Origin: Olivibacter jilunii
GTDB lineage: Bacteria; Bacteroidota; Bacteroidia; Sphingobacteriales; Sphingobacteriaceae
DNA: 64,000 bases
Direction: 5' to 3'
Assembly (NCBI RefSeq): GCF_900607235.1
Contig: NZ_LR027849.1
Location: 1,116,001-1,180,000 of the forward strand
Under the pieces are notes generated by a model. That model made no database searches. It was not told the origin of the DNA and saw nothing but the letters and a program-made list of their open reading frames with translations. Each line of letters begins with the position of its first letter. Positions within the stretch are counted from its first letter, which is position 1. Positions 1 through 64,000 of the stretch are shown piece by piece. The translations under genes were made by a program, and so were the position numbers.

Positions 1-1
1 G

Positions 2-1066
2 CCTATCGTAGAACAACATTTAACAATGCATCAAATAGATTTCGAATACGGAAAGCGGGATGCGTTTCAAAATATTGTCAGCAGTGCCATTGCGCTGGAT
101 ATAACGGCTAATACCTCTTGGTTAAATCTGGAAAAATATCGTTTCATATTGGAAAGCTTCCATTTTGTGCCCCGGCTTAAAATTAATTTATCGGATCCTA
201 AACAGGCTATGGTTCCCCTCTTTACAGGGCATTTAAATTTCGTCGCTTCTGAATATACGGATTATTGGTATTTATACCTACGCAGCGAACAAAATAGACA
301 CGAGCTCGAAAAATGGCCTACATTAATTCATTCGTCGGACCTTCCTAAACTTAGTAAATTTATTGAGAGCAAATGGCAGAAAAATCCGAAATTACTACTG
401 CCCGATTTAATCGTAGGTTTGGCGGAGTATCTAAAACTGGATAGTATTGTAAGCAATGACGAACTGAAATTGCCGGACACATTTTTTCCCTATTATGAAG
501 GGCTTAACAATGTTGACGAAACCAACCTATGGCTTGGCTTATATTGGCGTAACAATAGATTTGATATCGAATTTCTAAAAAAATCCTGCACATTATGTAT
601 TGAAAGTGGTATTCCGTTTATTTATATCAGTCCATGGAAATCTTTTGTGATTAAGGGAATAAAGTCTACGCACCAGTTAAAATGGGAAAAGTTAATGGGA
701 CAAATGGGGATTAATATGCGACATTCCAGTTTAGAGTTAAATTGGCACATTCCGGTACTAGATGAAGAAGCGTTACTATTAAAGAGATACCTAGTTCAAG
801 AGCTTGACCAACAGGACATATGTACCCATGGTCTTACATTTACCATTGAAACGGCTGAAGACAAAAGATGGTTTACAAGTATTGTCATACAAAAAGACAA
901 TATATTAAGCAGCCATCATTTGGCAGCATATAATGTGTTATATGCTAAGGGCTTTAACCCCAACAGTACCATCTATTACAGTTACGCAAAATTAGTGGGT
1001 AAGGAAATTTTACCAGCCTTGCTTATTGAATTAAGTAAACTCTATTATAAACGGTTCAGAATATAA
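2..1066 (+). CDS. Partial gene, C-terminal part of a probable nitrite/sulfite-reductase-like (rubredoxin-family) protein
   Basis: The frame is open from base 2, so the gene almost certainly begins outside the window; the first internal ATG is at 26. About 355 residues are visible, soluble, with no signal peptide or membrane segment. Motifs such as LGLYWRNNRFD, SPWKSFVIKGI and LELNWHIP remind me, from memory, of Bacteroidota proteins in assimilatory nitrate clusters that have a sulfite/nitrite-reductase ferredoxin-like fold and often end in a rubredoxin domain. Here the protein stops after YYKRFRI with no CxxC rubredoxin motifs. The molybdopterin genes that follow fit a nitrate-reductase context, because nitrate reductase needs Mo cofactor. 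The family assignment is an inference, and the protein could equally be an uncharacterised one. Confidence 0.45.
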   Translation, partial: PIVEQHLTMHQIDFEYGKRDAFQNIVSSAIALDITANTSWLNLEKYRFILESFHFVPRLKINLSDPKQAMVPLFTGHLNFVASEYTDYWYLYLRSEQNRHELEKWPTLIHSSDLPKLSKFIESKWQKNPKLLLPDLIVGLAEYLKLDSIVSNDELKLPDTFFPYYEGLNNVDETNLWLGLYWRNNRFDIEFLKKSCTLCIESGIPFIYISPWKSFVIKGIKSTHQLKWEKLMGQMGINMRHSSLELNWHIPVLDEEALLLKRYLVQELDQQDICTHGLTFTIETAEDKRWFTSIVIQKDNILSSHHLAAYNVLYAKGFNPNSTIYYSYAKLVGKEILPALLIELSKLYYKRFRI

Positions 1067-1388
1067 AGGACCTAGCTGCCCTTGATTATTCATCCTGTTA
1101 TGCTTAATTAATGATATGTAACATTCTTAACCGGTTGTAAAAATTTGTGCTAAAAAAAATTATTTTTGATAGAGGCTTCCTGTGCTATAGGCAAAATAAT
1201 AACAATCTCATAGGTTTTGTGGCCGCGGTCCGGCAAGCTGTTGAAATATTTTGCAGTTCACTTTCGGTTCAAATCCAACTTGTCGATGTAGCCAAATTGG
1301 AGAAAAGCTAACGGAAAACTAACTGAAAAAGAGTATACAGTGATGTTGAATTGCCTTGACGTGCAGCCATTTAAAAAATGTTTTTTGC
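1067..1388 (+). other. 322-bp leader/intergenic region before the Mo-cofactor operon
   Basis: No convincing gene is present. A TAnnTTTG-type -7 box (TATTTTTG, 1161-1168) with a TTG at 1135-1137 could be the operon promoter, leaving a leader of about 215 nt. The leader contains a small GC-rich inverted repeat (GCCG-CGGTC-CGGC) near 1222-1235, embedded in AT-rich sequence. This could be a structured 5' UTR, but I cannot match it to a known riboswitch class. Confidence 0.35.
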
Positions 1389-2576
1389 ATGAAAGAATTA
1401 CCGATATATTTAGATTATTGCGCAACGACACCCTGTGATCCAAGAGTTTTGGAAAGGATGCTGCCTTATTTTACTGACTATTTCGGCAATGCTGCTAGTA
1501 AAGACCACCATTACGGATGGATGGCAAAAGATGCGGTCGAATTAGCAAGAGAACAAGTAGCTGATCTAATTGGTTCAAAACCAAATCAAGTGATATTTAC
1601 TTCCGGTGCTACGGAATCTGTTAATTTGGCATTAAAAGGACTGATGGAAGGAACTAACCGAAAGCGCAGCCATATCATAACAACAAAAGTCGAGCATGAG
1701 GCCGTGTTAGATTCGTGTAGGTACCTCGAGCAGCAAGGAAATACGATTACATATCTCGACGTTGATAAAGAGGGGGGGCTTTCGCTTGAAGCATTGGAAC
1801 ACGCCATTACGCCCGAAACGCTTGCCATTTCAATTATGTACGCAAACAATGAAACAGGCGTGGTTAATCCGGTAAAAGAAATAGGCGCTATTGCACGGAA
1901 ACATCAAGTTAAGTTCGTATGTGACGCTACACAAGCCGTAGGGAAAATCCCCGTTGATGTTCAAGCGGATGAAATCGATCTGTTATGTTTTTCGGCACAC
2001 AAAATATATGGACCTAAAGGAGTAGGAGCACTTTTCATTAACGAGAAATCACAAAAGCCACTTGTTTTTAAGCAACAGCACGGAGGATCTCAGGAACGGG
2101 GTCATCGCGGTGGCACATTGAATATACCAGGCATCGTTGGCTTTGGTCAGGCTGCAGCTATATGTAAAGAGGAGATGAATGACGAGGGAGCTCGCCTACA
2201 ATCGCTTCGAAATCGTTTTGAGGAATCACTCCTGGAAAAGGTAGCAGGCTCCACTGTCAATGGAAGAATAAACAGGTTACCTCATATAAGCAATATACGG
2301 TTCCCCGGGGTGGATGCAGAAAGATTATTACTGAAAGTTTCCAAATATTTAGCTCTAAGTCGTGGCAGCGCCTGTTCGGGGCTAATGCAGAAAGAATCGC
2401 ATGTGTTAAAGGCGATGGGTTTAAGTAGGGAAGAAGCCGGCCAAGCGATTCGCATAAGTTTGGGTAGGTTTACAAAAATGGAAGACGTGGTATATGCTAT
2501 TAACGTATTAACCGATGCTGTAGAAGAAGCATTATCGGGAAATGGATTAAGCGTATTAAAACCGCTAACTTTATAA
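1389..2576 (+). CDS. Cysteine desulfurase (NifS/IscS-like), probably for Mo-cofactor sulfuration
   Basis: A PLP-dependent class V aminotransferase-fold enzyme of 395 residues that releases sulfur from cysteine as an enzyme persulfide. It has the N-terminal YLDYCATTP motif, the PLP lysine in SAHKIYGPKG (K205) and the persulfide cysteine in SACSG (C329). I chose the ATG at 1389 because the protein then begins with the conserved MKELPIYLD; a TTG at 1356 would add 11 poorly conserved residues. It sits 5 bp before xdhC. In other bacteria NifS-type proteins sulfurate the Mo cofactor of xanthine-oxidase family enzymes with XdhC, so that role is inferred here. General Fe-S assembly is less likely, because no iscU-like gene is nearby. 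Confidence 0.92.
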   Translation: MKELPIYLDYCATTPCDPRVLERMLPYFTDYFGNAASKDHHYGWMAKDAVELAREQVADLIGSKPNQVIFTSGATESVNLALKGLMEGTNRKRSHIITTKVEHEAVLDSCRYLEQQGNTITYLDVDKEGGLSLEALEHAITPETLAISIMYANNETGVVNPVKEIGAIARKHQVKFVCDATQAVGKIPVDVQADEIDLLCFSAHKIYGPKGVGALFINEKSQKPLVFKQQHGGSQERGHRGGTLNIPGIVGFGQAAAICKEEMNDEGARLQSLRNRFEESLLEKVAGSTVNGRINRLPHISNIRFPGVDAERLLLKVSKYLALSRGSACSGLMQKESHVLKAMGLSREEAGQAIRISLGRFTKMEDVVYAINVLTDAVEEALSGNGLSVLKPLTL

Positions 2577-2581
2577 ATTTC

Positions 2582-3763
2582 ATGAAAGAAATAAGGCAAA
2601 TCTTAAGAGCATATGATATAGCTTGTCAAAAGGGACAGCGTGTAGCCTTGGCGACGGTTGTACACGTCGACGGATCCTCTTACAGAGGGCCGGGTGCGAG
2701 GATGCTGGTGAGTGAAGATGGCACCCTTACCGGCGCCATTAGTGGCGGTTGCTTAGAAGGAGACGCTCTACGAAAGGCGCTTATGGCTATTGCGGAACAA
2801 AGACCGCTATTGGCAACCTATGATACGAGCGACGACGAGGATGCTATTTTTGGCATGGGGCTAGGCTGTAATGGTATTATCCGCATATTGATTGAACCTA
2901 TCAATACAAATGATGATGCGAACCCAATTGAACTTCTGAGAAAAGCCGCAGACACGCGAGAACCAAGCGTGATCGTTACTTTTTTCTCCTTAGACGACAA
3001 ATGGAATCCCTTACAAGGAACCTATTTGCTGATGAAAAACAATAAGATGGTTGTTAAGTCCGGCGCACTACCCCTATCAATTGATATTTTCTTACATGAT
3101 ATCAATAAAACACTTGAACATAAGCATACGTATCTTGTAAAATACAACATTTCGACGACGTCTTCAAACCACAAAGAACTCACGGCAATTTTTGAATATT
3201 TAGCTCCCGATATTTCCTTAGTGATCGCGGGGGCGGGAAATGATGTTTTTCCGTTAATAGACATGGCTGAAGTGTTAGGTTGGCAGATTACATTAATCGA
3301 CGGCCGACCGGCTTATGCAACAGCATCACGTTTTCCATCCTGTCATCTAATTGTTGCTGATGCCGATAAGGCATTGCATGAGGTTTTATTAGATGACAGG
3401 ACAGCTGTCGTCTTAATGACTCATAACTATCAATATGACAAAAGCTTGCTAAACTCCTTACTATCAGAAAACAGAGTACCCTATATCGGCATGCTGGGTC
3501 CAAAAAAGAAAAAGCACAGCATGTTAACGGAATTACGTGAAGCCGGTGCCCATTGGCAAGAAGAGGCTTTAATTCATTTGTATAGCCCCATGGGGTTGAA
3601 TATAGGCGCAGAAACACCGGAGGAGATAGCGCTGTCTGTAATTGCCGAAATAAAAGCTATTTTTGCTAGGAGAGATGGCGGGTCTTTACGGGATTATCCC
3701 GGAAAAATCCATAACCGAAACGATGAGATTGTCATATCGGATAACAAGCAATTTATAGGATAG
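2582..3763 (+). CDS. xdhC: XdhC/CoxI family Mo-cofactor insertion factor
   Basis: This 393-residue protein has the two parts of the XdhC family: an N-terminal CoxI region with VDGSSYRGPGARMLVSEDG and GAISGGCLEGD, and a C-terminal Rossmann-like XdhC_C domain beginning near residue 215 (LVIAGAGNDVFPL). XdhC proteins bind Mo cofactor, protect it during sulfuration and hand it to xanthine-dehydrogenase family apoenzymes. It lies between a cysteine desulfurase and a MocA-like nucleotidyltransferase, a common grouping for maturation of such enzymes. No molybdoenzyme subunit is in this window, so its client must be encoded elsewhere, perhaps upstream. Confidence 0.92.
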   Translation: MKEIRQILRAYDIACQKGQRVALATVVHVDGSSYRGPGARMLVSEDGTLTGAISGGCLEGDALRKALMAIAEQRPLLATYDTSDDEDAIFGMGLGCNGIIRILIEPINTNDDANPIELLRKAADTREPSVIVTFFSLDDKWNPLQGTYLLMKNNKMVVKSGALPLSIDIFLHDINKTLEHKHTYLVKYNISTTSSNHKELTAIFEYLAPDISLVIAGAGNDVFPLIDMAEVLGWQITLIDGRPAYATASRFPSCHLIVADADKALHEVLLDDRTAVVLMTHNYQYDKSLLNSLLSENRVPYIGMLGPKKKKHSMLTELREAGAHWQEEALIHLYSPMGLNIGAETPEEIALSVIAEIKAIFARRDGGSLRDYPGKIHNRNDEIVISDNKQFIG

Positions 3764-3772
3764 TAATCAAAG

Positions 3773-4411
3773 GTGAAAAATATACAGAATGGAATTATTT
3801 TATTAGCGGCCGGTTCCTCTCAACGCATTGGTAGGCCGAAACAACTGCTATCTTATCGCGGGAGTACTTTGGTTCGCCGGAGTGTTCAGATTGCTGAAGC
3901 AACGAATCCTGCTGCATTAGTCGTCGTGTTGGGTGCAGCTGCAGATCTCGTAAAAGACGAAATACGAGGACAAAAGATTAACCTTGTTTATAATCCCGAT
4001 TTTAAAAATGGAATTGCCTCCTCCATCCGGTGTGGAGTTGATTATCTCTTAAAACATTATGCGGCAATCGAGAACATAATTATTATGGTATGTGATCAGC
4101 CTTATGTAAGCAAGAAACATATAAACAGACTGATGGAAGAGCAGCGAAAAACAGATGCAAAAATAGTTGCGAGCTCATACGCGGATCAACTGGGCGTGCC
4201 TGCTCTGTTCAATAAAACATTGTTCAACGAGCTGACTCTCTTAACAGGAGATATAGGAGCAAAAAAACTCATCCAAAAACACAGAGCAGAAGCAATAGCC
4301 ATTCCGCTGTCGTACGGTGAAATAGATGTGGATACAGAAGAGGCTTACACACGTCTAATTGCCTCAACGATTGAAAAAAAGCAATTAAAACAGCGAAAAA
4401 ATGATAGTTGA
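3773..4411 (+). CDS. MocA/MobA-like molybdopterin nucleotidyltransferase
   Basis: A 212-residue NTP_transf_3 protein. The N-terminal LLAAGSSQRIGRPKQLL is the nucleotide-binding signature of MobA/MocA enzymes, and VCDQPY (around residue 105) matches the metal-binding DQP motif. MocA makes the cytosine-dinucleotide form of Mo cofactor used by xanthine-oxidase family enzymes, and XdhC next door supports MocA over MobA. The start is GTG at 3773, 10 bp after xdhC; no ATG lies upstream of the signature. The 3' end overlaps moaA by 11 bp, implying translational coupling. Confidence 0.85.
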   Translation: MKNIQNGIILLAAGSSQRIGRPKQLLSYRGSTLVRRSVQIAEATNPAALVVVLGAAADLVKDEIRGQKINLVYNPDFKNGIASSIRCGVDYLLKHYAAIENIIIMVCDQPYVSKKHINRLMEEQRKTDAKIVASSYADQLGVPALFNKTLFNELTLLTGDIGAKKLIQKHRAEAIAIPLSYGEIDVDTEEAYTRLIASTIEKKQLKQRKNDS

Positions 4412-5381
4412 TAGATACAATAGGGTACATGATTATTTGCGGATATCGTTAACTGATAGATGCAACCTGCGCTGCTTTTACTGTATGCCCGAAGAGAGTT
4501 ACGACTTTACGCCGATGAAACATTTAATGTCCGCAACCGAGTTAGAAATCATAGCTGGTCATTTTGTCCGATTAGGTGTAAATAAAATTCGACTTACGGG
4601 AGGAGAGCCGATGGTTAGAAGTGATTTTGGCGACATCATTTTGCGACTGGCGAAGCTGCCTGTAAGCTTGCATATTACAACCAATGCCATTCTATTAGAT
4701 CGTTATTTTGATGTTTTACGAAAGGCGCGTATTGGCACACTTAATATTAGCTTGGACACCCTATCAGCCGAAAAGTTCAAAAGGTTAACCCGAAGAGATA
4801 AATTCGATTTAACTATGCGAAATATTCATATGGCGCTACAACAAGGTTTTCAGGTCAAAATCAATATGGTGGTGATGAGGGATTTTAATGAAGATGAAAT
4901 ATTGGATTTTGTGGCATGGACAAAAGAGGAAAGTTTGGATGTACGATTTATTGAATTTATGCCTTTTGAAGGTAATAAATGGACAAGCAATCAAGTATTC
5001 AGCCTCAAAGAAATCGTAAGTCTCGTTGAATCAAAACACAAAATTCAAGTGATTGAAGGATCATTACACGACACGGCCAAACATTATAAAATCAGTGGGC
5101 ATAAGGGGCGGTTTTCAGTTATTAGTACAATGAGTGCGCCGTTTTGTGAAGGGTGTAATCGCTTACGATTAACCGCCGATGGAAAAATGAAGAATTGTTT
5201 ATTCTCAAAAAATGAGAGTGATTTATTGAGCGCCCTGAGAGATGGTTTACCGCTCGAACCGTTAATTTTACAAAACATATCAACAAAAGCAGAAAAATTA
5301 GGCGGACAATTTAGCGTAGATTTCAGCAAGCTTAAGCAGGAGAGCCTCAAAAATAGAAGCATGATTAGTATCGGAGGCTAA
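4401..5381 (+). CDS. moaA: GTP 3',8-cyclase MoaA
   Basis: A radical-SAM enzyme of 326 residues that, with MoaC, converts GTP to cyclic pyranopterin monophosphate, the first step of Mo-cofactor synthesis. The radical-SAM cluster motif is DRCNLRCFYCMP (C21, C25, C28). The second 4Fe-4S cluster, which binds GTP, is C249, C252 and C266 (FCEGCNRLR, then KNCLF). LTGGEP is present, and the protein ends in the Gly-Gly tail typical of MoaA (SIGG). Its start lies within the end of the mocA-like gene, so the two are probably translated together. Confidence 0.97.
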   Translation: MIVDRYNRVHDYLRISLTDRCNLRCFYCMPEESYDFTPMKHLMSATELEIIAGHFVRLGVNKIRLTGGEPMVRSDFGDIILRLAKLPVSLHITTNAILLDRYFDVLRKARIGTLNISLDTLSAEKFKRLTRRDKFDLTMRNIHMALQQGFQVKINMVVMRDFNEDEILDFVAWTKEESLDVRFIEFMPFEGNKWTSNQVFSLKEIVSLVESKHKIQVIEGSLHDTAKHYKISGHKGRFSVISTMSAPFCEGCNRLRLTADGKMKNCLFSKNESDLLSALRDGLPLEPLILQNISTKAEKLGGQFSVDFSKLKQESLKNRSMISIGG

Positions 5382-5402
5382 TAGACAAATAAATACAGAT
5401 AT

Positions 5403-6602
5403 ATGGATCGATTGATTAGCGTTGAGGAAGCAAAAAACATAATTAATGAGCAGCAAATTAAGAAGAAAATTCTTCGTGTGCCTGTTCAAGACGCCTTGGG
5501 AAAAGTCTTGGCAACTGATTTATATGCTCCGATTGATATTCCTGCATTTCATCAATCTTCGATGGATGGCTACGCTTTTTCCTTTAAGTATTGGAAACAA
5601 GAACAATCACTTTCTGTAACCCATGAGATTCCTGCAGGAAGTAAGGGGCCGCTTCGGGTACCGGAAACCAATGCGGCACGTATTTTTACCGGTGCTGCAC
5701 TTCCTTTAGGCGTAGATACGGTTGTCAAGCAAGAATTAATTGAACTAAAAGATAATCAGATTGTAATCAAAGATCCGTCTATTTCCTTAGGCGATAACGT
5801 GAGATTAAAAGGCTCGGAAATCAAAGAGGGAGAGCAAGCTGTGGCCGCCGGTACCGTGCTTGGCCCGGCTACCATTGGCTTTTTATGTGGAATTGGTCTG
5901 TCCGAGGTTGATATATTCGCGTCACCTTCCGTCGCTGTTATTGTTACAGGCGATGAACTTAAACAGCCGGGTACGCCCCTTGCTCATGGTGAAGTATATG
6001 AGGCATCTTCTGCTATGTTATCAGCTGCCTTGCTGCAAATGGGAATAAACAGAGTTAAAACATATTATGTGAAAGATAACTTAGATGACACAATTATCCA
6101 GCTACAAAACGCATTGGCATTTGCAGACGTGATAATTCTTACAGGTGGTGTAAGCGTTGGAGATTACGATTTTGTGGTAAGGGCAGCTGAAGCATGTGAA
6201 GTAGAAAAGCTTTTTCATAAGATTAAACAGCGCCCCGGAAAGCCGTTATTTTTCGGAAGGAAGTCAGAACAAATGGTCTTTGGACTGCCCGGAAATCCCT
6301 CATCTGTTTTAACCTGTTTTTACGAGTACGTTTGGCCGGCACTACGCTCCTTTGGAGGACACGAAAAGCAATTGAAGACATTAAAGGTACCCTTACGAAT
6401 ATCGTATACAAAAAATAATCAATTAATACACTTCTTGAAAGGATATTACGATAATGATAAAGTCACCATACTCCATGCGCAGGAATCTTATAGGCTACGC
6501 TCGTTCGCTATGGCCAATTGCCTTGTTGTACTGAATGAGGAAATGAAAACCTATTTAGAAGAGGAGTTGGTTGAAATACATTTAATTCCCACTTATGGAT
6601 AA
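5403..6602 (+). CDS. moeA: Molybdopterin molybdenumtransferase MoeA
   Basis: This 399-residue protein inserts molybdate into adenylylated molybdopterin. Typical MoeA features are visible: an N-terminal LxDALGKVLATD segment, the conserved QSSMDGYAF motif, a MoCF-fold domain with VIVTGDEL and LTGGVSVGDYDF, and FGLPGNPSS near residue 295. The length matches the family. It follows moaA by about 20 bp and its end overlaps the next start by 8 bp, so it is inside the same transcription unit. Confidence 0.96.
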   Translation: MDRLISVEEAKNIINEQQIKKKILRVPVQDALGKVLATDLYAPIDIPAFHQSSMDGYAFSFKYWKQEQSLSVTHEIPAGSKGPLRVPETNAARIFTGAALPLGVDTVVKQELIELKDNQIVIKDPSISLGDNVRLKGSEIKEGEQAVAAGTVLGPATIGFLCGIGLSEVDIFASPSVAVIVTGDELKQPGTPLAHGEVYEASSAMLSAALLQMGINRVKTYYVKDNLDDTIIQLQNALAFADVIILTGGVSVGDYDFVVRAAEACEVEKLFHKIKQRPGKPLFFGRKSEQMVFGLPGNPSSVLTCFYEYVWPALRSFGGHEKQLKTLKVPLRISYTKNNQLIHFLKGYYDNDKVTILHAQESYRLRSFAMANCLVVLNEEMKTYLEEELVEIHLIPTYG

Positions 6603-7335
6603 TTTATTGGTATTTTACATAGTACTGTTTGCAGTTGCTTTTTTATATTCTTCCGTCGGACACGGCGGAGCTAGTGGCTACCTTGCCCTTATGGCTTTGT
6701 TCGGGATTACGCCTGCCGTAATGAAACCAACCGCCCTCATGCTTAATCTCTTCGTAGCACTTACTTCATTCACATATTATTATAAGGGAAAATATTTTAA
6801 TAGTAGATTATTCTGGCCGCTCGCATTAGCTTCTATACCAATGGCTTTCGTGGGAGGAAGTATGGTGGTTCATGCCGATCTTTATAAAAAGCTATTAGGT
6901 ATATTTCTACTCATCCCGATCATTCGTTTTTTATTTTTTAAAGATATAGAAGTAGATGAAACAAAAAAGCCGGCTATAGGTTGGTTGCTCTTGATTGGAG
7001 GAAGTATAGGTTTCTTGTCGGGATTGCTGGGAATAGGAGGTGGGGTCATACTCTCACCCATCTTATTATTGCTAGCCTGGACAAATCAAAAACAAACGGC
7101 GGCCATCAGTGCCTTATTTATTTTTGTAAATTCGTTATCAGGTTTGTTCGGTCAAATAACAAAGGGTATAACGTTTAGCCCGGATATGGTCAGTTATGTG
7201 CTTGTTGCCTTTACAGGAGGATTATTTGGCTCCTATTTTGGTGCCTTGCGTTTTCAACAATCAGCAATCAAGTTATTACTGGCCTTAGTTCTGATGGTCG
7301 CGTCCTTCAAATTATTTTTACCTAATTTGATATAA
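6595..7335 (+). CDS. TSUP (TauE/SafE) family membrane permease
   Basis: A hydrophobic 246-residue protein with about eight predicted membrane segments and the two family motifs: SSVGHGGASGYLALMALFGI near the N-terminus and GLLGIGGGVILSP in the second half. TSUP proteins move sulfur-containing anions such as sulfite, sulfoacetate or thiosulfate across the inner membrane, and some are proposed to handle other oxyanions. Its position inside the cofactor operon, overlapping moeA by 8 bp, suggests an oxyanion or sulfur role linked to molybdopterin metabolism. The substrate cannot be read from the sequence. No ModABC molybdate transporter is in view. Confidence 0.85.
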   Translation: MDNLLVFYIVLFAVAFLYSSVGHGGASGYLALMALFGITPAVMKPTALMLNLFVALTSFTYYYKGKYFNSRLFWPLALASIPMAFVGGSMVVHADLYKKLLGIFLLIPIIRFLFFKDIEVDETKKPAIGWLLLIGGSIGFLSGLLGIGGGVILSPILLLLAWTNQKQTAAISALFIFVNSLSGLFGQITKGITFSPDMVSYVLVAFTGGLFGSYFGALRFQQSAIKLLLALVLMVASFKLFLPNLI

Positions 7336-7336
7336 A

Positions 7337-7570
7337 ATGTCTATTTCAATATTATTCTTTGGTCAATTAACCGATATTACAGGTTGTTCGCAATTGAAAA
7401 TGGATCATGTCGAAGACACAGATCAACTGAACGCCGTTTTAACGGACCAATATCCTTTGCTTGCACAGACCAAGTATGTAATTGCAATCAACAAGAAAAT
7501 CATTAGAACGAAAGTAGCACTATCCCACGAAGTAGAAGTAGCTTTACTTCCACCGTTCTCGGGAGGATAA
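7337..7570 (+). CDS. moaD: Molybdopterin synthase sulfur-carrier subunit MoaD
   Basis: A 77-residue ubiquitin-fold protein ending in PPFSGG. The terminal Gly-Gly is adenylylated by MoeB and then thiocarboxylated, supplying the sulfur of the dithiolene. The length and beginning (ISILFFGQLTDITG) fit MoaD. It lies directly between the TSUP permease and moeB. Its partner MoaE, the catalytic subunit, is not in the window and may be encoded upstream. Confidence 0.93.
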   Translation: MSISILFFGQLTDITGCSQLKMDHVEDTDQLNAVLTDQYPLLAQTKYVIAINKKIIRTKVALSHEVEVALLPPFSGG

Positions 7571-7582
7571 AAAGGTGAGAAA

Positions 7583-8680
7583 ATGGAAAAAGACATAATC
7601 GAGCGTTATCACCGACAAATTATTTTAAACGAGTTTGGCGTTGCAGGACAGAAGAAACTTTTGCAATCGTCAGTACTTATGATCGGAGCTGGCGGACTGG
7701 GATGTCCTGCTTTACTTTATTTAACTGCCGCAGGTCTTGGGAGAATCGGTATCGTAGACGATGGATTAATTGAGTTGAGTAACCTCCATAGGCAAATATT
7801 ATACGGAACGCAAGATATTGGGAAGAAGAAAGTTGATTGCGCTAAAAGTGTGCTTCTACAGGTAAACCCGGGAGTTGAGATTGATTTATTCGACGAAAGG
7901 ATCACCTCTGTGAATGCGCTGGATATTATAGCAGATTATGACATTGTAATTGACGGTACCGATAACTTTGAAACTCGCTATATGATCAATGACGCCTGCG
8001 CTATTCTGGAAAAACCACTGATTTACGGAGCTGTATCTAAATACGAGGGTCAAGTCGCTATTTTTGCAAATGGTATACATTACCGTGATATCTTCCCCTC
8101 TCCTCCGCGAAATGGGGAGATTATGAACTGTAGTGAAGCTGGCGTTTTAAACATATTACCCGGCATTATCGGCAATTTTCAAGCAAATGAGTGTATTAAG
8201 CTGGTAACCGGGATCGGTGAGCCACTTATAGGAAAACTTTTAACCTATAACGCGCTAAATAACCAAAGTTATACGATAGAAATTGACAGCACTGAGTTGA
8301 GCAGTCAATTAAAACCAAAAAGCCAAGAAGATTTTCGAAAAATTGACTACGGATATTTGTGTTCTGCGCCAATTGCAAGCGTAGAAGAAATCAATTCCGA
8401 TCAATTGGCTGCATTATACATGAACGACCAAGTAGATATTGTAGATGTGCGCGAGATTTCCGAGAAACCAAAAATCACTAAATACAATCATCTAAGAATC
8501 CCGTTGTCTACTTTAAAGGACCAGGTCAAATTGATTCAAAAAGATACTGTTGTGTTTGTCTGTCAGAGCGGAAAGCGCAGCTTATTTGCTGCCGAACAGT
8601 ATAAAGAAATCGTAGAGGTGCAGCAGAAGAGAGTTTATAGTTTGAAAGGAGGGGTAAGCTCATTGGCATGTCCGGTTTAA
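7583..8680 (+). CDS. moeB: Molybdopterin-synthase adenylyltransferase MoeB with C-terminal rhodanese domain
   Basis: An E1-like ThiF/MoeB domain occupies residues 1 to about 245: the nucleotide-binding GAGGLGCPALLYL, the LSNLHRQILY arginine motif and the cysteine motif NCSEAGVL (C183). A rhodanese domain follows to the C-terminus with active-site CQSGKRS (C327). The enzyme activates the MoaD C-terminus and probably loads sulfur onto it. The CxxC pairs that bind zinc in E. coli MoeB are absent: the usual YRCLFP is YRDIFP here. The end of the protein, SLACPV, gives a slightly short rhodanese domain. The gene follows moaD by 12 bp. Confidence 0.93.
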   Translation: MEKDIIERYHRQIILNEFGVAGQKKLLQSSVLMIGAGGLGCPALLYLTAAGLGRIGIVDDGLIELSNLHRQILYGTQDIGKKKVDCAKSVLLQVNPGVEIDLFDERITSVNALDIIADYDIVIDGTDNFETRYMINDACAILEKPLIYGAVSKYEGQVAIFANGIHYRDIFPSPPRNGEIMNCSEAGVLNILPGIIGNFQANECIKLVTGIGEPLIGKLLTYNALNNQSYTIEIDSTELSSQLKPKSQEDFRKIDYGYLCSAPIASVEEINSDQLAALYMNDQVDIVDVREISEKPKITKYNHLRIPLSTLKDQVKLIQKDTVVFVCQSGKRSLFAAEQYKEIVEVQQKRVYSLKGGVSSLACPV

Positions 8681-8733
8681 TCTCGTGATGTTACCTAATA
8701 AAAAAAGCTTATTGAAAAAAACAGAGAAGTAAA

Positions 8734-9645
8734 ATGGTTGATATTACTTATAAATTTAACACATTACGACAAGCGATTGCTATCGCTACTGTACAAGTAT
8801 CATCAGAAGAGACAATACATGCCATTCGTAATAAGGCCGTTCCGAAAGGAGACATTTTCGAATTTTCAAGGGCGTCCGGCCTATTAGCTATCAAGAAAAC
8901 AGCTGATTTGGTTCCCGACTGCCATCCCGTTCCCATTGAATATGCACATATCAGTTTTGAAATAGTAGAGCTATCGATCGTTATTCGAGTGGAAGTACAC
9001 ACAATTTACAAAACAGGGGTTGAAGTGGAAGCCATGCATGGTGCGATGAACGTTGCTCTTACCATATATGATATGCTAAAACCGATTGATAAGGCAATAG
9101 AGATAAGAGGCGTCAGGCTAGAGAGTAAAAAAGGAGGAAAATCGAACCTTCGGGAAGCCGTACCGATACCGTTTAAATGCGCCGTTATAGTCTGCTCGGA
9201 TAGCATTGCACAAGGTGTAAAAGAAGATCGTTCGGGGAAAATCATAGCAAGTAAGCTGAAAAAATATGATATTCAGATTAGCGAATACATCATTATCCCC
9301 GACGAGAAAGATATTATCCGGGAAAAGGCAAATTATTTTAAAGAAAATGGTTATCAACTGGTGCTCTATACCGGAGGTACGGGCCTTTCATCACGTGATG
9401 TAACCCCTGACGCCATACGGCCCTTATTAGATCAAGAGATCCCCGGAATTATGGAAGCCGCCCGCGCATATGGGCAACAGCGCACGCCTTTGTCAATGCT
9501 ATCGCGAGGCATCGCAGGTTTTATCGGAGAAATGCTAATCATTACGTTGCCGGGCTCCACAAGAGGGGTTGAGGAAAGTATAGATGCGTTGTTCCCAGCT
9601 ATTTTACACGTTTTTAAAATAAAAAAAGGATTTAACCATGGATAA
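8734..9645 (+). CDS. Bifunctional MoaC-MogA/MoaB fusion
   Basis: This 303-residue protein joins two Mo-cofactor enzymes. Residues 1 to about 150 are MoaC (cyclic pyranopterin monophosphate synthase), with PDCHPVP and [18 protein letters not shown] corresponding to its active-site segments and a late KKGGKS lysine motif. From about residue 155 it is a MogA/MoaB domain (molybdopterin adenylyltransferase) with [22 protein letters not shown] and a closing ITLPGS motif. Such fusions are known in Bacteroidota. It is the last gene of the operon and ends 5 bp from a convergent gene. Confidence 0.94.
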
Positions 9646-9650
9646 CCCAA

Positions 9651-10706
9651 TCAATCCAATTGATCCGTCATGGGACGTTGTTTTTTGACATATAATTCGT
9701 CAACCAAAACAATAATAACCACTAACAACGGGGTGGCCAATATAATTCCCAAACCTCCCGTTAGCGTTCCGAACAATACTTGGCTGATTATTATGAGCGC
9801 GGGAGGAATCTTTATCATTACATTTTGGATCATTGGAGTAACAACGTTGCTTTCTATTGCTTGAATGACCACATAAAGCAGGGCGATTAATAGCGCGGTA
9901 TTGGCACTTACGGTAAATCCGATCAAAACGGCAGGAATCATAGCGATTAAAGGCCCAAAATTTGGAATAAAATTCAGAAAACCGGCTAGAAAAGCCAAGG
10001 CGAGTCCCATAGGAACACCGATAAGGGACAATCCGATAAAGGATAACGAGGCGATGAAAAACATCGCAATTAGCATCCCCTTTAACCATCCTTTCAATGT
10101 GAAGTCCAGCCTTCGGATTACATCCCTTGCTTGCTTTTTATTTCCGGGGGGGATCAGTTTTATAATTCCTTCACGATATAGTTTAGGGTTAACCGTAAAG
10201 AAAATCCCGATAAAAAGAATGATATACATATCGCCCACCACTCCAAAACTCGTTCGAAACACATCCTGAAAAGATTTCATCATCTTTTCGCCATTTCCGT
10301 CAGACAGATAAAAAAGTAATTTCCTGCCTATGTCAGAACGGCCTAAACGTTCCCTTACATCCCTCAAAATTTCTGGTATATCCTGTGTCATTTCACCTAC
10401 CTGCATAGAAATTTTCGCTCCAAGAAACCAAAACAGAACACCCACCAACGCAAGCGTTATAAAGATGCCTGTTAACAGGCACCATCCATGACTAAGTTTA
10501 ATTTTTCTTTCTAAAAGGTTGGCCAGCCCATGAAAATATATTGCCATCAGTGAACCGGCAAAAACCATAAGCAAGACATTAAACGCAGCCTTTAAGATAA
10601 AAATAACAATAACCAGGAGAGAGATGATGCCAACAGTTATCCACAACTTTCTTGTATAATGCTTTAAATCATTTTTTTCGGTCTCCCGGGAGTTATTTTC
10701 CGACAT
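9651..10706 (-). CDS. AI-2E family (UPF0118) membrane permease
   Basis: A 351-residue integral membrane protein with about eight membrane segments. The central signature GFLNFIPNFGPLIAMIPAVLIG and the GLGIILATPLLVV motif near the C-terminus identify the AI-2E exporter family. Members have been linked to autoinducer-2 release or to Na+/Li+-proton antiport, and the substrate here is unknown. The N-terminal 20 residues are polar and cytoplasmic. It is 20 bp downstream of pncC and probably co-transcribed with it. It converges with the Mo-cofactor operon with almost no spacer. Confidence 0.9.
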   Translation of the reverse strand: MSENNSRETEKNDLKHYTRKLWITVGIISLLVIVIFILKAAFNVLLMVFAGSLMAIYFHGLANLLERKIKLSHGWCLLTGIFITLALVGVLFWFLGAKISMQVGEMTQDIPEILRDVRERLGRSDIGRKLLFYLSDGNGEKMMKSFQDVFRTSFGVVGDMYIILFIGIFFTVNPKLYREGIIKLIPPGNKKQARDVIRRLDFTLKGWLKGMLIAMFFIASLSFIGLSLIGVPMGLALAFLAGFLNFIPNFGPLIAMIPAVLIGFTVSANTALLIALLYVVIQAIESNVVTPMIQNVMIKIPPALIIISQVLFGTLTGGLGIILATPLLVVIIVLVDELYVKKQRPMTDQLD

Positions 10707-10726
10707 TATCTTCTCTATTATTTCTT

Positions 10727-11242
10727 TTAAACTGCAGTATTTGCTAAACGATGATGGTTTATCAGTGCTTTGGTAATCGTTTTACCAATTTGTTCGATTG
10801 TCTGGCTAATAATGGCGTCAGGTGTTCCCGTAAACAATTCTCGACAGTTCATCACTTTCTTTCCAAGAACAATACTGTAAAACATGGTTCCAACAGGCTT
10901 TTCAGCACTTTCGCTACCTCCGGCACTTGGCAATCCGGTTACCGCCACTAACACGTCAGCATCTATTAAATTTTTCAGCCGAACGGCCATTTCTTGTGTT
11001 ACCTCTTTTGATTCGGGGGAATACTGATCTACCAAGCTTTTAGGTACACCTAGGAGTTTTTCTTTAAGCTTCGCATCATAACAAACTATGCCACCTTTTA
11101 GGAAGCTCCCTGCCTCTGGCAGTTTCGCGAAGGTTGATGTCAAACTACCCCCGGTAGCGCTTTCAGCAAAGGCGATAGTTAAACGGTTGTCTTTAAGTAA
11201 TTTAGCACATTGCTCAATGGCTACTGAATCTGTTTCTATCAT
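10727..11242 (-). CDS. pncC: Nicotinamide-nucleotide amidase (CinA C-terminal domain family)
   Basis: A stand-alone CinA C-terminal domain of 171 residues. It contains IAFAESATGGSL, GGIVCYD, ESKEVTQEMA and VAVTGLPSAGG, all family landmarks. PncC removes the amide of nicotinamide mononucleotide to return it to NAD synthesis. In many proteins of the family the first motif reads ESCTGG; alanine replaces cysteine here, which several active enzymes tolerate. The gene starts with ATG at 11242 and precedes the AI-2E permease gene. Confidence 0.92.
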   Translation of the reverse strand: MIETDSVAIEQCAKLLKDNRLTIAFAESATGGSLTSTFAKLPEAGSFLKGGIVCYDAKLKEKLLGVPKSLVDQYSPESKEVTQEMAVRLKNLIDADVLVAVTGLPSAGGSESAEKPVGTMFYSIVLGKKVMNCRELFTGTPDAIISQTIEQIGKTITKALINHHRLANTAV

Positions 11243-11304
11243 AATTATATCATTACTATAGAAATAACCATCCTAATTTTATTTTGTTCTGTAGCTGTTA
11301 AAGA

Positions 11305-12102
11305 TTACTTCGTTCTTTGGGGCAATAATCCCTGATGTTTATCTTGCGCACTATCAACTTGATCAGAAACGATAAATTGGCGTAACTCACCTTTCTCCCA
11401 AGCATTAGCCATCGGATCCACCGTTGGGAAAGGAATTTCACTTCGTTGTTTTTTTCTTTCTCTAGATGAAACGCCCAATCTGTGATCCCTATCTCGTAGT
11501 AGATCATTTTTTAATTGTCCATCGCGTGTAAATCCCATCATAAGCATGGGACTGCCTATGGGTAAGGTATGTTGCTGATCGGTATGCCATGTATGTATGG
11601 TCTTACCGTAAGTGGAAATTAATTTTTCCATGAGTTCCTTTTCCACTGCTTCCGGAATGCCAGGTGCAACCAGCGTACCTGATTTGACTTCGTAATGATG
11701 CGAGTGCCATAGTTTTTTTTCTTCCTTAGGCAAGGTATTAAACAGTTTTTCAGTGACTATATATTCAATACCCATTATTTTCGAGTCTTTCGAATTGCCA
11801 TCAAAAATAATTGCTTGATAGAAATCTTCATTTAATTGGCTAACATAATGATGCGCTTCCATTTGAGCATTCATATTACCATTGTAAAAGTGAAAGCCGT
11901 TTAGATAGACGTTAAATGCACTTAAAGGAGCTTTATTCTGTAGTATATCAGCACCCGTGTTTAATGCTTTGTCTTTGATTGTTTTATCTTTTCCCTGCTC
12001 ATTCACATATGTTTGCGTGTTATTTCCTCCACAAGCAAAAATAAAAACAACGGAAACGATGGGCACTAGTGTTCTCATAGAGTCGATATTAGTTAGTTTC
12101 AT
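11305..12102 (-). CDS. DUF1264 (oil-body-associated-protein-like) lipoprotein
   Basis: Read from the ATG at 12102 this is a 265-residue protein with a signal peptide ending in the lipobox FIFACGG, so it should be lipid-anchored. An ATG at 12078 is an alternative start; the ATG at 12168 would add an unlikely extension. The body (HFYNGNMNAQMEAHHYV, EKKLWHSHHYEVKSG, THTWHTD-type histidines) matches DUF1264, a family shared with plant oil-body-associated proteins. Its biochemical role is not established. It is transcribed alone. The run of conserved histidines hints at metal or small-molecule binding, which is only a guess. Confidence 0.85.
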   Translation of the reverse strand: MKLTNIDSMRTLVPIVSVVFIFACGGNNTQTYVNEQGKDKTIKDKALNTGADILQNKAPLSAFNVYLNGFHFYNGNMNAQMEAHHYVSQLNEDFYQAIIFDGNSKDSKIMGIEYIVTEKLFNTLPKEEKKLWHSHHYEVKSGTLVAPGIPEAVEKELMEKLISTYGKTIHTWHTDQQHTLPIGSPMLMMGFTRDGQLKNDLLRDRDHRLGVSSRERKKQRSEIPFPTVDPMANAWEKGELRQFIVSDQVDSAQDKHQGLLPQRTK

Positions 12103-12419
12103 TATGTTCCAATTAAGATGCCATGTTTTTGAGGATACGCTTTCTAAGGAAGATATTAAGTAAACCATTTACTAAAGCAGTACCACTCCATTCCAATTGT
12201 TATCTAAGATGTAAGACACTCTATTATGTATTTTAGTACACTATTAAAATGAAGCCAAAAAAAAATCAATGTTAATATGTTTGAAGAATATAGTTGAAAA
12301 TGCCGTTTTGAACACCTTATCCATTTATTTTTAAGAATGTATTTTTTTTAGGCAATTAGGTAGAGATATTGTATAGGAATGTTAAGTAATTTAAACAATA
12401 AACGATTTACTTCAGCATT
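12103..12419. other. Intergenic region, divergent promoters
   Basis: This AT-rich 317-bp stretch lies between the DUF1264 lipoprotein gene and the DUF892 gene, which are transcribed away from each other. I see no conserved gene, repeat or clear terminator. It should hold both promoters, but no perfect TAnnTTTG box with proper spacing was found. Confidence 0.5.
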
Positions 12420-13130
12420 ATGAACAACATACAAGAATTGAGCAACGAAAACTCTACACTATCTATTTTTTTCCATACTATGATCAGCGAAATATATTGG
12501 TCGGAAAAACATCTCGGAAATGTGCTACACACCATGAAAAGCACGGCAACGACCGATGAACTTAAGAAGGCTTTCGATATGCATATGAGCGAGACGCATG
12601 AACAATTGAGACGAATAGAGCAAATATTTGATCAGTTAGGAAAACCAATCAATGAAAGAAGCAGTCTCGGTATGCAGGGATTATTTGATGAAGGCTGGCG
12701 AGTTATTGACGAAACAGAGGAAGGATCTTTCCAGCGAGATGTAGCCTTGGTAATTGCAGCGCAAAAGGTTGAGCACTATGAAATTGCCTGCTATGGCAGT
12801 CTTATCAATCTGGCAACATTACTCGGATACAATTCGATAGTAGGGTTGCTTAAACAAAGTTTAGAAGAAGAAAAAGCGACAGACGCTAAATTGACTAAAC
12901 TGGCGGAAGAACAGCTGAATAAAGCCGCTAAGCGTGAATTGTCAGATGAGCCAACACCGATAAGTGTAAGCGGCCGAAAGAAATCGTCAAAAGCACCGCT
13001 GAAAGAAGAACGGGAGACTAATGTTGCAAAACAGGGAGCTAAAGGGACTAAATCACCTACGGGGACAAGCAAAGGGAGTAAAGCTAATAAAACTGATAAA
13101 ATGGACGGGGAATCAAAGATTAAGAAATAA
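12420..13130 (+). CDS. DUF892/YciF-type ferritin-like protein with basic tail
   Basis: Residues 1 to about 170 form a ferritin-like four-helix bundle of the YciF family. Candidate metal ligands are E in SEIYWSEKHL, ETHEQLRRIEQIFDQLG, EHYEIACYGSL and EEEKATDAKL, in the spacing usual for the family. The last 65 residues are low-complexity and rich in Lys, Ser, Gly and Thr, a tail often seen in Bacteroidota members that could bind DNA or polyanions. YciF-like proteins are linked to general stress responses. A small gene follows after 14 bp. Confidence 0.9.
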   Translation: MNNIQELSNENSTLSIFFHTMISEIYWSEKHLGNVLHTMKSTATTDELKKAFDMHMSETHEQLRRIEQIFDQLGKPINERSSLGMQGLFDEGWRVIDETEEGSFQRDVALVIAAQKVEHYEIACYGSLINLATLLGYNSIVGLLKQSLEEEKATDAKLTKLAEEQLNKAAKRELSDEPTPISVSGRKKSSKAPLKEERETNVAKQGAKGTKSPTGTSKGSKANKTDKMDGESKIKK

Positions 13131-13144
13131 ACAAAGGTTGAGTT

Positions 13145-13390
13145 ATGGAATTTACAATAAAAGAACCTGTTACCGACACTGTGGTACGTTTGAGTGCTGA
13201 ACCTGAGGACTATAACGGACAACAGGGCTGGCGGATTCTTTATCCGGATAAAGAATCGTTTGTGATTGTAAAGGAGGGTGAGGATTGGAAAGTTGTCGAT
13301 GAAGAGGATTTTAATCCGGAAATATTGTCGGTAATCGTTAATGGTCTTCGAGAAAGGGCGAACAATCCAAATAGTGATGTTGTATTCTGA
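13145..13390 (+). CDS. Small conserved-type hypothetical protein
   Basis: An acidic soluble 81-residue protein, MEFTIKEPV at the start and rich in Glu/Asp, with no signal peptide or membrane segment. It lies 14 bp after the DUF892 gene on the same strand, so it is probably co-expressed with it. It reads like a compact beta-rich fold with a central FVIVKEGEDWKVVDEEDF segment. I do not recognise the family. Confidence 0.7.
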   Translation: MEFTIKEPVTDTVVRLSAEPEDYNGQQGWRILYPDKESFVIVKEGEDWKVVDEEDFNPEILSVIVNGLRERANNPNSDVVF

Positions 13391-13477
13391 TAGAATTAGC
13401 TCCATCTTATAATAAACGAAGGCTGGTTTTTAAATATACCAGGGAACTCAATAGTAAGCAAAAGCAATTATGTAAGA

Positions 13478-14263
13478 ATGAAAGATATAATTTTTATTCA
13501 TGGCATGTTCTTAACTGCCAAAAGTTGGAAACCGTGGGAAAAATTCTTCGGAGCGCGTGGTTATAATTGCCGTTCGCTTTTTTGGCCTTTACATGAGGAC
13601 GAACCTGCTATTCTTAGGAGCAATCCACCTGCTAATCTTGGCGATCTACATTTAGACGAGGTGGTAGCGAGTATGACGCATGAAATTTTGAAGCATGACA
13701 AGCCAGTCGTTATCGGTCATTCAGTTGGCGGTTTAATAGCCCAGTTACTTGCCAATAAAGACTTAGTTAGCCTTGCTGTAACCATTAGTTCCGTTGCACC
13801 GAATGCTATGCTTGAATTCGATTGGAACTTTATTAAAAACAGTGCGCTGATAACAAATCCGCTAAAGGGCAATAAGCCTTTTGTGATGGACGAAACTTCT
13901 TTCCATCAATTTTTTGCCAACACATTAGATAAAAGCACTTCCGACATAGCTTGGGAGGACTACGCTGTTTATGATAGTCGTAATATTTTACGCGATTGTA
14001 TGGGACCGGTAGGCCAAGTCGATTTAAATAAACCACATATCCCATTACTTTTTATAATAGGGGAAGAAGACAAAATTATCCCCGTGGCTTTAGCGCAAAA
14101 AAATGCAAGGGCTTATACAGATAGTGAGAGCATTGTCAATTTTAAATCTTTTCCCCAACGAAGCCATTTCATCTGTGGAGAACCAGGATGGGAAGAGGTG
14201 GCGGATTATGTATATACCTGGATTAAAGGCCAGCAAACCGAACCCTCTGTAAAATTAATATAG
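13478..14263 (+). CDS. Alpha/beta hydrolase
   Basis: A 261-residue alpha/beta-hydrolase-fold enzyme. It has the oxyanion-hole HG motif (FIHGMFLTAKSW), the nucleophile elbow GHSVGG (Ser82), a late acid region (GEEDKIIP) and a likely catalytic His in RSHFICGEPGW. No signal peptide is present, so it is cytoplasmic. It may be an esterase or lipase-like enzyme, but the substrate is unknown. It is followed by an SDR gene on the same strand. Confidence 0.88.
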   Translation: MKDIIFIHGMFLTAKSWKPWEKFFGARGYNCRSLFWPLHEDEPAILRSNPPANLGDLHLDEVVASMTHEILKHDKPVVIGHSVGGLIAQLLANKDLVSLAVTISSVAPNAMLEFDWNFIKNSALITNPLKGNKPFVMDETSFHQFFANTLDKSTSDIAWEDYAVYDSRNILRDCMGPVGQVDLNKPHIPLLFIIGEEDKIIPVALAQKNARAYTDSESIVNFKSFPQRSHFICGEPGWEEVADYVYTWIKGQQTEPSVKLI

Positions 14264-14372
14264 CATAGCTTATAGCTATCATTCTCAACCTACGGTACTG
14301 CGGCACCCTTAAACAGTTCTTGTGATGTGGCGCGACTATCTGATGCTTGAGACCACTAGAGAAGAAAGGGAT

Positions 14373-15404
14373 ATGAAAAGAAGATATAGGAAAAATTTCA
14401 GTGATAAAGTCATCGTCATAACCGGCGCGTCTAGTGGATCAGGTAAAGCAATGGCAGAACAGTTCGCTCTAGCAGGAGCAACCTTGGTATTAGCGGCTAG
14501 AAACATAGAAGCACTAGAAGAGCTGGCATCCGATTGCCGATCTCTTGGAGCTGAGGTTCTCGTCCAGCAAACCGATGTCTCCAAGCCTTTAGAAGTTATT
14601 CGCTTGGCTGATATGGCAGCCTCTTTTAAAAAAAGAATTGATATATGGATTAACAATGCCGGTGTTCTGGCGGTAGGTAATTTCGAAGATATGCCTATAG
14701 AAGTACATGATCAACTTATTCAGACTAACCTAATGGGTTATTTACATGGTGCGTATACAGTAATACCCTATTTTAAGAAGCAGGGCAGAGGAACGCTCAT
14801 TAATAATATCTCGGTTGGCGGCTTTTTACCAGTACCTTATGGCGTAAGTTATTCCGCCAGTAAGTTTGGTATTAGAGGCTTCTCAGATGCATTAAAGGCG
14901 GAATTAAGGAAATGGCCTCATATTCATATTTGCGATGTATATCCTGCTTTTCTTGATACACCGGGTATGTCGCATGCGGCCAACTATACCGGAAAAGTGA
15001 TTCAACCGATGCCTCCTGTACATGACCCTGTCAGATTTGCAAAAAGTATATTGAAATTAGCTGATAATCCTGCAAGCTTTAACTGGGTTCATCTGTCTGC
15101 CGCCGCGCTTTCTCTTGCTTACCGGCTTTTCCCAAAGCTAACTTCGTACTTTTCTTATAGGATAATTTCATCATACCTGAAACGCGCAGATTTATCGGTG
15201 AAAACTGATGGTAATGTTTTTCTTCCGCTCGCCTATAATGTAGGTATAATAGGTGGGTGGCGATACGCTACGAAAGAGAAGATCAGACCTACTTTAGCGA
15301 AAGGTGCCTTAGGAATCCTCGGATTAACGGCTCTGTTGTTAGTAGCACCGCTATTATCTAGGAAGGTAAAAGGAATTGCAAGAAAACGTCAACTGTCTGA
15401 ATAA
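14373..15404 (+). CDS. Short-chain dehydrogenase/reductase with C-terminal hydrophobic tail
   Basis: From the ATG at 14373 (preceded by AAAGGG) the protein has 343 residues; an upstream ATG at 14322 would add 17 residues before the fold. Classical SDR motifs are TGASSGSG (NAD(P) binding), NNAG and YSASKFG (catalytic Tyr/Lys). After about residue 250 comes an unusual extension ending in a hydrophobic helix (LGILGLTALLLVAPLL) and basic residues, which could anchor the enzyme to the membrane. Members of this type often act on lipid or steroid-like substrates. The substrate is unknown. Confidence 0.9.
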   Translation: MKRRYRKNFSDKVIVITGASSGSGKAMAEQFALAGATLVLAARNIEALEELASDCRSLGAEVLVQQTDVSKPLEVIRLADMAASFKKRIDIWINNAGVLAVGNFEDMPIEVHDQLIQTNLMGYLHGAYTVIPYFKKQGRGTLINNISVGGFLPVPYGVSYSASKFGIRGFSDALKAELRKWPHIHICDVYPAFLDTPGMSHAANYTGKVIQPMPPVHDPVRFAKSILKLADNPASFNWVHLSAAALSLAYRLFPKLTSYFSYRIISSYLKRADLSVKTDGNVFLPLAYNVGIIGGWRYATKEKIRPTLAKGALGILGLTALLLVAPLLSRKVKGIARKRQLSE

Positions 15405-15424
15405 TTCATCTCTATTAGCTGCTT

Positions 15425-15634
15425 TTATTTTCTTGAACTGTCCCTTTGAGCAGCACTATCGGTGTTCATTGGATACATTTTTTCACTTAAAGTTGAATCT
15501 GAAGGCTGCTGCTTTTCAATCGTGTCCGGATCGAACTGTTCTTCTACATCATCAGGTGATTGACTGTCACAGCCACAACCATTTATAAAAAAGACAACGA
15601 AGAAAATAAAAAAGAGCAATTTGGAGCTTTTCAT
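15425..15634 (-). CDS. Small lipoprotein
   Basis: A 69-residue protein with a clear lipoprotein signal (hydrophobic LLFFIFFVVFF, lipobox INGCG) and then an acidic, Ser/Asp-rich tail with no predicted fold. It is convergent with the SDR gene, 20 bp apart. The function is unknown, and no family was recognised. Confidence 0.7.
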   Translation of the reverse strand: MKSSKLLFFIFFVVFFINGCGCDSQSPDDVEEQFDPDTIEKQQPSDSTLSEKMYPMNTDSAAQRDSSRK

Positions 15635-15969
15635 AGTGTTTTTTTAATAGATAGATCAATTTTTATTCCATTTGACTTAAATATACGCTTTCGATGATAG
15701 TCTTTTGATTGCAGCCGGTATTTATCCCAAATTTCTATTTTTAGCGAGTCGGTCCAACAACATTTATATTTGGCGAGGCAGTCTTTTCATTTGGACCGAT
15801 TTTTTCGGTGTACTAAAATTTGTATACCGCTGTAACTCTTTTTAACATAGATAAATTCATATCCTGAAAATCTGTGCATTTTTTAAGCAGTCAATATTAG
15901 GCATGAGCAAAATTGGTCGATGGCAGGAATATTGTACCCGATGGTATACGACTCACATATAGATGTAAC
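15635..15969. other. Intergenic region with a terminator-like inverted repeat
   Basis: No gene seen. A 9-bp perfect inverted repeat TCGGTCCAA (15749-15757) / TTGGACCGA (15791-15799) is followed immediately by TTTTTT. The right arm can alternatively pair locally (ACCGA, loop TTTTT, TCGGT). Such a structure could be the 3' end of a short plus-strand transcript starting in this gap. Confidence 0.4.
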
Positions 15970-16230
15970 ATGATACCAAACAAGAATAACAAAATAAATA
16001 TCGATATCAATGGAGCCGGTAAAATAGAGACTGTAGATGTATTACGGCAAGGAGATGTTTTCGTTATTAACAGGGGGGGAGGTGAGCAGTTGTCGATTAT
16101 TAGCAATGGTGAAGGCACATGGCGTTTAGTCAATGGAGTGGCCGATCAACAAAGCGTCGATAACATTGGAAAGGCCTTAATTTCCCATTTCGGCCTAAAC
16201 AAAGTACTAAACACGGAGAGATTTAAATAA
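15970..16230 (+). CDS. Small hypothetical protein
   Basis: The likely start is the ATG at 15970 (MIPNKNNKINID), giving 86 residues; a TTG at 15913 would add 19 residues of lower quality. The sequence is soluble, with an N-terminal beta-rich part (INGAGKIETVDVLRQGDVFVI) and a C-terminal helical part (VDNIGKALISHFG). It stands alone between intergenic spaces. No family was recognised. Confidence 0.6.
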   Translation: MIPNKNNKINIDINGAGKIETVDVLRQGDVFVINRGGGEQLSIISNGEGTWRLVNGVADQQSVDNIGKALISHFGLNKVLNTERFK

Positions 16231-16415
16231 GCGATCACTTTTTTCACAAAATAGCTGAAGTCGTTTTTTGTTATTTTCATATTGTTTGGTCACTAATACC
16301 AAAGGGTAATCTATTCTTTCTCATACAAAGACACCATTAGTAAAGCAAAGAAAAAGCGTATAGAAATTTGGTCTAATTTTGCTATCAGGTAATATTAGCT
16401 TATGCGCAAATGAAG

Positions 16416-17885
16416 CTAAGGTGTTTTTTTTGTTCTTCGTTTCAGTATGGCAACCAGCTGCTCATGCCAATTGATAATATTTCCAATTACAAAATATTCA
16501 CGTAGGTTATTTTTTATACTCGTTCGCATAATACGTTTGACAATGTCTTTTTCAACTTCGCCAACCTCTTTCACGCGACCTAAGAACTCAAGTGCAACCA
16601 AGGCAAGTAGCGCCCCGATTAAAAAAAGAAAATTCCATTCATGTAAAGAAAGGAGTTTAACCAGCTTGCTATAATAGGGGCTACTCAACTGGGCGGTCAC
16701 CAAAATTTTTATATCGGTAAAATAGTCTGCCAAAAAGCCACCGATTAATGGTGCAAGCGATGAAAAAACGGCCGTGACGATATTCTTTACCGATAAATAA
16801 ACAATAGCGTCGCCCTTTGGCGCTAATTTTAAGCCAACATTCGTTAATGATAAGTTAATACCTGCCGTAGCGATCCCACTCAAAATATATATGATTACCA
16901 ATAGCGCGAGGTTGGCATATAAATGTGAATAAATCCCTACGAAACACCATCCAATAATACAGGCGATATAGAGTGGGGCACTTAATCTAATAATACTTTT
17001 ATTGCTATATCGATCAGAAAATATGCCCCATATACGTAGTGTCAATATACTGAATAGTTGACTTATAATTCCCAAAACAATAATATACGACAGCGGTAAG
17101 CCTAAGCTTTTTATTAAAAAAACAGTGAAGAATGGCGTAGCGATGTTTAATGCAAATACCCAAGCTGAGTTGAAAACAAGTAATCGCCTGAAGTTGTCGT
17201 CTTTTAACGGAAGTGTGAACAAAGAAAAAATATTGGCACTCGTCAAGTAAGACTGAGGTTCCGGTGCTCTAGACAATAAATATCCTCCTAAAATCCCTAT
17301 GCCACCTGCAATTATAAAAAAGGTTGCATACGTATATAATTCGTATTGCGGATAACGATTTTTTACAAAATCGAGTAAAAGCGCCAATATTATGCTTAAA
17401 ATAACATTTACTGTTTGCGTATACCTGCTGCGTTTAGAAAAATAACTTCCCAGCATATTCTCAGGAACCATATCTTTCATCCACGAGTTCCAACTGGGCC
17501 CTGCGATAGAGCCAAAAAAATAATAGAAAAAAAGAAAGAAGATCAATATATTTACCGAAATGTCTGTTGTCCACCATACGGTAAGACCTATAAGAACCAA
17601 GGGTGTCCTTGCTAAAAAAGCACAGAAAACGGCTACAGCCCTTCGATTATTATATTTACGCACAAGCCATATTGATATGAGCTGGGAGAGATTGGTAATC
17701 ATGGGTAATGCGGCAAGCAAACCGATCTGAACATTATTAGCACCTATCAAAATCGCTAAGGCAACTAAAAACGCTCCGCTTGTAAAAGAGGTCATGATTT
17801 CAGCAGCGAGTCCGTCCCATATAACCATATTAAGTCCATGGCGAATTTCCTCTTCTGTTAATACTTCTTTAGGCGTTAGCTTCAT
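16416..17885 (-). CDS. MFS transporter
   Basis: A 489-residue protein with about twelve membrane segments of the major facilitator type. Short charged loops such as RKYNNRRA and FSDRYSNKS lie between helices at the positions of the family's loop motifs. It has a cytoplasmic N-terminus (MKLTPKEVLTEEEIRHGLN) and a basic C-terminal tail. The substrate cannot be inferred, and the gene has no operon partner. Confidence 0.88.
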   Translation of the reverse strand: MKLTPKEVLTEEEIRHGLNMVIWDGLAAEIMTSFTSGAFLVALAILIGANNVQIGLLAALPMITNLSQLISIWLVRKYNNRRAVAVFCAFLARTPLVLIGLTVWWTTDISVNILIFFLFFYYFFGSIAGPSWNSWMKDMVPENMLGSYFSKRSRYTQTVNVILSIILALLLDFVKNRYPQYELYTYATFFIIAGGIGILGGYLLSRAPEPQSYLTSANIFSLFTLPLKDDNFRRLLVFNSAWVFALNIATPFFTVFLIKSLGLPLSYIIVLGIISQLFSILTLRIWGIFSDRYSNKSIIRLSAPLYIACIIGWCFVGIYSHLYANLALLVIIYILSGIATAGINLSLTNVGLKLAPKGDAIVYLSVKNIVTAVFSSLAPLIGGFLADYFTDIKILVTAQLSSPYYSKLVKLLSLHEWNFLFLIGALLALVALEFLGRVKEVGEVEKDIVKRIMRTSIKNNLREYFVIGNIINWHEQLVAILKRRTKKTP

Positions 17886-18100
17886 GAGAGTACAGATTTT
17901 TTGAATATTAGTCCAACTATTATTCCTAAAAGTCTCATGAGTAAAGATTCTCCGGTATGCTATAATTTTTTTCTTTTAAGATAATCAAGTCATAATGATA
18001 CGAAGCAAATTCAACGGAAGACAGATTTAGTTATTGTATGTGTTAAACAAAACAGATACTATAACGTTCTTATTGCGAACATAGATCCTGTCAAAAAAAC

Positions 18101-20446
18101 ATGAAACCCGGCGACAACCACCATAAAAATAATTATAGAATCGATCACGATGAGCATAATCTTGCCTTGTTGACTCAACAAAAACAACTCACAGAAGAGA
18201 AGTATTTTTTCCTTCTCGACAATATTAATCAAGGCTTCTGTATTATAGAGCTAATCTGGAACGACCGGGAAGTCCCTATCGATTATCGGTTTATACAGGT
18301 AAATAAAGCATTCGAACGACAAACGGGCATTAAGAACGCCGTTGGTCGTACAATGAAAGAAATAGAACCATCACATGAGGAGCACTGGTTTCAAATTTAT
18401 GGGGAAATAGCGAAAAGCCGCAAAGCGCGACATTTTGAAGCGCAAGCCGAGCTTCTTATCGGCGGTTGGTATGAAGTGGACGCCTTTCCGATGGAACATG
18501 ATACCAATAAAGTAGCTATATTATTTAACGACATTTCAGAAAGAAAAAGAGCAGAAAAACTTACAAAAGAATTTACATTACAATTAGAACGAGAGGTTAA
18601 GGAACAGACAGCAGCCTTAAAAGAAAGTCAAGATCTTTTGCGGGCAACATTGAACAGTTCAAAAAATATAACGCAAGTATTGCAGGCCATTCGAGATGAA
18701 GAGGGCATGATTGTCGACTTTCGATACGTCTTTTCAAATAAGTTGGGGGAGCGAATTTTTGGGCATATTGCCGGCACGAACATATCGTCGTATGCTAATC
18801 ACCTCGATCTGTTCGATCGTTATTCACGGATAGTTGAAACCGGCAAGGATAGTACATTTGAACAACCTCTTTCTATAAATGGAACACTGAGGTGGTATGA
18901 TATGACGCTAATTAAGCTAAATGACGGTTTAGTGGTAAAAGGCTTGGATATTACCGAAAGAAAAGAAGCCGAAATTAATCTGAGAAAAAGCAACCAGTTA
19001 CTCCAATCCATTTTTGACACAAGTTTAATTGGCATGTCTGTGTTGGAGGCGATACGCGATGACAGCGGCCGCGTAACCGATTTCCGCATAAAGATCGTCA
19101 GTAAAGAACTTGAACGGGAAACTAAGCGCTCAGACTTGGAAGGGAAGCTTTACTTACAAGAATATCCCGGAATAAAAAAGGTGGGTATTTTTGACATGAT
19201 GCTCCGTGTAATCGAAAGTGGTAAGCCGGAGCAGATGGAATATCTATATACATACGATGGCTTTCATAAGTGGTTCTCTTGTATGTTTGTTAAAATGGAC
19301 GATAGCTTGGTGGCCACTAATCTTGATATAACCGAACGGAAGATCGCTGAAGAAAAGATAAAGGAGGACGATGCGCTTTTACGAGGTATCGCTGAAGCTG
19401 CACCTGATATGGTATATGTAATTGACATCCGTTCGATGCAGATGGTATATGGGAACAATAAACTAGCTAAACTTCTCAATAGGTCATTGAACGACATCAA
19501 AGAAATGGGCGCCGAGCTTTTCGATCGAATAATTTACGCAGACGACCGCGCAAAATTTGATAATAACATTGATGCGCTCAGGCAAACAACGAAGGACGAC
19601 GAAATAAAAGAGCTTGTATATCGACTAGTAGATGGTTATGGCAGATTGCATTGGATTCAGACACGGAGAACGGTATTTAAACGAGATAGTGATGGCCGAC
19701 CAACTCATATCATAGGTATCTCGCTGGATATTACCGAGCAGGTATATTTACAAAAGAAGAACCTTCAATTAAGGCTGGAACGAAATGAACTGGAAAAGAA
19801 ACAGCAACGGGAGATTTTTATGGCAACGCTGAATGCTCAGGAGGAAGAGAGGCGGCGGATCGCCGAAAACTTACATAACGGTTTAGGACAGTTATTGTAC
19901 AGTGTAAAGCTTAACTTGGAGCAATTGAATCCTAAATTGGAAAATGATCCTGCAATTCATTTCAACTCACTAAAACAAGCTGAACGGCTGTTAACGGAAG
20001 CTATTAGAGAAAGCAGGAGGATATCACACGAGCTGATGCCTGCTATTTTAGAGGACTTTGGTTTGCAAGCCGCTATCGAAGATATATGTGAGCAGTTCAA
20101 TAAGACTATCGATTTTAACTGCCAATTTCAGGGGCTGGATAGAAAGCTTGACAAACATATCGAAATAGCCGTATATCGAATGGTTCAAGAGCTCATCATC
20201 AATATTATTAAACATGCGCGAGCTACTCGAGCATCTATTTTAATAACACTTAATGGCGACATAATCTCCATTTCTATTGAAGATAATGGCGTGGGTTTCC
20301 GAGAAGTATCTCCAAAACGCGGAATAGGCCTAGGCACAATCCAAAACAAAGTCAAATTATTAAATGGTACTGTTGACATAAAGTCAACGAAAGGAAACGG
20401 AACAAAGATTCATATCCACTTTCCTTATAAGAAAGGAAAAAGTTGA
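18101..20446 (+). CDS. Orphan PAS-domain sensor histidine kinase (HisKA_3/NarL-type)
   Basis: A 781-residue soluble kinase without membrane segments. Four PAS-like sensor regions are visible, each closing on a typical sequence (FNDISERKRAE, LDITERKEAE, LDITERKIAE, LDITEQ). They are followed by a coiled-coil linker, a HisKA_3 dimerisation domain with the phospho-acceptor in ENLHNGLGQ (H592) and a HATPase_c domain (DNGVGF, GIGLGTIQNKV). Kinases of this type usually pair with NarL/LuxR-family response regulators, but none lies next to it. The signal is unknown; one PAS region may bind a cofactor, but no ligand residue is diagnostic. Confidence 0.93.
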   Translation: MKPGDNHHKNNYRIDHDEHNLALLTQQKQLTEEKYFFLLDNINQGFCIIELIWNDREVPIDYRFIQVNKAFERQTGIKNAVGRTMKEIEPSHEEHWFQIYGEIAKSRKARHFEAQAELLIGGWYEVDAFPMEHDTNKVAILFNDISERKRAEKLTKEFTLQLEREVKEQTAALKESQDLLRATLNSSKNITQVLQAIRDEEGMIVDFRYVFSNKLGERIFGHIAGTNISSYANHLDLFDRYSRIVETGKDSTFEQPLSINGTLRWYDMTLIKLNDGLVVKGLDITERKEAEINLRKSNQLLQSIFDTSLIGMSVLEAIRDDSGRVTDFRIKIVSKELERETKRSDLEGKLYLQEYPGIKKVGIFDMMLRVIESGKPEQMEYLYTYDGFHKWFSCMFVKMDDSLVATNLDITERKIAEEKIKEDDALLRGIAEAAPDMVYVIDIRSMQMVYGNNKLAKLLNRSLNDIKEMGAELFDRIIYADDRAKFDNNIDALRQTTKDDEIKELVYRLVDGYGRLHWIQTRRTVFKRDSDGRPTHIIGISLDITEQVYLQKKNLQLRLERNELEKKQQREIFMATLNAQEEERRRIAENLHNGLGQLLYSVKLNLEQLNPKLENDPAIHFNSLKQAERLLTEAIRESRRISHELMPAILEDFGLQAAIEDICEQFNKTIDFNCQFQGLDRKLDKHIEIAVYRMVQELIINIIKHARATRASILITLNGDIISISIEDNGVGFREVSPKRGIGLGTIQNKVKLLNGTVDIKSTKGNGTKIHIHFPYKKGKS

Positions 20447-20464
20447 AAAGAATCCTTAATTAAG

Positions 20465-20653
20465 TTACATAAAGAAAAAATAAGCAATAGCAAGCGCTAC
20501 TATTGCAACAATGATCGCCCAATGGATCGTAAAACCTACTTTTTTATCATCCTTTTCCTCAAGTGCTGCTTTCGGTGGCCCAGGATTTTCTTCATGTTTT
20601 CCGTAATCGGTTTCCATCTTCGTTTTCGAACTATTTGCTTTGTCTTCTGTCAT
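20465..20653 (-). CDS. Small tail-anchored membrane protein
   Basis: A 62-residue protein whose first 40 residues are charged (Lys/Glu-rich, NPGPPKAAL) and whose last 20 form one hydrophobic helix (WAIIVAIVALAIAYFFFM). It would be anchored by its C-terminus with the charged part in the cytoplasm. It is convergent with the histidine kinase gene. The function is unknown. Confidence 0.65.
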   Translation of the reverse strand: MTEDKANSSKTKMETDYGKHEENPGPPKAALEEKDDKKVGFTIHWAIIVAIVALAIAYFFFM

Positions 20654-20859
20654 GTCTTCTATGCTATTGCTACATTAAGGTAACAGCCCAAACGCCCTAG
20701 TGTTTTTATAGAATGGAAAAAAAATGGAACGGTTTTTAACATGTCCTAAATCAAGAATTTCGTGTATGTAATATTATAATTTCTTCCTTCGTCGCAATTT
20801 AAACACCGACACCGGCATATTGAATCAGTTTTTGGCAAGGCTATTGGGCGTTCTAATAT

Positions 20860-21036
20860 ATGATGCAACGCAGGAATAAGATGTGGGTGGCATTCGCACT
20901 AGTTATTGCGGCCGCCATGTTGTTTCGTTTCGCAATTGCCATTGTACACAATGACTTTAGCGTGGTAATAATCATATGCGGTGCTACGTTATTTTTAGGA
21001 TCACTTGTGGCGTTTGCTATTTATTTCAAAGAATGA
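20860..21036 (+). CDS. Short two-helix membrane protein (58 aa)
   Basis: An uninterrupted reading frame begins with two ATG codons (20860 and 20863) and ends at TGA 21036. It encodes a basic N-terminus (MMQRRNKMW), a hydrophobic helix (VAFALVIAAAMLFRFAIAIV), a short polar turn (HNDFS) and a second hydrophobic helix ending at IYFKE. This regular two-helix layout argues for a real gene, although it is short and of unknown function. Confidence 0.55.
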   Translation: MMQRRNKMWVAFALVIAAAMLFRFAIAIVHNDFSVVIIICGATLFLGSLVAFAIYFKE

Positions 21037-21131
21037 AATGAATATACATCGTAAAAATGGTCAAAAGCTAAGGTTCGGTATCCATAGTGATAATAGTTGA
21101 GTGAAATTTTAAAGCTGGCGCAATAGGAGAT

Positions 21132-21365
21132 ATGAAAAAATGGGTAACAGAAATCACGGCAATAGATCCACATACCAGGGAACTTAAAAAATGGTTGGGG
21201 CCTTATATCACAGCTCCGACTATGGAAGCGGCGACATTGTATTGTCAGAAAAATGGATTAGGCTACTGTGAAGTGACGGGGCAGTTGATCAGCGAAATCC
21301 CTTGTAAAGAAAACAGTTACACTCCCGACTGGGTAAGAAGAGTGGATTTTGATAACCTTAACTAA
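21132..21365 (+). CDS. Small hypothetical protein
   Basis: A soluble 77-residue protein starting MKKWVTEITAID, preceded by AGGAGAT. It has two mid-sequence cysteines (TLYCQKNGLGYCEV) and a third later (IPCKEN), and no signal peptide. The segment resembles small accessory proteins found with phage or stress genes, but I do not recognise a family. Confidence 0.65.
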   Translation: MKKWVTEITAIDPHTRELKKWLGPYITAPTMEAATLYCQKNGLGYCEVTGQLISEIPCKENSYTPDWVRRVDFDNLN

Positions 21366-21482
21366 ATCGCAAAGACAAGACTAGTCGCTCCTGCAGGGAA
21401 ACAAAAGTTGCTGTATATTGTTTACCTTACAGTTGCCTTATTCTGAAAAAGGAGATAGGCAGTAAGATTTAATCTAGAAATA

Positions 21483-21785
21483 ATGGCAACTATAAATCGT
21501 GACGATCTTTTAAAACTAGGTTTTGAAGATTCAGAAGGTCCGGTATCAAGCGATAATTTCGACTATATTGTTATAAGATATTATATACATAAGGATAAGC
21601 CGTGGATAGGTATCGAAGAGCATTACCCAAAAAAATACGGAAATCAGGTCGATCCTTCCCACGTTACTTCTGCCGTCATCAATTATGGAACAAAAAAAGG
21701 CAAAATTGTCTATAACAAAGACGAGGTAAATGCTTTTTTATCTTCACAAGGTAATATTCCATTTAAAAAAAATCCAAAACTTTAG
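21483..21785 (+). CDS. Small hypothetical protein
   Basis: A soluble 100-residue protein (MATINRDDLLKLGFE at the start) with mixed alpha/beta character and a basic C-terminus (PFKKNPKL). It ends 53 bp before the TonB receptor start. The opening resembles domains that begin with a DLLxLGF helix-turn. The role is not known. Confidence 0.65.
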   Translation: MATINRDDLLKLGFEDSEGPVSSDNFDYIVIRYYIHKDKPWIGIEEHYPKKYGNQVDPSHVTSAVINYGTKKGKIVYNKDEVNAFLSSQGNIPFKKNPKL

Positions 21786-21838
21786 CGAACGAATAGGGGT
21801 GTATAGAGAGTATGTTGTCATGCATTAAAATAAGATGC

Positions 21839-24163
21839 ATGATGAAAGCTTTTCTATTCTTTATTATTGGAGCGCTATTCGCTCTTCCATGTTTTTCCCA
21901 AAACAAGTTTACCGTTAGCGGCACTGTTAAATCAGCCAGTAAAGGAGAAACTGTTATTGGTGCCACAATAAGTGCTGGGGGTAGATATGTAACGCAGACC
22001 AATGAATATGGTTTTTATTCGCTCACAGTACCGACCGGTACATACGAGCTGACAATTTCCAATGTGTCGTTTGCACCTTATAGCCAGCAAATCATCGTAA
22101 ATAAGGATATCACCCTGCATGTAGAATTAATAGATGATGCCCAAACCTTGGATGAAGTTGTGATATCTTCAAGTAGGGGTAGAAGCTTAAGTAGCCCTCA
22201 GATGGGACTAGAAAGAGTCACTCCCAATGAAATTGCAAAAGTTCCCGTTTTAATGGGCGAAAAGGATGTTGTCAAAGTGCTGCAATTATTACCAGGTATT
22301 AAATCAGCAGGAGACGGCAGTAGTGGGATGTACGTGAGAGGAGGAGCCGCTGATCAAAATTTAGTACTGCTAGACGAAGCTAACGTATATAACGCTTCGC
22401 ATTTACTTGGCTTTTTTTCAACTTTTAATTCAGATGCAATAAAAGATGTCTCTGTTTATAAGTCAGGTATGCCTGCGCAATACGGTGGAAGGTTATCATC
22501 CGTTCTGGATATCAAAATGAACGACGGAAATAATCAGGATTTCAATGTAAGTGGAGGTGTGGGACTTATATCAGCTAAACTGAACGTGGAAGGCCCCATA
22601 CAAACCGGAAAATCTTCTTTTCTTTTAACAGGACGCAGAACATATGCAGATATGTTTCTAAAATTATCAAACGATTCAAGTATAAATAGTAACTCGCTGT
22701 ATTTCTATGACTTAAATGCAAAATTGAATTATCAATTGGGCGAGAAAGATCGCATTTACTTTTCAGGATATTTAGGAAAAGATCATCTTGGTGTTGGCGA
22801 CTTGTTCGGACTTGATTGGGGAAATAAAACTGCAACTATGCGTTGGAATCATGTTTTCAACAGCAAACTTTTTTCAAATACATCATTGATATACAGCAAT
22901 TACGATTACAATATATCTATTAACAGTGGAACTAATAATTTTGATATCCGATCAAACATACGCGATTATAACTTTAAGCAAGAGTTTCAATGGTATCCTA
23001 ATAACCGCAATAGTATAAGAATGGGACTTAATTCCATATACCATAATATCAAACCAGGTGAGGTAAGAAGCAAAAATGAAGAGTCATCGATTAATGATAT
23101 ACGCATGCAGAACCGCTATTCATGGGAAAATGGGATTTATGCAAGTAATACTTGGAGCGTGTCAGATAAGTTTAACCTAACCTACGGTCTGAGGTTAAGT
23201 ACTTTTAGTATACTTGGCGAAGGGGACTTCTACAATGTTAACAGTGAAGGTAAAGTTATAGACACCACGCATTATGGCAAAGGTGATTTTGTAAAAACGT
23301 ATGTAAATCTTGAACCTCGCCTCGCCGCCAGTTATCAATGGAACAGTGCCAATTCAGTTAAAGCTTCTTATGTTCGCAATGCGCAATATCTCCATTTAAT
23401 TTCTAATAGTACCAGCACGAGCCCCACAGATAAATGGATTGCAAGTACAAATATTATAAAGCCCGAATTATCAGATCAGTTTTCAATAGGTTATTACAGA
23501 AACCTTGCAGACAATCGCTACGAACTTAGCGTTGAATCTTATTATAAGACACTCCAAAACCAAATCGATTATCGGGATGGTGCCGACGTTTACAATAGCA
23601 ACAACGCTATTGAAACCGAGCTGCTGTATGGAAAAGGCAGGGCATATGGGATCGAATGGTTATTAAAAAAGAGTACAGGCAGATTAACGGGATGGATAAG
23701 TTATACGTTATCAAAAACAGAACGTAAAATCGATGGGATTAATAATAATGAATGGTATAATGCCCGACAAGATCGAACACATGATATAGCTATTGTAGCC
23801 ATGTACCAACTAAACAAGAAGTGGACATTATCAGCCAACTGGGTATTTTATACCGGTGACGCTGTTACTTTCCCCGCCGGAAAATACATAATTGACGATC
23901 GCACAGTTTATTATTACACAGCACGTAACAGTTATCGCATGCCTAATTACCATCGATTAGACCTAGGTGCAACCATGCAGCTAAAGCAGAAAAAAAGATG
24001 GAGTTCTGAACTTAGCTTTAGCCTATACAACGCTTATGGTAGAGAGAATGCTTACACCATTGAATTTATGGATAGTAAGAATGATCCCAATAAAACAGTT
24101 GCTAATCAAATCGCTCTTTTTAAGTTCATCCCCTCAGTTTCATACAATTTTAAGTTTAAATAA
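21839..24163 (+). CDS. TonB-dependent outer-membrane receptor with carboxypeptidase-like N-terminal domain
   Basis: A 774-residue receptor from the ATG pair at 21839/21842. It has a signal peptide (FLFFIIGALFALPCFSQ), then a carboxypeptidase-regulatory-like domain (VSGTVKSASKGETVIGATIS, about residues 25-105), the plug (GVYVRGG-type motif MYVRGGAADQNLVLLDEA) and a 22-strand barrel to the end. An ATG at 21812 would place a non-signal extension in front and is rejected. It is followed after 9 bp by a DUF4249 lipoprotein, a pairing repeated in Bacteroidota. The transported nutrient is unknown; no nearby gene identifies it. Confidence 0.92.
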   Translation: MMKAFLFFIIGALFALPCFSQNKFTVSGTVKSASKGETVIGATISAGGRYVTQTNEYGFYSLTVPTGTYELTISNVSFAPYSQQIIVNKDITLHVELIDDAQTLDEVVISSSRGRSLSSPQMGLERVTPNEIAKVPVLMGEKDVVKVLQLLPGIKSAGDGSSGMYVRGGAADQNLVLLDEANVYNASHLLGFFSTFNSDAIKDVSVYKSGMPAQYGGRLSSVLDIKMNDGNNQDFNVSGGVGLISAKLNVEGPIQTGKSSFLLTGRRTYADMFLKLSNDSSINSNSLYFYDLNAKLNYQLGEKDRIYFSGYLGKDHLGVGDLFGLDWGNKTATMRWNHVFNSKLFSNTSLIYSNYDYNISINSGTNNFDIRSNIRDYNFKQEFQWYPNNRNSIRMGLNSIYHNIKPGEVRSKNEESSINDIRMQNRYSWENGIYASNTWSVSDKFNLTYGLRLSTFSILGEGDFYNVNSEGKVIDTTHYGKGDFVKTYVNLEPRLAASYQWNSANSVKASYVRNAQYLHLISNSTSTSPTDKWIASTNIIKPELSDQFSIGYYRNLADNRYELSVESYYKTLQNQIDYRDGADVYNSNNAIETELLYGKGRAYGIEWLLKKSTGRLTGWISYTLSKTERKIDGINNNEWYNARQDRTHDIAIVAMYQLNKKWTLSANWVFYTGDAVTFPAGKYIIDDRTVYYYTARNSYRMPNYHRLDLGATMQLKQKKRWSSELSFSLYNAYGRENAYTIEFMDSKNDPNKTVANQIALFKFIPSVSYNFKFK

Positions 24164-24172
24164 ATTATTACC

Positions 24173-25063
24173 ATGCATTTGAATAATATACATCTTATAA
24201 TGAACGATCGTTCAAACTTTATAGCCTATACAGTCTTTAAGAAATATTGGAATAGGTTGTTTAGCATCATATGCTTAACTGTAGGCGTTCTATTAAGTTC
24301 TTCCTGCGAGAAAGAAATTGATATCGAACTCAAAGGAGCTGATCAACGCTATGTAATAGAAGGGGTTATAACGGATCAAGAGGGGGGATGCAAAGTATTG
24401 ATAAGCAAGACAAAAGATTTTAATGACGATAATAGCAGAGTAACTGTTACAGGAGCGCAGGTCTTTATTAGTGAGGGGGCCGAAACGCATGAGCTGCAGG
24501 AAACCGAAGTCGGAACTTATACTGCACCTACTTTGAGAGGCTTAGAAGGACATACCTATAACTTACGAGTACAGATTGGTACTGAAATATTTACTTCAAG
24601 TTCTACCATGCCCGCATTGGTTAAGATGGATAGTCTTTATATTGTTGATGACCTGATATTCGGAGATAATTATAAACTGCCAACGATTGATTTTCAGGAC
24701 CCGGCCAACGTAGTGAATAGCTACCGTTTTTTATTATATGTAAATGGAGTAAAAAAGAAACAGATTTTTGTTATAAACGATGAGTTGTCTAACGGGAAGG
24801 CAAATTCGATTAGGTTATATGCAGATGTGGGCGAAGATGAAGACAATCCGGAAAACAGACGCATCAGAAGCGGCGATCTTGTACGGGTAGAAATGTTAGG
24901 TATCGATCAAGCCGTCTACAAATATTTCTTTAGTTTGGATAATAGTGCAACGGGAGAAAACCAATCAGCCACGCCTTCTAACCCCGTGAGCAACATACAA
25001 GGAAATGCCTTGGGATACTTTAGCGCTCATAACATACAAAGTAAAGAAATCAGCGTTCCGTAA
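24173..25063 (+). CDS. DUF4249 lipoprotein, partner of the TonB receptor
   Basis: A lipoprotein of up to 296 residues. The signal region WNRLFSIICLTVGVLL ends in the lipobox LSSSCEKE; the ATG at 24200 is an alternative start that shortens the n-region by nine residues. The mature part shows the DUF4249 layout: an opening YVIEGVITDQEG beta segment, Ig-like repeats (GAQVFISEG, GHTYNLRV) and a C-terminal NPVSNIQGNALGYFSAH motif. DUF4249 proteins are coded next to TonB receptors and presumably sit on the outer-membrane surface and assist substrate capture. A strong terminator follows. Confidence 0.88.
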   Translation: MHLNNIHLIMNDRSNFIAYTVFKKYWNRLFSIICLTVGVLLSSSCEKEIDIELKGADQRYVIEGVITDQEGGCKVLISKTKDFNDDNSRVTVTGAQVFISEGAETHELQETEVGTYTAPTLRGLEGHTYNLRVQIGTEIFTSSSTMPALVKMDSLYIVDDLIFGDNYKLPTIDFQDPANVVNSYRFLLYVNGVKKKQIFVINDELSNGKANSIRLYADVGEDEDNPENRRIRSGDLVRVEMLGIDQAVYKYFFSLDNSATGENQSATPSNPVSNIQGNALGYFSAHNIQSKEISVP

Positions 25064-25080
25064 GCGAATCAAAAAAACAT

Positions 25081-25123
25081 GAGTACCTCCTTATTGTCGA
25101 AGACAAAAGTTAAGGAGGTACTC
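25081..25123 (+). terminator. Rho-independent terminator after the TonB receptor/DUF4249 pair
   Basis: A 13-bp perfect stem, GAGTACCTCCTTA (25081-25093) with TAAGGAGGTACTC (25111-25123), encloses an inner TTGTC/GACAA stem. It is followed by TATTGTTTT. Confidence 0.85.
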
Positions 25124-25212
25124 TATTGTTTTCCAGCTCGACTAATACTGATAAAAAATTGCTTATATTTCATACAATATGTTATTTTTACCAAAGCTTA
25201 TCGACATCGTGT

Positions 25213-25800
25213 ATGAATGACAAACTGCAACAAGCGTTCGATTTATTTGACGCTTATAATAAAAGAGATCCAAACCGAATTATTTGGGAGGGGCAATCCT
25301 TCCCCCAAGAATACTTCTTGGCAATCAAATTACATGATTGGATAAAAAAGCTGGATCCTCAGGCAGAAGAGACACTGCTTCTTGCGTCAAGGTGTCAGCA
25401 TATCGGTCGCTGGGAAATCCCACGTGAAAGCTACGCACCCGATAGAGAAGGTTATTTAAAATGGCGGAAAGAACTGGCTATTTATCACGCAAAGAAAGCA
25501 AGCGAAATTCTAAAAGAGGTCGGCTACTCAACCGATCAAATTAATGCAGTCCAAAATATTATCCTTAAAAAGAAAATAAAGGTAAATTCAGCTGTCCAAA
25601 CAATGGAAAATGCGCTTTGCCTTGTATTTCTTGCTTATCAGTACGAAGAATTCTATCCCAAGCATCGCGATAAAATTGTAAATATCTTAAAAAAGTCCCT
25701 GCTAAAAATGGATGCCCACGGCCATAGCTTCGCGCTTTCCTTGCCTTATTCCCCCGATGGGCATGAATATATTAAAGAAGCGCTAAAACTAATTCATTAA
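25213..25800 (+). CDS. DUF4202 family protein
   Basis: The ATG at 25213 gives a 195-residue soluble protein matching DUF4202. Typical motifs are MNDKLQQAFDLFDAYNKRDP, LASRCQHIGRWEIPRESY, YLKWRKELAIYHA and CLVFLAYQYEEF. The conserved HxxxW/ECxH-type residues suggest an HD-like or metal-binding helical bundle, but no activity is established. It is transcribed alone, and the extra 29 residues from an upstream start look like non-coding sequence. Confidence 0.88.
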   Translation: MNDKLQQAFDLFDAYNKRDPNRIIWEGQSFPQEYFLAIKLHDWIKKLDPQAEETLLLASRCQHIGRWEIPRESYAPDREGYLKWRKELAIYHAKKASEILKEVGYSTDQINAVQNIILKKKIKVNSAVQTMENALCLVFLAYQYEEFYPKHRDKIVNILKKSLLKMDAHGHSFALSLPYSPDGHEYIKEALKLIH

Positions 25801-25915
25801 TATACCCTCAAAACATTACGCCCATAAAACGGTTAGCTATATTGGAGCACTCCTAAGCTCCACAGCACAACCTACATCAATATTTCTCTAAATAAAACAA
25901 ATATTCACATAAATA

Positions 25916-25932
25916 TTGTGAAATTATCACAA
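25916..25932. promoter_or_regulatory. Palindromic operator-like site
   Basis: TTGTGAAATTATCACAA has perfect 6-bp arms around a 5-bp spacer. It resembles CRP/FNR-family half-sites, although E. coli CRP uses a 6-bp spacer. It lies 68 bp upstream of the next start codon. Confidence 0.45.
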
Positions 25933-25999
25933 ATGCGTACCTTAGTATATACAATGATATTGAACTTCGGTTTGAATATTAGCATCTTGTGAATCGACC

Positions 26000-26512
26000 A
26001 TGAAACTATTGAAAAAGGTTCTTCCGGTGAAAGAGATATACACCGAATTATCAAAAAAAGATATCATAGAACGTCTATGTAGCATTCGTATAACCAATTA
26101 TGATAATCAGCAAATTGCGATACATTCTTACATGAAGGTTTATGATGACCGGATACAGATAAAACGCGAGCCTTCATTATACGAAAGCTTTAGAGGAGCC
26201 GGTGAAGTTTCTTTTAAGCTGCATCCTTTGGAAAGCGGGACAAAAATCATTTACGATGTACAACCATGCAGTAAATCTACTATTATAAAAGGAATAACAT
26301 CCATTGCTCTGTTTTTATTAGTTCTGGCCTTCTATATATTTTATTTATTCGGAATACAGATCATTTCTATCACAAGTATTCTGGCTGCATGGGCACTTGT
26401 TATTTTTATTCTTTACTATGGCTTAAATAACCATATTTTCCAATTAAGGGCTTATGCACAACAGTTGCTGCGTGGGGTAACGGATGACCATAACGTAATT
26501 GAAAAAAAATGA
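26000..26512 (+). CDS. Two-helix membrane protein of unknown function
   Basis: A 170-residue protein with a soluble N-terminal half (about residues 1-90) and two adjacent membrane segments (GITSIALFLLVLAFYIFYLF and ISITSILAAWALVIFILYYG), followed by a short charged tail. The layout looks like a small bacterial membrane protein with a cytoplasmic sensory or binding domain. No family was recognised. The nearby palindrome at 25916-25932 may control it. Confidence 0.7.
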   Translation: MKLLKKVLPVKEIYTELSKKDIIERLCSIRITNYDNQQIAIHSYMKVYDDRIQIKREPSLYESFRGAGEVSFKLHPLESGTKIIYDVQPCSKSTIIKGITSIALFLLVLAFYIFYLFGIQIISITSILAAWALVIFILYYGLNNHIFQLRAYAQQLLRGVTDDHNVIEKK

Positions 26513-26560
26513 TCCAATGACATCGTTCATTCACCGTCTGACTTTGTAAAACGCCATTCA

Positions 26561-26935
26561 CTAATTTTCTACCACCTTTTTTCCGAAAGGGATTAGCGAA
26601 ATTTCCAAAAGCTTAAGATGTTGTTTAGCAAAAGGGAGGCCTATAATGGTAATAGCCAACAAAACTGCCCAAAAGAGATGATTGAGCGCCGTATATAAGC
26701 CACCGCATAGAATCCAAATCAAATTGGCAACCAAATTTAAGCAGCCGGACGAAGTTGGCGTGTTAACCACGCGCTTCCCGAATGGAAATAAAACAATAGC
26801 TGCTAATTTAAAACACTGGATGCCAAAAGGAATTCCTATAATGGTCACACATAACACCAACCCGCCGATTAAGTAACCTAGCGCCGCTAAAAAACCTCCA
26901 CAAATAAGCCAAATTAAGTTACCGATAAGATTCAT
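26561..26935 (-). CDS. YccF domain membrane protein
   Basis: A 124-residue protein with two copies of the YccF pattern: NLIWLICGGFLAALGYLIGG ... TIIGIPFGIQCFKLA, then NLIWILCGGLYTALNHLFWA ... TIIGLPFAKQHLKL. Each ends with a PFGK(R/K)VV motif. It is a small integral membrane protein whose function is not established. It is convergent with the preceding gene and divergent from the hydrolase of the glycolipid operon. Confidence 0.93.
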   Translation of the reverse strand: MNLIGNLIWLICGGFLAALGYLIGGLVLCVTIIGIPFGIQCFKLAAIVLFPFGKRVVNTPTSSGCLNLVANLIWILCGGLYTALNHLFWAVLLAITIIGLPFAKQHLKLLEISLIPFGKKVVEN

Positions 26936-27109
26936 AAGTCCAATTCGTCATTTTTATATTTCTATAGATAATGTTCACTCCAATTTGTTACATATTGAAG
27001 TTGTTTTCAAGATAGCAAAAAAGTGAACAAAATGCTTTAGGCTCTTTGTACTCAATTAAATCATATACCATGTATTTTAGCAAAAAGCGAGATTTAAAAG
27101 TTGTAGCCG

Positions 27110-27886
27110 ATGCCACATATACAGATTCAAAATAGAGAAATACATATTCAGGAACTGAACAAAGATGCCCCTCAAACAATCGTATTAATACATGGTATGT
27201 TCAGCAATCTTTCTGTATACTATTTTCGAATAGCGCCTCTTTTAGCCAAATATTTCCATGTCATTATGTACGATTTAAAAAGTCATGGTCTCTCTTCCCG
27301 AGTTGATCATGGATACCGTTTTGATGATATGTCATACGATTTAATCGACCTCATGGATACGTTAATGCTTGAAAAGGTACATCTCGTTGGATATAGTTTC
27401 GGAGGCCTGGTTGCATTAAATACCTGTTTAAAATATCCAAGTAGGATTGATAGGTTAGGTGTAATCGAAGCTCCCGACCCAGGCGATCGGAAAACGATGG
27501 ATATTATCGATATCTATAGCAAAGAATTTCTTGAACATTATATACAAAACTTTACGGATACGACGAAAGTCAAAATGGGAAAACGCCAGCTCGAGAAAAA
27601 TCATCGAATGTATCAATACTTATTTGATCATACCAGTATTAAGGATGATATGGAGAAGGAGATAGCTTATTTCTCAAGCGTCCCAATAAGTAGTATAACA
27701 CAAAACACTTTACTAATCTACGGCAAGCAGTCTAATTGCCTTGAATCGGGTAAGTTTCTAGCAAAACATATTGTCAACGCAGAATTCGTAACCTTACCGG
27801 GAGATCATAACTTACCGATACAGGCACCTGAGTTGATCGCGAACAAACTACTTGGATTTCTATCCAAACAAGCTGTGTTGGCATAG
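27110..27886 (+). CDS. Alpha/beta hydrolase, first gene of the glycosyl-/acyltransferase operon
   Basis: A 258-residue alpha/beta-hydrolase enzyme with HGMFSNL (oxyanion hole), nucleophile elbow GYSFGG (Ser96) and catalytic His in PGDHNLPIQ (His233). It has no signal peptide. It is encoded 46 bp before the first glycosyltransferase and is probably part of that operon, where it could release or transfer an acyl chain. A thioesterase-like role is an inference from position. Confidence 0.87.
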   Translation: MPHIQIQNREIHIQELNKDAPQTIVLIHGMFSNLSVYYFRIAPLLAKYFHVIMYDLKSHGLSSRVDHGYRFDDMSYDLIDLMDTLMLEKVHLVGYSFGGLVALNTCLKYPSRIDRLGVIEAPDPGDRKTMDIIDIYSKEFLEHYIQNFTDTTKVKMGKRQLEKNHRMYQYLFDHTSIKDDMEKEIAYFSSVPISSITQNTLLIYGKQSNCLESGKFLAKHIVNAEFVTLPGDHNLPIQAPELIANKLLGFLSKQAVLA

Positions 27887-27932
27887 TAGCACACGAATGA
27901 ATAAATAGGGCGTCGACTAAAAAAACAGCTCC

Positions 27933-29132
27933 ATGAAAAAAATACTATTTGTTGTACCTCCCCTGATGGGGCATGTAAACCCGACATTAAGTTTAGGTAA
28001 AGCGTTGCTGGAAAAAGGCTTTAAAGTGGCTTGGTTGAGCGTTGATGAGAAACTTGAGGCCATGTTGCCACCAGGCGGTGAGTTTTTGCCACTAAAATAC
28101 AATACTTCCGAGGCAGAACGTGCGCAACAGCATGTTTTTTTAACTAAAATTTCCGAAAAAAACGTAACAGGCATAGAAAGCGTGAAATTTTTGTACGAAG
28201 ATGTACTTATTCCTCTTAATCGATTTATGTATCATGGAATTCGCGATTGGGTTAAGGTTTATCAACCGGATTTAATCGTTAATGATCATCAACTTTTCAG
28301 TGCAGCGATAGTTGCTATACAATCGGATGTCAAATATGTCACATCTGTTACCGCACCTGCAGCCGTTAAAATGCAACAGGACCTACCGGGCATCTCACAA
28401 TGGGAAGACAATCAGATTATTTCCCTTCAACAAGAGTTAGGACTCAACCTGAATCGATCCATAGCTTGTTCAGAAGATCTAACGATCATTTATACATCGC
28501 GTGATTTCTTCGGTGATATGGAATTAGCGAAGGGCTATCGGTTTGTCGGCCTTTCAGTTCTCGACAGACCAGTGAATTTCAATTTTGATTGGAAAGCCCT
28601 GGAGGCCATGAACCATCAGCGAAAAGTATTAGTTTCAATAGGAACGACATTTGATCACAGTTTTAAACGAGATTTTTTTGCAAAGGTTATCGAAGCCTTG
28701 GGCAATCGAGATATATCGGTGGTGGTTGTTTCCGATCCGGCTTTATTTGACAAATGGCCTTCGAATTTTATTGTGGCGCCAAAGGTACCCCAACTTTCAC
28801 TACTCCCCTTAATGGACGCCGTTGTTTGCCACGGAGGCCACAATACGGTTTGTGAGACCCTTATGCAGGGGATTCCCCTGGTTGTAGTGCCTATCGCTTA
28901 CGACCAATCTTATGTTGCCGGAAGGGTGGTTGCCACAGGGAGTGGTTTGCGGCTTAATTATAAACGATTCAAATCGGAACATCTCAAAGACGCACTTGAA
29001 CGTGTTTTAACAGAGCCTAGCTTTAAAACAGAAGCACAGAAGCTTTGCTCTTCATTTCAATTAGCCGGTGGCGTTTCGTATGCTGCGCAGCTTCTGGAAG
29101 ACTTTGCTTACAATTCCATAATAGCCGATTAG
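27933..29132 (+). CDS. GT1-family glycosyltransferase (MGT-like), copy 1
   Basis: A 399-residue GT-B glycosyltransferase. The N-terminal MGHVNPTLSLGKALLEKGF motif and the C-terminal nucleotide-sugar region CHGGHNTVCETLMQGIPLVV with PIAYDQSY define the GT1/MGT family, which includes macrolide and zeaxanthin glucosyltransferases. It would transfer a sugar, probably glucose, to a hydrophobic acceptor at the inner face of the membrane. It is followed after 21 bp by a paralogue, so the two may act in succession to give a diglycoside. No carotenoid genes are nearby. Confidence 0.93.
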   Translation: MKKILFVVPPLMGHVNPTLSLGKALLEKGFKVAWLSVDEKLEAMLPPGGEFLPLKYNTSEAERAQQHVFLTKISEKNVTGIESVKFLYEDVLIPLNRFMYHGIRDWVKVYQPDLIVNDHQLFSAAIVAIQSDVKYVTSVTAPAAVKMQQDLPGISQWEDNQIISLQQELGLNLNRSIACSEDLTIIYTSRDFFGDMELAKGYRFVGLSVLDRPVNFNFDWKALEAMNHQRKVLVSIGTTFDHSFKRDFFAKVIEALGNRDISVVVVSDPALFDKWPSNFIVAPKVPQLSLLPLMDAVVCHGGHNTVCETLMQGIPLVVVPIAYDQSYVAGRVVATGSGLRLNYKRFKSEHLKDALERVLTEPSFKTEAQKLCSSFQLAGGVSYAAQLLEDFAYNSIIAD

Positions 29133-29153
29133 GTTACAATTTAAATAACAGCT

Positions 29154-30350
29154 ATGTCGAAATTCCTTTTTGTGGTCCCCCCGTTTTTTGGACATGTCAG
29201 CCCAACCTTAAGTGTTGGGGCTAGCCTCTTAAAGAGAGGCCATGAAGTGCGATGGGTATCTCTGGTCAATATAAAAGCAGAACAAGTTCCGGAAGGAGGG
29301 GTTTTTACTGTTCCGGCAATTTATTGGGATAAGCACGGTGAAGAAATCGAGCGGATTTTAATAATGCAGGATCAAGGACCGCTACTTTCCGGTGTTGAAA
29401 CTTGGAAATTGGCGCTGGAAGATACTTACATTCCATTTTGTAAGATTATGTATCAGGGCTTGAATGATGTAATAAGCACATTTAAGCCAGATGTCGTCGT
29501 AAGTGATTGCATTACCTTTGCCGGTGGTATTTGTGCTTATCAACATGGAATACCCTATGTTACGACAACACCGGTACCCCCAGATTTAGGTGCAAATGCC
29601 ATGAATAGTCCAAAGATATGGGAATGGCAACAAAATCTAATGTTCAGTTTGCAAAGAGAACTCGGAGTTGAGCGAAATGAATTAATTTTTCATTCCCGAA
29701 AACTTAATCTTGTTTTCACCTCACAATACTTTGCTTCCATAACAAAGCCCGAACCCCATATGCGATTCGTAGGCCCGGTTGCAGGACGTCCAAACAAAGT
29801 TGCGTTCGACTGGGATCGACTGGAAAAAAGTAGGGGGCCTAAAGTTTTCGTTTCTTTGGGAACTTTATTGGAAGATATTAGAAAGGAGTTTTTTTTAAAA
29901 GTCATTGAAGCTTTTAGAGATGAACCTTTAACCATCGTTGCCGCGACAAAACCGGAGATCATAGAAGATTGGCCCGAAAACTTTATTGTTCAGGGTTTTG
30001 TTCCACAATCCGAAGTGATGAAAAAAATGGATTTGGTTATTTGCCATGGAGGATTTAATACCGTTAACGATGCTATTTTGAACGAATTGCCCCTATTAAT
30101 AACGCCTATTGCCTATGATCATTTTCATACTGCTGATCTCGTTGAAAAAGCCGGTTGCGGAAAAAAAATTCGTTACAAACGCATGCGGATTGCAGATCTT
30201 CGGAACGCAGTATGGGAGCTCATCGAGCAACCCGATTATAAAAAACAGGCCGGCCACGTTAAACAGACTTTTCTCGCCGCGGGAAGTAATGATAGCGCAG
30301 TAATTTTATTAGAGCAAACAGCTCAAGCGGAGGATTTGATTTATAGTTAG
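29154..30350 (+). CDS. GT1-family glycosyltransferase (MGT-like), copy 2
   Basis: A paralogue of the previous gene, 398 residues, with the N-terminal FGHVSPTLSVGASLLKRG and C-terminal CHGGFNTVNDAILNELPLLI motifs. The two proteins align over their full length but differ widely, so this is an old duplication, and the acceptors may differ. The gene is followed by an acyltransferase gene after only 5 bp. Confidence 0.93.
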   Translation: MSKFLFVVPPFFGHVSPTLSVGASLLKRGHEVRWVSLVNIKAEQVPEGGVFTVPAIYWDKHGEEIERILIMQDQGPLLSGVETWKLALEDTYIPFCKIMYQGLNDVISTFKPDVVVSDCITFAGGICAYQHGIPYVTTTPVPPDLGANAMNSPKIWEWQQNLMFSLQRELGVERNELIFHSRKLNLVFTSQYFASITKPEPHMRFVGPVAGRPNKVAFDWDRLEKSRGPKVFVSLGTLLEDIRKEFFLKVIEAFRDEPLTIVAATKPEIIEDWPENFIVQGFVPQSEVMKKMDLVICHGGFNTVNDAILNELPLLITPIAYDHFHTADLVEKAGCGKKIRYKRMRIADLRNAVWELIEQPDYKKQAGHVKQTFLAAGSNDSAVILLEQTAQAEDLIYS

Positions 30351-30355
30351 CTACC

Positions 30356-31687
30356 ATGCCGGATATTAACGTATATAGGAAAGAACGACCGCTTCTTTTT
30401 TTAGAACGAACGCTGGTTGGAGATGGAACTGAACCATTTAATGGCGTATTCGCTATTAGGTTGAAAGGTAAAATAGAACATGAATCTTTGGCCGCAGCCT
30501 TAGCCAAATTGCAAGCTAAATACCTTCAGCTTCAAATGGCAATCGCAGAGATTACATCACCAAAACCCTATTTTTTCATCCCTGACACCATTAGTCCTAT
30601 TCCATTGACTGTAAAAGAGTGGCAACATGCCAATCAATGGCAGGAGGAAGCGTTGGCGGGACTTAGACTTAAATTTGACGTCGTGAAAGGGCCTATGTTT
30701 CATGTTAGCTGTTTGTCGAACCATGTAACTTCAGATCTTATTCTGTCTTTCCATCATTGCATATGCGATGGCGGAGGAGGCGTACTTTTAATACGTGAAT
30801 TGCTGACTTTTCTCGATGGCAAAGAATCAAATATTGACAAGCAAAACCGATTGCTGCGAATCGATGATATCATCCCTATAGAAGTTCGTAAAAGTAAGAT
30901 CAATCAAGTAAAAACCTCCTGTTTGTCCGGTCTTCTGAAAACCGCTTTATCTATATCGGCTATCTTTACTTCTACCAAGAACAGTGGCACCTTAACCAGA
31001 AGCCGGGATTATTTGCTCCATTCAAAATTAGATCGTGAAAGCACCTCAATCTGGGTTTCCATATGTAAAAAACACGGCGTTACGGTAAATACTGCAATTG
31101 GCTTGCTCCTGCTTAAAGCTTATGAAAAAGTGGCTGGACCAGAGTCAAAAAACAAAATTTCCTGTCCCGTAGATATCAGGAAGTTTGCTAAACAAATAAG
31201 AGAAAATCAGCTCTTCTCTTTCGGGATGGTACTGACATTAACCAATAAAAAGGCGAACCATAAATCATTCTGGCCTGAAGCACAAATACTTCAGACCGTG
31301 GTGGATAAACAAATAAAGGCATTAAAACCTTACGAGTTTCTAATGACCTTCGAAAAATTACATAGCGCTCTGCCCCGCATGATAAAAATGCTGACTTACG
31401 GAAAGGTTGGAAATGACCTTATGTTTTCAAATATTGGAAGAATACCATTACAAAATGAATATCAAAATTTCTCGTTGGAAACAGTGTTTAGCCCTATGGT
31501 AATTGGTCCTTTTGCTAATCCTTCTACCATTATCTGCTCAACCTTTAATGATGAATTGGACTTTTCCTTCGTATCAAATGAAGGCTTTTTACCTCAAGAA
31601 AAAGCAAAAAGCATTATTGAATTTGTACGAAATGAGATGATTTTATTAATAACCTCAGCAAAGAAAAACCATGATAACACAACGTAG
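30356..31687 (+). CDS. Condensation-fold acyltransferase (PapA/AATase-like), copy 1
   Basis: A 443-residue stand-alone protein of the condensation-domain/chloramphenicol-acetyltransferase fold. The HHxxxDG catalytic motif is complete (FHHCICDGGGG; H133, H134, D138). There is no carrier domain or signal peptide. Homologues of this type, such as PapA proteins and alcohol acetyltransferases, esterify hydroxyl groups of glycolipids or polyketides with acyl groups. Its place after two glycosyltransferases suggests acylation of a sugar. The end overlaps the next start by 17 bp. Confidence 0.85.
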   Translation: MPDINVYRKERPLLFLERTLVGDGTEPFNGVFAIRLKGKIEHESLAAALAKLQAKYLQLQMAIAEITSPKPYFFIPDTISPIPLTVKEWQHANQWQEEALAGLRLKFDVVKGPMFHVSCLSNHVTSDLILSFHHCICDGGGGVLLIRELLTFLDGKESNIDKQNRLLRIDDIIPIEVRKSKINQVKTSCLSGLLKTALSISAIFTSTKNSGTLTRSRDYLLHSKLDRESTSIWVSICKKHGVTVNTAIGLLLLKAYEKVAGPESKNKISCPVDIRKFAKQIRENQLFSFGMVLTLTNKKANHKSFWPEAQILQTVVDKQIKALKPYEFLMTFEKLHSALPRMIKMLTYGKVGNDLMFSNIGRIPLQNEYQNFSLETVFSPMVIGPFANPSTIICSTFNDELDFSFVSNEGFLPQEKAKSIIEFVRNEMILLITSAKKNHDNTT

Positions 31688-32969
31688 ATTATCTGTTGGA
31701 GAGCGGATCATGTATGTGGCCGAAACAGAAGCCATCAATTGCATTTTTCCATTTAGCTTAAACGGTTTGTTCAATCAGGACCAAATCCAAGCGGCACTCA
31801 ATAAACTTCAACAAAAGCATCCACTTTTACGTGCCGTCATTAAACAGGTAAATGGGTATCCATCGTTTATTTTACCGGAAAATGCACCGGTTATTCCGAT
31901 CACGATATATGATCGGTTCAATGAAACTCAATGGTTAAATTTAATTAAGAAAAGCTGGCAAGACTATTTCAATGTAAGTCAAGGCCCACTTGCTAAATTA
32001 ATATGGATACGCGGCAATCCGACGTCGGATTTTATACTTATTTGTCCACACTGCATAGCGGATGGTGTTAGCATTACGGCCGTTTTACGAGAGTTCCTTC
32101 TTTTGCTGGATGACGTTAGCAAGGATATCGGTGAATCACAAGCCTTGGTTGGAAATGATTTGGTGTCGCATAAATTATCCACTATCAGAAGAGTCCAACT
32201 AAATTTGAAAGCTTTGATAGGAAAGTGCGCTGCCCATCTATTTTTACCAAAGCAGCTGGATAAGAGCAAAACAATTGACTTGAATAACACCTATATGGTG
32301 CGCCACCGCTTTTCATCAGTTGATACCCGAAAGCTCCTTACTTGTTGTAAAAAGAACCAGGTTTCTTTATATACATTAATGTCGGCGGTATTTTTTGATG
32401 TTGGAGCGCACGCTTTTCCCAAACCAAAAGGGAAATTAATATGCCCTGTAGACATCAGAAAATATATAACTAGTTTAAAAGAGGACCAGCTTTTTGCTTT
32501 TGCGCCAATTGTTGACCTTAAAAGTAGCAAAAATACATCCGTTTGGGAGCATGCTAAAGATCTAAAGCAACAGTTACAAGTCGGTTTAACCAAAATCAAT
32601 GCTAATGAAGTTGCCTACATAAATGCACATTTTCAATCCATCGTTCTCAAACTATTAAATCATTTACGAGTAAACGAAGGCTCACATGATTTTACCTTCT
32701 CTAACATGGGCAATCTAGCGATCCCCTCACATTTTGACAAGTTCACGGTTGAACAAATCTACAGTCCGACTGTAGCATTCCCATGGAAAAACCCGAACAC
32801 GATGGTAATGAGCACATATAACAACGTTTTAGATATAACATTTACTTCAAATGACGCAGTGTTACCCCAAAAGGATGCGAATCAATTTTTAGAACGGGCA
32901 ATACAAAAACTCAGCAGTCTAATAGAAGAAGAGACGATCCCTACACCAATTAATACGGTTAATTCATGA
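31671..32969 (+). CDS. Condensation-fold acyltransferase (PapA/AATase-like), copy 2
   Basis: A 432-residue paralogue of the preceding gene. The active-site motif is PHCIADG: the first His of HHxxxDG is Pro126, but the catalytic second His (H127), Asp131 and Gly132 are kept, so activity is plausible. It keeps the downstream CPVDIRKY and SNMGN/SPT-type segments also seen in copy 1 (CPVDIRKF, SNIGR). Having two acyltransferases and two glycosyltransferases suggests a product carrying two sugars and two acyl groups. That stoichiometry is inference only. Confidence 0.85.
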   Translation: MITQRRLSVGERIMYVAETEAINCIFPFSLNGLFNQDQIQAALNKLQQKHPLLRAVIKQVNGYPSFILPENAPVIPITIYDRFNETQWLNLIKKSWQDYFNVSQGPLAKLIWIRGNPTSDFILICPHCIADGVSITAVLREFLLLLDDVSKDIGESQALVGNDLVSHKLSTIRRVQLNLKALIGKCAAHLFLPKQLDKSKTIDLNNTYMVRHRFSSVDTRKLLTCCKKNQVSLYTLMSAVFFDVGAHAFPKPKGKLICPVDIRKYITSLKEDQLFAFAPIVDLKSSKNTSVWEHAKDLKQQLQVGLTKINANEVAYINAHFQSIVLKLLNHLRVNEGSHDFTFSNMGNLAIPSHFDKFTVEQIYSPTVAFPWKNPNTMVMSTYNNVLDITFTSNDAVLPQKDANQFLERAIQKLSSLIEEETIPTPINTVNS

Positions 32970-33499
32970 CGACGCATCCAGCAAAAAAAATAAGTGAATA
33001 TAAAGCAATCCGAATATTCATTCGCAAAAAGCTTATTTGGTATATGTTACCTAATTTAGTATTCAACGGTTTCATTCCTTATTATAGTTTTGAGAATCCT
33101 GCTTCTGTTGCACTTTTTAAAGGAGAGTTCTGCTTCGCTCGATTTATATTACCCATGGCTTTATTTATTCCGTTGGCGATTACCGTTGATTTTCTGAAAA
33201 AGGCGACTGAATTTATAGTAGCTACTCCCTTGGGCCTGGAAGGAAAATTAGATAGCTTAAACACCTCTTTGTTTTTACGATTAGGACTTTACAATGGTTT
33301 AACGTCATTAGCAATTACCTTTATTGGATTACTGTTTATCCACTATATCGTCCCTCCAAAGTATACCTTTGACGGTGCGCTACTGGCTTGTTTTAATGCA
33401 GTTTTTGCTTGTCTGATAGCCGTTTACTACACTTTTTGGAGTACCCATAAACTGAATTCGCTAATACAAAAATCCGATACGGAAATAAAAGGTCAATAG
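32966..33499 (+). CDS. Integral membrane protein ending the glycolipid operon
   Basis: A 177-residue protein with about four membrane segments (starting IRKKLIWYMLPNLVFNGFIP; then FILPMALFIPLAITVDF, ITFIGLLFIHYIV and ACFNAVFACLIAVYY). It overlaps the second acyltransferase by 4 bp, so it belongs to the operon. It may support or export the glycolipid product. I do not recognise the family. Confidence 0.78.
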   Translation: MTTHPAKKISEYKAIRIFIRKKLIWYMLPNLVFNGFIPYYSFENPASVALFKGEFCFARFILPMALFIPLAITVDFLKKATEFIVATPLGLEGKLDSLNTSLFLRLGLYNGLTSLAITFIGLLFIHYIVPPKYTFDGALLACFNAVFACLIAVYYTFWSTHKLNSLIQKSDTEIKGQ

Positions 33500-33590
33500 A
33501 GGCTTTCTTTACTTCTAAAAACAATTGGCAAGCAAAGTTTGTATTAAAGCAGAGGCTTATATGGTTTATACTCTTTAATTTGTCTAATAC

Positions 33591-34931
33591 GTGCCCTGGA
33601 AATCAATAGAAAATGCCAGCTTAAATGACAAGCCCCGAAAAACGCTCGGCACGGTAGACGCGGTCGCGCTCATCGTGGGAATTGTGATCGGAGCCGGCGT
33701 ATTTAAAACACCTTCGTTGGTGGCACTCAATACAAGCAATGACACCTTATTTCTTCTTACCTGGTTAGTAGGAGGAGCGGTTTCCCTTATAGGAGCATTG
33801 AGCTATGCAGAATTGTGTGCTACCTATCCGCATACAGGGGGCGATTATCATTTTTTATACCGTGCATACGGAAAACCTCTTGCCTTTTTATTTGCATGGA
33901 CAAGAATGGTAGTCATTCAAACAGGATCCATTGCGTTACTTGCTTTTATTTTCGGTGACTATGCAACGCAATTCTACACAATCGGCCCCTATTCTGAAGG
34001 AATGTATGCCCTTGCGATCGTTATAACACTAACCATTCTAAATATACTGGGGCTCACTTTTGGTGCTATCGCACAAAAGCTTTTTACGCTGTTGGAAGTA
34101 GGCGGCATTGTATTGATTATCATTGTCGGTTTGTTCGTTACCCCTACAATAGAAGCGTCGTCTCTGCCGATTAAATCCGATATATCTACCTCTTCTTCTT
34201 TAGGGATGGCAATGGTGTTCGTACTATTAACCTTTGGTGGATGGAATGAAGCCGCCTATATTTCGGCTGAATTGAAAACGGGGGCTAAAGGCATGGCTAA
34301 AGCGTTGGTTTGGAGTATTTTGATCATTACAATTGTCTACCTTCTTGTCAATTACACCTTTATTTATGTCTTAGGACACGAACGAATGGCTTCTTCCGAT
34401 GCGGTCGCAGCCGATTTAATGCGGTTTACATGGGGAGAAAATGCAGCAAAATTTATAGGCCTGCTTGTTGCCATCTCCGCATTGACTTCTGCAAACGCTA
34501 CCATCATTACAGGAGCTCGTTCAAATTATGCACTCGGTCAGGATTTTCCCTTTTTTAAGAGTTTGAGCCAGTGGAATCATCGAACGTCTACCCCTGTTAA
34601 AGCCTTAATAATACAAGGAATAATCGCTACTATTTTAGTGTTGTTAGGATTAATGACTCGGAAAGGTTTTGAAACGATAGTTGACTACACGGCACCCGTC
34701 TTTTGGTTCTTCTTTTTGTTAGTCGGCGTGGCAGTATTTATTCTAAGAAAAAAAGACCCTCAAATAACACGCCCATTCAAAGTTCCACTTTATCCGGTGC
34801 TCCCCGCCATCTTCTGTATAAGTAGCTCCCTGCTCCTTTATAGCAGCTTAGCCTATACCGGTGTGGGGGCTATGTTCGGCGTATTCGTATTATTTATTGG
34901 ATTTATCGTTTTCAGTCTTTTTCGAAGGTAA
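33591..34931 (+). CDS. APC superfamily amino-acid permease
   Basis: A 446-residue transporter with about twelve membrane segments. The conserved first-helix motif IVGIVIGAGVFKTPSL and the SYAELCATYPHTGGDYHFLYRAYG segment are standard for APC amino-acid/polyamine permeases. It starts with GTG at 33591; no in-frame ATG is close to the first helix. The substrate is unknown. An AT-rich inverted repeat follows the stop codon. Confidence 0.9.
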   Translation: MPWKSIENASLNDKPRKTLGTVDAVALIVGIVIGAGVFKTPSLVALNTSNDTLFLLTWLVGGAVSLIGALSYAELCATYPHTGGDYHFLYRAYGKPLAFLFAWTRMVVIQTGSIALLAFIFGDYATQFYTIGPYSEGMYALAIVITLTILNILGLTFGAIAQKLFTLLEVGGIVLIIIVGLFVTPTIEASSLPIKSDISTSSSLGMAMVFVLLTFGGWNEAAYISAELKTGAKGMAKALVWSILIITIVYLLVNYTFIYVLGHERMASSDAVAADLMRFTWGENAAKFIGLLVAISALTSANATIITGARSNYALGQDFPFFKSLSQWNHRTSTPVKALIIQGIIATILVLLGLMTRKGFETIVDYTAPVFWFFFLLVGVAVFILRKKDPQITRPFKVPLYPVLPAIFCISSSLLLYSSLAYTGVGAMFGVFVLFIGFIVFSLFRR

Positions 34932-34934
34932 CAA

Positions 34935-34968
34935 TTTTGAAAAAATAAAAACTATTGTTTTTTCAAAA
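34935..34968. repeat. AT-rich inverted repeat, weak terminator
   Basis: TTTTGAAAAAA (34935-34945) pairs with TTTTTTCAAAA (34958-34968) across a 12-nt loop, just after the permease stop. It has no GC pairs beyond one and is a weak structure. Confidence 0.4.
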
Positions 34969-35006
34969 CGTTAAGAAAATCAAGTTGTTAACTAAAATTC
35001 AATAAG

Positions 35007-35546
35007 ATGAAGGCAATTACAGTTCTTTACGGTATGTTGATGCTGGCATTCATGGTTCCAATTACCATGCAAGCCCAGCAAATGATCGACAAGGATGTTC
35101 CCTACGTACCTACTAAACAGGAGGTGGTGGAAGCGATGTTGACCTTGGCCAATGTAGGGCCAAACGATATGTTATATGATTTGGGTTGTGGGGACGGTCG
35201 TATAGTAGTAACAGCCGCAAAGAAATTCGGCGCCAAAGCTGTGGGAATTGATATAGATCCGGAACGTATTCAAGAAGCACGCGAAAATGCACAAAAAGCA
35301 GCTGTGGAGAATAAGGTTGCCTTTTTACAACAAGATCTGTTCAAAGCCGATTTCAGTAAGGCTTCGGTGGTTTCGCTTTATCTATTGCCTTCTGTTAATA
35401 TAAAGTTGCGTCCAAAATTACTCCAGTTAAAACCTGGAACACGCGTTGTTTCACATGCTTTCGATATGGGTGACTGGAAGCCCGATAAACAAATGCTAGT
35501 GGGTAACTCAACTATTTATTTGTGGACAGTTCCTGATGTCAAATAG
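35007..35546 (+). CDS. Exported class I SAM-dependent methyltransferase
   Basis: A 179-residue protein with a typical Sec signal peptide (MKAITVLYGMLMLAFMVPI, cleavage near QAQQ) followed by a Rossmann methyltransferase fold: LYDLGCGDGRIV (motif I), VGIDIDPER (motif II) and VVSLYLLP. Methyltransferases of this compact type with a signal peptide occur in several bacterial groups, but periplasmic SAM is not expected, so the location or activity is puzzling. It may act on a cofactor bound elsewhere or may bind an unrelated ligand. It stands alone. Confidence 0.8.
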   Translation: MKAITVLYGMLMLAFMVPITMQAQQMIDKDVPYVPTKQEVVEAMLTLANVGPNDMLYDLGCGDGRIVVTAAKKFGAKAVGIDIDPERIQEARENAQKAAVENKVAFLQQDLFKADFSKASVVSLYLLPSVNIKLRPKLLQLKPGTRVVSHAFDMGDWKPDKQMLVGNSTIYLWTVPDVK

Positions 35547-35588
35547 TTTTACACTTTTAAGTTTTTTGTAAGGAAGAATATAAATAAA

Positions 35589-35617
35589 TTGACAATCAAA
35601 TTTTGATTGCCTATTTT
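35589..35617 (+). promoter_or_regulatory. Sigma70-like promoter with palindromic operator in the spacer
   Basis: TTGACA (35589-35594), a 17-bp spacer and TATTTT (35612-35617) form a sigma70-style promoter, unusual in Bacteroidota. A 17-bp palindrome, CAATCAAA-T-TTTGATTG (35593-35609), covers most of the spacer. It lies 25 bp before the lipoprotein start codon. Confidence 0.4.
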
Positions 35618-35641
35618 GCATACTATTCAACCAAATTAAGT

Positions 35642-36175
35642 ATGCGAGTTTCTCTATTTTTTTTGCTTTTGTTAGTCATTTTGACCCATGGATGCACTCA
35701 GTCAACCAATGACAATCAGGAGAAAATTTCGAGTTTAAATGGCGATATCTCATTACCCGCTCAAATTAAAAAATTAACCGGCACCGATATACTCTATATT
35801 ATTGATAAAGAGAGTACATTAAAGGATACCCTTATAGACAACGTACAATGCTGGAGAGCAAATGGGGATATGTTCTTTAAGATCGATCGAGAAAAGTATC
35901 CCGTTTATATCTATACAAGCTTAATGAAATTGGAGGTAATGGCGCCGTCAACCTTTAGAATAGCTGCTTATGATCATGATCAGGGACAATCTGTTGAGTC
36001 ACTAACCGGAAAAATAAAAATAAGCAAAAATTATAGTTCTCCTTTTCCGGAACCCGATACGCTACAGGAAAACAACCTATACATGGTAAATAAAAGCATC
36101 GATTTATCTGAAAAAGAAGATCTTGAGGATAAAAGACTGCAACATTGGTGGAAAAAAGTTAATGAAAACCAATAA
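35642..36175 (+). CDS. Lipoprotein of unknown function
   Basis: The ATG at 35642 gives a 177-residue protein with a lipoprotein signal (LFFLLLLVILTHGCT; Cys after LTHG). The mature part is beta-rich with several acidic residues and no recognised domain. It is transcribed alone from the candidate promoter with a palindromic spacer. The function is unknown. Confidence 0.72.
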   Translation: MRVSLFFLLLLVILTHGCTQSTNDNQEKISSLNGDISLPAQIKKLTGTDILYIIDKESTLKDTLIDNVQCWRANGDMFFKIDREKYPVYIYTSLMKLEVMAPSTFRIAAYDHDQGQSVESLTGKIKISKNYSSPFPEPDTLQENNLYMVNKSIDLSEKEDLEDKRLQHWWKKVNENQ

Positions 36176-36266
36176 TAGCCTTTTAAACAGTTTATAAACA
36201 AGACCTATAGCCTCGTCGTAACCGACAAAGAGCATTTATTAGTGGCAAGACCAATCATGAAATATA

Positions 36267-36308
36267 TTATTTAGAATAAGTATAAATTAAAGTAATAGCT
36301 TATATTTG
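36267..36308 (+). promoter_or_regulatory. Promoter of the haem-locus regulator with a Fur-family-like motif
   Basis: A perfect Bacteroidota -7 box TATATTTG lies at 36301-36308, 19 bp before the regulator start. Just upstream, TTATTTAGAATAA (36267-36279) shares its first ten bases with two sites in the hmuT/receptor region. Confidence 0.5.
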
Positions 36309-36327
36309 TGAAAATAATAGCCAAATC

Positions 36328-37299
36328 ATGATTGTAAAAAGTAGAATTGAAGGCTTACAGGATTGGTTATTTATAGAAGACATACCCGACACCTGTCTTC
36401 CAAATAGCCCCCTGAACGAAAAAAAGACCGTCATAGAACGCCATCCTATTCATATGGCCAACTATCAGCTTTCTACCGGCGGTCTATTCATTCTTTATTC
36501 CGAAATGAGTTTCAAAGGGCCGGTTCGCATACATACAGAAGTTCAAGGCGAAACCGTTACAAGCCAATTTGTATTCTATCGGCATCAGGATAACAGAAAA
36601 ATCAAGACATCTTTTCATGGCAGGGGGCGGCATAATGTACGCTACATACCTTCCTTCGTAGAAGATTACGAGCTACAATCGGGTACTGAATACGATTACT
36701 TCCTGGTTGTTTTATCAAAAGATTTTTATTTCAGGCTGATTGCACCTGAATCCGTTTTACATGAAGATTTTGTACAAAAGATCAATAAGGGGCAATACAC
36801 ATCTTTTGCTCACGACGACATGTTTGTTACGCATGAAATGCTCAAAGTTATATCCGAACTGAAAGACAATAAACGTACCGGTGAATTACGCCGCATCCAT
36901 ACGGAGTCCAAAATATCTGAGCTGCTTGTATATCAACTAGAGCAGCTAAATGACAGCTTTATAGAAGAAAGAGAACCATTAGCTAGTGACGACGTTGTTA
37001 AATTGCTTAAAGCGAGGGCTATTCTAGACGAACGCTACGCACAAGCTCCAACGCAAAAGACCTTAGCTGAAGAGATTGGCATGAGTGAATCCAAACTGCG
37101 CCAGTCATTTAAAGATTATTTTTCAATTACCATATATGATTACTTAACGAGGGTTCGGATGGAAAAAGCCCGGTCACTTTTACTGGATGAAGGCAAAAGT
37201 ATAGCCGAAGTAGCCAATGCAACCGGATATAACCATCAACAGAATTTCAGTGCCGCCTTTAAAAAATATTTTGGGATCGCACCGAGTGATATTAGGTAG
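36328..37299 (+). CDS. AraC-family (PchR-like) transcriptional regulator of haem uptake
   Basis: A 323-residue regulator with a C-terminal AraC DNA-binding domain (two helix-turn-helix motifs; LAEEIGMSESKLRQSFK and IAEVANATGYNHQQNFS) and an N-terminal ligand domain of the PchR type, as in siderophore-responsive activators. It is the first gene of the haem cluster and is transcribed convergently with hmuV, overlapping it by 8 bp. It probably activates the haem genes in response to haem or another iron source. Direct targets are inferred. Confidence 0.9.
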   Translation: MIVKSRIEGLQDWLFIEDIPDTCLPNSPLNEKKTVIERHPIHMANYQLSTGGLFILYSEMSFKGPVRIHTEVQGETVTSQFVFYRHQDNRKIKTSFHGRGRHNVRYIPSFVEDYELQSGTEYDYFLVVLSKDFYFRLIAPESVLHEDFVQKINKGQYTSFAHDDMFVTHEMLKVISELKDNKRTGELRRIHTESKISELLVYQLEQLNDSFIEEREPLASDDVVKLLKARAILDERYAQAPTQKTLAEEIGMSESKLRQSFKDYFSITIYDYLTRVRMEKARSLLLDEGKSIAEVANATGYNHQQNFSAAFKKYFGIAPSDIR

Positions 37300-38137
37300 T
37301 AACCTCCGTATGATCAATCGCAACTGGATAAAATAGCGAGTTGAAACGGTTAATATCAAGATTTATTTGTTTTGGAATAACTATTGGCTGCAAGGTTCTT
37401 TTATTAACCATCACATCAACTTCCGTGCTAAAAATAGCGTAAATATGGCTGGGTGTCAAAACCTCAACCGGCGTACCATCCAGCCATTTTCTGCCACCCT
37501 TTAGCATGAGGATACGATCAGCGTATTGTGCTGCCAAATTGATTTCATGCAATACAGCAATAACCATATAACCCCGTTGGCTAAATGCTCTGGCAATTGC
37601 CATTGTCTGTTGCTGGTATTGAGGGTCTAAGGCAGCAACAGGCTCATCCATCAATAAAAGGCTTTCGGGTTGATCCCAAATTTGACACAGCACTCGGGCA
37701 TATTGGACGCGTTGCTGCTCGCCACCCGAAAGCGATAGATAAGACCGATCTACAAGATGGCTGATACCACATACCTCCATCGCTTCCTCCACAGCAATGA
37801 GATCTTTTATATCCGGGCGAAACCTAAAATGTGGATACCTTCCCATAAGAAGAACTTCATTAACTGAGAAGTTTAAATGTACACTATTGTGTTGCTGGAG
37901 AATTGTCCTTTTCTTGGCCAGTTCTTGCGGTAAATAGGATGACAATTCCTTATCAAAAAGTAAGACCTTACCTGATGTTGGCTTTTTTTCTCCACTCAGG
38001 ATATTTATTAAGGTCGATTTTCCGGCGCCATTCGCACCAAGAACGGCCAGTAATTCTCCTGGTCGGATCTGAAAGCTGATGTCACGCAGCAAATAATGTT
38101 TTCCAACCTTATAGTTCAAGGCAGTGGCTGTAAGCAT
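37292..38137 (-). CDS. hmuV: Haem ABC transporter ATP-binding protein
   Basis: A 281-residue ABC ATPase with Walker A GANGAGKST, signature LSGGEQQR, Walker B LLLMDEP and the H-loop VLHEINLA. The length and the neighbouring FecCD-like permease and binding protein place it in the HmuV/FepC group that powers haem or ferric-siderophore import across the inner membrane. The other haem genes in the locus favour haem. It follows hmuU after 12 bp in a three-gene leftward operon. Confidence 0.93.
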   Translation of the reverse strand: MLTATALNYKVGKHYLLRDISFQIRPGELLAVLGANGAGKSTLINILSGEKKPTSGKVLLFDKELSSYLPQELAKKRTILQQHNSVHLNFSVNEVLLMGRYPHFRFRPDIKDLIAVEEAMEVCGISHLVDRSYLSLSGGEQQRVQYARVLCQIWDQPESLLLMDEPVAALDPQYQQQTMAIARAFSQRGYMVIAVLHEINLAAQYADRILMLKGGRKWLDGTPVEVLTPSHIYAIFSTEVDVMVNKRTLQPIVIPKQINLDINRFNSLFYPVAIDHTEVTT

Positions 38138-38149
38138 AATGAATTTATG

Positions 38150-39187
38150 TTAGCTAAAGAGTTTTTTCTTCTCTTTAATAAGTATAAACAAGAAAACAGG
38201 TGAACCCAAAAGGGCGGTAATTACGCCAATCGGCAATTCAATCGGAGCCGCTAAAATGCGCGCCAGTACATCCGCTACGGCCAAAGTAAGTGCGCCAAAT
38301 ATTGCAGATGCCGGTAATACAAACTTATGATCAACTCCCCCCACTAAACGAATAATATGCGGCACGAGTAAGCCAACAAAACTGATAATTCCGGATACAG
38401 CTACCGAAGCGCCAACAGCCATCGTGGCCAACACCACCACTTGCATCTTCACCCGGTTAGGGTTTAATCCCAAAATGCTAGCCTGTGTCTCGCCCAAAGA
38501 AAAGGCATTCAATGATTTTCCTAAAAACGGTAAGATAATTAAAGGAATTAGAATGAAAGGAGCAGCACTCCCCACTGTCTGCCAAGTGGCTCCACCCAAA
38601 CTACCCAGCATCCAAAATGTAATGGTACGTAATTGTTGTTCGTTCGCCAAATAGGTCATTAGCCCAGTCAACGCCGTAGCAAAGGCATTAATCGCGATGC
38701 CGGCAAGTAACATGGTGGCTACATTGGCACGACCGTTGGTCCGTGCTATATTATATACCATGAAAGCGACGACACCAGCTCCGATAAAGGCTCCGAATGA
38801 TAATAAATAATATCCAAACAGACTACTTAATCCCGCAAGTAAACTTAATTCCAATGTGATGACAATAACCGCCATAAGAGAAGCACCCGCGGAGATGCCT
38901 ATCAAGCCAGGTTCTGCAAGTGGATTACGGAATATCCCCTGAATGGCAGCACCGGATATACCAAGTGCAGCTCCTACAAGTAGTCCCAATAGTAAACGCG
39001 GAAGTCGGACAATATAAATAACGCCTTCACTGGTCGCATCCACTTGTCCTTTGAAAAAACCTAACAGCTTAGCCAAGATTGTCATCACTTCACGCATGGA
39101 AATCTGAAAAGCTCCAAGTGTTAAAGAAAAAAAAACAATCAACACTAGACCGCTGATCAGTAAAGCATATATAACTGACTTTCTCAT
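38150..39187 (-). CDS. hmuU: Haem ABC transporter permease (FecCD family)
   Basis: A 345-residue permease with about ten membrane segments and family motifs RLPRLLLGLLVGAALGISGA and GTFFRNPLAEPGLIG-type (RNPLAEPGLIGISAGAS). The ATG at 39187 follows the hmuT stop closely (TGAACATG). A GTG at 39193 overlapping hmuT by 4 bp is an alternative start. It forms the membrane channel for haem with HmuV and HmuT. Confidence 0.94.
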   Translation of the reverse strand: MRKSVIYALLISGLVLIVFFSLTLGAFQISMREVMTILAKLLGFFKGQVDATSEGVIYIVRLPRLLLGLLVGAALGISGAAIQGIFRNPLAEPGLIGISAGASLMAVIVITLELSLLAGLSSLFGYYLLSFGAFIGAGVVAFMVYNIARTNGRANVATMLLAGIAINAFATALTGLMTYLANEQQLRTITFWMLGSLGGATWQTVGSAAPFILIPLIILPFLGKSLNAFSLGETQASILGLNPNRVKMQVVVLATMAVGASVAVSGIISFVGLLVPHIIRLVGGVDHKFVLPASAIFGALTLAVADVLARILAAPIELPIGVITALLGSPVFLFILIKEKKKLFS

Positions 39188-39189
39188 GT

Positions 39190-40026
39190 TCACTTTACCA
39201 ATTCCTTATGTAGTGCTAAAATCGCGTCAGGTAAACGAACCGTAAAGTTTGTAAGAAGTTGACCATCCATATCAATAATGCGCTCGTTCTTACCGGCCTT
39301 GGTTAATTTGATGCCTGGCATCTTTAAAACGGAAGCCTTTCCGCCGAGGCTACTCAAACCGAAGTCAAACATCAGTATGATATCGGGATTAGCCCTTACC
39401 ATAGCTTCTGTGGTATAAGGTTTAAAATCTGAAAATTCTTGAATGGCATTTTCTGCACCTGCTAATCTGATAATTGCATCAATACTACTGCCTTTACCTG
39501 CCACGCTCATTGTACCCGTACCTCGTGCATATATAAATAACACTTTCTTTTTCACTTGTTTAGACGCTTTGACTGCCGCTATTGCAGCTTGAAGTCGCCT
39601 TTCAGTTTTTTGGGCAAGTATCTTTCCCTTTTCAGGTATACCAAGTGCGTCTGCGACGGATTGGATAAATTCGATAGCTCCCCGAGAACTGTACTGTTGA
39701 TCAAAAATAACTAAACGTATGCCGGTGGCTTTCAGTTGATGCTGTATTTCTTTGCTAACATGACCTTTTGGCGCTAGTATTAAGTCGGGCGCAAAAGACA
39801 ATAAACCCTCCGTAGAAACCGATCGATTCCGACTGACCCGTGGCAACTGTTTGACATAAGCTGGATAAATACTCGTCACATCCGTCGCGACAAGCTTGGC
39901 GCCAAGCCCTAAGGCATCTACAGTCTCCGTCAGCGCACCACTAAGTGTTATAATCCTGTTTGGAATTGCATAACAGGAAGAAATAATGCAACCCATTAAA
40001 AAAGTAAGAAATAATTCTCTTTTCAT
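39190..40026 (-). CDS. hmuT: Periplasmic haem-binding protein (class III SBP)
   Basis: From the ATG at 40026 the protein has 278 residues with an N-terminal signal (LFLTFLMGCIISSCYA), possibly a lipoprotein because a Cys follows IISS. The two-lobe class III fold with a long connecting helix is shown by RIITLSGALTETVDALGLG and by LAPKGHVS. An ATG at 40062 would place 12 extra residues before the signal. It shares a divergent promoter region with the TonB haem receptor. Confidence 0.92.
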   Translation of the reverse strand: MKRELFLTFLMGCIISSCYAIPNRIITLSGALTETVDALGLGAKLVATDVTSIYPAYVKQLPRVSRNRSVSTEGLLSFAPDLILAPKGHVSKEIQHQLKATGIRLVIFDQQYSSRGAIEFIQSVADALGIPEKGKILAQKTERRLQAAIAAVKASKQVKKKVLFIYARGTGTMSVAGKGSSIDAIIRLAGAENAIQEFSDFKPYTTEAMVRANPDIILMFDFGLSSLGGKASVLKMPGIKLTKAGKNERIIDMDGQLLTNFTVRLPDAILALHKELVK

Positions 40027-40070
40027 ATATGTTATTGAATACACGCAAAAATTACAACGCAAAACAAATG

Positions 40071-40218
40071 TTATTTAGAACAATTACAAAATACGAAAGC
40101 TTCATATTCAATGCATTCTTCCGTTTATGGCGGAATTCATACAAAATAAGGCGTTTCTCATACAACCTTTTTAATGGATTATCTCAACATTTGTATCATT
40201 ATTTAGAATGATTAAAAA
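40071..40218. promoter_or_regulatory. Divergent hmuT/haem-receptor control region with two Fur-family-like motifs
   Basis: TTATTTAGAA occurs at 40071-40080, on the hmuT side, and at 40199-40208, before the receptor. The second can be read as a 7-1-7 box, TTAGAAT-G-ATTAAAA (40202-40216), between a TTTG (40190-40193) and a possible -7 sequence near 40212. The same decamer precedes the AraC regulator. The assignment to a Fur-family repressor is an inference. Confidence 0.45.
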
Positions 40219-40234
40219 TAATATTGAGGCAAAA

Positions 40235-42586
40235 ATGCTCAGATTCTACATGTTTATGTTTTGCTTGTTTCCTTCAGTTGTATATGGCCAAGTCAAAGGG
40301 GGGCTAATTGGTTCGGTTTCTAACGAAGAGGGACAAACTATTGCTGCTACTTTAACTTTAAACCCCGATAATCATTTAATAGCGATAGAGAGTGATGGTT
40401 CCTTTAAAATCAATGATTTATATACTGGAACCTACACCTTAGCAATTACCCGTATAGGCTATAAAAGCTATACGCAATCTATAGACATCAAAGAGAATGA
40501 GACTACACATATAAGAATAATACTAATAAAAGACGAACATGCTTTAAATGAAGTAGCCGTTACCGATAAGCATATTCAAGAGGATAACCTTATCTCGACG
40601 ATTAATTCGGCCATGCCGGTAACCGTTATAACACGTAGACAAATTGAATTGATGGGAAGTCGACGATTGGATGAAATATTAAAGGAACAAACGGGCATTG
40701 CCATCGTCAATAACATTGCCAGGGGAAACCGTTCGGTAGGCGTTCAGTTACAAGGTTTTTCTTCAGAATATGTCATGATTTTAATAGATGGACAGCCTAT
40801 GGTTGGCCGTAATGGAGGAAGTTTTGATTTGTCGCGGATCAGCGTAATGAACATTGAACGTGTTGAAATCATCAAAGGAGCCGCATCCTGTCTTTTCGGA
40901 AGTGAGGCAATGGGAGGTGCCATCAATATTGTGACTCGCCATGGCGCCCTACAAACGCAAGGAGCGGCATCCTTACGTTATGGATCGCTTAATATGCTAG
41001 ATGCCACCTTAGAAGGCGAAACACCTTTTGCATCCAATCGAGGGGAAGCCAGCTTATCCGCCAATTTCTATCACAGCGATGGATTCAATGTAAACAGTCG
41101 GTATCAAACTAGGGGTACTACCGTGCCGCCGTCAGACAATTATACCTTACAAGGCCGAGTGCGTTATCGTTTAAGTAAGAACACGAGCATTGGTGCAAGC
41201 GGGCGTTATGGATTGCGGGAATCGGTGATGACACGTGGATATGGAAGTGATACCTATAAAGATGATATGAATGAGGGCGATATCAACGCCTCAACCTATT
41301 TAAATACTTCTTACCAAAATGGCTTGCAATCCCTCAGCCGTTTTTATTTCACGCATTATACCTGGCATTCGAAAATCATATGGGATACCGGCGCACTGGG
41401 TGAGCAGAGCAATTTTTCACAATCCATCTTCCGCTTAGAACAGCAATTCGCTTATAATAGAATTACCGATTTATCATTAACCAGTGGCTTTGGCGGTACA
41501 CTGGAAACGATGGAAGATCAATTACTTGGTGATGTTCCTTCTATGAAAAATGGGTTTGTATATGGTCAGGCGGAATGGCGGTTAACGAATCATCTACAAA
41601 TCTTAGGGGGTGGTCGTTATGACTATCATGCATACTATGGTGGTCGCTTCAATCCTAATCTGGGGATTACTTATACTCCTGCTCACTTTGTAACACTCAA
41701 AGCGGCCTTTGGTACCGGCTTTAAAACACCCGATTTTCGTCAACGTTTTCAAATTTTCACTAATCCGCTCGTTGGCTACACGGTATTGGGAGCAGACATT
41801 GCCAGAACACAATTAACGGCCATGCAAGAGGCTGGGCAGCTGAGTGAACTGCGAAATTATACGTTCAATAAATTACAACAAGATGGCCTACAGGCTGAAC
41901 AAAGCAATACTTTCAACCTGACTGCGACAATTGCTCCTTCAAGTACGTGGCAGGTAGAGCTGAGTGGTTTTTACCATCACATAAAGAACCAAATCAACAG
42001 TTTTCAGGTAGCCACGGCAGGCGATGGACAAATGATCTATTCCTATTTAAATCTTCCAAAGGTTAACAATAAAGGCTTCGAGGCTTCATTTTCTTATAGA
42101 CCTTTACCGGATTTGGATCTTTCAATAGGTTACCAATACCTGGTTTCCAAAGACCTAAGCGTGAAGGATAGCATTTTAACGGGAAATTGGCCATATTACA
42201 CTCTTCGCAATCCTACAACCGGAGAAACTTTTCGCTCGGAGACTTCGGACTACTGGGGATTGGAAAATCGCTCACGACATATGGCCAATCTCCGTGTCTT
42301 TTATAACTATCAGCCTTGGGACCTTGGACTTACTTTTAGGTTGAACTATCGAGGTAAATATCCTTTTGAAGATGCTAACGGAAATTACTACATCGATCGA
42401 TTTGACATTTTTGTTAATGGTTTTTTGCTCTTCAATGCATCAATTGAGAAAAAGATATTTAAAAAACACCTGACTCTGCAAGTCACAGCCGAAAACATCG
42501 CTAATTACACCGATTATCTGATGCCCGGACAATTAGGCCGTGTCGTGTTAGCGGGAGTAACTTATCGATTTTTTAAAGAGGGATGA
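40235..42586 (+). CDS. TonB-dependent haem/haemoprotein receptor
   Basis: A 783-residue receptor with a signal peptide (MFMFCLFPSVVYGQ), a carboxypeptidase-like N-terminal domain, the plug (VGVQLQGFSSEYVMILIDGQPMV ending in GGAINIVTR-type residues) and the barrel. A GFKTPDF segment is equivalent to the GFRAPxxxE region of outer-membrane receptors. I chose the ATG at 40235, preceded by GAGG, over an ATG at 40208 that lies in the regulatory motif. Its neighbours HmuT/U/V, the HmuY proteins and the haem oxygenase identify haem as the likely substrate. Confidence 0.9.
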   Translation: MLRFYMFMFCLFPSVVYGQVKGGLIGSVSNEEGQTIAATLTLNPDNHLIAIESDGSFKINDLYTGTYTLAITRIGYKSYTQSIDIKENETTHIRIILIKDEHALNEVAVTDKHIQEDNLISTINSAMPVTVITRRQIELMGSRRLDEILKEQTGIAIVNNIARGNRSVGVQLQGFSSEYVMILIDGQPMVGRNGGSFDLSRISVMNIERVEIIKGAASCLFGSEAMGGAINIVTRHGALQTQGAASLRYGSLNMLDATLEGETPFASNRGEASLSANFYHSDGFNVNSRYQTRGTTVPPSDNYTLQGRVRYRLSKNTSIGASGRYGLRESVMTRGYGSDTYKDDMNEGDINASTYLNTSYQNGLQSLSRFYFTHYTWHSKIIWDTGALGEQSNFSQSIFRLEQQFAYNRITDLSLTSGFGGTLETMEDQLLGDVPSMKNGFVYGQAEWRLTNHLQILGGGRYDYHAYYGGRFNPNLGITYTPAHFVTLKAAFGTGFKTPDFRQRFQIFTNPLVGYTVLGADIARTQLTAMQEAGQLSELRNYTFNKLQQDGLQAEQSNTFNLTATIAPSSTWQVELSGFYHHIKNQINSFQVATAGDGQMIYSYLNLPKVNNKGFEASFSYRPLPDLDLSIGYQYLVSKDLSVKDSILTGNWPYYTLRNPTTGETFRSETSDYWGLENRSRHMANLRVFYNYQPWDLGLTFRLNYRGKYPFEDANGNYYIDRFDIFVNGFLLFNASIEKKIFKKHLTLQVTAENIANYTDYLMPGQLGRVVLAGVTYRFFKEG

Positions 42587-42685
42587 TAAACTATGAATGA
42601 GGAATGATGAATATGGATAATCATTAACCAATAACAAACAGCCAATAACTAAAGGCTAAAACGAATACTAATAACTAATAACAAC

Positions 42686-43444
42686 ATGAAAACAATAAAA
42701 TCAAGATGCCGGTGGTTCCGATACCTAAACTGGCTATTCGATGCCGATAGAAGATTATTTTTAAGTGTTGCTATCGGCCTATCGTTAATAAGTGGCTGCA
42801 GTAAAACAGATGAAGCAGTAACTCCAGGTTACGAAGATGGGAAAAGTACAATCATATATGACCTGGCAGGAGATACAGATGCATCCATGTCGAATGGTGT
42901 GGATGGTAAAGAAAAACGACCGTTTTATACTTTTCTTTATCGTCTAAGGGATAGGAGACAAATTTGGATACGTGATGCGGCCGACTCGGCCCGCTATTTT
43001 AAAACAGCCGAATGGGATCTGGCCTTCACAGGGCCTTACAATAGCGAGATTTATGTCAATAATGCCGGTGACGAATTTAATCCGGGATTTGAAGGTCCGG
43101 CAACACAGACCGCTGTTGTAAAGTACGACCGACCTTATGCTTCCGTAACCGAAGCCCCATCCGATGAGGTATTTAATCAAAGTAAGGTCGGTAAAATCGG
43201 TTGGGCATCAGGAGAAAATTCGAATGGTTGGTTCAATTATAGCCTTAACACGCATTTGGTAGTACCCATTAAGAACAGGGTATATGTCATTCGTCTTGCC
43301 AGTGGTAAATACGCCAAGCTTGAGCTTATTAATGTATACAAAGGTAATCCGCCATCAGTAACTGATCTGAACTGGCCGGCACCTTATTATACCTTCCGCT
43401 ATTTTGTTCAAGAGGATGGGAGTAAAAATCTTACAACTAATTAG
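42686..43444 (+). CDS. hmuY: HmuY family haem-binding lipoprotein, copy 1
   Basis: A 252-residue lipoprotein (signal LSVAIGLSLISGCS, lipobox LISGC). The mature part matches HmuY: a WDLAFTGPYNSEIYVNN segment, and near the end NTHLVVPIKNRVYVIRLASGKYAKLELINVY followed by APYYTFRY. HmuY proteins lie on the outer surface, take haem from host or environmental haemoproteins and pass it to the TonB receptor. The two axial haem ligands cannot be assigned with certainty. The gene follows the receptor after about 100 bp of AATAAC-rich leader. Confidence 0.88.
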   Translation: MKTIKSRCRWFRYLNWLFDADRRLFLSVAIGLSLISGCSKTDEAVTPGYEDGKSTIIYDLAGDTDASMSNGVDGKEKRPFYTFLYRLRDRRQIWIRDAADSARYFKTAEWDLAFTGPYNSEIYVNNAGDEFNPGFEGPATQTAVVKYDRPYASVTEAPSDEVFNQSKVGKIGWASGENSNGWFNYSLNTHLVVPIKNRVYVIRLASGKYAKLELINVYKGNPPSVTDLNWPAPYYTFRYFVQEDGSKNLTTN

Positions 43445-43467
43445 TCACTTTCAAAACATAGAAAAGT

Positions 43468-44271
43468 ATGATACAAGTACCATATTCTTTAAACCGTAAA
43501 TCACAGATAGTCTACATGATTTTTTGTCTTCTATTTACGATCGCTTTAGTAAACACATCTTGCTCGAAGGACAATACAAGCCCCGTGGAAGAACCGAAAG
43601 AAGAGGAGCCTGGTGAAACAGTCCCATTTTATACTTTGCAACGAGTGGAAAACCTAGCGATGGAAACAGACGATGAGAACCCCACCTCGGCAAAAACAGC
43701 CGTACTTTTCTCTTTGGAGGATAAGAAAGAAGTGCAGCTGACCTATGCAAAAACACAGCGTTGGGATGTTTCATTCACCCACCTGTATAACAGCTTCTTA
43801 GGTGCTAATAATGGTCAAAACAGCACTAGTAATGGATATGGTGGTGCCGGTCAAGGAGGGATTCTGGTACTTGAACAAGCCTTTGACGAAGTAACAACCA
43901 TTTCGGCAGACAATCTATTTAAAACCGGAAGCGGAATCGTGGGCACCGATATTGCCGGGGACTTTGGCGAGGGGATAGGCTGGTATTTATATGATTTCAG
44001 TGGAACAATAGTAGGAGATGGAAGTTACGACAAACAACACGTGGCCTACGCACTTAGTAATCCTTTAACGTTAACGAATGGAACAGTCGTAAAAGCCAGA
44101 ACCATCGTAATTCGCACAGCAAAGGGTAATTATGCCAAAATCAGAATGATCAGCTGTTATCAGGATGCTTTCACGTCTGATAAATGGTTTAGAAACACTC
44201 CCCATATGTTTTTCACCTTTGAGTATGTTCTTGTCCCCAAAGGCAGCACCACCTTTGAAATTAAATCCTAA
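43468..44271 (+). CDS. HmuY family haem-binding lipoprotein, copy 2
   Basis: A 267-residue lipoprotein (signal MIFCLLFTIALVNTSCS, lipobox VNTSC) with the HmuY pattern: WDVSFTHLYNSFLGANN, GIGWYLYDF, VVKARTIVIRTAKGNYAKIRMISCY and a closing PHMFFTFEY. Several histidines (FTHLY, KQHVAY, TPHMF) are candidate haem ligands, more than in copy 1. The two copies are about as different as orthologues from separate genera, so they may prefer different haem sources or work together. Confidence 0.85.
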   Translation: MIQVPYSLNRKSQIVYMIFCLLFTIALVNTSCSKDNTSPVEEPKEEEPGETVPFYTLQRVENLAMETDDENPTSAKTAVLFSLEDKKEVQLTYAKTQRWDVSFTHLYNSFLGANNGQNSTSNGYGGAGQGGILVLEQAFDEVTTISADNLFKTGSGIVGTDIAGDFGEGIGWYLYDFSGTIVGDGSYDKQHVAYALSNPLTLTNGTVVKARTIVIRTAKGNYAKIRMISCYQDAFTSDKWFRNTPHMFFTFEYVLVPKGSTTFEIKS

Positions 44272-44285
44272 TCTATATATTTGAA

Positions 44286-45251
44286 ATGAAACGAAAGTCA
44301 GCAAACCTATTTTTCATTATTATCGTTTTTCTAAGCCTCAGTGCCTGTACAAAAACAGCGGATCTTCCTCCACTTTCCAACAGTAAAATTGTAGCCTATA
44401 AAGTACCTGTAGCAGATGGTACTATTTTAGGAGCAATTGATGAGAGCGATAAAACGATTACTGTTTACTTACCATTTTATTATCAATTAGATGTTATCGA
44501 TCCCGAAATAACCGTAGCCGATGGTGCCCGCTTGCAAGAGGAAGTAAAGCCTGTTGCTGTATTGGACAGTTCTATCACTTATACCGTAAAAGGGGCTGAT
44601 CAGAGCACGGCTACGTATAAACTTATCATTGTGTTACAACAAATTGCTCCCTTAGTTATTCAAGAACTTTCGAGTGAAACGACTATTACAGCATGGGGCG
44701 TAGGAGCTTCTAACATTGTACTTCGTGGCAATTTTAACACCAATGATCCAGCCAAGATTTCAGCGTACCTAGTGAACGAAGCAGGACAAGAAACCGCACT
44801 TTCTGCCAATACCGGCATCGGTCCTGCCAACGTAACGGTCTCAATAATTGGCAACGAAAAGCTTTATACATTCGGTAACTTACAAATACCGCAAACATTA
44901 GATACGGGTTTATATAAGGTTAAGGTTAAGGTGCAGGCCTTATCAGCGGAAAGTCAGTATCCCGTACGGTTGACGTACCAGCAACCCGTTATAGATCATC
45001 ATACCATTACTGTAAGGGGTGGGGATAATTTCACCATAAAAACGACTTCCAATGTCTTCCACGATTTTCGGGAATTTAGCATTATCGTAAATGGCGAAAA
45101 GGTATTACTACCAATCGAAAGCTATACGCGTACCGAAGCCGTGATTCGCGTACCCAACAGTGTACCTCCTGGACAATACTATCCGACAGCATTTTTCGGA
45201 ACTTTTAGTCCATTCAGCACGAATTGGCCCATAACCGTTGTCAGTGAATAA
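44286..45251 (+). CDS. DUF5018/IPT-TIG-like lipoprotein of the haem locus
   Basis: A 321-residue lipoprotein (lipobox LSLSACTK). The N-terminal region, about residues 30-120, has the DUF5018-like pattern (ILGAIDESDKTITVYLPFYYQLD, with VTVADGA-type repeats and SSITYTVKGADQSTATYKL), followed by Ig-like IPT/TIG domains to the end. Such proteins sit with HmuY genes in Bacteroidota and probably act at the surface in haem or protein binding. A specific ligand is not visible. Confidence 0.78.
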   Translation: MKRKSANLFFIIIVFLSLSACTKTADLPPLSNSKIVAYKVPVADGTILGAIDESDKTITVYLPFYYQLDVIDPEITVADGARLQEEVKPVAVLDSSITYTVKGADQSTATYKLIIVLQQIAPLVIQELSSETTITAWGVGASNIVLRGNFNTNDPAKISAYLVNEAGQETALSANTGIGPANVTVSIIGNEKLYTFGNLQIPQTLDTGLYKVKVKVQALSAESQYPVRLTYQQPVIDHHTITVRGGDNFTIKTTSNVFHDFREFSIIVNGEKVLLPIESYTRTEAVIRVPNSVPPGQYYPTAFFGTFSPFSTNWPITVVSE

Positions 45252-45308
45252 GAAAACAATCCGGGCATTGCCTATTAGTTATATATAAGTTTAATTAAAA
45301 AAGAAAAA

Positions 45309-45905
45309 ATGAAACAAAATATCTTAAAATCAATGGCGGCATTCGCCTTTTTAGCTTTAACATTTACTGCTTGTAATAAATCAGAAACAGCTGAGCCGAA
45401 TTTGGCATTAGAACAAGAAACGGCGGTTATTCCTGTTGGAGGAACTGCAACGGGTGGCTTTACGAACACCGCTACCACGCCTTCGGCATCAGGCTGGGGA
45501 AATGTAGGATATAGCCTTTTCGATAATGCCGTTAGCACCAGTGGAAACGAGGTCGTATTTAACCAGAATTTTAACGGCAATATCACCGAGGCAAATGGCT
45601 ATAATTTAGGTTACATAGATCTCCCTAGTGTAAGCAACGTATCGGCAATAACATTGGCTAATTTAAGTACAACCAATTGGAGCGTTACCACATTAGGAAG
45701 CAATGGCGCGGTAATCGGCTGGTATAACTATAACTCAAGCACCAGGACTATAACACCGGTAGCTAATCGTTATGCTGTAGTGGCTAATAACACTAATTTG
45801 AGCACCGCAACTGAGGTCTTCGTTGTGCAGTTAACTTCCATTGTAGGTACCGGAACCGGCCCTTACCACACGGACGTTGATTTCTCCACTAAAAGATTGA
45901 AATAA
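45309..45905 (+). CDS. HmuY-like small lipoprotein, copy 3
   Basis: A shorter lipoprotein of 198 residues (lipobox TFTACNK). The region GWYNYNSSTRTITPVANRYAVV followed by EVFVVQLTSIVG corresponds to the C-terminal core of HmuY, and a histidine lies near the end (GPYHTDVDF). The N-terminal part is Thr/Ser-rich. It may be a reduced HmuY homologue or a linked surface protein. Double hairpins follow its stop codon. Confidence 0.65.
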   Translation: MKQNILKSMAAFAFLALTFTACNKSETAEPNLALEQETAVIPVGGTATGGFTNTATTPSASGWGNVGYSLFDNAVSTSGNEVVFNQNFNGNITEANGYNLGYIDLPSVSNVSAITLANLSTTNWSVTTLGSNGAVIGWYNYNSSTRTITPVANRYAVVANNTNLSTATEVFVVQLTSIVGTGTGPYHTDVDFSTKRLK

Positions 45906-45918
45906 AACACCCTTCTTA

Positions 45919-45995
45919 AAATACTGAAACAGGGTCATACATTCGCGTGCAAACCCTATTTCAGCAGTATTTAGCAGGCTAAGCCTGCAAGTTTT
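45919..45995 (+). terminator. Tandem hairpins after the HmuY-like genes
   Basis: A bulged stem, AAATACTGAAACAGGGT (45919-45935) with ACCCTATTTCAGCAGTATTT (45953-45972), is followed by GCAGGC-TAA-GCCTGC (45974-45988) and then TTTT. The second is a good terminator; the first may add attenuation. Confidence 0.75.
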
Positions 45996-46109
45996 AATAA
46001 ATGCCCGGATTGTTCATGGTATTTATTGAGGCAAAGATAAGGAATAGAATGAAAAAAAAATTGACTTACAATCATTTACATGAAACCATTATATAGCTGT
46101 AAAAAAGAA

Positions 46110-47066
46110 ATGTACCCTTTTAAAAATTTCGTAAAGCCTTGGTGTCTTGTTAGCTTAATATGTATTGCATTTTCTTCGTGCAAAAAGGAATACATAGATT
46201 ATCCCTATGCGGAGATTATCAATTTCAGTATCATCGATGCCAACGGCGCTGTGCTAAAAGCAGCTGTTGACAATAACGAAATCATTATTTATTGGCCACC
46301 CGAGCAAGCTGTTCCCGAAACCGTGACGCCTACGGTGACAGTATCGGAGCGAGCTAATGTACAACCTGCCTCCAATACGCCGATAGCTTTTACAGACGGT
46401 ACAAGTTTTACGGTTACTGCCGAAGACGGAACAGCCAAGGTATATAAACTAAAACGAATCATTAATGTACCGAAACCTTATGTGACGGACTTCAGTGGCA
46501 TAACAAGTTACAACGATAAAAATTTCATATTAGTTGGTGATCAGCTTAGTTTCGCCGGAGATTATTTCAATACAACGGAAGGGCAACTGAAAGTCTTTTT
46601 TCTCACAGCAGATGGGCGAGAAGTGGAAGTACCTATTTCCAATAGTACATCGCTAAATATTTGGGCTATTCCAGATGAAATGACTGTCGGCACCTATACG
46701 TCTATTCGATTAGAAAGTGCTCCGTATACCATTACTGTAGAAAGAGATTTTGAAGTAATTGAAGATCCGCGGCCAAGTAACATACCCTTAAACGAAGCCA
46801 TTACATTGAAAAGAGGAGAAGAATACAAGCTGGCGGGGAAAAACCTAGATAAAGTAACCCAACTGCTCTTGAATAATCAAAATTCCAGAACTTATATACC
46901 GGTAGAAATAGTAAACGTCTCATCCGATGAAATTACGTTAAGAATTCCGGTTGATTTCCCACTAAACACCTATCATTCGGTGCGATTTATTTATGCGTCC
47001 ACTCCTTATTTCTCGGACACGATTAATACGCTTTCTTTAAACAATACTCTTACGGTGACAGAGTAA
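46110..47066 (+). CDS. DUF5018/IPT-like lipoprotein, second copy
   Basis: The ATG at 46110 gives a 318-residue lipoprotein (signal WCLVSLICIAFSSCKK); an ATG at 46080 adds ten residues. The N-terminal YAEIINFSIIDANGAVLKA and VTPTVTVSERANVQP segments and a later Ig-like stretch (NLDKVTQLLLNN) parallel the protein encoded at 44286. The two differ enough to be separate family members. It is placed after a terminator and before the S41 protease, so it may belong to a separate transcript. Confidence 0.75.
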   Translation: MYPFKNFVKPWCLVSLICIAFSSCKKEYIDYPYAEIINFSIIDANGAVLKAAVDNNEIIIYWPPEQAVPETVTPTVTVSERANVQPASNTPIAFTDGTSFTVTAEDGTAKVYKLKRIINVPKPYVTDFSGITSYNDKNFILVGDQLSFAGDYFNTTEGQLKVFFLTADGREVEVPISNSTSLNIWAIPDEMTVGTYTSIRLESAPYTITVERDFEVIEDPRPSNIPLNEAITLKRGEEYKLAGKNLDKVTQLLLNNQNSRTYIPVEIVNVSSDEITLRIPVDFPLNTYHSVRFIYASTPYFSDTINTLSLNNTLTVTE

Positions 47067-47115
47067 TAGTATATGAATATCATTGAATGGCTACTAAAGA
47101 GAAAAGAAACAATTC

Positions 47116-48411
47116 ATGCGTCTAATTAGCAAGATATTATGCTATCCGTTTTTAGTAACAATTCTTTTTTCCTGTAAAAAGGAGGATTTAGGATTAACAG
47201 ACGAAGTAGTTTCGCCAACAACCGGTACACCGGTGGAGTTTACATTGGATTCTATTTTCCTTTACGCAAAACAAGTGTATTTATGGCGTGAAACTTTGCC
47301 CAGCTATACTGAATTTGATCCTCGAAATCGTTACGAGGCTGTCAGTCCTGAATTAAGGGCTTATAAATCGGAGTTATACGATATTTCACAGATGAACGTC
47401 AACCCTCAAACAGGCAATTCTTATGAGTTGCCTGTATATGCAGGCAGTCCTAAATATTCATACTTGGAGCAGGGAACTCCAAACAATGGCATCTCAACAA
47501 TGGCCACTATAGCGAACACCGGTTCGGAGTTCATGCCTCTATATAAGGTTGTTGAAACTGATAATAAAAAAATCGGCTATCTTTCCCTGGCCTCTTTTCC
47601 CGCTCTTACTGCCATTAAAGAGCAATTGAATGCTATTTTCGCTTCCTTCGCTAAAATAGGGATTACCGGCCTTATTATTGATCTTCGATCAAATGGGGGT
47701 GGTTATGTTGAGACTGCCGAATACCTGGCTAATTTAATCGTGCCTTCCAATTTAACCGGAAAGGTCATGTACAGTGAGAAATTTAATGACCTGATGCAAA
47801 ATGGAAAGGCCACCATCCTTAAAAATCAATTATATAGAGATGCCAATGGTAACGCAGTGCGCTATAAAGGGCGTTTAGCTACCATGGCGGATGTGAACTA
47901 TAGCAAAAGCTTCAATACCATTCTGTTTCAAAAAGCCGGCAATCTCGAAACGATTAACAATGTTTATTTTATCATTTCCGGTAATACCGCCTCAGCCAGT
48001 GAATTATTGATCAGTAGTTTAAAACCTTACTTTGATGTTAAGCTTATTGGCCAAAAAACATATGGTAAACCGGTAGGCTTTTTTGGTGTTCATATTGGTT
48101 CTTATACCATTTATCTCAGCAGTTTTATTTTGCAAAATGCCGTGGGTTGGTATGATTATTTTGAAGGGATGCAACCAGATGTGACAATAACTTTTTCTAC
48201 CGATACTTCCTTGGGTAATCTAGATGAACCAGGATTGTATACCGCTCTTTCCGTAATAGGAGGTAGCTTCAACTCGAGCAGCTTTTCAAATCGAAAATCT
48301 TTTACAAGCAGTGGTCACGAGGATATGAACAAAGAAAATTCGTCTACAATTCAAACGAGCCTATCGGGAAATTATATACCTATATATAAAAAGCAATTCA
48401 AGCTGAAATAA
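47116..48411 (+). CDS. S41 family peptidase lipoprotein of the haem locus
   Basis: A 431-residue lipoprotein (lipobox ILFSC, Cys20). The catalytic C-terminal peptidase region has LIIDLRSNGGG, the nucleophile Ser in GNTASASE (most likely Ser293) and the Lys in TYGKPVG (Lys318). The region before it is too short for a full PDZ domain, unlike most C-terminal processing peptidases. In this setting it may cut haem-carrying proteins or process the surface haem receptors; that role is inference. It ends before an 880-bp gap. Confidence 0.85.
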   Translation: MRLISKILCYPFLVTILFSCKKEDLGLTDEVVSPTTGTPVEFTLDSIFLYAKQVYLWRETLPSYTEFDPRNRYEAVSPELRAYKSELYDISQMNVNPQTGNSYELPVYAGSPKYSYLEQGTPNNGISTMATIANTGSEFMPLYKVVETDNKKIGYLSLASFPALTAIKEQLNAIFASFAKIGITGLIIDLRSNGGGYVETAEYLANLIVPSNLTGKVMYSEKFNDLMQNGKATILKNQLYRDANGNAVRYKGRLATMADVNYSKSFNTILFQKAGNLETINNVYFIISGNTASASELLISSLKPYFDVKLIGQKTYGKPVGFFGVHIGSYTIYLSSFILQNAVGWYDYFEGMQPDVTITFSTDTSLGNLDEPGLYTALSVIGGSFNSSSFSNRKSFTSSGHEDMNKENSSTIQTSLSGNYIPIYKKQFKLK

Positions 48412-48483
48412 ACATTGCGCCAGTTGCCATCATGCTAATAAGGCCTTTACAGATGGGCTGGTAAAAGCAAGGGGAATTGAAGT

Positions 48484-48588
48484 GATATTGACTCAACGAT
48501 TTCGCTGTTATCGCTTTGGTTTAATCCAAACATGCGCAAAACCGAAGAGCGAAACGATGAACTCATGAACTCCTTTGAAAACAAGTAA
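48484..48588 (+). pseudogene. Possible short gene remnant
   Basis: Codons 48484-48588 read DIDSTISLLSLWF and then NPNMRKTEERNDELMN and end at TAA. The frame lacks a start and is closed upstream by TGA at 48478. It may be the tail of a lost gene beside the repeat array. Confidence 0.25.
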
Positions 48589-48598
48589 ACGTGGTTAG

Positions 48599-49117
48599 GT
48601 TAAGGCGGTGCCCGTCGCTAAACTGATTTATTTACCCAAGCTTGAAGCAAACACAACGACAGTTAAGATAAAGGTGTGTAAGTTTACAGCAATAGTCGAT
48701 TGCTTTCCAACAAAGTCGATCTAATTTGCAACAAAAGTAGCTGCGTTTGTTAGAAAAACCTTCGCTTTTGCAATTAACTTTCGTTAAGCTACAAAAGACT
48801 TAGTTGTTTTTATAGCAAAGGTTCGCAACTTTATTATAGTGTTCCATGGAGCTCCTATGAACATGGTTACAGCTATAAGAAACTTACGAATGGTTGCAAC
48901 AAAATTATGTGAGTTTATGACAACTTTAGGTAAAGCTGCAACAAATGCAAATACTTCTGCAATAATAGCAGTACTGTTTACAGTAAAAGTGCTTGCGTTT
49001 ATAACGAACGCACAAAAAGTTATTGCAAAGTTGGCCATATTTAATTTAATGTTACCTAAAGATATTAAAAACTTACCGGAGTTTACTTCCGTCTTACTTA
49101 AGATAGTTATAAATTAG
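48599..49117 (+). repeat. Degenerate 21-bp repeat array encoding a decayed heptapeptide repeat
   Basis: When the sequence is split every 21 bases from 48599, about 24 consecutive units line up without indels; position 3 is T in almost all of them, with AA around positions 10-11. In the frame of the units the peptide pattern is hydrophobic at position 1 (Phe, Ala or Val), Lys/Asn at position 4 and Leu/Val/Ala at position 5, for example FATKVAA, VATKLCE, FMTTLGK, AATNANT and VIAKLAI. The frame has stops at 48722-48724 and 48785-48787 but is open from 48788 to the TAA at 49115. A GTG at 48839 could still start a 92-residue product. I read it as the relic of a FATKL-type heptad-repeat gene. Opposite-strand reading is its shadow. 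Confidence 0.6.
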
Positions 49118-49295
49118 GTAAGAAAAACGTCCTCTTTCACTTGCAGCCGTAGGTCAACCGTCGACGAAATTGATACAAAATTAAGCGGATTGCATACAGA
49201 CTTTATTTTCAAATTTTACAATCTTTGTTTCAGTCGATCGTTTAATTAGATATCGGTTATCGGTCATATTAACAACAAATAACGAATAACAAAAT
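49118..49295 (+). promoter_or_regulatory. Haem oxygenase upstream region with heptamer repeats
   Basis: Two perfect TATCGGT units in tandem (49251-49264) and two AATAAC units seven bases apart (49278-49283, 49285-49290) precede the start. Similar AATAAC units lie before hmuY. No clear -7 box is seen. Confidence 0.35.
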
Positions 49296-49856
49296 ATGTT
49301 AAGTACTAAAATAAAAGAAGCTACAAAAGCACCTCATCAACAATTGGAAGGCGTAGTAGTGAGAAAATTAAAAGCAATCAACGGTGATAAGGATTATGCT
49401 GAATTTCTAAAATTTTTCTACGCCTATTTTAATGCGGTAGAAGAGGTTATCAAGCCCTATATTACAGACGCTGTTTTACCGGATTATAAAGAAAGAAGAA
49501 ATTCCGGCTACATAAAAGCCGATATAGAAGATTTAGGCGAAAGCACAGATCAGCTACCTGAAGTAGAAGCTCCAACTATAACAACGGTTCAAGAAGCCTT
49601 AGGTGCGTTATATGTGTTAGAAGGTTCAATTATGGGAGGAAGTATCATTGTTAAAATGCTTGAAAAGCTTGGCATAACAAGGGGATTGTCCTTCTTTTCA
49701 GGCTATGGAGCAGAAACCCCACAGAAATGGAGCATATTTGTAACTGTTTTAAATGCGCACGCTAAAAATGAAGGAGAGGAGAACCTAGCCATTAAAGCCG
49801 CCAACAACACTTTTTCGCTATTTGGAAGAACATTTGAACGCGAAGAAGTGGCTTAA
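49296..49856 (+). CDS. Biliverdin-producing haem oxygenase
   Basis: A 186-residue all-helical haem oxygenase. The proximal ligand is His14 in TKAPHQQLE and the distal helix is GALYVLEGSIMGGSII, a Gly-rich motif around the haem oxygen site. It would cleave imported haem to biliverdin, CO and Fe2+, completing the haem-uptake pathway of this locus. It has its own leader and a strong terminator, so it is a separate transcript from the HmuY genes. Confidence 0.93.
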   Translation: MLSTKIKEATKAPHQQLEGVVVRKLKAINGDKDYAEFLKFFYAYFNAVEEVIKPYITDAVLPDYKERRNSGYIKADIEDLGESTDQLPEVEAPTITTVQEALGALYVLEGSIMGGSIIVKMLEKLGITRGLSFFSGYGAETPQKWSIFVTVLNAHAKNEGEENLAIKAANNTFSLFGRTFEREEVA

Positions 49857-49878
49857 CGCGTAAATGATTTTAAAACCT

Positions 49879-49913
49879 AACAGAAAGGCCGAAATTATTT
49901 CGGCCTTTCTGTT
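49879..49913. terminator. Strong bidirectional terminator between haem oxygenase and desaturase genes
   Basis: A 16-bp perfect stem, AACAGAAAGGCCGAAA (49879-49894) with TTTCGGCCTTTCTGTT (49898-49913), has a 3-nt loop. Both strands end in T-rich sequence, and it separates two convergent genes. Confidence 0.92.
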
Positions 49914-49942
49914 TATTACTTAAGGTAACCGTTATAATCCGA

Positions 49943-50944
49943 TTATTCTACGTTGACAACTGATTTGCTATTGCTTGGGGTAGCCTTTGTTTTCCCTCTG
50001 TTATCACGTGCCATTCTCGAATAAAGTGACAATTTTCTATCAAAAATAAACCTTAATAATAAACGCGTATAAGATCTGTGATGGCCCAAGGAGTCATAGT
50101 AAGGACCTGCAATTTTCTTAATTTTTGGCAAATTGTTCCATGGAATTGATGGAAAGTCATGGTGTTCATTATGATAGCCGACATTTAAATTGACAACATT
50201 TAATACCCCATAGTAGCTTTTTGTTTCCTGATCTTCATCATGGGTTAAAAAATGCTCTTGAATCCACCGAGCACCAAGTGGATGCAACCCTACCGAGAAA
50301 AAAAAGCTGGCGACTAAATAAACCACTGCTTTCCACTGCCAGAAATAAAAAATCAAACCCATAAAGATGAACTGTACGAGATAATTCAACGCTACCCATT
50401 TATCAAACATCTTAATCTCTTTGCTCATCCGTCCCAAGCGCGATGCTTGAACAATAGGATATAAAAGTAACCATAGTGCTTTTCCCAGCGTAGAGTTGTT
50501 AACCAGCTTTGCCTCCCATTCACTGGGCATATCAGCATCCAATTCCTCGATGCCCTGAAAAGCATGGTGTTTCAAGTGATACTTCTGAAAGGATACTGAG
50601 CTTGGGAATACGAGGGGTAAATTTGCAAAAATGCCTGAAAGTGTGTTAAGCACTCTATTTTTGAAGATCAAATTGTGTGAACATTCATGAATACAAATAA
50701 ATAAAGTATGACATGCAAAAGCACCAATTAAATAAGCACATGGGAAGATAAACCACCACGATTCATCATACAAAATCCATGACATGGCTATTTGTATACC
50801 TACACATAGGACTATCACTAAAAAGGTATACGGATTTCTACCTATTAAATGTCGAATTTCGGGATGACTGGATATGATTTCTTTGGTTCTAAGTTTATGC
50901 GGTTCACAATTTTCCGACCAGCTAAAGCTCTTTTTCTTACTCAT
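49943..50944 (-). CDS. Membrane fatty-acid desaturase, sphingolipid delta-4-desaturase-like
   Basis: A 333-residue integral membrane di-iron desaturase with histidine boxes H86-ECS-H90, H123-LK-H126-H127 and H258-NE-H261-H262. The last, NVGYHNEHHDFPSIP, and the nearby SYYGVLN, HPLGARWIQEHF and SLYSRMAR segments closely follow eukaryotic dihydroceramide desaturase (DES1), in which the box is NVGYHNEHHDFP and the end is SPYSRMKR. The N-terminal HPEIRHLI also has a counterpart there (YPEIKSLM). The family match to a membrane desaturase is certain; a sphingolipid substrate is inference, supported by Sphingobacteriaceae making sphingolipids. An alternative is a fatty-acyl desaturase for the nearby PKS product. 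Confidence 0.85.
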   Translation of the reverse strand: MSKKKSFSWSENCEPHKLRTKEIISSHPEIRHLIGRNPYTFLVIVLCVGIQIAMSWILYDESWWFIFPCAYLIGAFACHTLFICIHECSHNLIFKNRVLNTLSGIFANLPLVFPSSVSFQKYHLKHHAFQGIEELDADMPSEWEAKLVNNSTLGKALWLLLYPIVQASRLGRMSKEIKMFDKWVALNYLVQFIFMGLIFYFWQWKAVVYLVASFFFSVGLHPLGARWIQEHFLTHDEDQETKSYYGVLNVVNLNVGYHNEHHDFPSIPWNNLPKIKKIAGPYYDSLGHHRSYTRLLLRFIFDRKLSLYSRMARDNRGKTKATPSNSKSVVNVE

Positions 50945-51072
50945 TTATACACATTAGGGTTTATTCTTAATAACGTGTAAGATATTGCAAAAGTATTAGA
51001 AATGCAATTTTTTTGTAAAAATTCACGAAATTATTTCTCTTTTTGAAATCAAAACGATTAATCGACATACAA

Positions 51073-52539
51073 TCATTTCTTATTCAATAAATTAGCCTTT
51101 TCCTCAGCACTTATATCTCCTTTTTTATCCCTATTTCTATTGCGAAGCATATAGATAAGACTCGATTTTTGCGGCAGTTTTAGCGCAGGCAAAACAGCTA
51201 GCAGGATAATAACGGCCGTTATTAGAAAACTATTTTGCAAGGCGAAATGTTCCGCTACCTGATCGGGGTATTGGTTTTCCAAATAACGATCATATATAAA
51301 TGTATGTATAACTGCACTTACGGCTATTCCAATGGAGCCTCCTACCTGTAGGAACAAACTGTTCAGCGCCGTTGCAGTTTGCGTCTGATTTGGTTTAACA
51401 GCATTGAGAAGTGCTGTAGAAACCGGTGCTACCAGTAGGCTCATGCCGAGTCCTCTTATCGCCATCGTAAACAAAATAAACCATACGGAAACACCGATAT
51501 CAATTCTAGCCAGCATAAAGAAAGAAATAGATACAATTAAAATACCGCTAATTGATATATTTCGGATCATTCCTTTATCGGCTAATCTACCCGATAACGG
51601 CCTGCTTACCAGCATAATTAATGCGTTTGGCAGCATTAACAACCCGGATTCAATTTCGGTATAACCTAACAGTCCCTGAAGCAAAAAAGGTAAAAAGAAC
51701 ATGCCGCCATAAAGAGCCAAAGATCGAATAATCGTTATCGTAGCAGCAACATTAAATTGCCTTATTCTAAAAACATTCAGGTCGAGCAGTGATTGGGGCT
51801 TCTTTGCTGACTGTACAAAGAAGTACAGCATCAAAAGTGTAATCAGGAGGCCAACGAAAAATGAAACAGATAAAAAGCCTTGCTTACTGATCGTCGATAT
51901 CGTGTATTGTAAAATGATAATAAAGATTGAAAAGAATATAAATCCCCTTACATCAAACCTACTTTCCTTATCAACTTGCCGCTTTAAAAAGCTTAAGTAA
52001 CGTATTGAAAAAAAGATCGTTAAAGCCCCGATCGGTATGTTAATATAAAAAATAGATTCCCAGCCCAAGTAGTGCGTGAGTACTCCACCAAGTGTTGGGC
52101 CCAAGGCGGGGCCCATCACATTTCCCATTCCCCACCAACCAATTGCCGTACCGCGTTCTTCTTTCGGAAAGGTCTCGCTTAAAATTGCCAGCGAAGTGGG
52201 GGATAGCGATCCGCCGCCTATAGCCTGTATTATCCTGGAAATAACTAGCATGTCCAAACTTACCGAGAGACTACACAATAAGGAACCAAGGGTAAAAATG
52301 ACAATACTTCCAAGAAACAAATAATAGTAACCAAAGCGTTTCTTTAGCCAGTTCGTCAAGGGTATAAAAAGCGAGAACGAAATCATATAGGCAGTGATTA
52401 CCCATTCAATTTGGTTAAGATCAACCCCGAAATCATTTCGCATTACCGGCAAAGAAACGTTTACAATGCTACTATCAATTGCGGCCATGGACGTAGCCAT
52501 CATTAATGTAGCGAGTACAAAGGACCTGTTTATTAACAT
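51073..52539 (-). CDS. DHA2-type (EmrB/QacA-like) MFS exporter
   Basis: A 488-residue transporter with about fourteen membrane segments from the ATG at 52539; the TTG at 52548 adds three residues. DHA2 motifs include DSSIVNVSLPVM in helix 1, SRIIQAIGGGSLSPTSLAIL in the first half and a GWWGMGNVMGPALGPTLGGVL motif. The cytoplasmic tail is basic. Such pumps export lipophilic compounds or drugs. Its place between a desaturase and a cyclopropane synthase makes a lipid or product exporter plausible. Confidence 0.9.
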   Translation of the reverse strand: MLINRSFVLATLMMATSMAAIDSSIVNVSLPVMRNDFGVDLNQIEWVITAYMISFSLFIPLTNWLKKRFGYYYLFLGSIVIFTLGSLLCSLSVSLDMLVISRIIQAIGGGSLSPTSLAILSETFPKEERGTAIGWWGMGNVMGPALGPTLGGVLTHYLGWESIFYINIPIGALTIFFSIRYLSFLKRQVDKESRFDVRGFIFFSIFIIILQYTISTISKQGFLSVSFFVGLLITLLMLYFFVQSAKKPQSLLDLNVFRIRQFNVAATITIIRSLALYGGMFFLPFLLQGLLGYTEIESGLLMLPNALIMLVSRPLSGRLADKGMIRNISISGILIVSISFFMLARIDIGVSVWFILFTMAIRGLGMSLLVAPVSTALLNAVKPNQTQTATALNSLFLQVGGSIGIAVSAVIHTFIYDRYLENQYPDQVAEHFALQNSFLITAVIILLAVLPALKLPQKSSLIYMLRNRNRDKKGDISAEEKANLLNKK

Positions 52540-52719
52540 GTTTTGCAAAGATACTCAAATCGTATATAAACTCTAGTTGATCAACTTCATATCTCATGCC
52601 GGTTTATATTGAGATTAATCGGCGCTTTATTCTCGAGAACTTCACCCGATAATAAACATCTTACCCCTTTAACTGTTAAAAACATAGTTGCTTAACTGAA
52701 CTAATTTAACTTGAACGCT

Positions 52720-53829
52720 ATGTTAAGAGATTTACTGAACGATTTTTTAGCACCATGTGATATACAGATTAACGGTTCCAGACCCCACGACTTACAGGTT
52801 GTTGACAGTCGATTCTATAAAGAAGTTCTAAAACGAGGTTCGCTCGGTTTAGGTGAGTCATTTATGCAAGGCTGGTGGGTTTCAAACGATATTGAGGAAC
52901 TCTTATATCGTTTAATCCAAGCTAATTTAAGTGACAAATTTAAAAGAAAACCAACCCTATTCTGGTACTATCTGAAATCAAGGCTATTTAATTTACAGAA
53001 TAAGAAAAGATCGATAGATGTAGCCTTAAAGCATTATAACATTGGCAACGAACTTTATCAATATATGCTCGGAAAAACGATGATGTATTCTTGTGCCTAT
53101 TGGAAAGATGCCAAGACTCTAGAGGAGGCCCAAGAAAGAAAACTAGATCTTATTTGTAAAAAACTGGATTTATCCGCCGGTCAAACTGTTTTGGATATAG
53201 GTTGCGGTTGGGGCGGTTTTGCAAAGTTTGCAAGTGAAAATTATGGTGTTACCGTAACAGGAATCTCCATTGCCGCGGAGCAGATTGAGTTTGCCAAGAC
53301 ATGGTGCCATAAGTTGCCTGTTGAATTTAGATTGCAGGATTATCGCGACTTGGATGAAAAATTTGACCGTATCGTTTCCATTGGAATGTTCGAGCATGTC
53401 GGATACAAAAACTATCGCATCTTTATGCAAACAGTGCATAATTGTTTAAAATCCAACGGTCTCTTTCTGCTTCATTGTATTGGTGGAAACGAGGCTTCAA
53501 CAGCAACTGATCCGTGGATACATAAGTATATATTTCCAAACGGACTAATACCTTCACCAAGGCAATTAACCGCTGCCATGGAACCTTATTTCACGTTGGA
53601 AGATTGGCATAACTTTGGTCCTGATTACGAGTTGACCCTGAATGCCTGGCAAGAAAATTTTAAAAACTATTGGCATTGCATAAAAAACAGTTATGACGAT
53701 CTCTTTTACAGGATGTGGCTGTATTATTTAAATGTAAGTGCAGCTTCGTTTAAAGCCCGTCATAATAATGTTTGGCAATTGGTCTTATCAAAAAAAGGGA
53801 ATATAGCCCGCTATTTCTCTGTACGTTAA
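52720..53829 (+). CDS. cfa: Cyclopropane-fatty-acyl-phospholipid synthase
   Basis: The ATG at 52720 yields 369 residues, close to E. coli Cfa (382). The N-terminal lipid-binding part runs to about residue 105 (GSLGLGESFMQGWW), and the SAM-binding part has HYNIGNELYQYMLGKTMMYSCAYW, VLDIGCGWGGFAKFA and SIGMFEHVGYKNY. It methylenates cis double bonds in membrane lipids at the cytoplasmic face using SAM. It is convergent with the PKS operon, across the inverted repeat at 53839-53938. Confidence 0.95.
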   Translation: MLRDLLNDFLAPCDIQINGSRPHDLQVVDSRFYKEVLKRGSLGLGESFMQGWWVSNDIEELLYRLIQANLSDKFKRKPTLFWYYLKSRLFNLQNKKRSIDVALKHYNIGNELYQYMLGKTMMYSCAYWKDAKTLEEAQERKLDLICKKLDLSAGQTVLDIGCGWGGFAKFASENYGVTVTGISIAAEQIEFAKTWCHKLPVEFRLQDYRDLDEKFDRIVSIGMFEHVGYKNYRIFMQTVHNCLKSNGLFLLHCIGGNEASTATDPWIHKYIFPNGLIPSPRQLTAAMEPYFTLEDWHNFGPDYELTLNAWQENFKNYWHCIKNSYDDLFYRMWLYYLNVSAASFKARHNNVWQLVLSKKGNIARYFSVR

Positions 53830-53838
53830 GAGCCCATT

Positions 53839-53938
53839 CCGAGGATGTCTAAAAGCCGTCTTTGTGACCGACATGTTTAGTTCATGTAATGAAAGAACCC
53901 TGACGTTGGCAGCGTAGCGACTTCCAGACATCCTACGG
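53839..53938. repeat. Inverted-repeat-bounded 100-bp intergenic unit
   Basis: CCGAGGATGTCT (53839-53850) and AGACATCCTACGG (53926-53938) are inverted repeats with one extra base; an inner ACATG/CATGT pair lies around 53870-53888. The element fills the convergent gap between the CFA synthase and ACP genes. It may be a terminator or a MITE-like unit. Confidence 0.5.
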
Positions 53939-53951
53939 ATTAAATGGAATA

Positions 53952-54254
53952 TTAAACTTGAGAAGAAAGTATATAATTTACGATGTCCTTTATTTTTAGA
54001 TCAATCAATTGATCCAAATCCAAGCCAGAGAGCCAACCGGTAAAATCGATACCCTCTCCAAAATGTGCTTTTACTTTTTCCGAAAAAGAGACGATCTCAA
54101 TACTATCCATCTCTAAATCTTTTGTAAAAGAACTTTCCATCGAGATGTCCATTTCTTCAATAAATTCTTCACCGATAATATCTGTTATAAACTGCTTCAA
54201 TAAGCTAAAGATTTCCTCACTTTTTAGTTTGTTGTAATTTTCTACAGTGTCCAT
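53952..54254 (-). CDS. Acyl carrier protein of the PKS operon
   Basis: A 100-residue free acyl carrier protein. The phosphopantetheine site is Ser51 in LEMDSIEIV, which differs from the PfaA-type DSIKR of the synthase ACPs. Acidic residues surround it, typical of ACPs. Its start overlaps the end of the second synthase by 13 bp, so translation is probably coupled. It may receive the finished chain or load substrates onto the synthases. Confidence 0.9.
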   Translation of the reverse strand: MDTVENYNKLKSEEIFSLLKQFITDIIGEEFIEEMDISMESSFTKDLEMDSIEIVSFSEKVKAHFGEGIDFTGWLSGLDLDQLIDLKIKDIVNYILSSQV

Positions 54255-57200
54255 CCTATGATATAATTGTTGTACTTAATTGTTTTAACTTTTATACTTT
54301 CAATAATCAGCTCATCCCCCTCAATTGCACCTACTTGATAAGTCTTTGGATTGCCAGCCAAGCCCTTCCCAATTGACTTCCCATAAGCCTCTTTTGCTAC
54401 CCAAAAGCGCGTAATCCACTCGTCCCGATCTTTTTTTCCTTTTAACAAAAGTCGTTCGTTGGCCGTCAGGGCGATTTCTTCAAAACCCACCCCTCTCGAC
54501 TTGATTTCTTCCATATCGATTCCAACAGGTTTACCGAGTCGTGCAATGGCTACGGCTTCATCATTTTTATGTGCTATTGAGATCTGAACATCTGCAGCTA
54601 AAGGCCCTTGTATAACGGGCTGTCCGGTAGCAAGTTTAGCAATACTAAATTCTATGGGGTAATAGGCAGTGTTCGTTTCTCTTAAGAGTAATGATCTTAT
54701 CGCATCTCTTAGGGCAACACGACTAACTAACCATTTCTTTCTCTTGTTAAGCGCTAAGCCGTTTAGGAAGTTACGATCCGCTAGTGGCAAGTAACGTTTT
54801 GCAATAAAATCCCACGAAATAACTTTTTGGTAAGCCTTGTGAAATTTGAATACCTCCGGATATATCTCCTCCGACAATAGGTTGAATTTAGGAGACATAG
54901 ACACTTGCCATAGGCGTTCGTCAAACTCCAACCGTATATTCTGCCATCCATTAATCACCGCCCAGACCTTTCCGTCTCTTTTAAGCAGAAAGTTGGCAGT
55001 AGCCGTTTCATCATTGATGTCCGTTAGCGAACACGTACATTCGAATTCGCCTGTCTGATCAGCGAAATCCTGATAAAATATAATTTCATCGATTTTGATA
55101 GGAAATGCAACTTTATTCACCTTTAAGGTTAATTGCAACCATAAGCCGAATAATTGCCCGGCATTATCTAGCAGTGAGCCTTTTCCTCCACTGCCAACGA
55201 TTATTCCCCTTATTCCCTTATCACCAATAGAATTGACAGCTTTTATACCTTGATAAGCTGGCCCATGGAACATGTGTCGATCATAAATGGTTACGGGATC
55301 AATTTGTATATCCAATAAATTACCCACCGTTAACAGTTGCAAAGAAGAGCTCTCCAATTTTTCAGCTAATACAACTTCCGCCTCGGCATACTTATCAATA
55401 CGGACGCTCCATATAGAGTCATTTTTCCTCTCACCAACTACTTTTTCCCTGAACGGCTTACTCACATTCATCCATTGGAAAACCCGGATCTGTTGTATTC
55501 TGCTCAACTTTCGTTGTCTTTCGTGATTAAAAGCAGCTTCACCTAGCAATTCCAAAATCATTGTCATCGGAATTACCGGATCCATATCTTCCGGACAATG
55601 CCAACCTGGCTTTTGTTTTACCAGTGCATGGTCTATAAGATAGGGATGCTGATCTAGCGAAATATTGAACGGTGTTTCAAAATGCCCGGGCACATGAGAT
55701 TCGGTTCCAAACCTATTAAAACACTGTGGTAGTGGATTCGAAAACTCCTTGTTTTCAATCAGTTCGATCAGATCCGAATACATACCCATCGCTTCCTCCA
55801 TATTGTCCATCACAGCCATCGCAAGTGGATGTTTTACCGTTCGTTGTGTTCTCACATAACCGGTATCTTTAGGTGGCTTTGTAAACGATGAATGGATCGG
55901 AAAATCCCACGTGCTTACAAGCGGTGAACCAAGATTTAACTTAACAGATGCATTCTTCTGTGATTTTGTTTGAAGACCTAAAAAATCTAAGTCGACTTCT
56001 TTACCGTCGACATACAATGAGGCAAGTATTCTTCGCAACTGAGATAATCCATCTCGATAGGGAGAAGTAGTAGATAAAGCATTATATGGATTTCCTTTAA
56101 GGGTATCATCAACAAAGCCTGTTATGCCGCCTGCTCCAATCTGGATAAAAACACGCACTTGTTCTTGATGGTATAATTTTTCAATAAGCTCCCTGAATCT
56201 AACCGGCTGTATTAAATGTTCAACATTAAGTTGCCTTATCGCCTCCACTGTATCAGGGTAAGGGGCCAGGTTTGTGGCAGACCAAACTGGAATCTTTACC
56301 CTTAAAAAATCTATTTCTTCGATGCCTTCTAATATTTGAGGCACTCTATCTTTAATAAAAGGACTATGGAAACCGGATTGAAATGGTAAAACCTGATGAA
56401 AAATTTGGTGTACCTTCAATTCCGTAATGAGCTGCTCAATTGCTTCGTACGTACCGCAGAGTATTACTTGCTGAGGGCAATTGTCATTTGCTAAATAGAG
56501 GGACGGAATTTTTTCTGAAATCCCCTTAATACGTTCATAACTACAACCAACTGCGATAAACCTGGCATAGCTTACTTCAAACAATTGAGGATCAAGCTTT
56601 GTTATTAAATGTTTGACAGAACTCGTTGTAACCAAACCTGCTGACATGGCCGCCAGCCACTCGCCCATGCTATGTCCTGCATTGATATCCGGTACAACCC
56701 CGAGTTTTTTCATCGCTAGATCAATCGTTCTACTATTTTGAAGTTGATTCAAGGCAGAAACAAAAACTTTTGTATCATGCATAGAATCTTCAAGTAGAAA
56801 CTCCTGCTCTATTTTAAAGTATTTGGAAACACTTTCGGTTTCGCCCGATGATAAGCCATCTAGACCGGGGAATAGAAAAGCAATTTTCTTCTCTCCGCGT
56901 AGTAGCGGCGCATTTGTATACCATATATCCTGTCTATTACGCCAGGGCTTATTTTTAGTCACGATATTGATCGCCTTTTTAATCCGGTCTACCGTTGGAT
57001 TAAAAACTGCTATGCGAAAATCACCATCGCCTATATCATTGCTGCCACTTTCTAGCGCTAATATTAATTCATCCACACTTTTTCGTGCCAATACTCGCAC
57101 TTCATCCTCTGCTACTCGCTTGGCCTGATGTACCGTATTTTTTACTGTAAAAGCTTCCAATACAACATGCGCATTGATGCCGCCAAAACCGAAGGCATTT

Positions 57201-58525
57201 ACACCGGCCCTTAGCGGTAAACCGCTGCTAGACCAGTTTATCGGTTCATTTACCGGTTCAAATCGAGTTTCGGCCAAAACCTCAATAGGTGAATCGCAGT
57301 GCAAGGTAGGGGGAAGCGTGTCATTATACAGTGCTAGAGCCGTTTTTATTACACCGGCAATGCCAGCCGCGGGCATCGCATGTCCAATCATGGATTTTAC
57401 ACTCCCGATTTTTGCTTTATTCCCTTTGCTAGCCGAACCAAACACCAATTTAAGCGTTTCCAGTTCAGTACGATCGCCAATAACCGTGGCGGTACCATGG
57501 GCCTCTAAGTAACCGATATCGTTAACAGACAAACCAGCTTGTTGCCATGCCTGTTCGATTGCCCTCGCTTGTCCTTTGGTGGAGGGACTCATGACACTCG
57601 TTCCCGAACCATCGCTGCTTATACCGACACCTTTTATGACACAATAAATCCGATCACCGTCTAATAATGCTTTATCGAGCGTTTTCAAGACTACGAAACC
57701 ACAACCTTCACCAATTATTAATCCGTCGGCGTCCTTATCAAACGGCCTACTTTGCTGCCGTTTGGAAAGCGCTCCCAATTGATGGAAAATACTCCAAAAT
57801 GTGGCGTTTTGGCCGACATGAACACCTCCGGCAATGACCATATCCGATCGATCGTTTACTAATTCGTTCACGGCATGGTCTATAGCCAATAACGAACTTG
57901 CGCAGGCAGCGTCAACGGTATAAGCGGCTCCTCCTAGGTTAAAACGATTAGCCACTAATGAAGCAATCAGGTTAGGTATGAGGCCCATCGCAGTATCCGG
58001 AGTGAAGCGCCCTTTTTTCTTCTGGAACTCCTTTTTTATCCGCTTGATCTCCTCCTCTTTTAAATCTGGCATTAAGTGCCGTATAACATTCACCAGCTGC
58101 TCTGCTACATGTACAACTTCGACCGCTCGCGTCGCCCCAGGCCCCACGTAATTGCCTTTTCCTATGATAATAGAAGTTCTATCAAGTTTGTATTTGTTCT
58201 TCCAAACACCGGCATCTTCCAAAGCGCTATGAACTAACTGAAGCGTGAGTAATTGGTCAGGTTCCATCCCTTCTACAGCAAGTGGAAGAATACCGAATGT
58301 AACGGGGTCAAAATGCGCATAATCATCAATAAAGCCACCACGCGAGCAATAGAATCGATCGTAGGATTCATCATCGGGAATAAAATACCGCTCGTTAATT
58401 CTACTTGACGGTATGGGTCCCGTAGCATCAACTTTCTTTAAAATGTTATTCCAATACGAATTGATATCGGGAGCTCCCGGAAATACAGCAGACATCCCGA
58501 TAATTGCAATATCTTTTTTATTCAT
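54242..58525 (-). CDS. Type I synthase subunit KS-AT-DH-PPTase
   Basis: A 1427-residue multifunctional protein. KS spans residues 5 to about 460 with an intact triad (VDAACASS C208, EAHGTAT H343, GHAMPAAG H382). AT spans about 545-830 with GHSMGEW (nucleophile Ser619) and FHSPF (His720). A double-hotdog DH spans about 950-1210 with HPYLIDHALV and Asp1120 (LLDNAGQ). A Sfp-type phosphopantetheinyl transferase spans about 1260-1427 with SIAHK, VGIDMEE and FWVAKEAYGKSIGKG. It starts after the partner synthase with an 11-bp gap and overlaps the ACP gene. The pattern is like PUFA or heterocyst-glycolipid synthases. The product is unknown. Confidence 0.92.
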   Translation of the reverse strand: MNKKDIAIIGMSAVFPGAPDINSYWNNILKKVDATGPIPSSRINERYFIPDDESYDRFYCSRGGFIDDYAHFDPVTFGILPLAVEGMEPDQLLTLQLVHSALEDAGVWKNKYKLDRTSIIIGKGNYVGPGATRAVEVVHVAEQLVNVIRHLMPDLKEEEIKRIKKEFQKKKGRFTPDTAMGLIPNLIASLVANRFNLGGAAYTVDAACASSLLAIDHAVNELVNDRSDMVIAGGVHVGQNATFWSIFHQLGALSKRQQSRPFDKDADGLIIGEGCGFVVLKTLDKALLDGDRIYCVIKGVGISSDGSGTSVMSPSTKGQARAIEQAWQQAGLSVNDIGYLEAHGTATVIGDRTELETLKLVFGSASKGNKAKIGSVKSMIGHAMPAAGIAGVIKTALALYNDTLPPTLHCDSPIEVLAETRFEPVNEPINWSSSGLPLRAGVNAFGFGGINAHVVLEAFTVKNTVHQAKRVAEDEVRVLARKSVDELILALESGSNDIGDGDFRIAVFNPTVDRIKKAINIVTKNKPWRNRQDIWYTNAPLLRGEKKIAFLFPGLDGLSSGETESVSKYFKIEQEFLLEDSMHDTKVFVSALNQLQNSRTIDLAMKKLGVVPDINAGHSMGEWLAAMSAGLVTTSSVKHLITKLDPQLFEVSYARFIAVGCSYERIKGISEKIPSLYLANDNCPQQVILCGTYEAIEQLITELKVHQIFHQVLPFQSGFHSPFIKDRVPQILEGIEEIDFLRVKIPVWSATNLAPYPDTVEAIRQLNVEHLIQPVRFRELIEKLYHQEQVRVFIQIGAGGITGFVDDTLKGNPYNALSTTSPYRDGLSQLRRILASLYVDGKEVDLDFLGLQTKSQKNASVKLNLGSPLVSTWDFPIHSSFTKPPKDTGYVRTQRTVKHPLAMAVMDNMEEAMGMYSDLIELIENKEFSNPLPQCFNRFGTESHVPGHFETPFNISLDQHPYLIDHALVKQKPGWHCPEDMDPVIPMTMILELLGEAAFNHERQRKLSRIQQIRVFQWMNVSKPFREKVVGERKNDSIWSVRIDKYAEAEVVLAEKLESSSLQLLTVGNLLDIQIDPVTIYDRHMFHGPAYQGIKAVNSIGDKGIRGIIVGSGGKGSLLDNAGQLFGLWLQLTLKVNKVAFPIKIDEIIFYQDFADQTGEFECTCSLTDINDETATANFLLKRDGKVWAVINGWQNIRLEFDERLWQVSMSPKFNLLSEEIYPEVFKFHKAYQKVISWDFIAKRYLPLADRNFLNGLALNKRKKWLVSRVALRDAIRSLLLRETNTAYYPIEFSIAKLATGQPVIQGPLAADVQISIAHKNDEAVAIARLGKPVGIDMEEIKSRGVGFEEIALTANERLLLKGKKDRDEWITRFWVAKEAYGKSIGKGLAGNPKTYQVGAIEGDELIIESIKVKTIKYNNYIIGWTL

Positions 58526-58535
58526 TTCTGCGTAA

Positions 58536-61500
58536 CTATGCCATAATTAAAACCCGACTCTCATTTCCATATTTTATTTCATTGGCAAATGTTTCTTTTC
58601 CTCTTTCCAAGGGAATTAGCGATATGCCCCGACGTTCGTATTCTTTCTCGAGACTGGAGGACACCATCCCGGCACCTTTCCATGGTCCCCAATTGATTGC
58701 CATTACTCGACCTTTCATTTTCTTTCGTAACACCTCTGCATAATGATCCAGCACACTGTTTGCCGCTGCATAATCTGTTTGGCCTCTATTTCCATAAACA
58801 GAAGCTATGCTGGAAAAGAACACAATAAATTGCGTATCGTTTCTCAATTGTTCAGCGAGTACGCGTAAGGGGGTCACTTTCGTACTAAAGACCCGTTCGA
58901 AGGAATCAGCCGTTTTATTTTCAAATAACTTATCTTCCAAAATACCTGCTCCATGAATTACGCCATCAATTCTGCCATATTTCTTATAGAGCTCCTGTAT
59001 CAGAAGCACTAGCGCATCTTCATCTCTTACGTCAACAGCATGATAACTCACATTTGCACCTTGTTCCCTAATAGCCTGCATGCTACTTAGGATTTGTTGT
59101 GTTTTATGCAACTGTATTGTCCTTTGTTCAATCTCTGCAGGTGACTTGGAATACCCTTGCTCAATTAGGCTCTTTCTGATTTCCTCTTTGCTTTGCATGA
59201 TAATCTGATTTGAGTCCACGTCACTCGGATATGAAGACCGGCCTACTAGCACATAATTACAAGGATACTCCTTCGCTAAATGTGTAGTTAACGCGGCGGT
59301 AATCCCTTGGGCACCCCCTAAAACAAGAACAACAGCATCCTTATCCATAACAAACGGACTTCTGTTTGCAGTCTGTAAAGGATCGTTCGTTTCTTTAACT
59401 GCATGTCTAAAATTATCTTTGTAATAGATAACTGATGGCTCATCCGTGCAAAGCATTTCATCAATCAATAAGTCAGGAATTTTATCTTCTTTTGTTTCAT
59501 TCATAAAATGAATGGTCCGACATTTTGCCTGATCATATTCTTTATCTAGACTTTTAATAAAACCCGTATATCCCTGATAACTTCGTAGAAATTTGGGATC
59601 TTCATTCTTATCAACATGAGCACCGTGATCAGATAACACATAAACCCACTTAACACGGTTCATATCCAACGATTTTACCATGCGGACGGCATCGATAATA
59701 TTTAATCGGTGATTAGATGCGACCATATCTAAAATCACCAGTCCGTCATAGCTTGCCAGGTCTTTTTCTTGTGGTACAATATCGACAATTGCGCCTCGTT
59801 CTTCCAGCTTCTCTTTAATCAGAAAACCGAGATTCCCATCGCGTGTAATGGCAACTTTTGCACCTTGCAAGGTATTAGGATAGTCCTGTTTTAATAAAGC
59901 ATGAACATCTGTCAATTCAAACTTGATCCGTTTCAATGTATCACTAAGTTCGTTATTTCCAAGTAAGGTGTCAACGAACGGCTTTTCTTTATCTGCAAGG
60001 CTTTTAGATTCACCGTTAGCTAATAGTTTGGCGGCTATCCAATCGATCAAATGATTTAAGGTTTTAAACGCAGATAGCTTTTCCATTTGCTCTTGGTTTT
60101 CCTCATCGCCAGGCATAATAGCCTCTAATTTAACTTTGAGTTCACCGATTATTTCGATTCTTTTGATGGAATCTATACTTAGATCAGCCTCCAAGTCGAG
60201 ATCAAGACCGAGCATTTCCGTTGGGTATCCTGTTTTCTCACTTACAATTCCTAGAATCATATCTTGGATATCACCTTTCTGAAGCGCAGGTTGTTGCCGG
60301 GTTATTTCCGTTGTTAAGGTTTCATTAACATCGTTTATAATGTTTGCGTCAAACCATCCAAGTAAACCATTAAGTGTTTTGATGGAAGCCAATTGTTCCA
60401 CCATTTCATCTTGGCTTTTATTTTTAAACTGAAAGTTACTTAACTGTATACGCAACTCGCCAATAATTTCGAGTCTCTTAATGGAATCAATACTCAAATC
60501 TGCTTCCAGATCCAGATCCATTCCTAGCATATCCTTTGGATAACCTGTTTTTTCGCTTACCACCTCCATCAGAATCGTAGACAAAGGCTTTGTCGTTTTT
60601 GGACCGGATGTTATTAGTTCGTTTTCATTAGCTTTCTTACCTACAGGATCCGGAGATTGTTCTCTCTTTTCAATGAGACTAGGCATTGATACCGGAACCG
60701 TATTAGGATTTGTATGGATATAATTGTTCGTACTAGGCTGTCCTAGATAGGCGAGGAGGACATCCCGTTGTGCTTGAATTAGCATCTTCATACCTGCTAA
60801 ATATTCCAAGGTGAGCTGCTCAGCAGATCCTTGTACCGATAAAGTATCACTTTTTGTGTTGTTTTGCACGGTCAGTTCTTTAAAATTAATGATAGGCTTC
60901 GTTACAGGCAGTGCACTGTAAGCGGGTAGTTTGCCTTGAGCAGGCATCGCCATCTGACCATCCACGAGCCAGATTGAGGAACTTTTCTTGAGTTTCTCCG
61001 GGTTGTCCAGATCTAACCAAGTTGCTTGTCGATCTGCAAATAAAACATCTATCTGTACGGTTTTCCCTGTAGCTATATATTGCGCTAAAGCCACTAATAG
61101 TTGGAAAATACCGTGTTTTCCATTTTCCTCTGTATGTATAACAACCTCTTCCTTGCCTAAAATCGACTTTGTCAAACTTGTTAGCGTCTTACCTGGCCCA
61201 ACCTCAATAAAAATTCGGGCACCATTCGCGTACATTTCTTCTATTTGGTCTGAAAAAAGCACAGGATTGACAATATGAGAAGCCAAACGGTTCTTGATTT
61301 CGGTACTTTCCGTTGGATATAAAGCAGCACTTGTATTTGACCAAACAGGAATGCTAGGCTGTTTAAATGAAAAATCGTTCAACAAATCAGCGTAAAGAGA
61401 TTCCGCCTTTGCAATTAACGGACTATGAAAAGCACAGGCTACTTCCAGTTGCCGGTAGGAAACTTTTTGTTCCTTCAAGACCTGCATAAAGCTTTCCATC

Positions 61501-64000
61501 ACAGCGGATTCGCCTGCTAGAACCCATTGCTGTGGAGAATTATGATTGACGGCGTATATGTTCTTTCTCGAAGACAACAACTGATCGATCATCGCTTTAT
61601 CACCGTTTACGGCTACCATAATCCCCTTGTCGTCACCTGTCGAGGCCAAGATAGCTTCGGCTCTCCCTTTACTTAAAGCAACGAGATCCCCCTCATTGAA
61701 CACCCCTGCAAATGCGAGTGCCGGAAGCTCTCCGTAGCTATGGCCTGCCAGCATATCGGGGATGACGCCAAGATCACTCAAAAGGTTAGCAATCGCTATA
61801 TCTATTATTCCTAAAAGCGGTTGCGCCATACGCGTATCTTTAATGGCTTCCTTTTGCTTCTTTAAACTTTCTTCACTGAAAGCATTGCTAGGAAAAAGTA
61901 TTTTTTCGTATGCCGGGTAACGACTGAGAAGTGATCTCATCCGTGGAAAGTTCACCAATAGCTCTCTAGCCATGTGTATTCGCTGACTTCCTTGACCAGC
62001 AAACAGGAAGGCCGTTTTTCCCTTAACCTCCTTTGTTATGTATGTATCCTTCGCATGCGTACCGGACAATACCAAATCTATCTTGAATTGCAGATCTGCT
62101 ATGGAATCAGCGATTATAGATAATTGTACCGGAGCATTGCTATAGGTAGCAAGAGAGAACGCAATATCACGTAACTTTACCGAGTCGTTCAGATCAATTA
62201 ATCGTTTTGTTTTCTTGAGTAGGAGACTGGCCTCTTCGTAATCATTTCCTCTGAAAACAAAGAGCTCCGCGGGCCATTGCTTCGTAACAGAGAACGGTAT
62301 TTCCTTGTTATCTGCATGATTGGAAATAACGGCATGAAAGTTCGTGCCGCCGAAACCAAAAGCACTAACTCCGGCTACTCGTTGTGGATTGGACCATAAA
62401 CCAGCTTTGTCGGTAAATACAAACGGACTTGTTTTTTCGTTGTAAAAACCATTAGGTTCTTTTAAGTTAATAGTCGGCGGTTTAATTCCGTAATATACAC
62501 TCAACGCACTTTTAATCAGGCCTGCCATACCCGCCGCGCATTTTGTATGCCCAATTTGGGTTTTAACTGAACCAAGATGGCTTTGTTGCGGGATGGCTCC
62601 GCTCTTAACCATTGCCTGCGTTAATGCACTCAATTCAGTGCGATCTCCAACCACCGTGCCGGTACCATGTGCCTCGAAGAGTTCAACAGATGATATGGAT
62701 AAACCCGCCTGCGAATAGGCTCTTTCCAATGCCTTCGTTTGTCCGGCAAGTCGAGGTGCTGTTAACCCAAGACTCTTTCCATCGCTGGAGCCGCCTACAC
62801 CTTTAATTACGGCAAAAATTTGATCACCGTCCTGTTGCGCATCTTCCAATCTTTTCAGCACAACCATTGCCACACCTTCGCCTAAAGCGATGCCATCAGC
62901 CTCCGCATCAAAGGTTGCGCATCGACCTTTTTTCGAAAGAGCATGTGTACTGGCAAACATCAGATAATCATTGATACCATTATGTAAATCCGCCGCTCCG
63001 GCAATCACCATATCAGATTTGTTGAGGATGAGCTCTTGACATGCCAAGTCAATAGCCGCCAGCGAAGAAGCACATGCAGCATCCACTGTATAATTACGGC
63101 CACCAAGGTCTAATCGATTGGTAATTCGACCGGCAATTACATTTGCCAATACCCCCGGAAACGAGTCCTCAGTAAGTTTTGGTAAGGATTCATCAACTTC
63201 CTTCGGTATTTCGCCGAAAAATTGCGAGAAAAGTGCTCTGAAACTGTAATTATTGGCCAAGTCATTGCCACCTTCCGCACCTATGATAACCGATACATTC
63301 TCCTTATTAGCGTCCTTCGCGGCATAACCTGCATGTTCAAGTGCCCGCTTTGCAACAAGCAGACTCAACAGCTGTGTTGGATCAATAGCGGCCAACGACT
63401 GCGGGGGAATTCCAAATTCAAGCGGGTCAAATTCGATCTTCGGTATAAATCCACCCCATTTTGATGGAGATTTGCTGCCGTTGGTATCTAATGGATCATA
63501 ATAAATCTCTTTATTCCATCTTTCATCAGGCACCTCCGTAATACAATTTTTAGCATCTAGTATATTCCGCCAAAAAGCGTCAATATCCTGTGCTCCCGGA
63601 TAGATACATGCCATTCCAATAATAGCTATATCGATCGCATGATTGGTTGTTTCTGTTAAGGTAAAGGTCTCTGCATGTTCAATATGTTTATAATTGTTTT
63701 TGGCGACATCTTCGTGTAAATCAGCTATGGTTCTGATCTTATTGTTTAAAGCGGCTACCTGTCCGATCATGTACATACCCTTTTGATATTGCACATCCTC
63801 GTTCAGATATATCAGATTCTCAGATACCCGTTCGATTCCTTTGCTAGCGATGCGCAAACGCCCCACGTTTAACTGCTCCAATGATTCCCATATCTGCTTT
63901 TTATCGACACCATCCTTTTCAAGTCTCCGCTTTTCTTCTTCGAAGTAGGAGGTAAAAGGCGATTGCAAACATCTGGTTTCATGGCCGGGAGCAGTTTCTA
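58536..64000 (-). CDS. Type I PUFA/PKS-like synthase subunit, (ER?)-KS-AT-ACP-ACP-KR, partial at right edge
   Basis: At least 1810 residues are read from a TTG at 63968, but the frame stays open to the window edge, so the true start is outside. Residues 1-100 (NVGRLRIASKG, GMYMIGQVAALNN) look like the C-terminal tail of a PfaD-like FMN enoyl reductase. KS spans 113-545 (C299, H434, H474), AT 652-975 (GHSYGE Ser744, FHSP His848) and two PfaA-type ACPs follow (DSIKR; Ser1162 and Ser1267). KR runs from about 1345 to the end (GGAQGITAAL, SSIASVYG and QTDYAAAN). It heads a leftward operon with the KS-AT-DH-PPTase protein and the ACP. Confidence 0.92.
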   Translation of the reverse strand, partial: ETAPGHETRCLQSPFTSYFEEEKRRLEKDGVDKKQIWESLEQLNVGRLRIASKGIERVSENLIYLNEDVQYQKGMYMIGQVAALNNKIRTIADLHEDVAKNNYKHIEHAETFTLTETTNHAIDIAIIGMACIYPGAQDIDAFWRNILDAKNCITEVPDERWNKEIYYDPLDTNGSKSPSKWGGFIPKIEFDPLEFGIPPQSLAAIDPTQLLSLLVAKRALEHAGYAAKDANKENVSVIIGAEGGNDLANNYSFRALFSQFFGEIPKEVDESLPKLTEDSFPGVLANVIAGRITNRLDLGGRNYTVDAACASSLAAIDLACQELILNKSDMVIAGAADLHNGINDYLMFASTHALSKKGRCATFDAEADGIALGEGVAMVVLKRLEDAQQDGDQIFAVIKGVGGSSDGKSLGLTAPRLAGQTKALERAYSQAGLSISSVELFEAHGTGTVVGDRTELSALTQAMVKSGAIPQQSHLGSVKTQIGHTKCAAGMAGLIKSALSVYYGIKPPTINLKEPNGFYNEKTSPFVFTDKAGLWSNPQRVAGVSAFGFGGTNFHAVISNHADNKEIPFSVTKQWPAELFVFRGNDYEEASLLLKKTKRLIDLNDSVKLRDIAFSLATYSNAPVQLSIIADSIADLQFKIDLVLSGTHAKDTYITKEVKGKTAFLFAGQGSQRIHMARELLVNFPRMRSLLSRYPAYEKILFPSNAFSEESLKKQKEAIKDTRMAQPLLGIIDIAIANLLSDLGVIPDMLAGHSYGELPALAFAGVFNEGDLVALSKGRAEAILASTGDDKGIMVAVNGDKAMIDQLLSSRKNIYAVNHNSPQQWVLAGESAVMESFMQVLKEQKVSYRQLEVACAFHSPLIAKAESLYADLLNDFSFKQPSIPVWSNTSAALYPTESTEIKNRLASHIVNPVLFSDQIEEMYANGARIFIEVGPGKTLTSLTKSILGKEEVVIHTEENGKHGIFQLLVALAQYIATGKTVQIDVLFADRQATWLDLDNPEKLKKSSSIWLVDGQMAMPAQGKLPAYSALPVTKPIINFKELTVQNNTKSDTLSVQGSAEQLTLEYLAGMKMLIQAQRDVLLAYLGQPSTNNYIHTNPNTVPVSMPSLIEKREQSPDPVGKKANENELITSGPKTTKPLSTILMEVVSEKTGYPKDMLGMDLDLEADLSIDSIKRLEIIGELRIQLSNFQFKNKSQDEMVEQLASIKTLNGLLGWFDANIINDVNETLTTEITRQQPALQKGDIQDMILGIVSEKTGYPTEMLGLDLDLEADLSIDSIKRIEIIGELKVKLEAIMPGDEENQEQMEKLSAFKTLNHLIDWIAAKLLANGESKSLADKEKPFVDTLLGNNELSDTLKRIKFELTDVHALLKQDYPNTLQGAKVAITRDGNLGFLIKEKLEERGAIVDIVPQEKDLASYDGLVILDMVASNHRLNIIDAVRMVKSLDMNRVKWVYVLSDHGAHVDKNEDPKFLRSYQGYTGFIKSLDKEYDQAKCRTIHFMNETKEDKIPDLLIDEMLCTDEPSVIYYKDNFRHAVKETNDPLQTANRSPFVMDKDAVVLVLGGAQGITAALTTHLAKEYPCNYVLVGRSSYPSDVDSNQIIMQSKEEIRKSLIEQGYSKSPAEIEQRTIQLHKTQQILSSMQAIREQGANVSYHAVDVRDEDALVLLIQELYKKYGRIDGVIHGAGILEDKLFENKTADSFERVFSTKVTPLRVLAEQLRNDTQFIVFFSSIASVYGNRGQTDYAAANSVLDHYAEVLRKKMKGRVMAINWGPWKGAGMVSSSLEKEYERRGISLIPLERGKETFANEIKYGNESRVLIMA

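Follow-up and report, generated by a model that had tools for sequence, protein, structure and literature searches.

An orphan PUFA-like synthase of Olivibacter jilunii and a detached glycosyltransferase/acyltransferase block as candidates for envelope glycolipid synthesis

Three adjoining genes of Olivibacter jilunii (A, B and ACP) are real genes for a PUFA-like iterative synthase, and a block for a hydrolase (HYD), glycosyltransferases (GTa and GTb), PapA-like acyltransferases (PapA1 and PapA2) and a small membrane protein (MEM) lies apart from them in the same window, by which we mean the whole 64,000-nucleotide stretch of DNA analysed here. The synthase family is known but uncharacterised, and its domain order is not new. 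The new point is the linkage of the synthase to hydrolase, glycosyltransferase and PapA genes, which is conserved in relatives and detached in Olivibacter. The glycosyltransferase/acyltransferase block gives the best indication of what the synthase makes; the usual partner genes for sugar and acyl attachment occur in the same window, and a glycolipid is therefore suggested as the product. Judging from the genes alone, we consider it likely that A-B-ACP, as a 'secondary lipid' synthase of Type N/M, and HYD-GTa-GTb-PapA1-PapA2-MEM make an acylated envelope glycolipid. Through its conserved partner genes an orphan synthase type can now be tested: for many Bacteroidota genomes, a glycolipid prediction takes the place of a vague 'secondary lipid'.

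Gene content of the synthase

The synthase genes, with positions given in the window, are as follows.

58536 to 63998, minus strand, open at the window edge: gene A, amino acids 528 to 2347 in the window (end of ER, KS, AT, ACP, ACP, KR)
54242 to 58525, minus strand: gene B, 1427 amino acids, KS-AT-DH-PPTase, with a KS near the PfaC-type KS and a PKS-type DH
53952 to 54254, minus strand: free ACP, 100 amino acids, its start overlapping the end of gene B

The three leftward genes named in a preliminary description of this DNA were thus recovered as ORFs, and they have real, whole-length relatives beyond chance in other genomes, at identities of 55-71% for A and 54-68% for B. The operon had been taken to be complete, which does not hold for the window: gene A is 2347 amino acids long, and its first 527, read from the genome, lie outside and reach approximately window position 65579. 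The Pfam search found KS, AT, ACP and KR domains in the window part of A, and an ER domain that had been queried proved real once the remainder of A was read, as PF03060 (NMO) matched two NMO/FabK-like stretches (within amino acids 1-245 and about 291-634). The domain order of A is tandem NMO-type ER-KS-AT-ACP-ACP-KR, the extra ER barrel being degenerate. We took A in full from 23 genomes, including G000 and G004 and leaving out G632, G752 and five loci of a further family. All 23 proteins retain intact the KS-A motif, AT-A with its Arg, both ACPs and the ER motif FEGRE(C/S)GGH, and the DSIKR motif reported earlier for the two ACPs is kept in both as EADLSIDSIKR (23/23).

For gene B, Pfam detected KS, AT and PPTase (ACPS) domains and, weakly, PS-DH. 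The proposed DH falls below the Pfam gathering cut-off of 23.7 bits here (17.7 bits for the whole protein, 22.3 bits for a piece); nevertheless, the Streptomyces homologue of B scores 39.2 bits, above the cut-off, and a His and an Asp, which we take to be the catalytic residues, are each conserved in 25/25 B proteins. The PPTase motifs VGID and FWxAKEAYGK are likewise present in all 25, and the Cys and first His of KS-B in 22. The free ACP shows a similar picture, as it is conserved beside B in relatives but stays below the cut-offs of Pfam (17.5 against 20.8) and of the NCBIfam ACP models, all of whose matches fall under the curated thresholds. In the four genomes compared, AT-B lacks the malonyl-binding Gln/Arg pair that AT-A carries; the part of PMC12895367 used here describes PfaB as lacking the same pair and working on long chains. 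The catalytic motifs checked are intact, not defective, and almost all the domains needed to condense, load and reduce are present, as had been proposed.

The same domains could belong to a synthase for PUFA or another long-chain fatty acid that feeds membrane phospholipids in the manner of PfaA-D, with the glycosyltransferase block being unrelated. PfaA is indeed the best NCBIfam model for both proteins, with 976 bits for A and 431 bits for B, and in the KS tree KS-A falls with PfaA-type KS in one open group (89/93) and KS-B with PfaC-type KS (91/87), modest support in both cases; the missing Gln/Arg pair of AT-B and the FabK/PfaD-type ER are further likenesses. Nevertheless, the score of A on the PfaA model TIGR02813 (976.2) is under the cut-off of 1010.1, against 2529.7 for the Persicobacter PfaA, although this cut-off alone cannot tell the types apart because a Type P protein of Beijerinckia passes it (1156.1). 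B contains a single KS followed by an AT, and no chain-length factor (CLF) was found in it. No FabA-type DH (PF07977) was detected in the window part of A or in B (E 0.01), or in segments that between them span A and the DH part of B (E 0.1); the whole genome has a single PF07977 match, in a 472-aa frame on contig C1, and a FabA-type DH acting in trans is therefore possible. The tandem ACPs are two, short of the four or more of PUFA synthases (4-6 in Type A, according to the part of PMC3098273 used here). Together with an extra degenerate ER barrel and a fused PPTase, these differences from PfaA-B-C-D agree with the preliminary description, and glycosyltransferase genes follow the synthase in all 23 relatives compared. 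We set aside the class of PUFA synthases for want of a FabA-type DH and a CLF, and regard the phospholipid reading as quite unlikely.

The tailoring block and its linkage to the synthase in relatives

The synthase had been presented as almost complete, which is apt for the enzyme but falls short of the whole pathway, whose usual partners lie at 27110-33499. A lipid or glycolipid had been put forward as the possible product, in keeping with our reading, but this block had been omitted.

27110 to 27886, plus strand: HYD, alpha/beta hydrolase with the motif GYSFG, which opens the block and may act in release
27933 to 29132, plus strand: GTa, UGT/MGT-type glycosyltransferase
29154 to 30350, plus strand: GTb, another glycosyltransferase of UGT/MGT type; several relatives have it fused to GTa
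30356 to 31687, plus strand: PapA1, condensation-fold acyltransferase, with HHCICDG for HHxxxDG
31671 to 32969, plus strand: PapA2, condensation-fold acyltransferase, with PHCIADG
32966 to 33499, plus strand: MEM, small membrane protein with three hydrophobic stretches (Kyte-Doolittle scan)

Both acyltransferases exceed the cut-off of 30.6 for the Condensation family PF00668 (PapA1 35.3, PapA2 45.4), and both stay below the cut-offs of the PapA models (PapA1 on PapA5, 26 bits against 396; PapA2 on PapA_C, 22.4 against 30). The motif counts for PapA and hydrolase proteins omit PapA proteins of 380 amino acids or fewer; on this basis HHxxxDG of PapA1 is also present in 20/20 relatives, and in PapA2, P replaces the first His while HxxxDG is kept, 19/19 relatives likewise having HxxxDG without the first His. 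Mycobacterial PKS-PapA lipids depend on a type I synthase together with PapA-type acyltransferases. The likeness to them is at the level of parts, namely the PapA-type acyltransferases common to both and the best PDB sequence match of PapA2, which is phthiocerol/phthiodiolone dimycocerosyl transferase. RhlA and RhlB, which make rhamnolipids, offered another model for a hydrolase plus a glycosyltransferase; it was dropped, as the matches from family and PDB searches were to generic esterases and to enzymes of MGT type, with the glycosyltransferases below the cut-offs of the MGT models. MEM matched no Pfam family. One more PapA-like gene is found on contig C4 of the genome.

Whole-length relatives of the synthase occur across several Bacteroidota families, and on two Streptomyces plasmids at 39%. 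In all 23 non-Olivibacter neighbourhoods (A in full for 21 of the 23) the synthase genes are followed by HYD and by either one or two glycosyltransferases of the UGT-like kind; PapA-like acyltransferases are present in 20/23, and MEM ends the operon in 19/23. These counts are uncorrected for genes that ORF picking missed because of longer wrong-strand or upstream-extended frames or contig ends: the ACP ORF was missed in G752 and L171, and GTb and PapA1 in L172, while in G335 PapA2 is cut by the contig end with MEM beyond it, and in G556 PapA1 is in two pieces. HYD, GTa and PapA-like ORFs were also found in 5/5 neighbourhoods of the further family. In one genus (g234, 3 loci) PapA is absent, a different membrane protein comes next and the active-site residues of KS-B are lost. 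Two loci from Aureispira and Saprospiraceae, L030 and L031, had single KS-like ORFs only and were set aside.

Among five Olivibacter genomes the synthase is found in two, and in both the tailoring genes are separate from it with both halves kept. The halves lie on opposite strands, 20.4 kb apart in the window genome and, in O. domesticus, with the tailoring block about 13.6 kb from ACP, so that their co-expression is not assured. G003, a third and largely collinear Olivibacter genome that is closer to the window genome, is without both blocks, and no glycosyltransferase or PapA match was found anywhere in it. This double absence is consistent with the joint loss of one pathway, although it is a single case and G003, whose region is on two contigs, differs elsewhere in the region as well. 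G001 and G002 are also without both blocks, and only two neighbouring genes are retained there. A split locus together with double absence in a near relative offers a natural test of which genes go together. The split operon and its patchy occurrence (2/5 genomes of the genus) would also be expected of a remnant or silent cluster that yields no product in this strain. We judge this very unlikely, as the block frames are open in both synthase-bearing genomes, both halves are kept in both, and the catalytic motifs of A, B, hydrolase and PapA genes are conserved, those of PapA and hydrolase being intact in the window genome.

Three further genes are adjacent to the synthase in the window.

52711 to 53829, plus strand: cyclopropane-fatty-acyl synthase (CMAS), between ACP and the exporter and on the opposite strand to them, candidate link
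51073 to 52548, minus strand: MFS exporter of DHA2 type, found downstream of A-B-ACP in each of the two Olivibacter genomes that carry the synthase, candidate link
49943 to 50944, minus strand: desaturase (DES) with a Lipid_DES domain

The order A-B-ACP-MFS-DES, CMAS here aside, is common to both synthase-bearing Olivibacter genomes and the desaturase carries a Lipid_DES domain, so the synthase might have parted from its former tailoring block and now work with these neighbours on a different, perhaps sphingolipid-linked, lipid. Nevertheless, MFS and DES stand side by side in G003 at a site without the synthase, DES occurs in other genera too, CMAS was not seen in any other neighbourhood compared, and the tailoring block remains open in both genomes with its PapA and hydrolase motifs intact here. 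This uncoupling seems unlikely to us. The neighbours were not counted as core genes, and the desaturase, being present in G003 without the synthase, is probably outside the pathway. There was no sign of a recent mobile-element insertion: the repeat search turned up nothing beyond short repeats in two copies and a single 19-nt inverted pair, neither block was framed by any of them, and the G+C contents of the two blocks are 0.388 and 0.42 against 0.382-0.402 around them, the synthase being the most G+C-rich part.

Predicted pathway

Gene content, intact motifs, conserved linkage and joint absence are direct results; the steps below, their order and the product class are predictions that we infer from them. 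The PPTase of B would arm the ACPs, the AT of A would load malonyl units, and the KS of A would extend the chain, perhaps joined by the KS of B in later rounds. Each round may be reduced, wholly or partly, by the KR of A, the DH of B and the FabK/PfaD-type ER of A. The predicted outcome is a long acyl chain that is saturated or hydroxylated and has no methylene-interrupted cis double bonds. The second AT, that of B, has no malonyl-binding pair and may hand this long chain on, possibly to the free ACP; the hydrolase would then release or transfer it. One or two sugars would be attached by the two UGT-type enzymes, and hydroxyls esterified with acyl chains by the PapA-like enzymes; these roles are predicted, and the donor and acceptor of the glycosyltransferases and the PapA substrates are beyond what can be read from sequence. 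MEM, perhaps with the MFS exporter, may help to move the product.

Comparison with known synthase classes

The architecture had been called unusual, but the same set is present in many Bacteroidota genomes, and related orphan synthases were catalogued in 2011 by Shulse & Allen, whose survey, in the part used here, gives the Type N product as uncharacterised and names Chitinophaga pinensis and Chryseobacterium gleum as examples (PMC3098273). The Olivibacter synthase fits the orphan Type N/M, the likeness to Type N being by description and PPTase motif (likewise Bacteroidota, an hShxH PPTase and an orphan product); the tailoring genes, in contrast, are detached in Olivibacter. In the same part of the survey, the P1b' motif hShxH is common to Types M, N, O, P, R, S and T, and the P1a motif x(G/D)xP to all types (PMC3098273). 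The PPTase of B has ISIAH and TGQP, which agree with both motifs without singling out Type N; hSh(A/S)H is found in 25/25 B proteins, and x(G/D)xP is missing from some relatives. Fused pfaDA and pfaBC-PPTase genes of the same pattern have been published for Aquimarina sp. TRL1 and Flavobacterium sp. N502540, and the part of that report used here likens them to Renibacterium salmoninarum and ties them to PKS-NRPS assembly lines (PMC13291983), none of which was seen beside the Olivibacter synthase.

According to the part of the 2011 survey used here, Type P of Azotobacter supplies phenolic lipids with their C22-C26 acyl part (PMC3098273). The acyl chain is passed there to a type III PKS, and the Olivibacter chain might likewise be passed to such an enzyme. 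In Type P (Beijerinckia indica pBIND02; Azotobacter vinelandii) one protein has two NMO stretches, KS, AT, two ACP stretches and KR, and a second is DH-PPTase as in B, with no KS or AT found there; A is 38.5% identical to the Beijerinckia protein over 1580 amino acids, and the DH-PPTase region of B 24.6% to its partner (E 3e-37). Annotated KS III C-terminal-domain proteins, which the survey's account of Type P gives as type III PKS, lie between the Type P synthase genes, whereas no type III PKS was found among the window proteins scanned, either near the synthase or within the tailoring block. Across the genome, PF00195 has two matches above its cut-off (36.0 and 27.6 against 27 bits), but both cover model positions 99-224 only and are on other contigs, and the model also matches E. 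coli and other controls. The phenolic lipid type was set aside, and we hold this route to be highly improbable.

The heterocyst glycolipid synthase (Type F) was also rejected: its hglC is KS-CLF-AT without DH/I in the part of the survey used here (PMC3098273), whereas B is KS-AT-DH-PPTase, with a DH and no CLF. A Pseudomonas PKS-sphingolipid is the subject of PMC12134224. For an hglE-KS region of Sphingobacterium, the part of PMC11446778 used here reports no similar known cluster, and this region is possibly the same as the Olivibacter cluster. No report of a product for the cluster was found in the open-licence literature.

Somewhat tentatively, Type N synthases may stand at the centre of a wide and as yet undescribed class of envelope glycolipids in Bacteroidota, in which a polyketide-type lipid bears one or two sugars and is further acylated by PapA-like enzymes, as an analogue of mycobacterial polyketide glycolipids. 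Under this proposal the A-B-ACP-hydrolase-glycosyltransferase core would be common with Streptomyces, the degenerate ER barrel would serve the working ER as a partner within the same protein, comparable to the ER pair of thraustochytrids (PMC13311796), and the second KS would be becoming chain-length-factor-like in one lineage. Plasmid clusters of Streptomyces sp. NBC_01243 and NBC_00984, which are probably Type M, have A (39% over 99%), B, ACP, an alpha/beta hydrolase and a glycosyltransferase in the same order; they differ in having one glycosyltransferase, a methyltransferase in the PapA position and no adjoining PapA in the annotation. For one of these plasmids, identities to the window genes are 36% for B, 33% for the glycosyltransferase, 25% for HYD and 25% for ACP.

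Domain composition and catalytic residues of the synthase

The preliminary description had proposed three leftward synthase genes at the right end of the window, and all three ORFs were borne out. The window lies on contig C2 of a 6.7-Mb genome. Gene A extends beyond the window edge to a full length of 2347 aa. The domains read earlier were recovered by searches against Pfam and NCBIfam, which assigned an NMO/FabK-like enoyl reductase (ER), KS, AT, ACP and KR to A, and KS, AT, a weak PS-DH and PPTase to gene B. The features of the window discussed here are as follows.

27110-33499: tailoring block, including the alpha/beta hydrolase HYD, two glycosyltransferases (GTa, GTb), two acyltransferases (PapA1, PapA2) and the small membrane protein MEM
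37292-49856: apparent heme-uptake locus between both blocks (ABC transporter, TonB-type receptor, lipoproteins, heme oxygenase HO)
49943-50944, minus strand: DES, bacterial desaturase with a Lipid_DES (sphingolipid Delta4-desaturase) domain (Pfam)
52711-53829, plus strand: CMAS, cyclopropane fatty acyl phospholipid synthase (550.8 bits against a cut-off of 400)
53952 to the window edge, leftward: synthase block (free ACP, B, A)

The KS Cys-His-His, the AT GHSYGE with its Arg and the DSIKR Ser of both ACPs are conserved across 23 A proteins, among which the G745 protein alone varies directly after the KS Cys. In the KR stretch, F replaces one Tyr in G504, and S replaces the Thr preceding DYAAAN in G728. 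The DH His and Asp, the AT GHSxGE and the PPTase motifs are kept in all 25 B proteins, and the Cys and first His of the B-type KS (KS-B) are both present in 22. The exceptions all belong to genus g234: G728 and G745 lack both residues and G752 lacks the His alone, a CLF-like decay of the second KS (neighbourhoods L103, L104 and L105). In an alignment of four genomes, the AT of B lacks the Gln (RxAQP) and Arg present in the AT of A; in this it resembles PfaB, which also lacks the pair and acts on long chains, according to PMC12895367.

The enoyl reductase suspected earlier is the second N-terminal barrel of A, in which FEGRE(C/S)GGH is kept in 23 of 23 proteins, whereas the corresponding motif of the first barrel, KGNE(A/S/G)xG, carries a His at the xEAGGH His position in just two. 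A therefore begins with a degenerate barrel, behind which lies an intact ER. A profile of A residues 1-245, built from 16 of the 23 proteins, matched FabK structures (best E 4.7e-12), and 15 of the 16 members had an NMO match. A 2026 paper (PMC13311796) describes a thraustochytrid synthase whose two ER domains form a heterodimer, and names the xEAGGH-type His as the proposed catalytic residue; by likeness, A may carry a built-in ER pair.

Kinship and distribution

In a midpoint-rooted KS tree of 43 rows, the KS of A (KS-A) from Bacteroidota and two Streptomyces plasmids formed a single clade (100/98), and KS-B grouped with the Streptomyces B KS (100/99), a pair then joined, at 91/87 (not starred), by the second KS of Persicobacter and Azospirillum. 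An open group (89/93) took in the first KS of these two genera together with KS-A and rows of Beijerinckia, Methylosinus and Rhodobacteraceae. With several long-branched rows, some open forks and FabF placed within the ingroup, the deeper branching is uncertain. The Streptomyces relatives have the gene order A-B-ACP-hydrolase-GT-methyltransferase. The Persicobacter protein is PfaA by NCBIfam (2529.7 bits), with two KS stretches in the neighbour protein. On the Beijerinckia plasmid, the locus combines a homologue of A with a DH-PPTase gene and two genes for KS III C-terminal-domain proteins; Shulse & Allen (PMC3098273) name this strain under Type P.

The DH-PPTase part of B turned up in three families: the window genome's own, with 24 of 251 genomes (itself and Olivibacter domesticus, G004, counted), that of G281, with 35 of 197 (28 in genus g46, 7 in g234), and that of G319, with 5 of 200. 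A matched 10 of 395 genomes in a phylum-wide draw at 1e-100, four at full length (the window's own counted) and six in about the KS-AT part alone. A threshold of 0.001 gave matches in 20 of the 80 nearest relatives, 18 of them confined to the C-terminal, PPTase-like part.

Going by PMC3098273, the synthase belongs with the catalogued, uncharacterised secondary lipid synthases. The domain architecture, earlier called unusual, is not new, its fusion pattern having been published (PMC13291983). The main text of a Flavobacteriaceae gene-cluster survey (PMC10734526) mentions neither hglE nor glycolipid, and searches of the open-licence literature showed no paper that describes the glycolipid partner genes. 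Thus, the kind of synthase is already known, and the functional prediction from its partner genes is new.

Partner genes and the split locus

The domain set predicts a long chain, either reduced or in part hydroxylated, which the partner genes would release, glycosylate and O-acylate. The Pfam matches of these genes are abhydrolase, UDPGT/EryCIII-like and Condensation. The GTs scored 166.0 and 164.5 bits against the MGT model, under its 260-bit cut-off, and among proteins of solved structure, PapA2 came closest in sequence to phthiocerol/phthiodiolone dimycocerosyl transferase (E 4.5e-12).

We compared 24 neighbourhoods, those of G004 and 23 outside Olivibacter. The latter and five from another family were picked from 63 matching genomes (window genome and G004 aside), pooled from full-length matches of the phylum-wide draw and DH-PPTase matches in three families. 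In 23/23, B and ACP are followed by HYD plus one UGT-like GT ORF or two (the ACP ORF of G752 was not picked); PapA-like genes occurred in 20 (absent in G728, G745 and G752) and MEM in 19, the G335 contig stopping short of its position. Homologues of DES, CMAS and the exporter gene MFS occurred in none of the 23. In the five further neighbourhoods, two or three PapA-like ORFs accompany HYD and GTa, with no matching MEM. The KS-A of G589 and G661 (L094, L096; genus g16, own family) shares a clade with that of G281, G335, G828 and G315, which belong to other families. Together with the fused GT pair common to both sets, this suggests transfer between families.

The synthase is present in two of the five Olivibacter genomes, that of the window and G004, and in both it faces the tailoring block. 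Searches of all five with GT and PapA matched C2:1143933-1148912 (window 27933-32912) in the window genome and C10:1007088-1012036 in G004; HYD and MEM extend the former to window 27110-33499. In G003, which has no synthase, the window gene order is largely preserved on two contigs meeting near w42686, as is a good part of the heme locus. Its heme-locus genes, HO, DES and MFS lead straight to a topoisomerase IB gene, CMAS-ACP-B-A being missing (L124), and the permease gene w33591 adjoins w25126, the tailoring block being missing (L174) along with w26000 and w26561, which lie beside it in the window; one unrelated 408-aa ORF replaces window 21812-25063. Separate gains or transfers of the blocks could also give this pattern. 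Since G003 is largely collinear and its proteins are nearer the window's than those of G004 (DES 93.0 v 87.0% identity, MFS 87.2 v 78.7, w33591 81.3 v 66.4, w35007 87.1 v 67.8), loss of both blocks in G003 is the simplest reading. G001 and G002 gave no match to the synthase part or PapA, and the GT search gave a weak partial match in G002; around their permease gene, w35007 alone holds its place.

Other genes of the window

CMAS lies between ACP and MFS in the window only, among the neighbourhoods compared. DES, possibly a bacterial sphingolipid desaturase, was found at E 1e-20 in 6 of 50 genomes searched, including three of the five of the genus (own genome counted), and had no match among PDB sequences at E 0.01. 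The heme-uptake locus was read by eye, apart from the Pfam match of its heme oxygenase. An extra PapA-like gene, off the pathway, lies on C4 of the window genome (L127:9312-10577) and C12 of G004 (L128:9722-11014).
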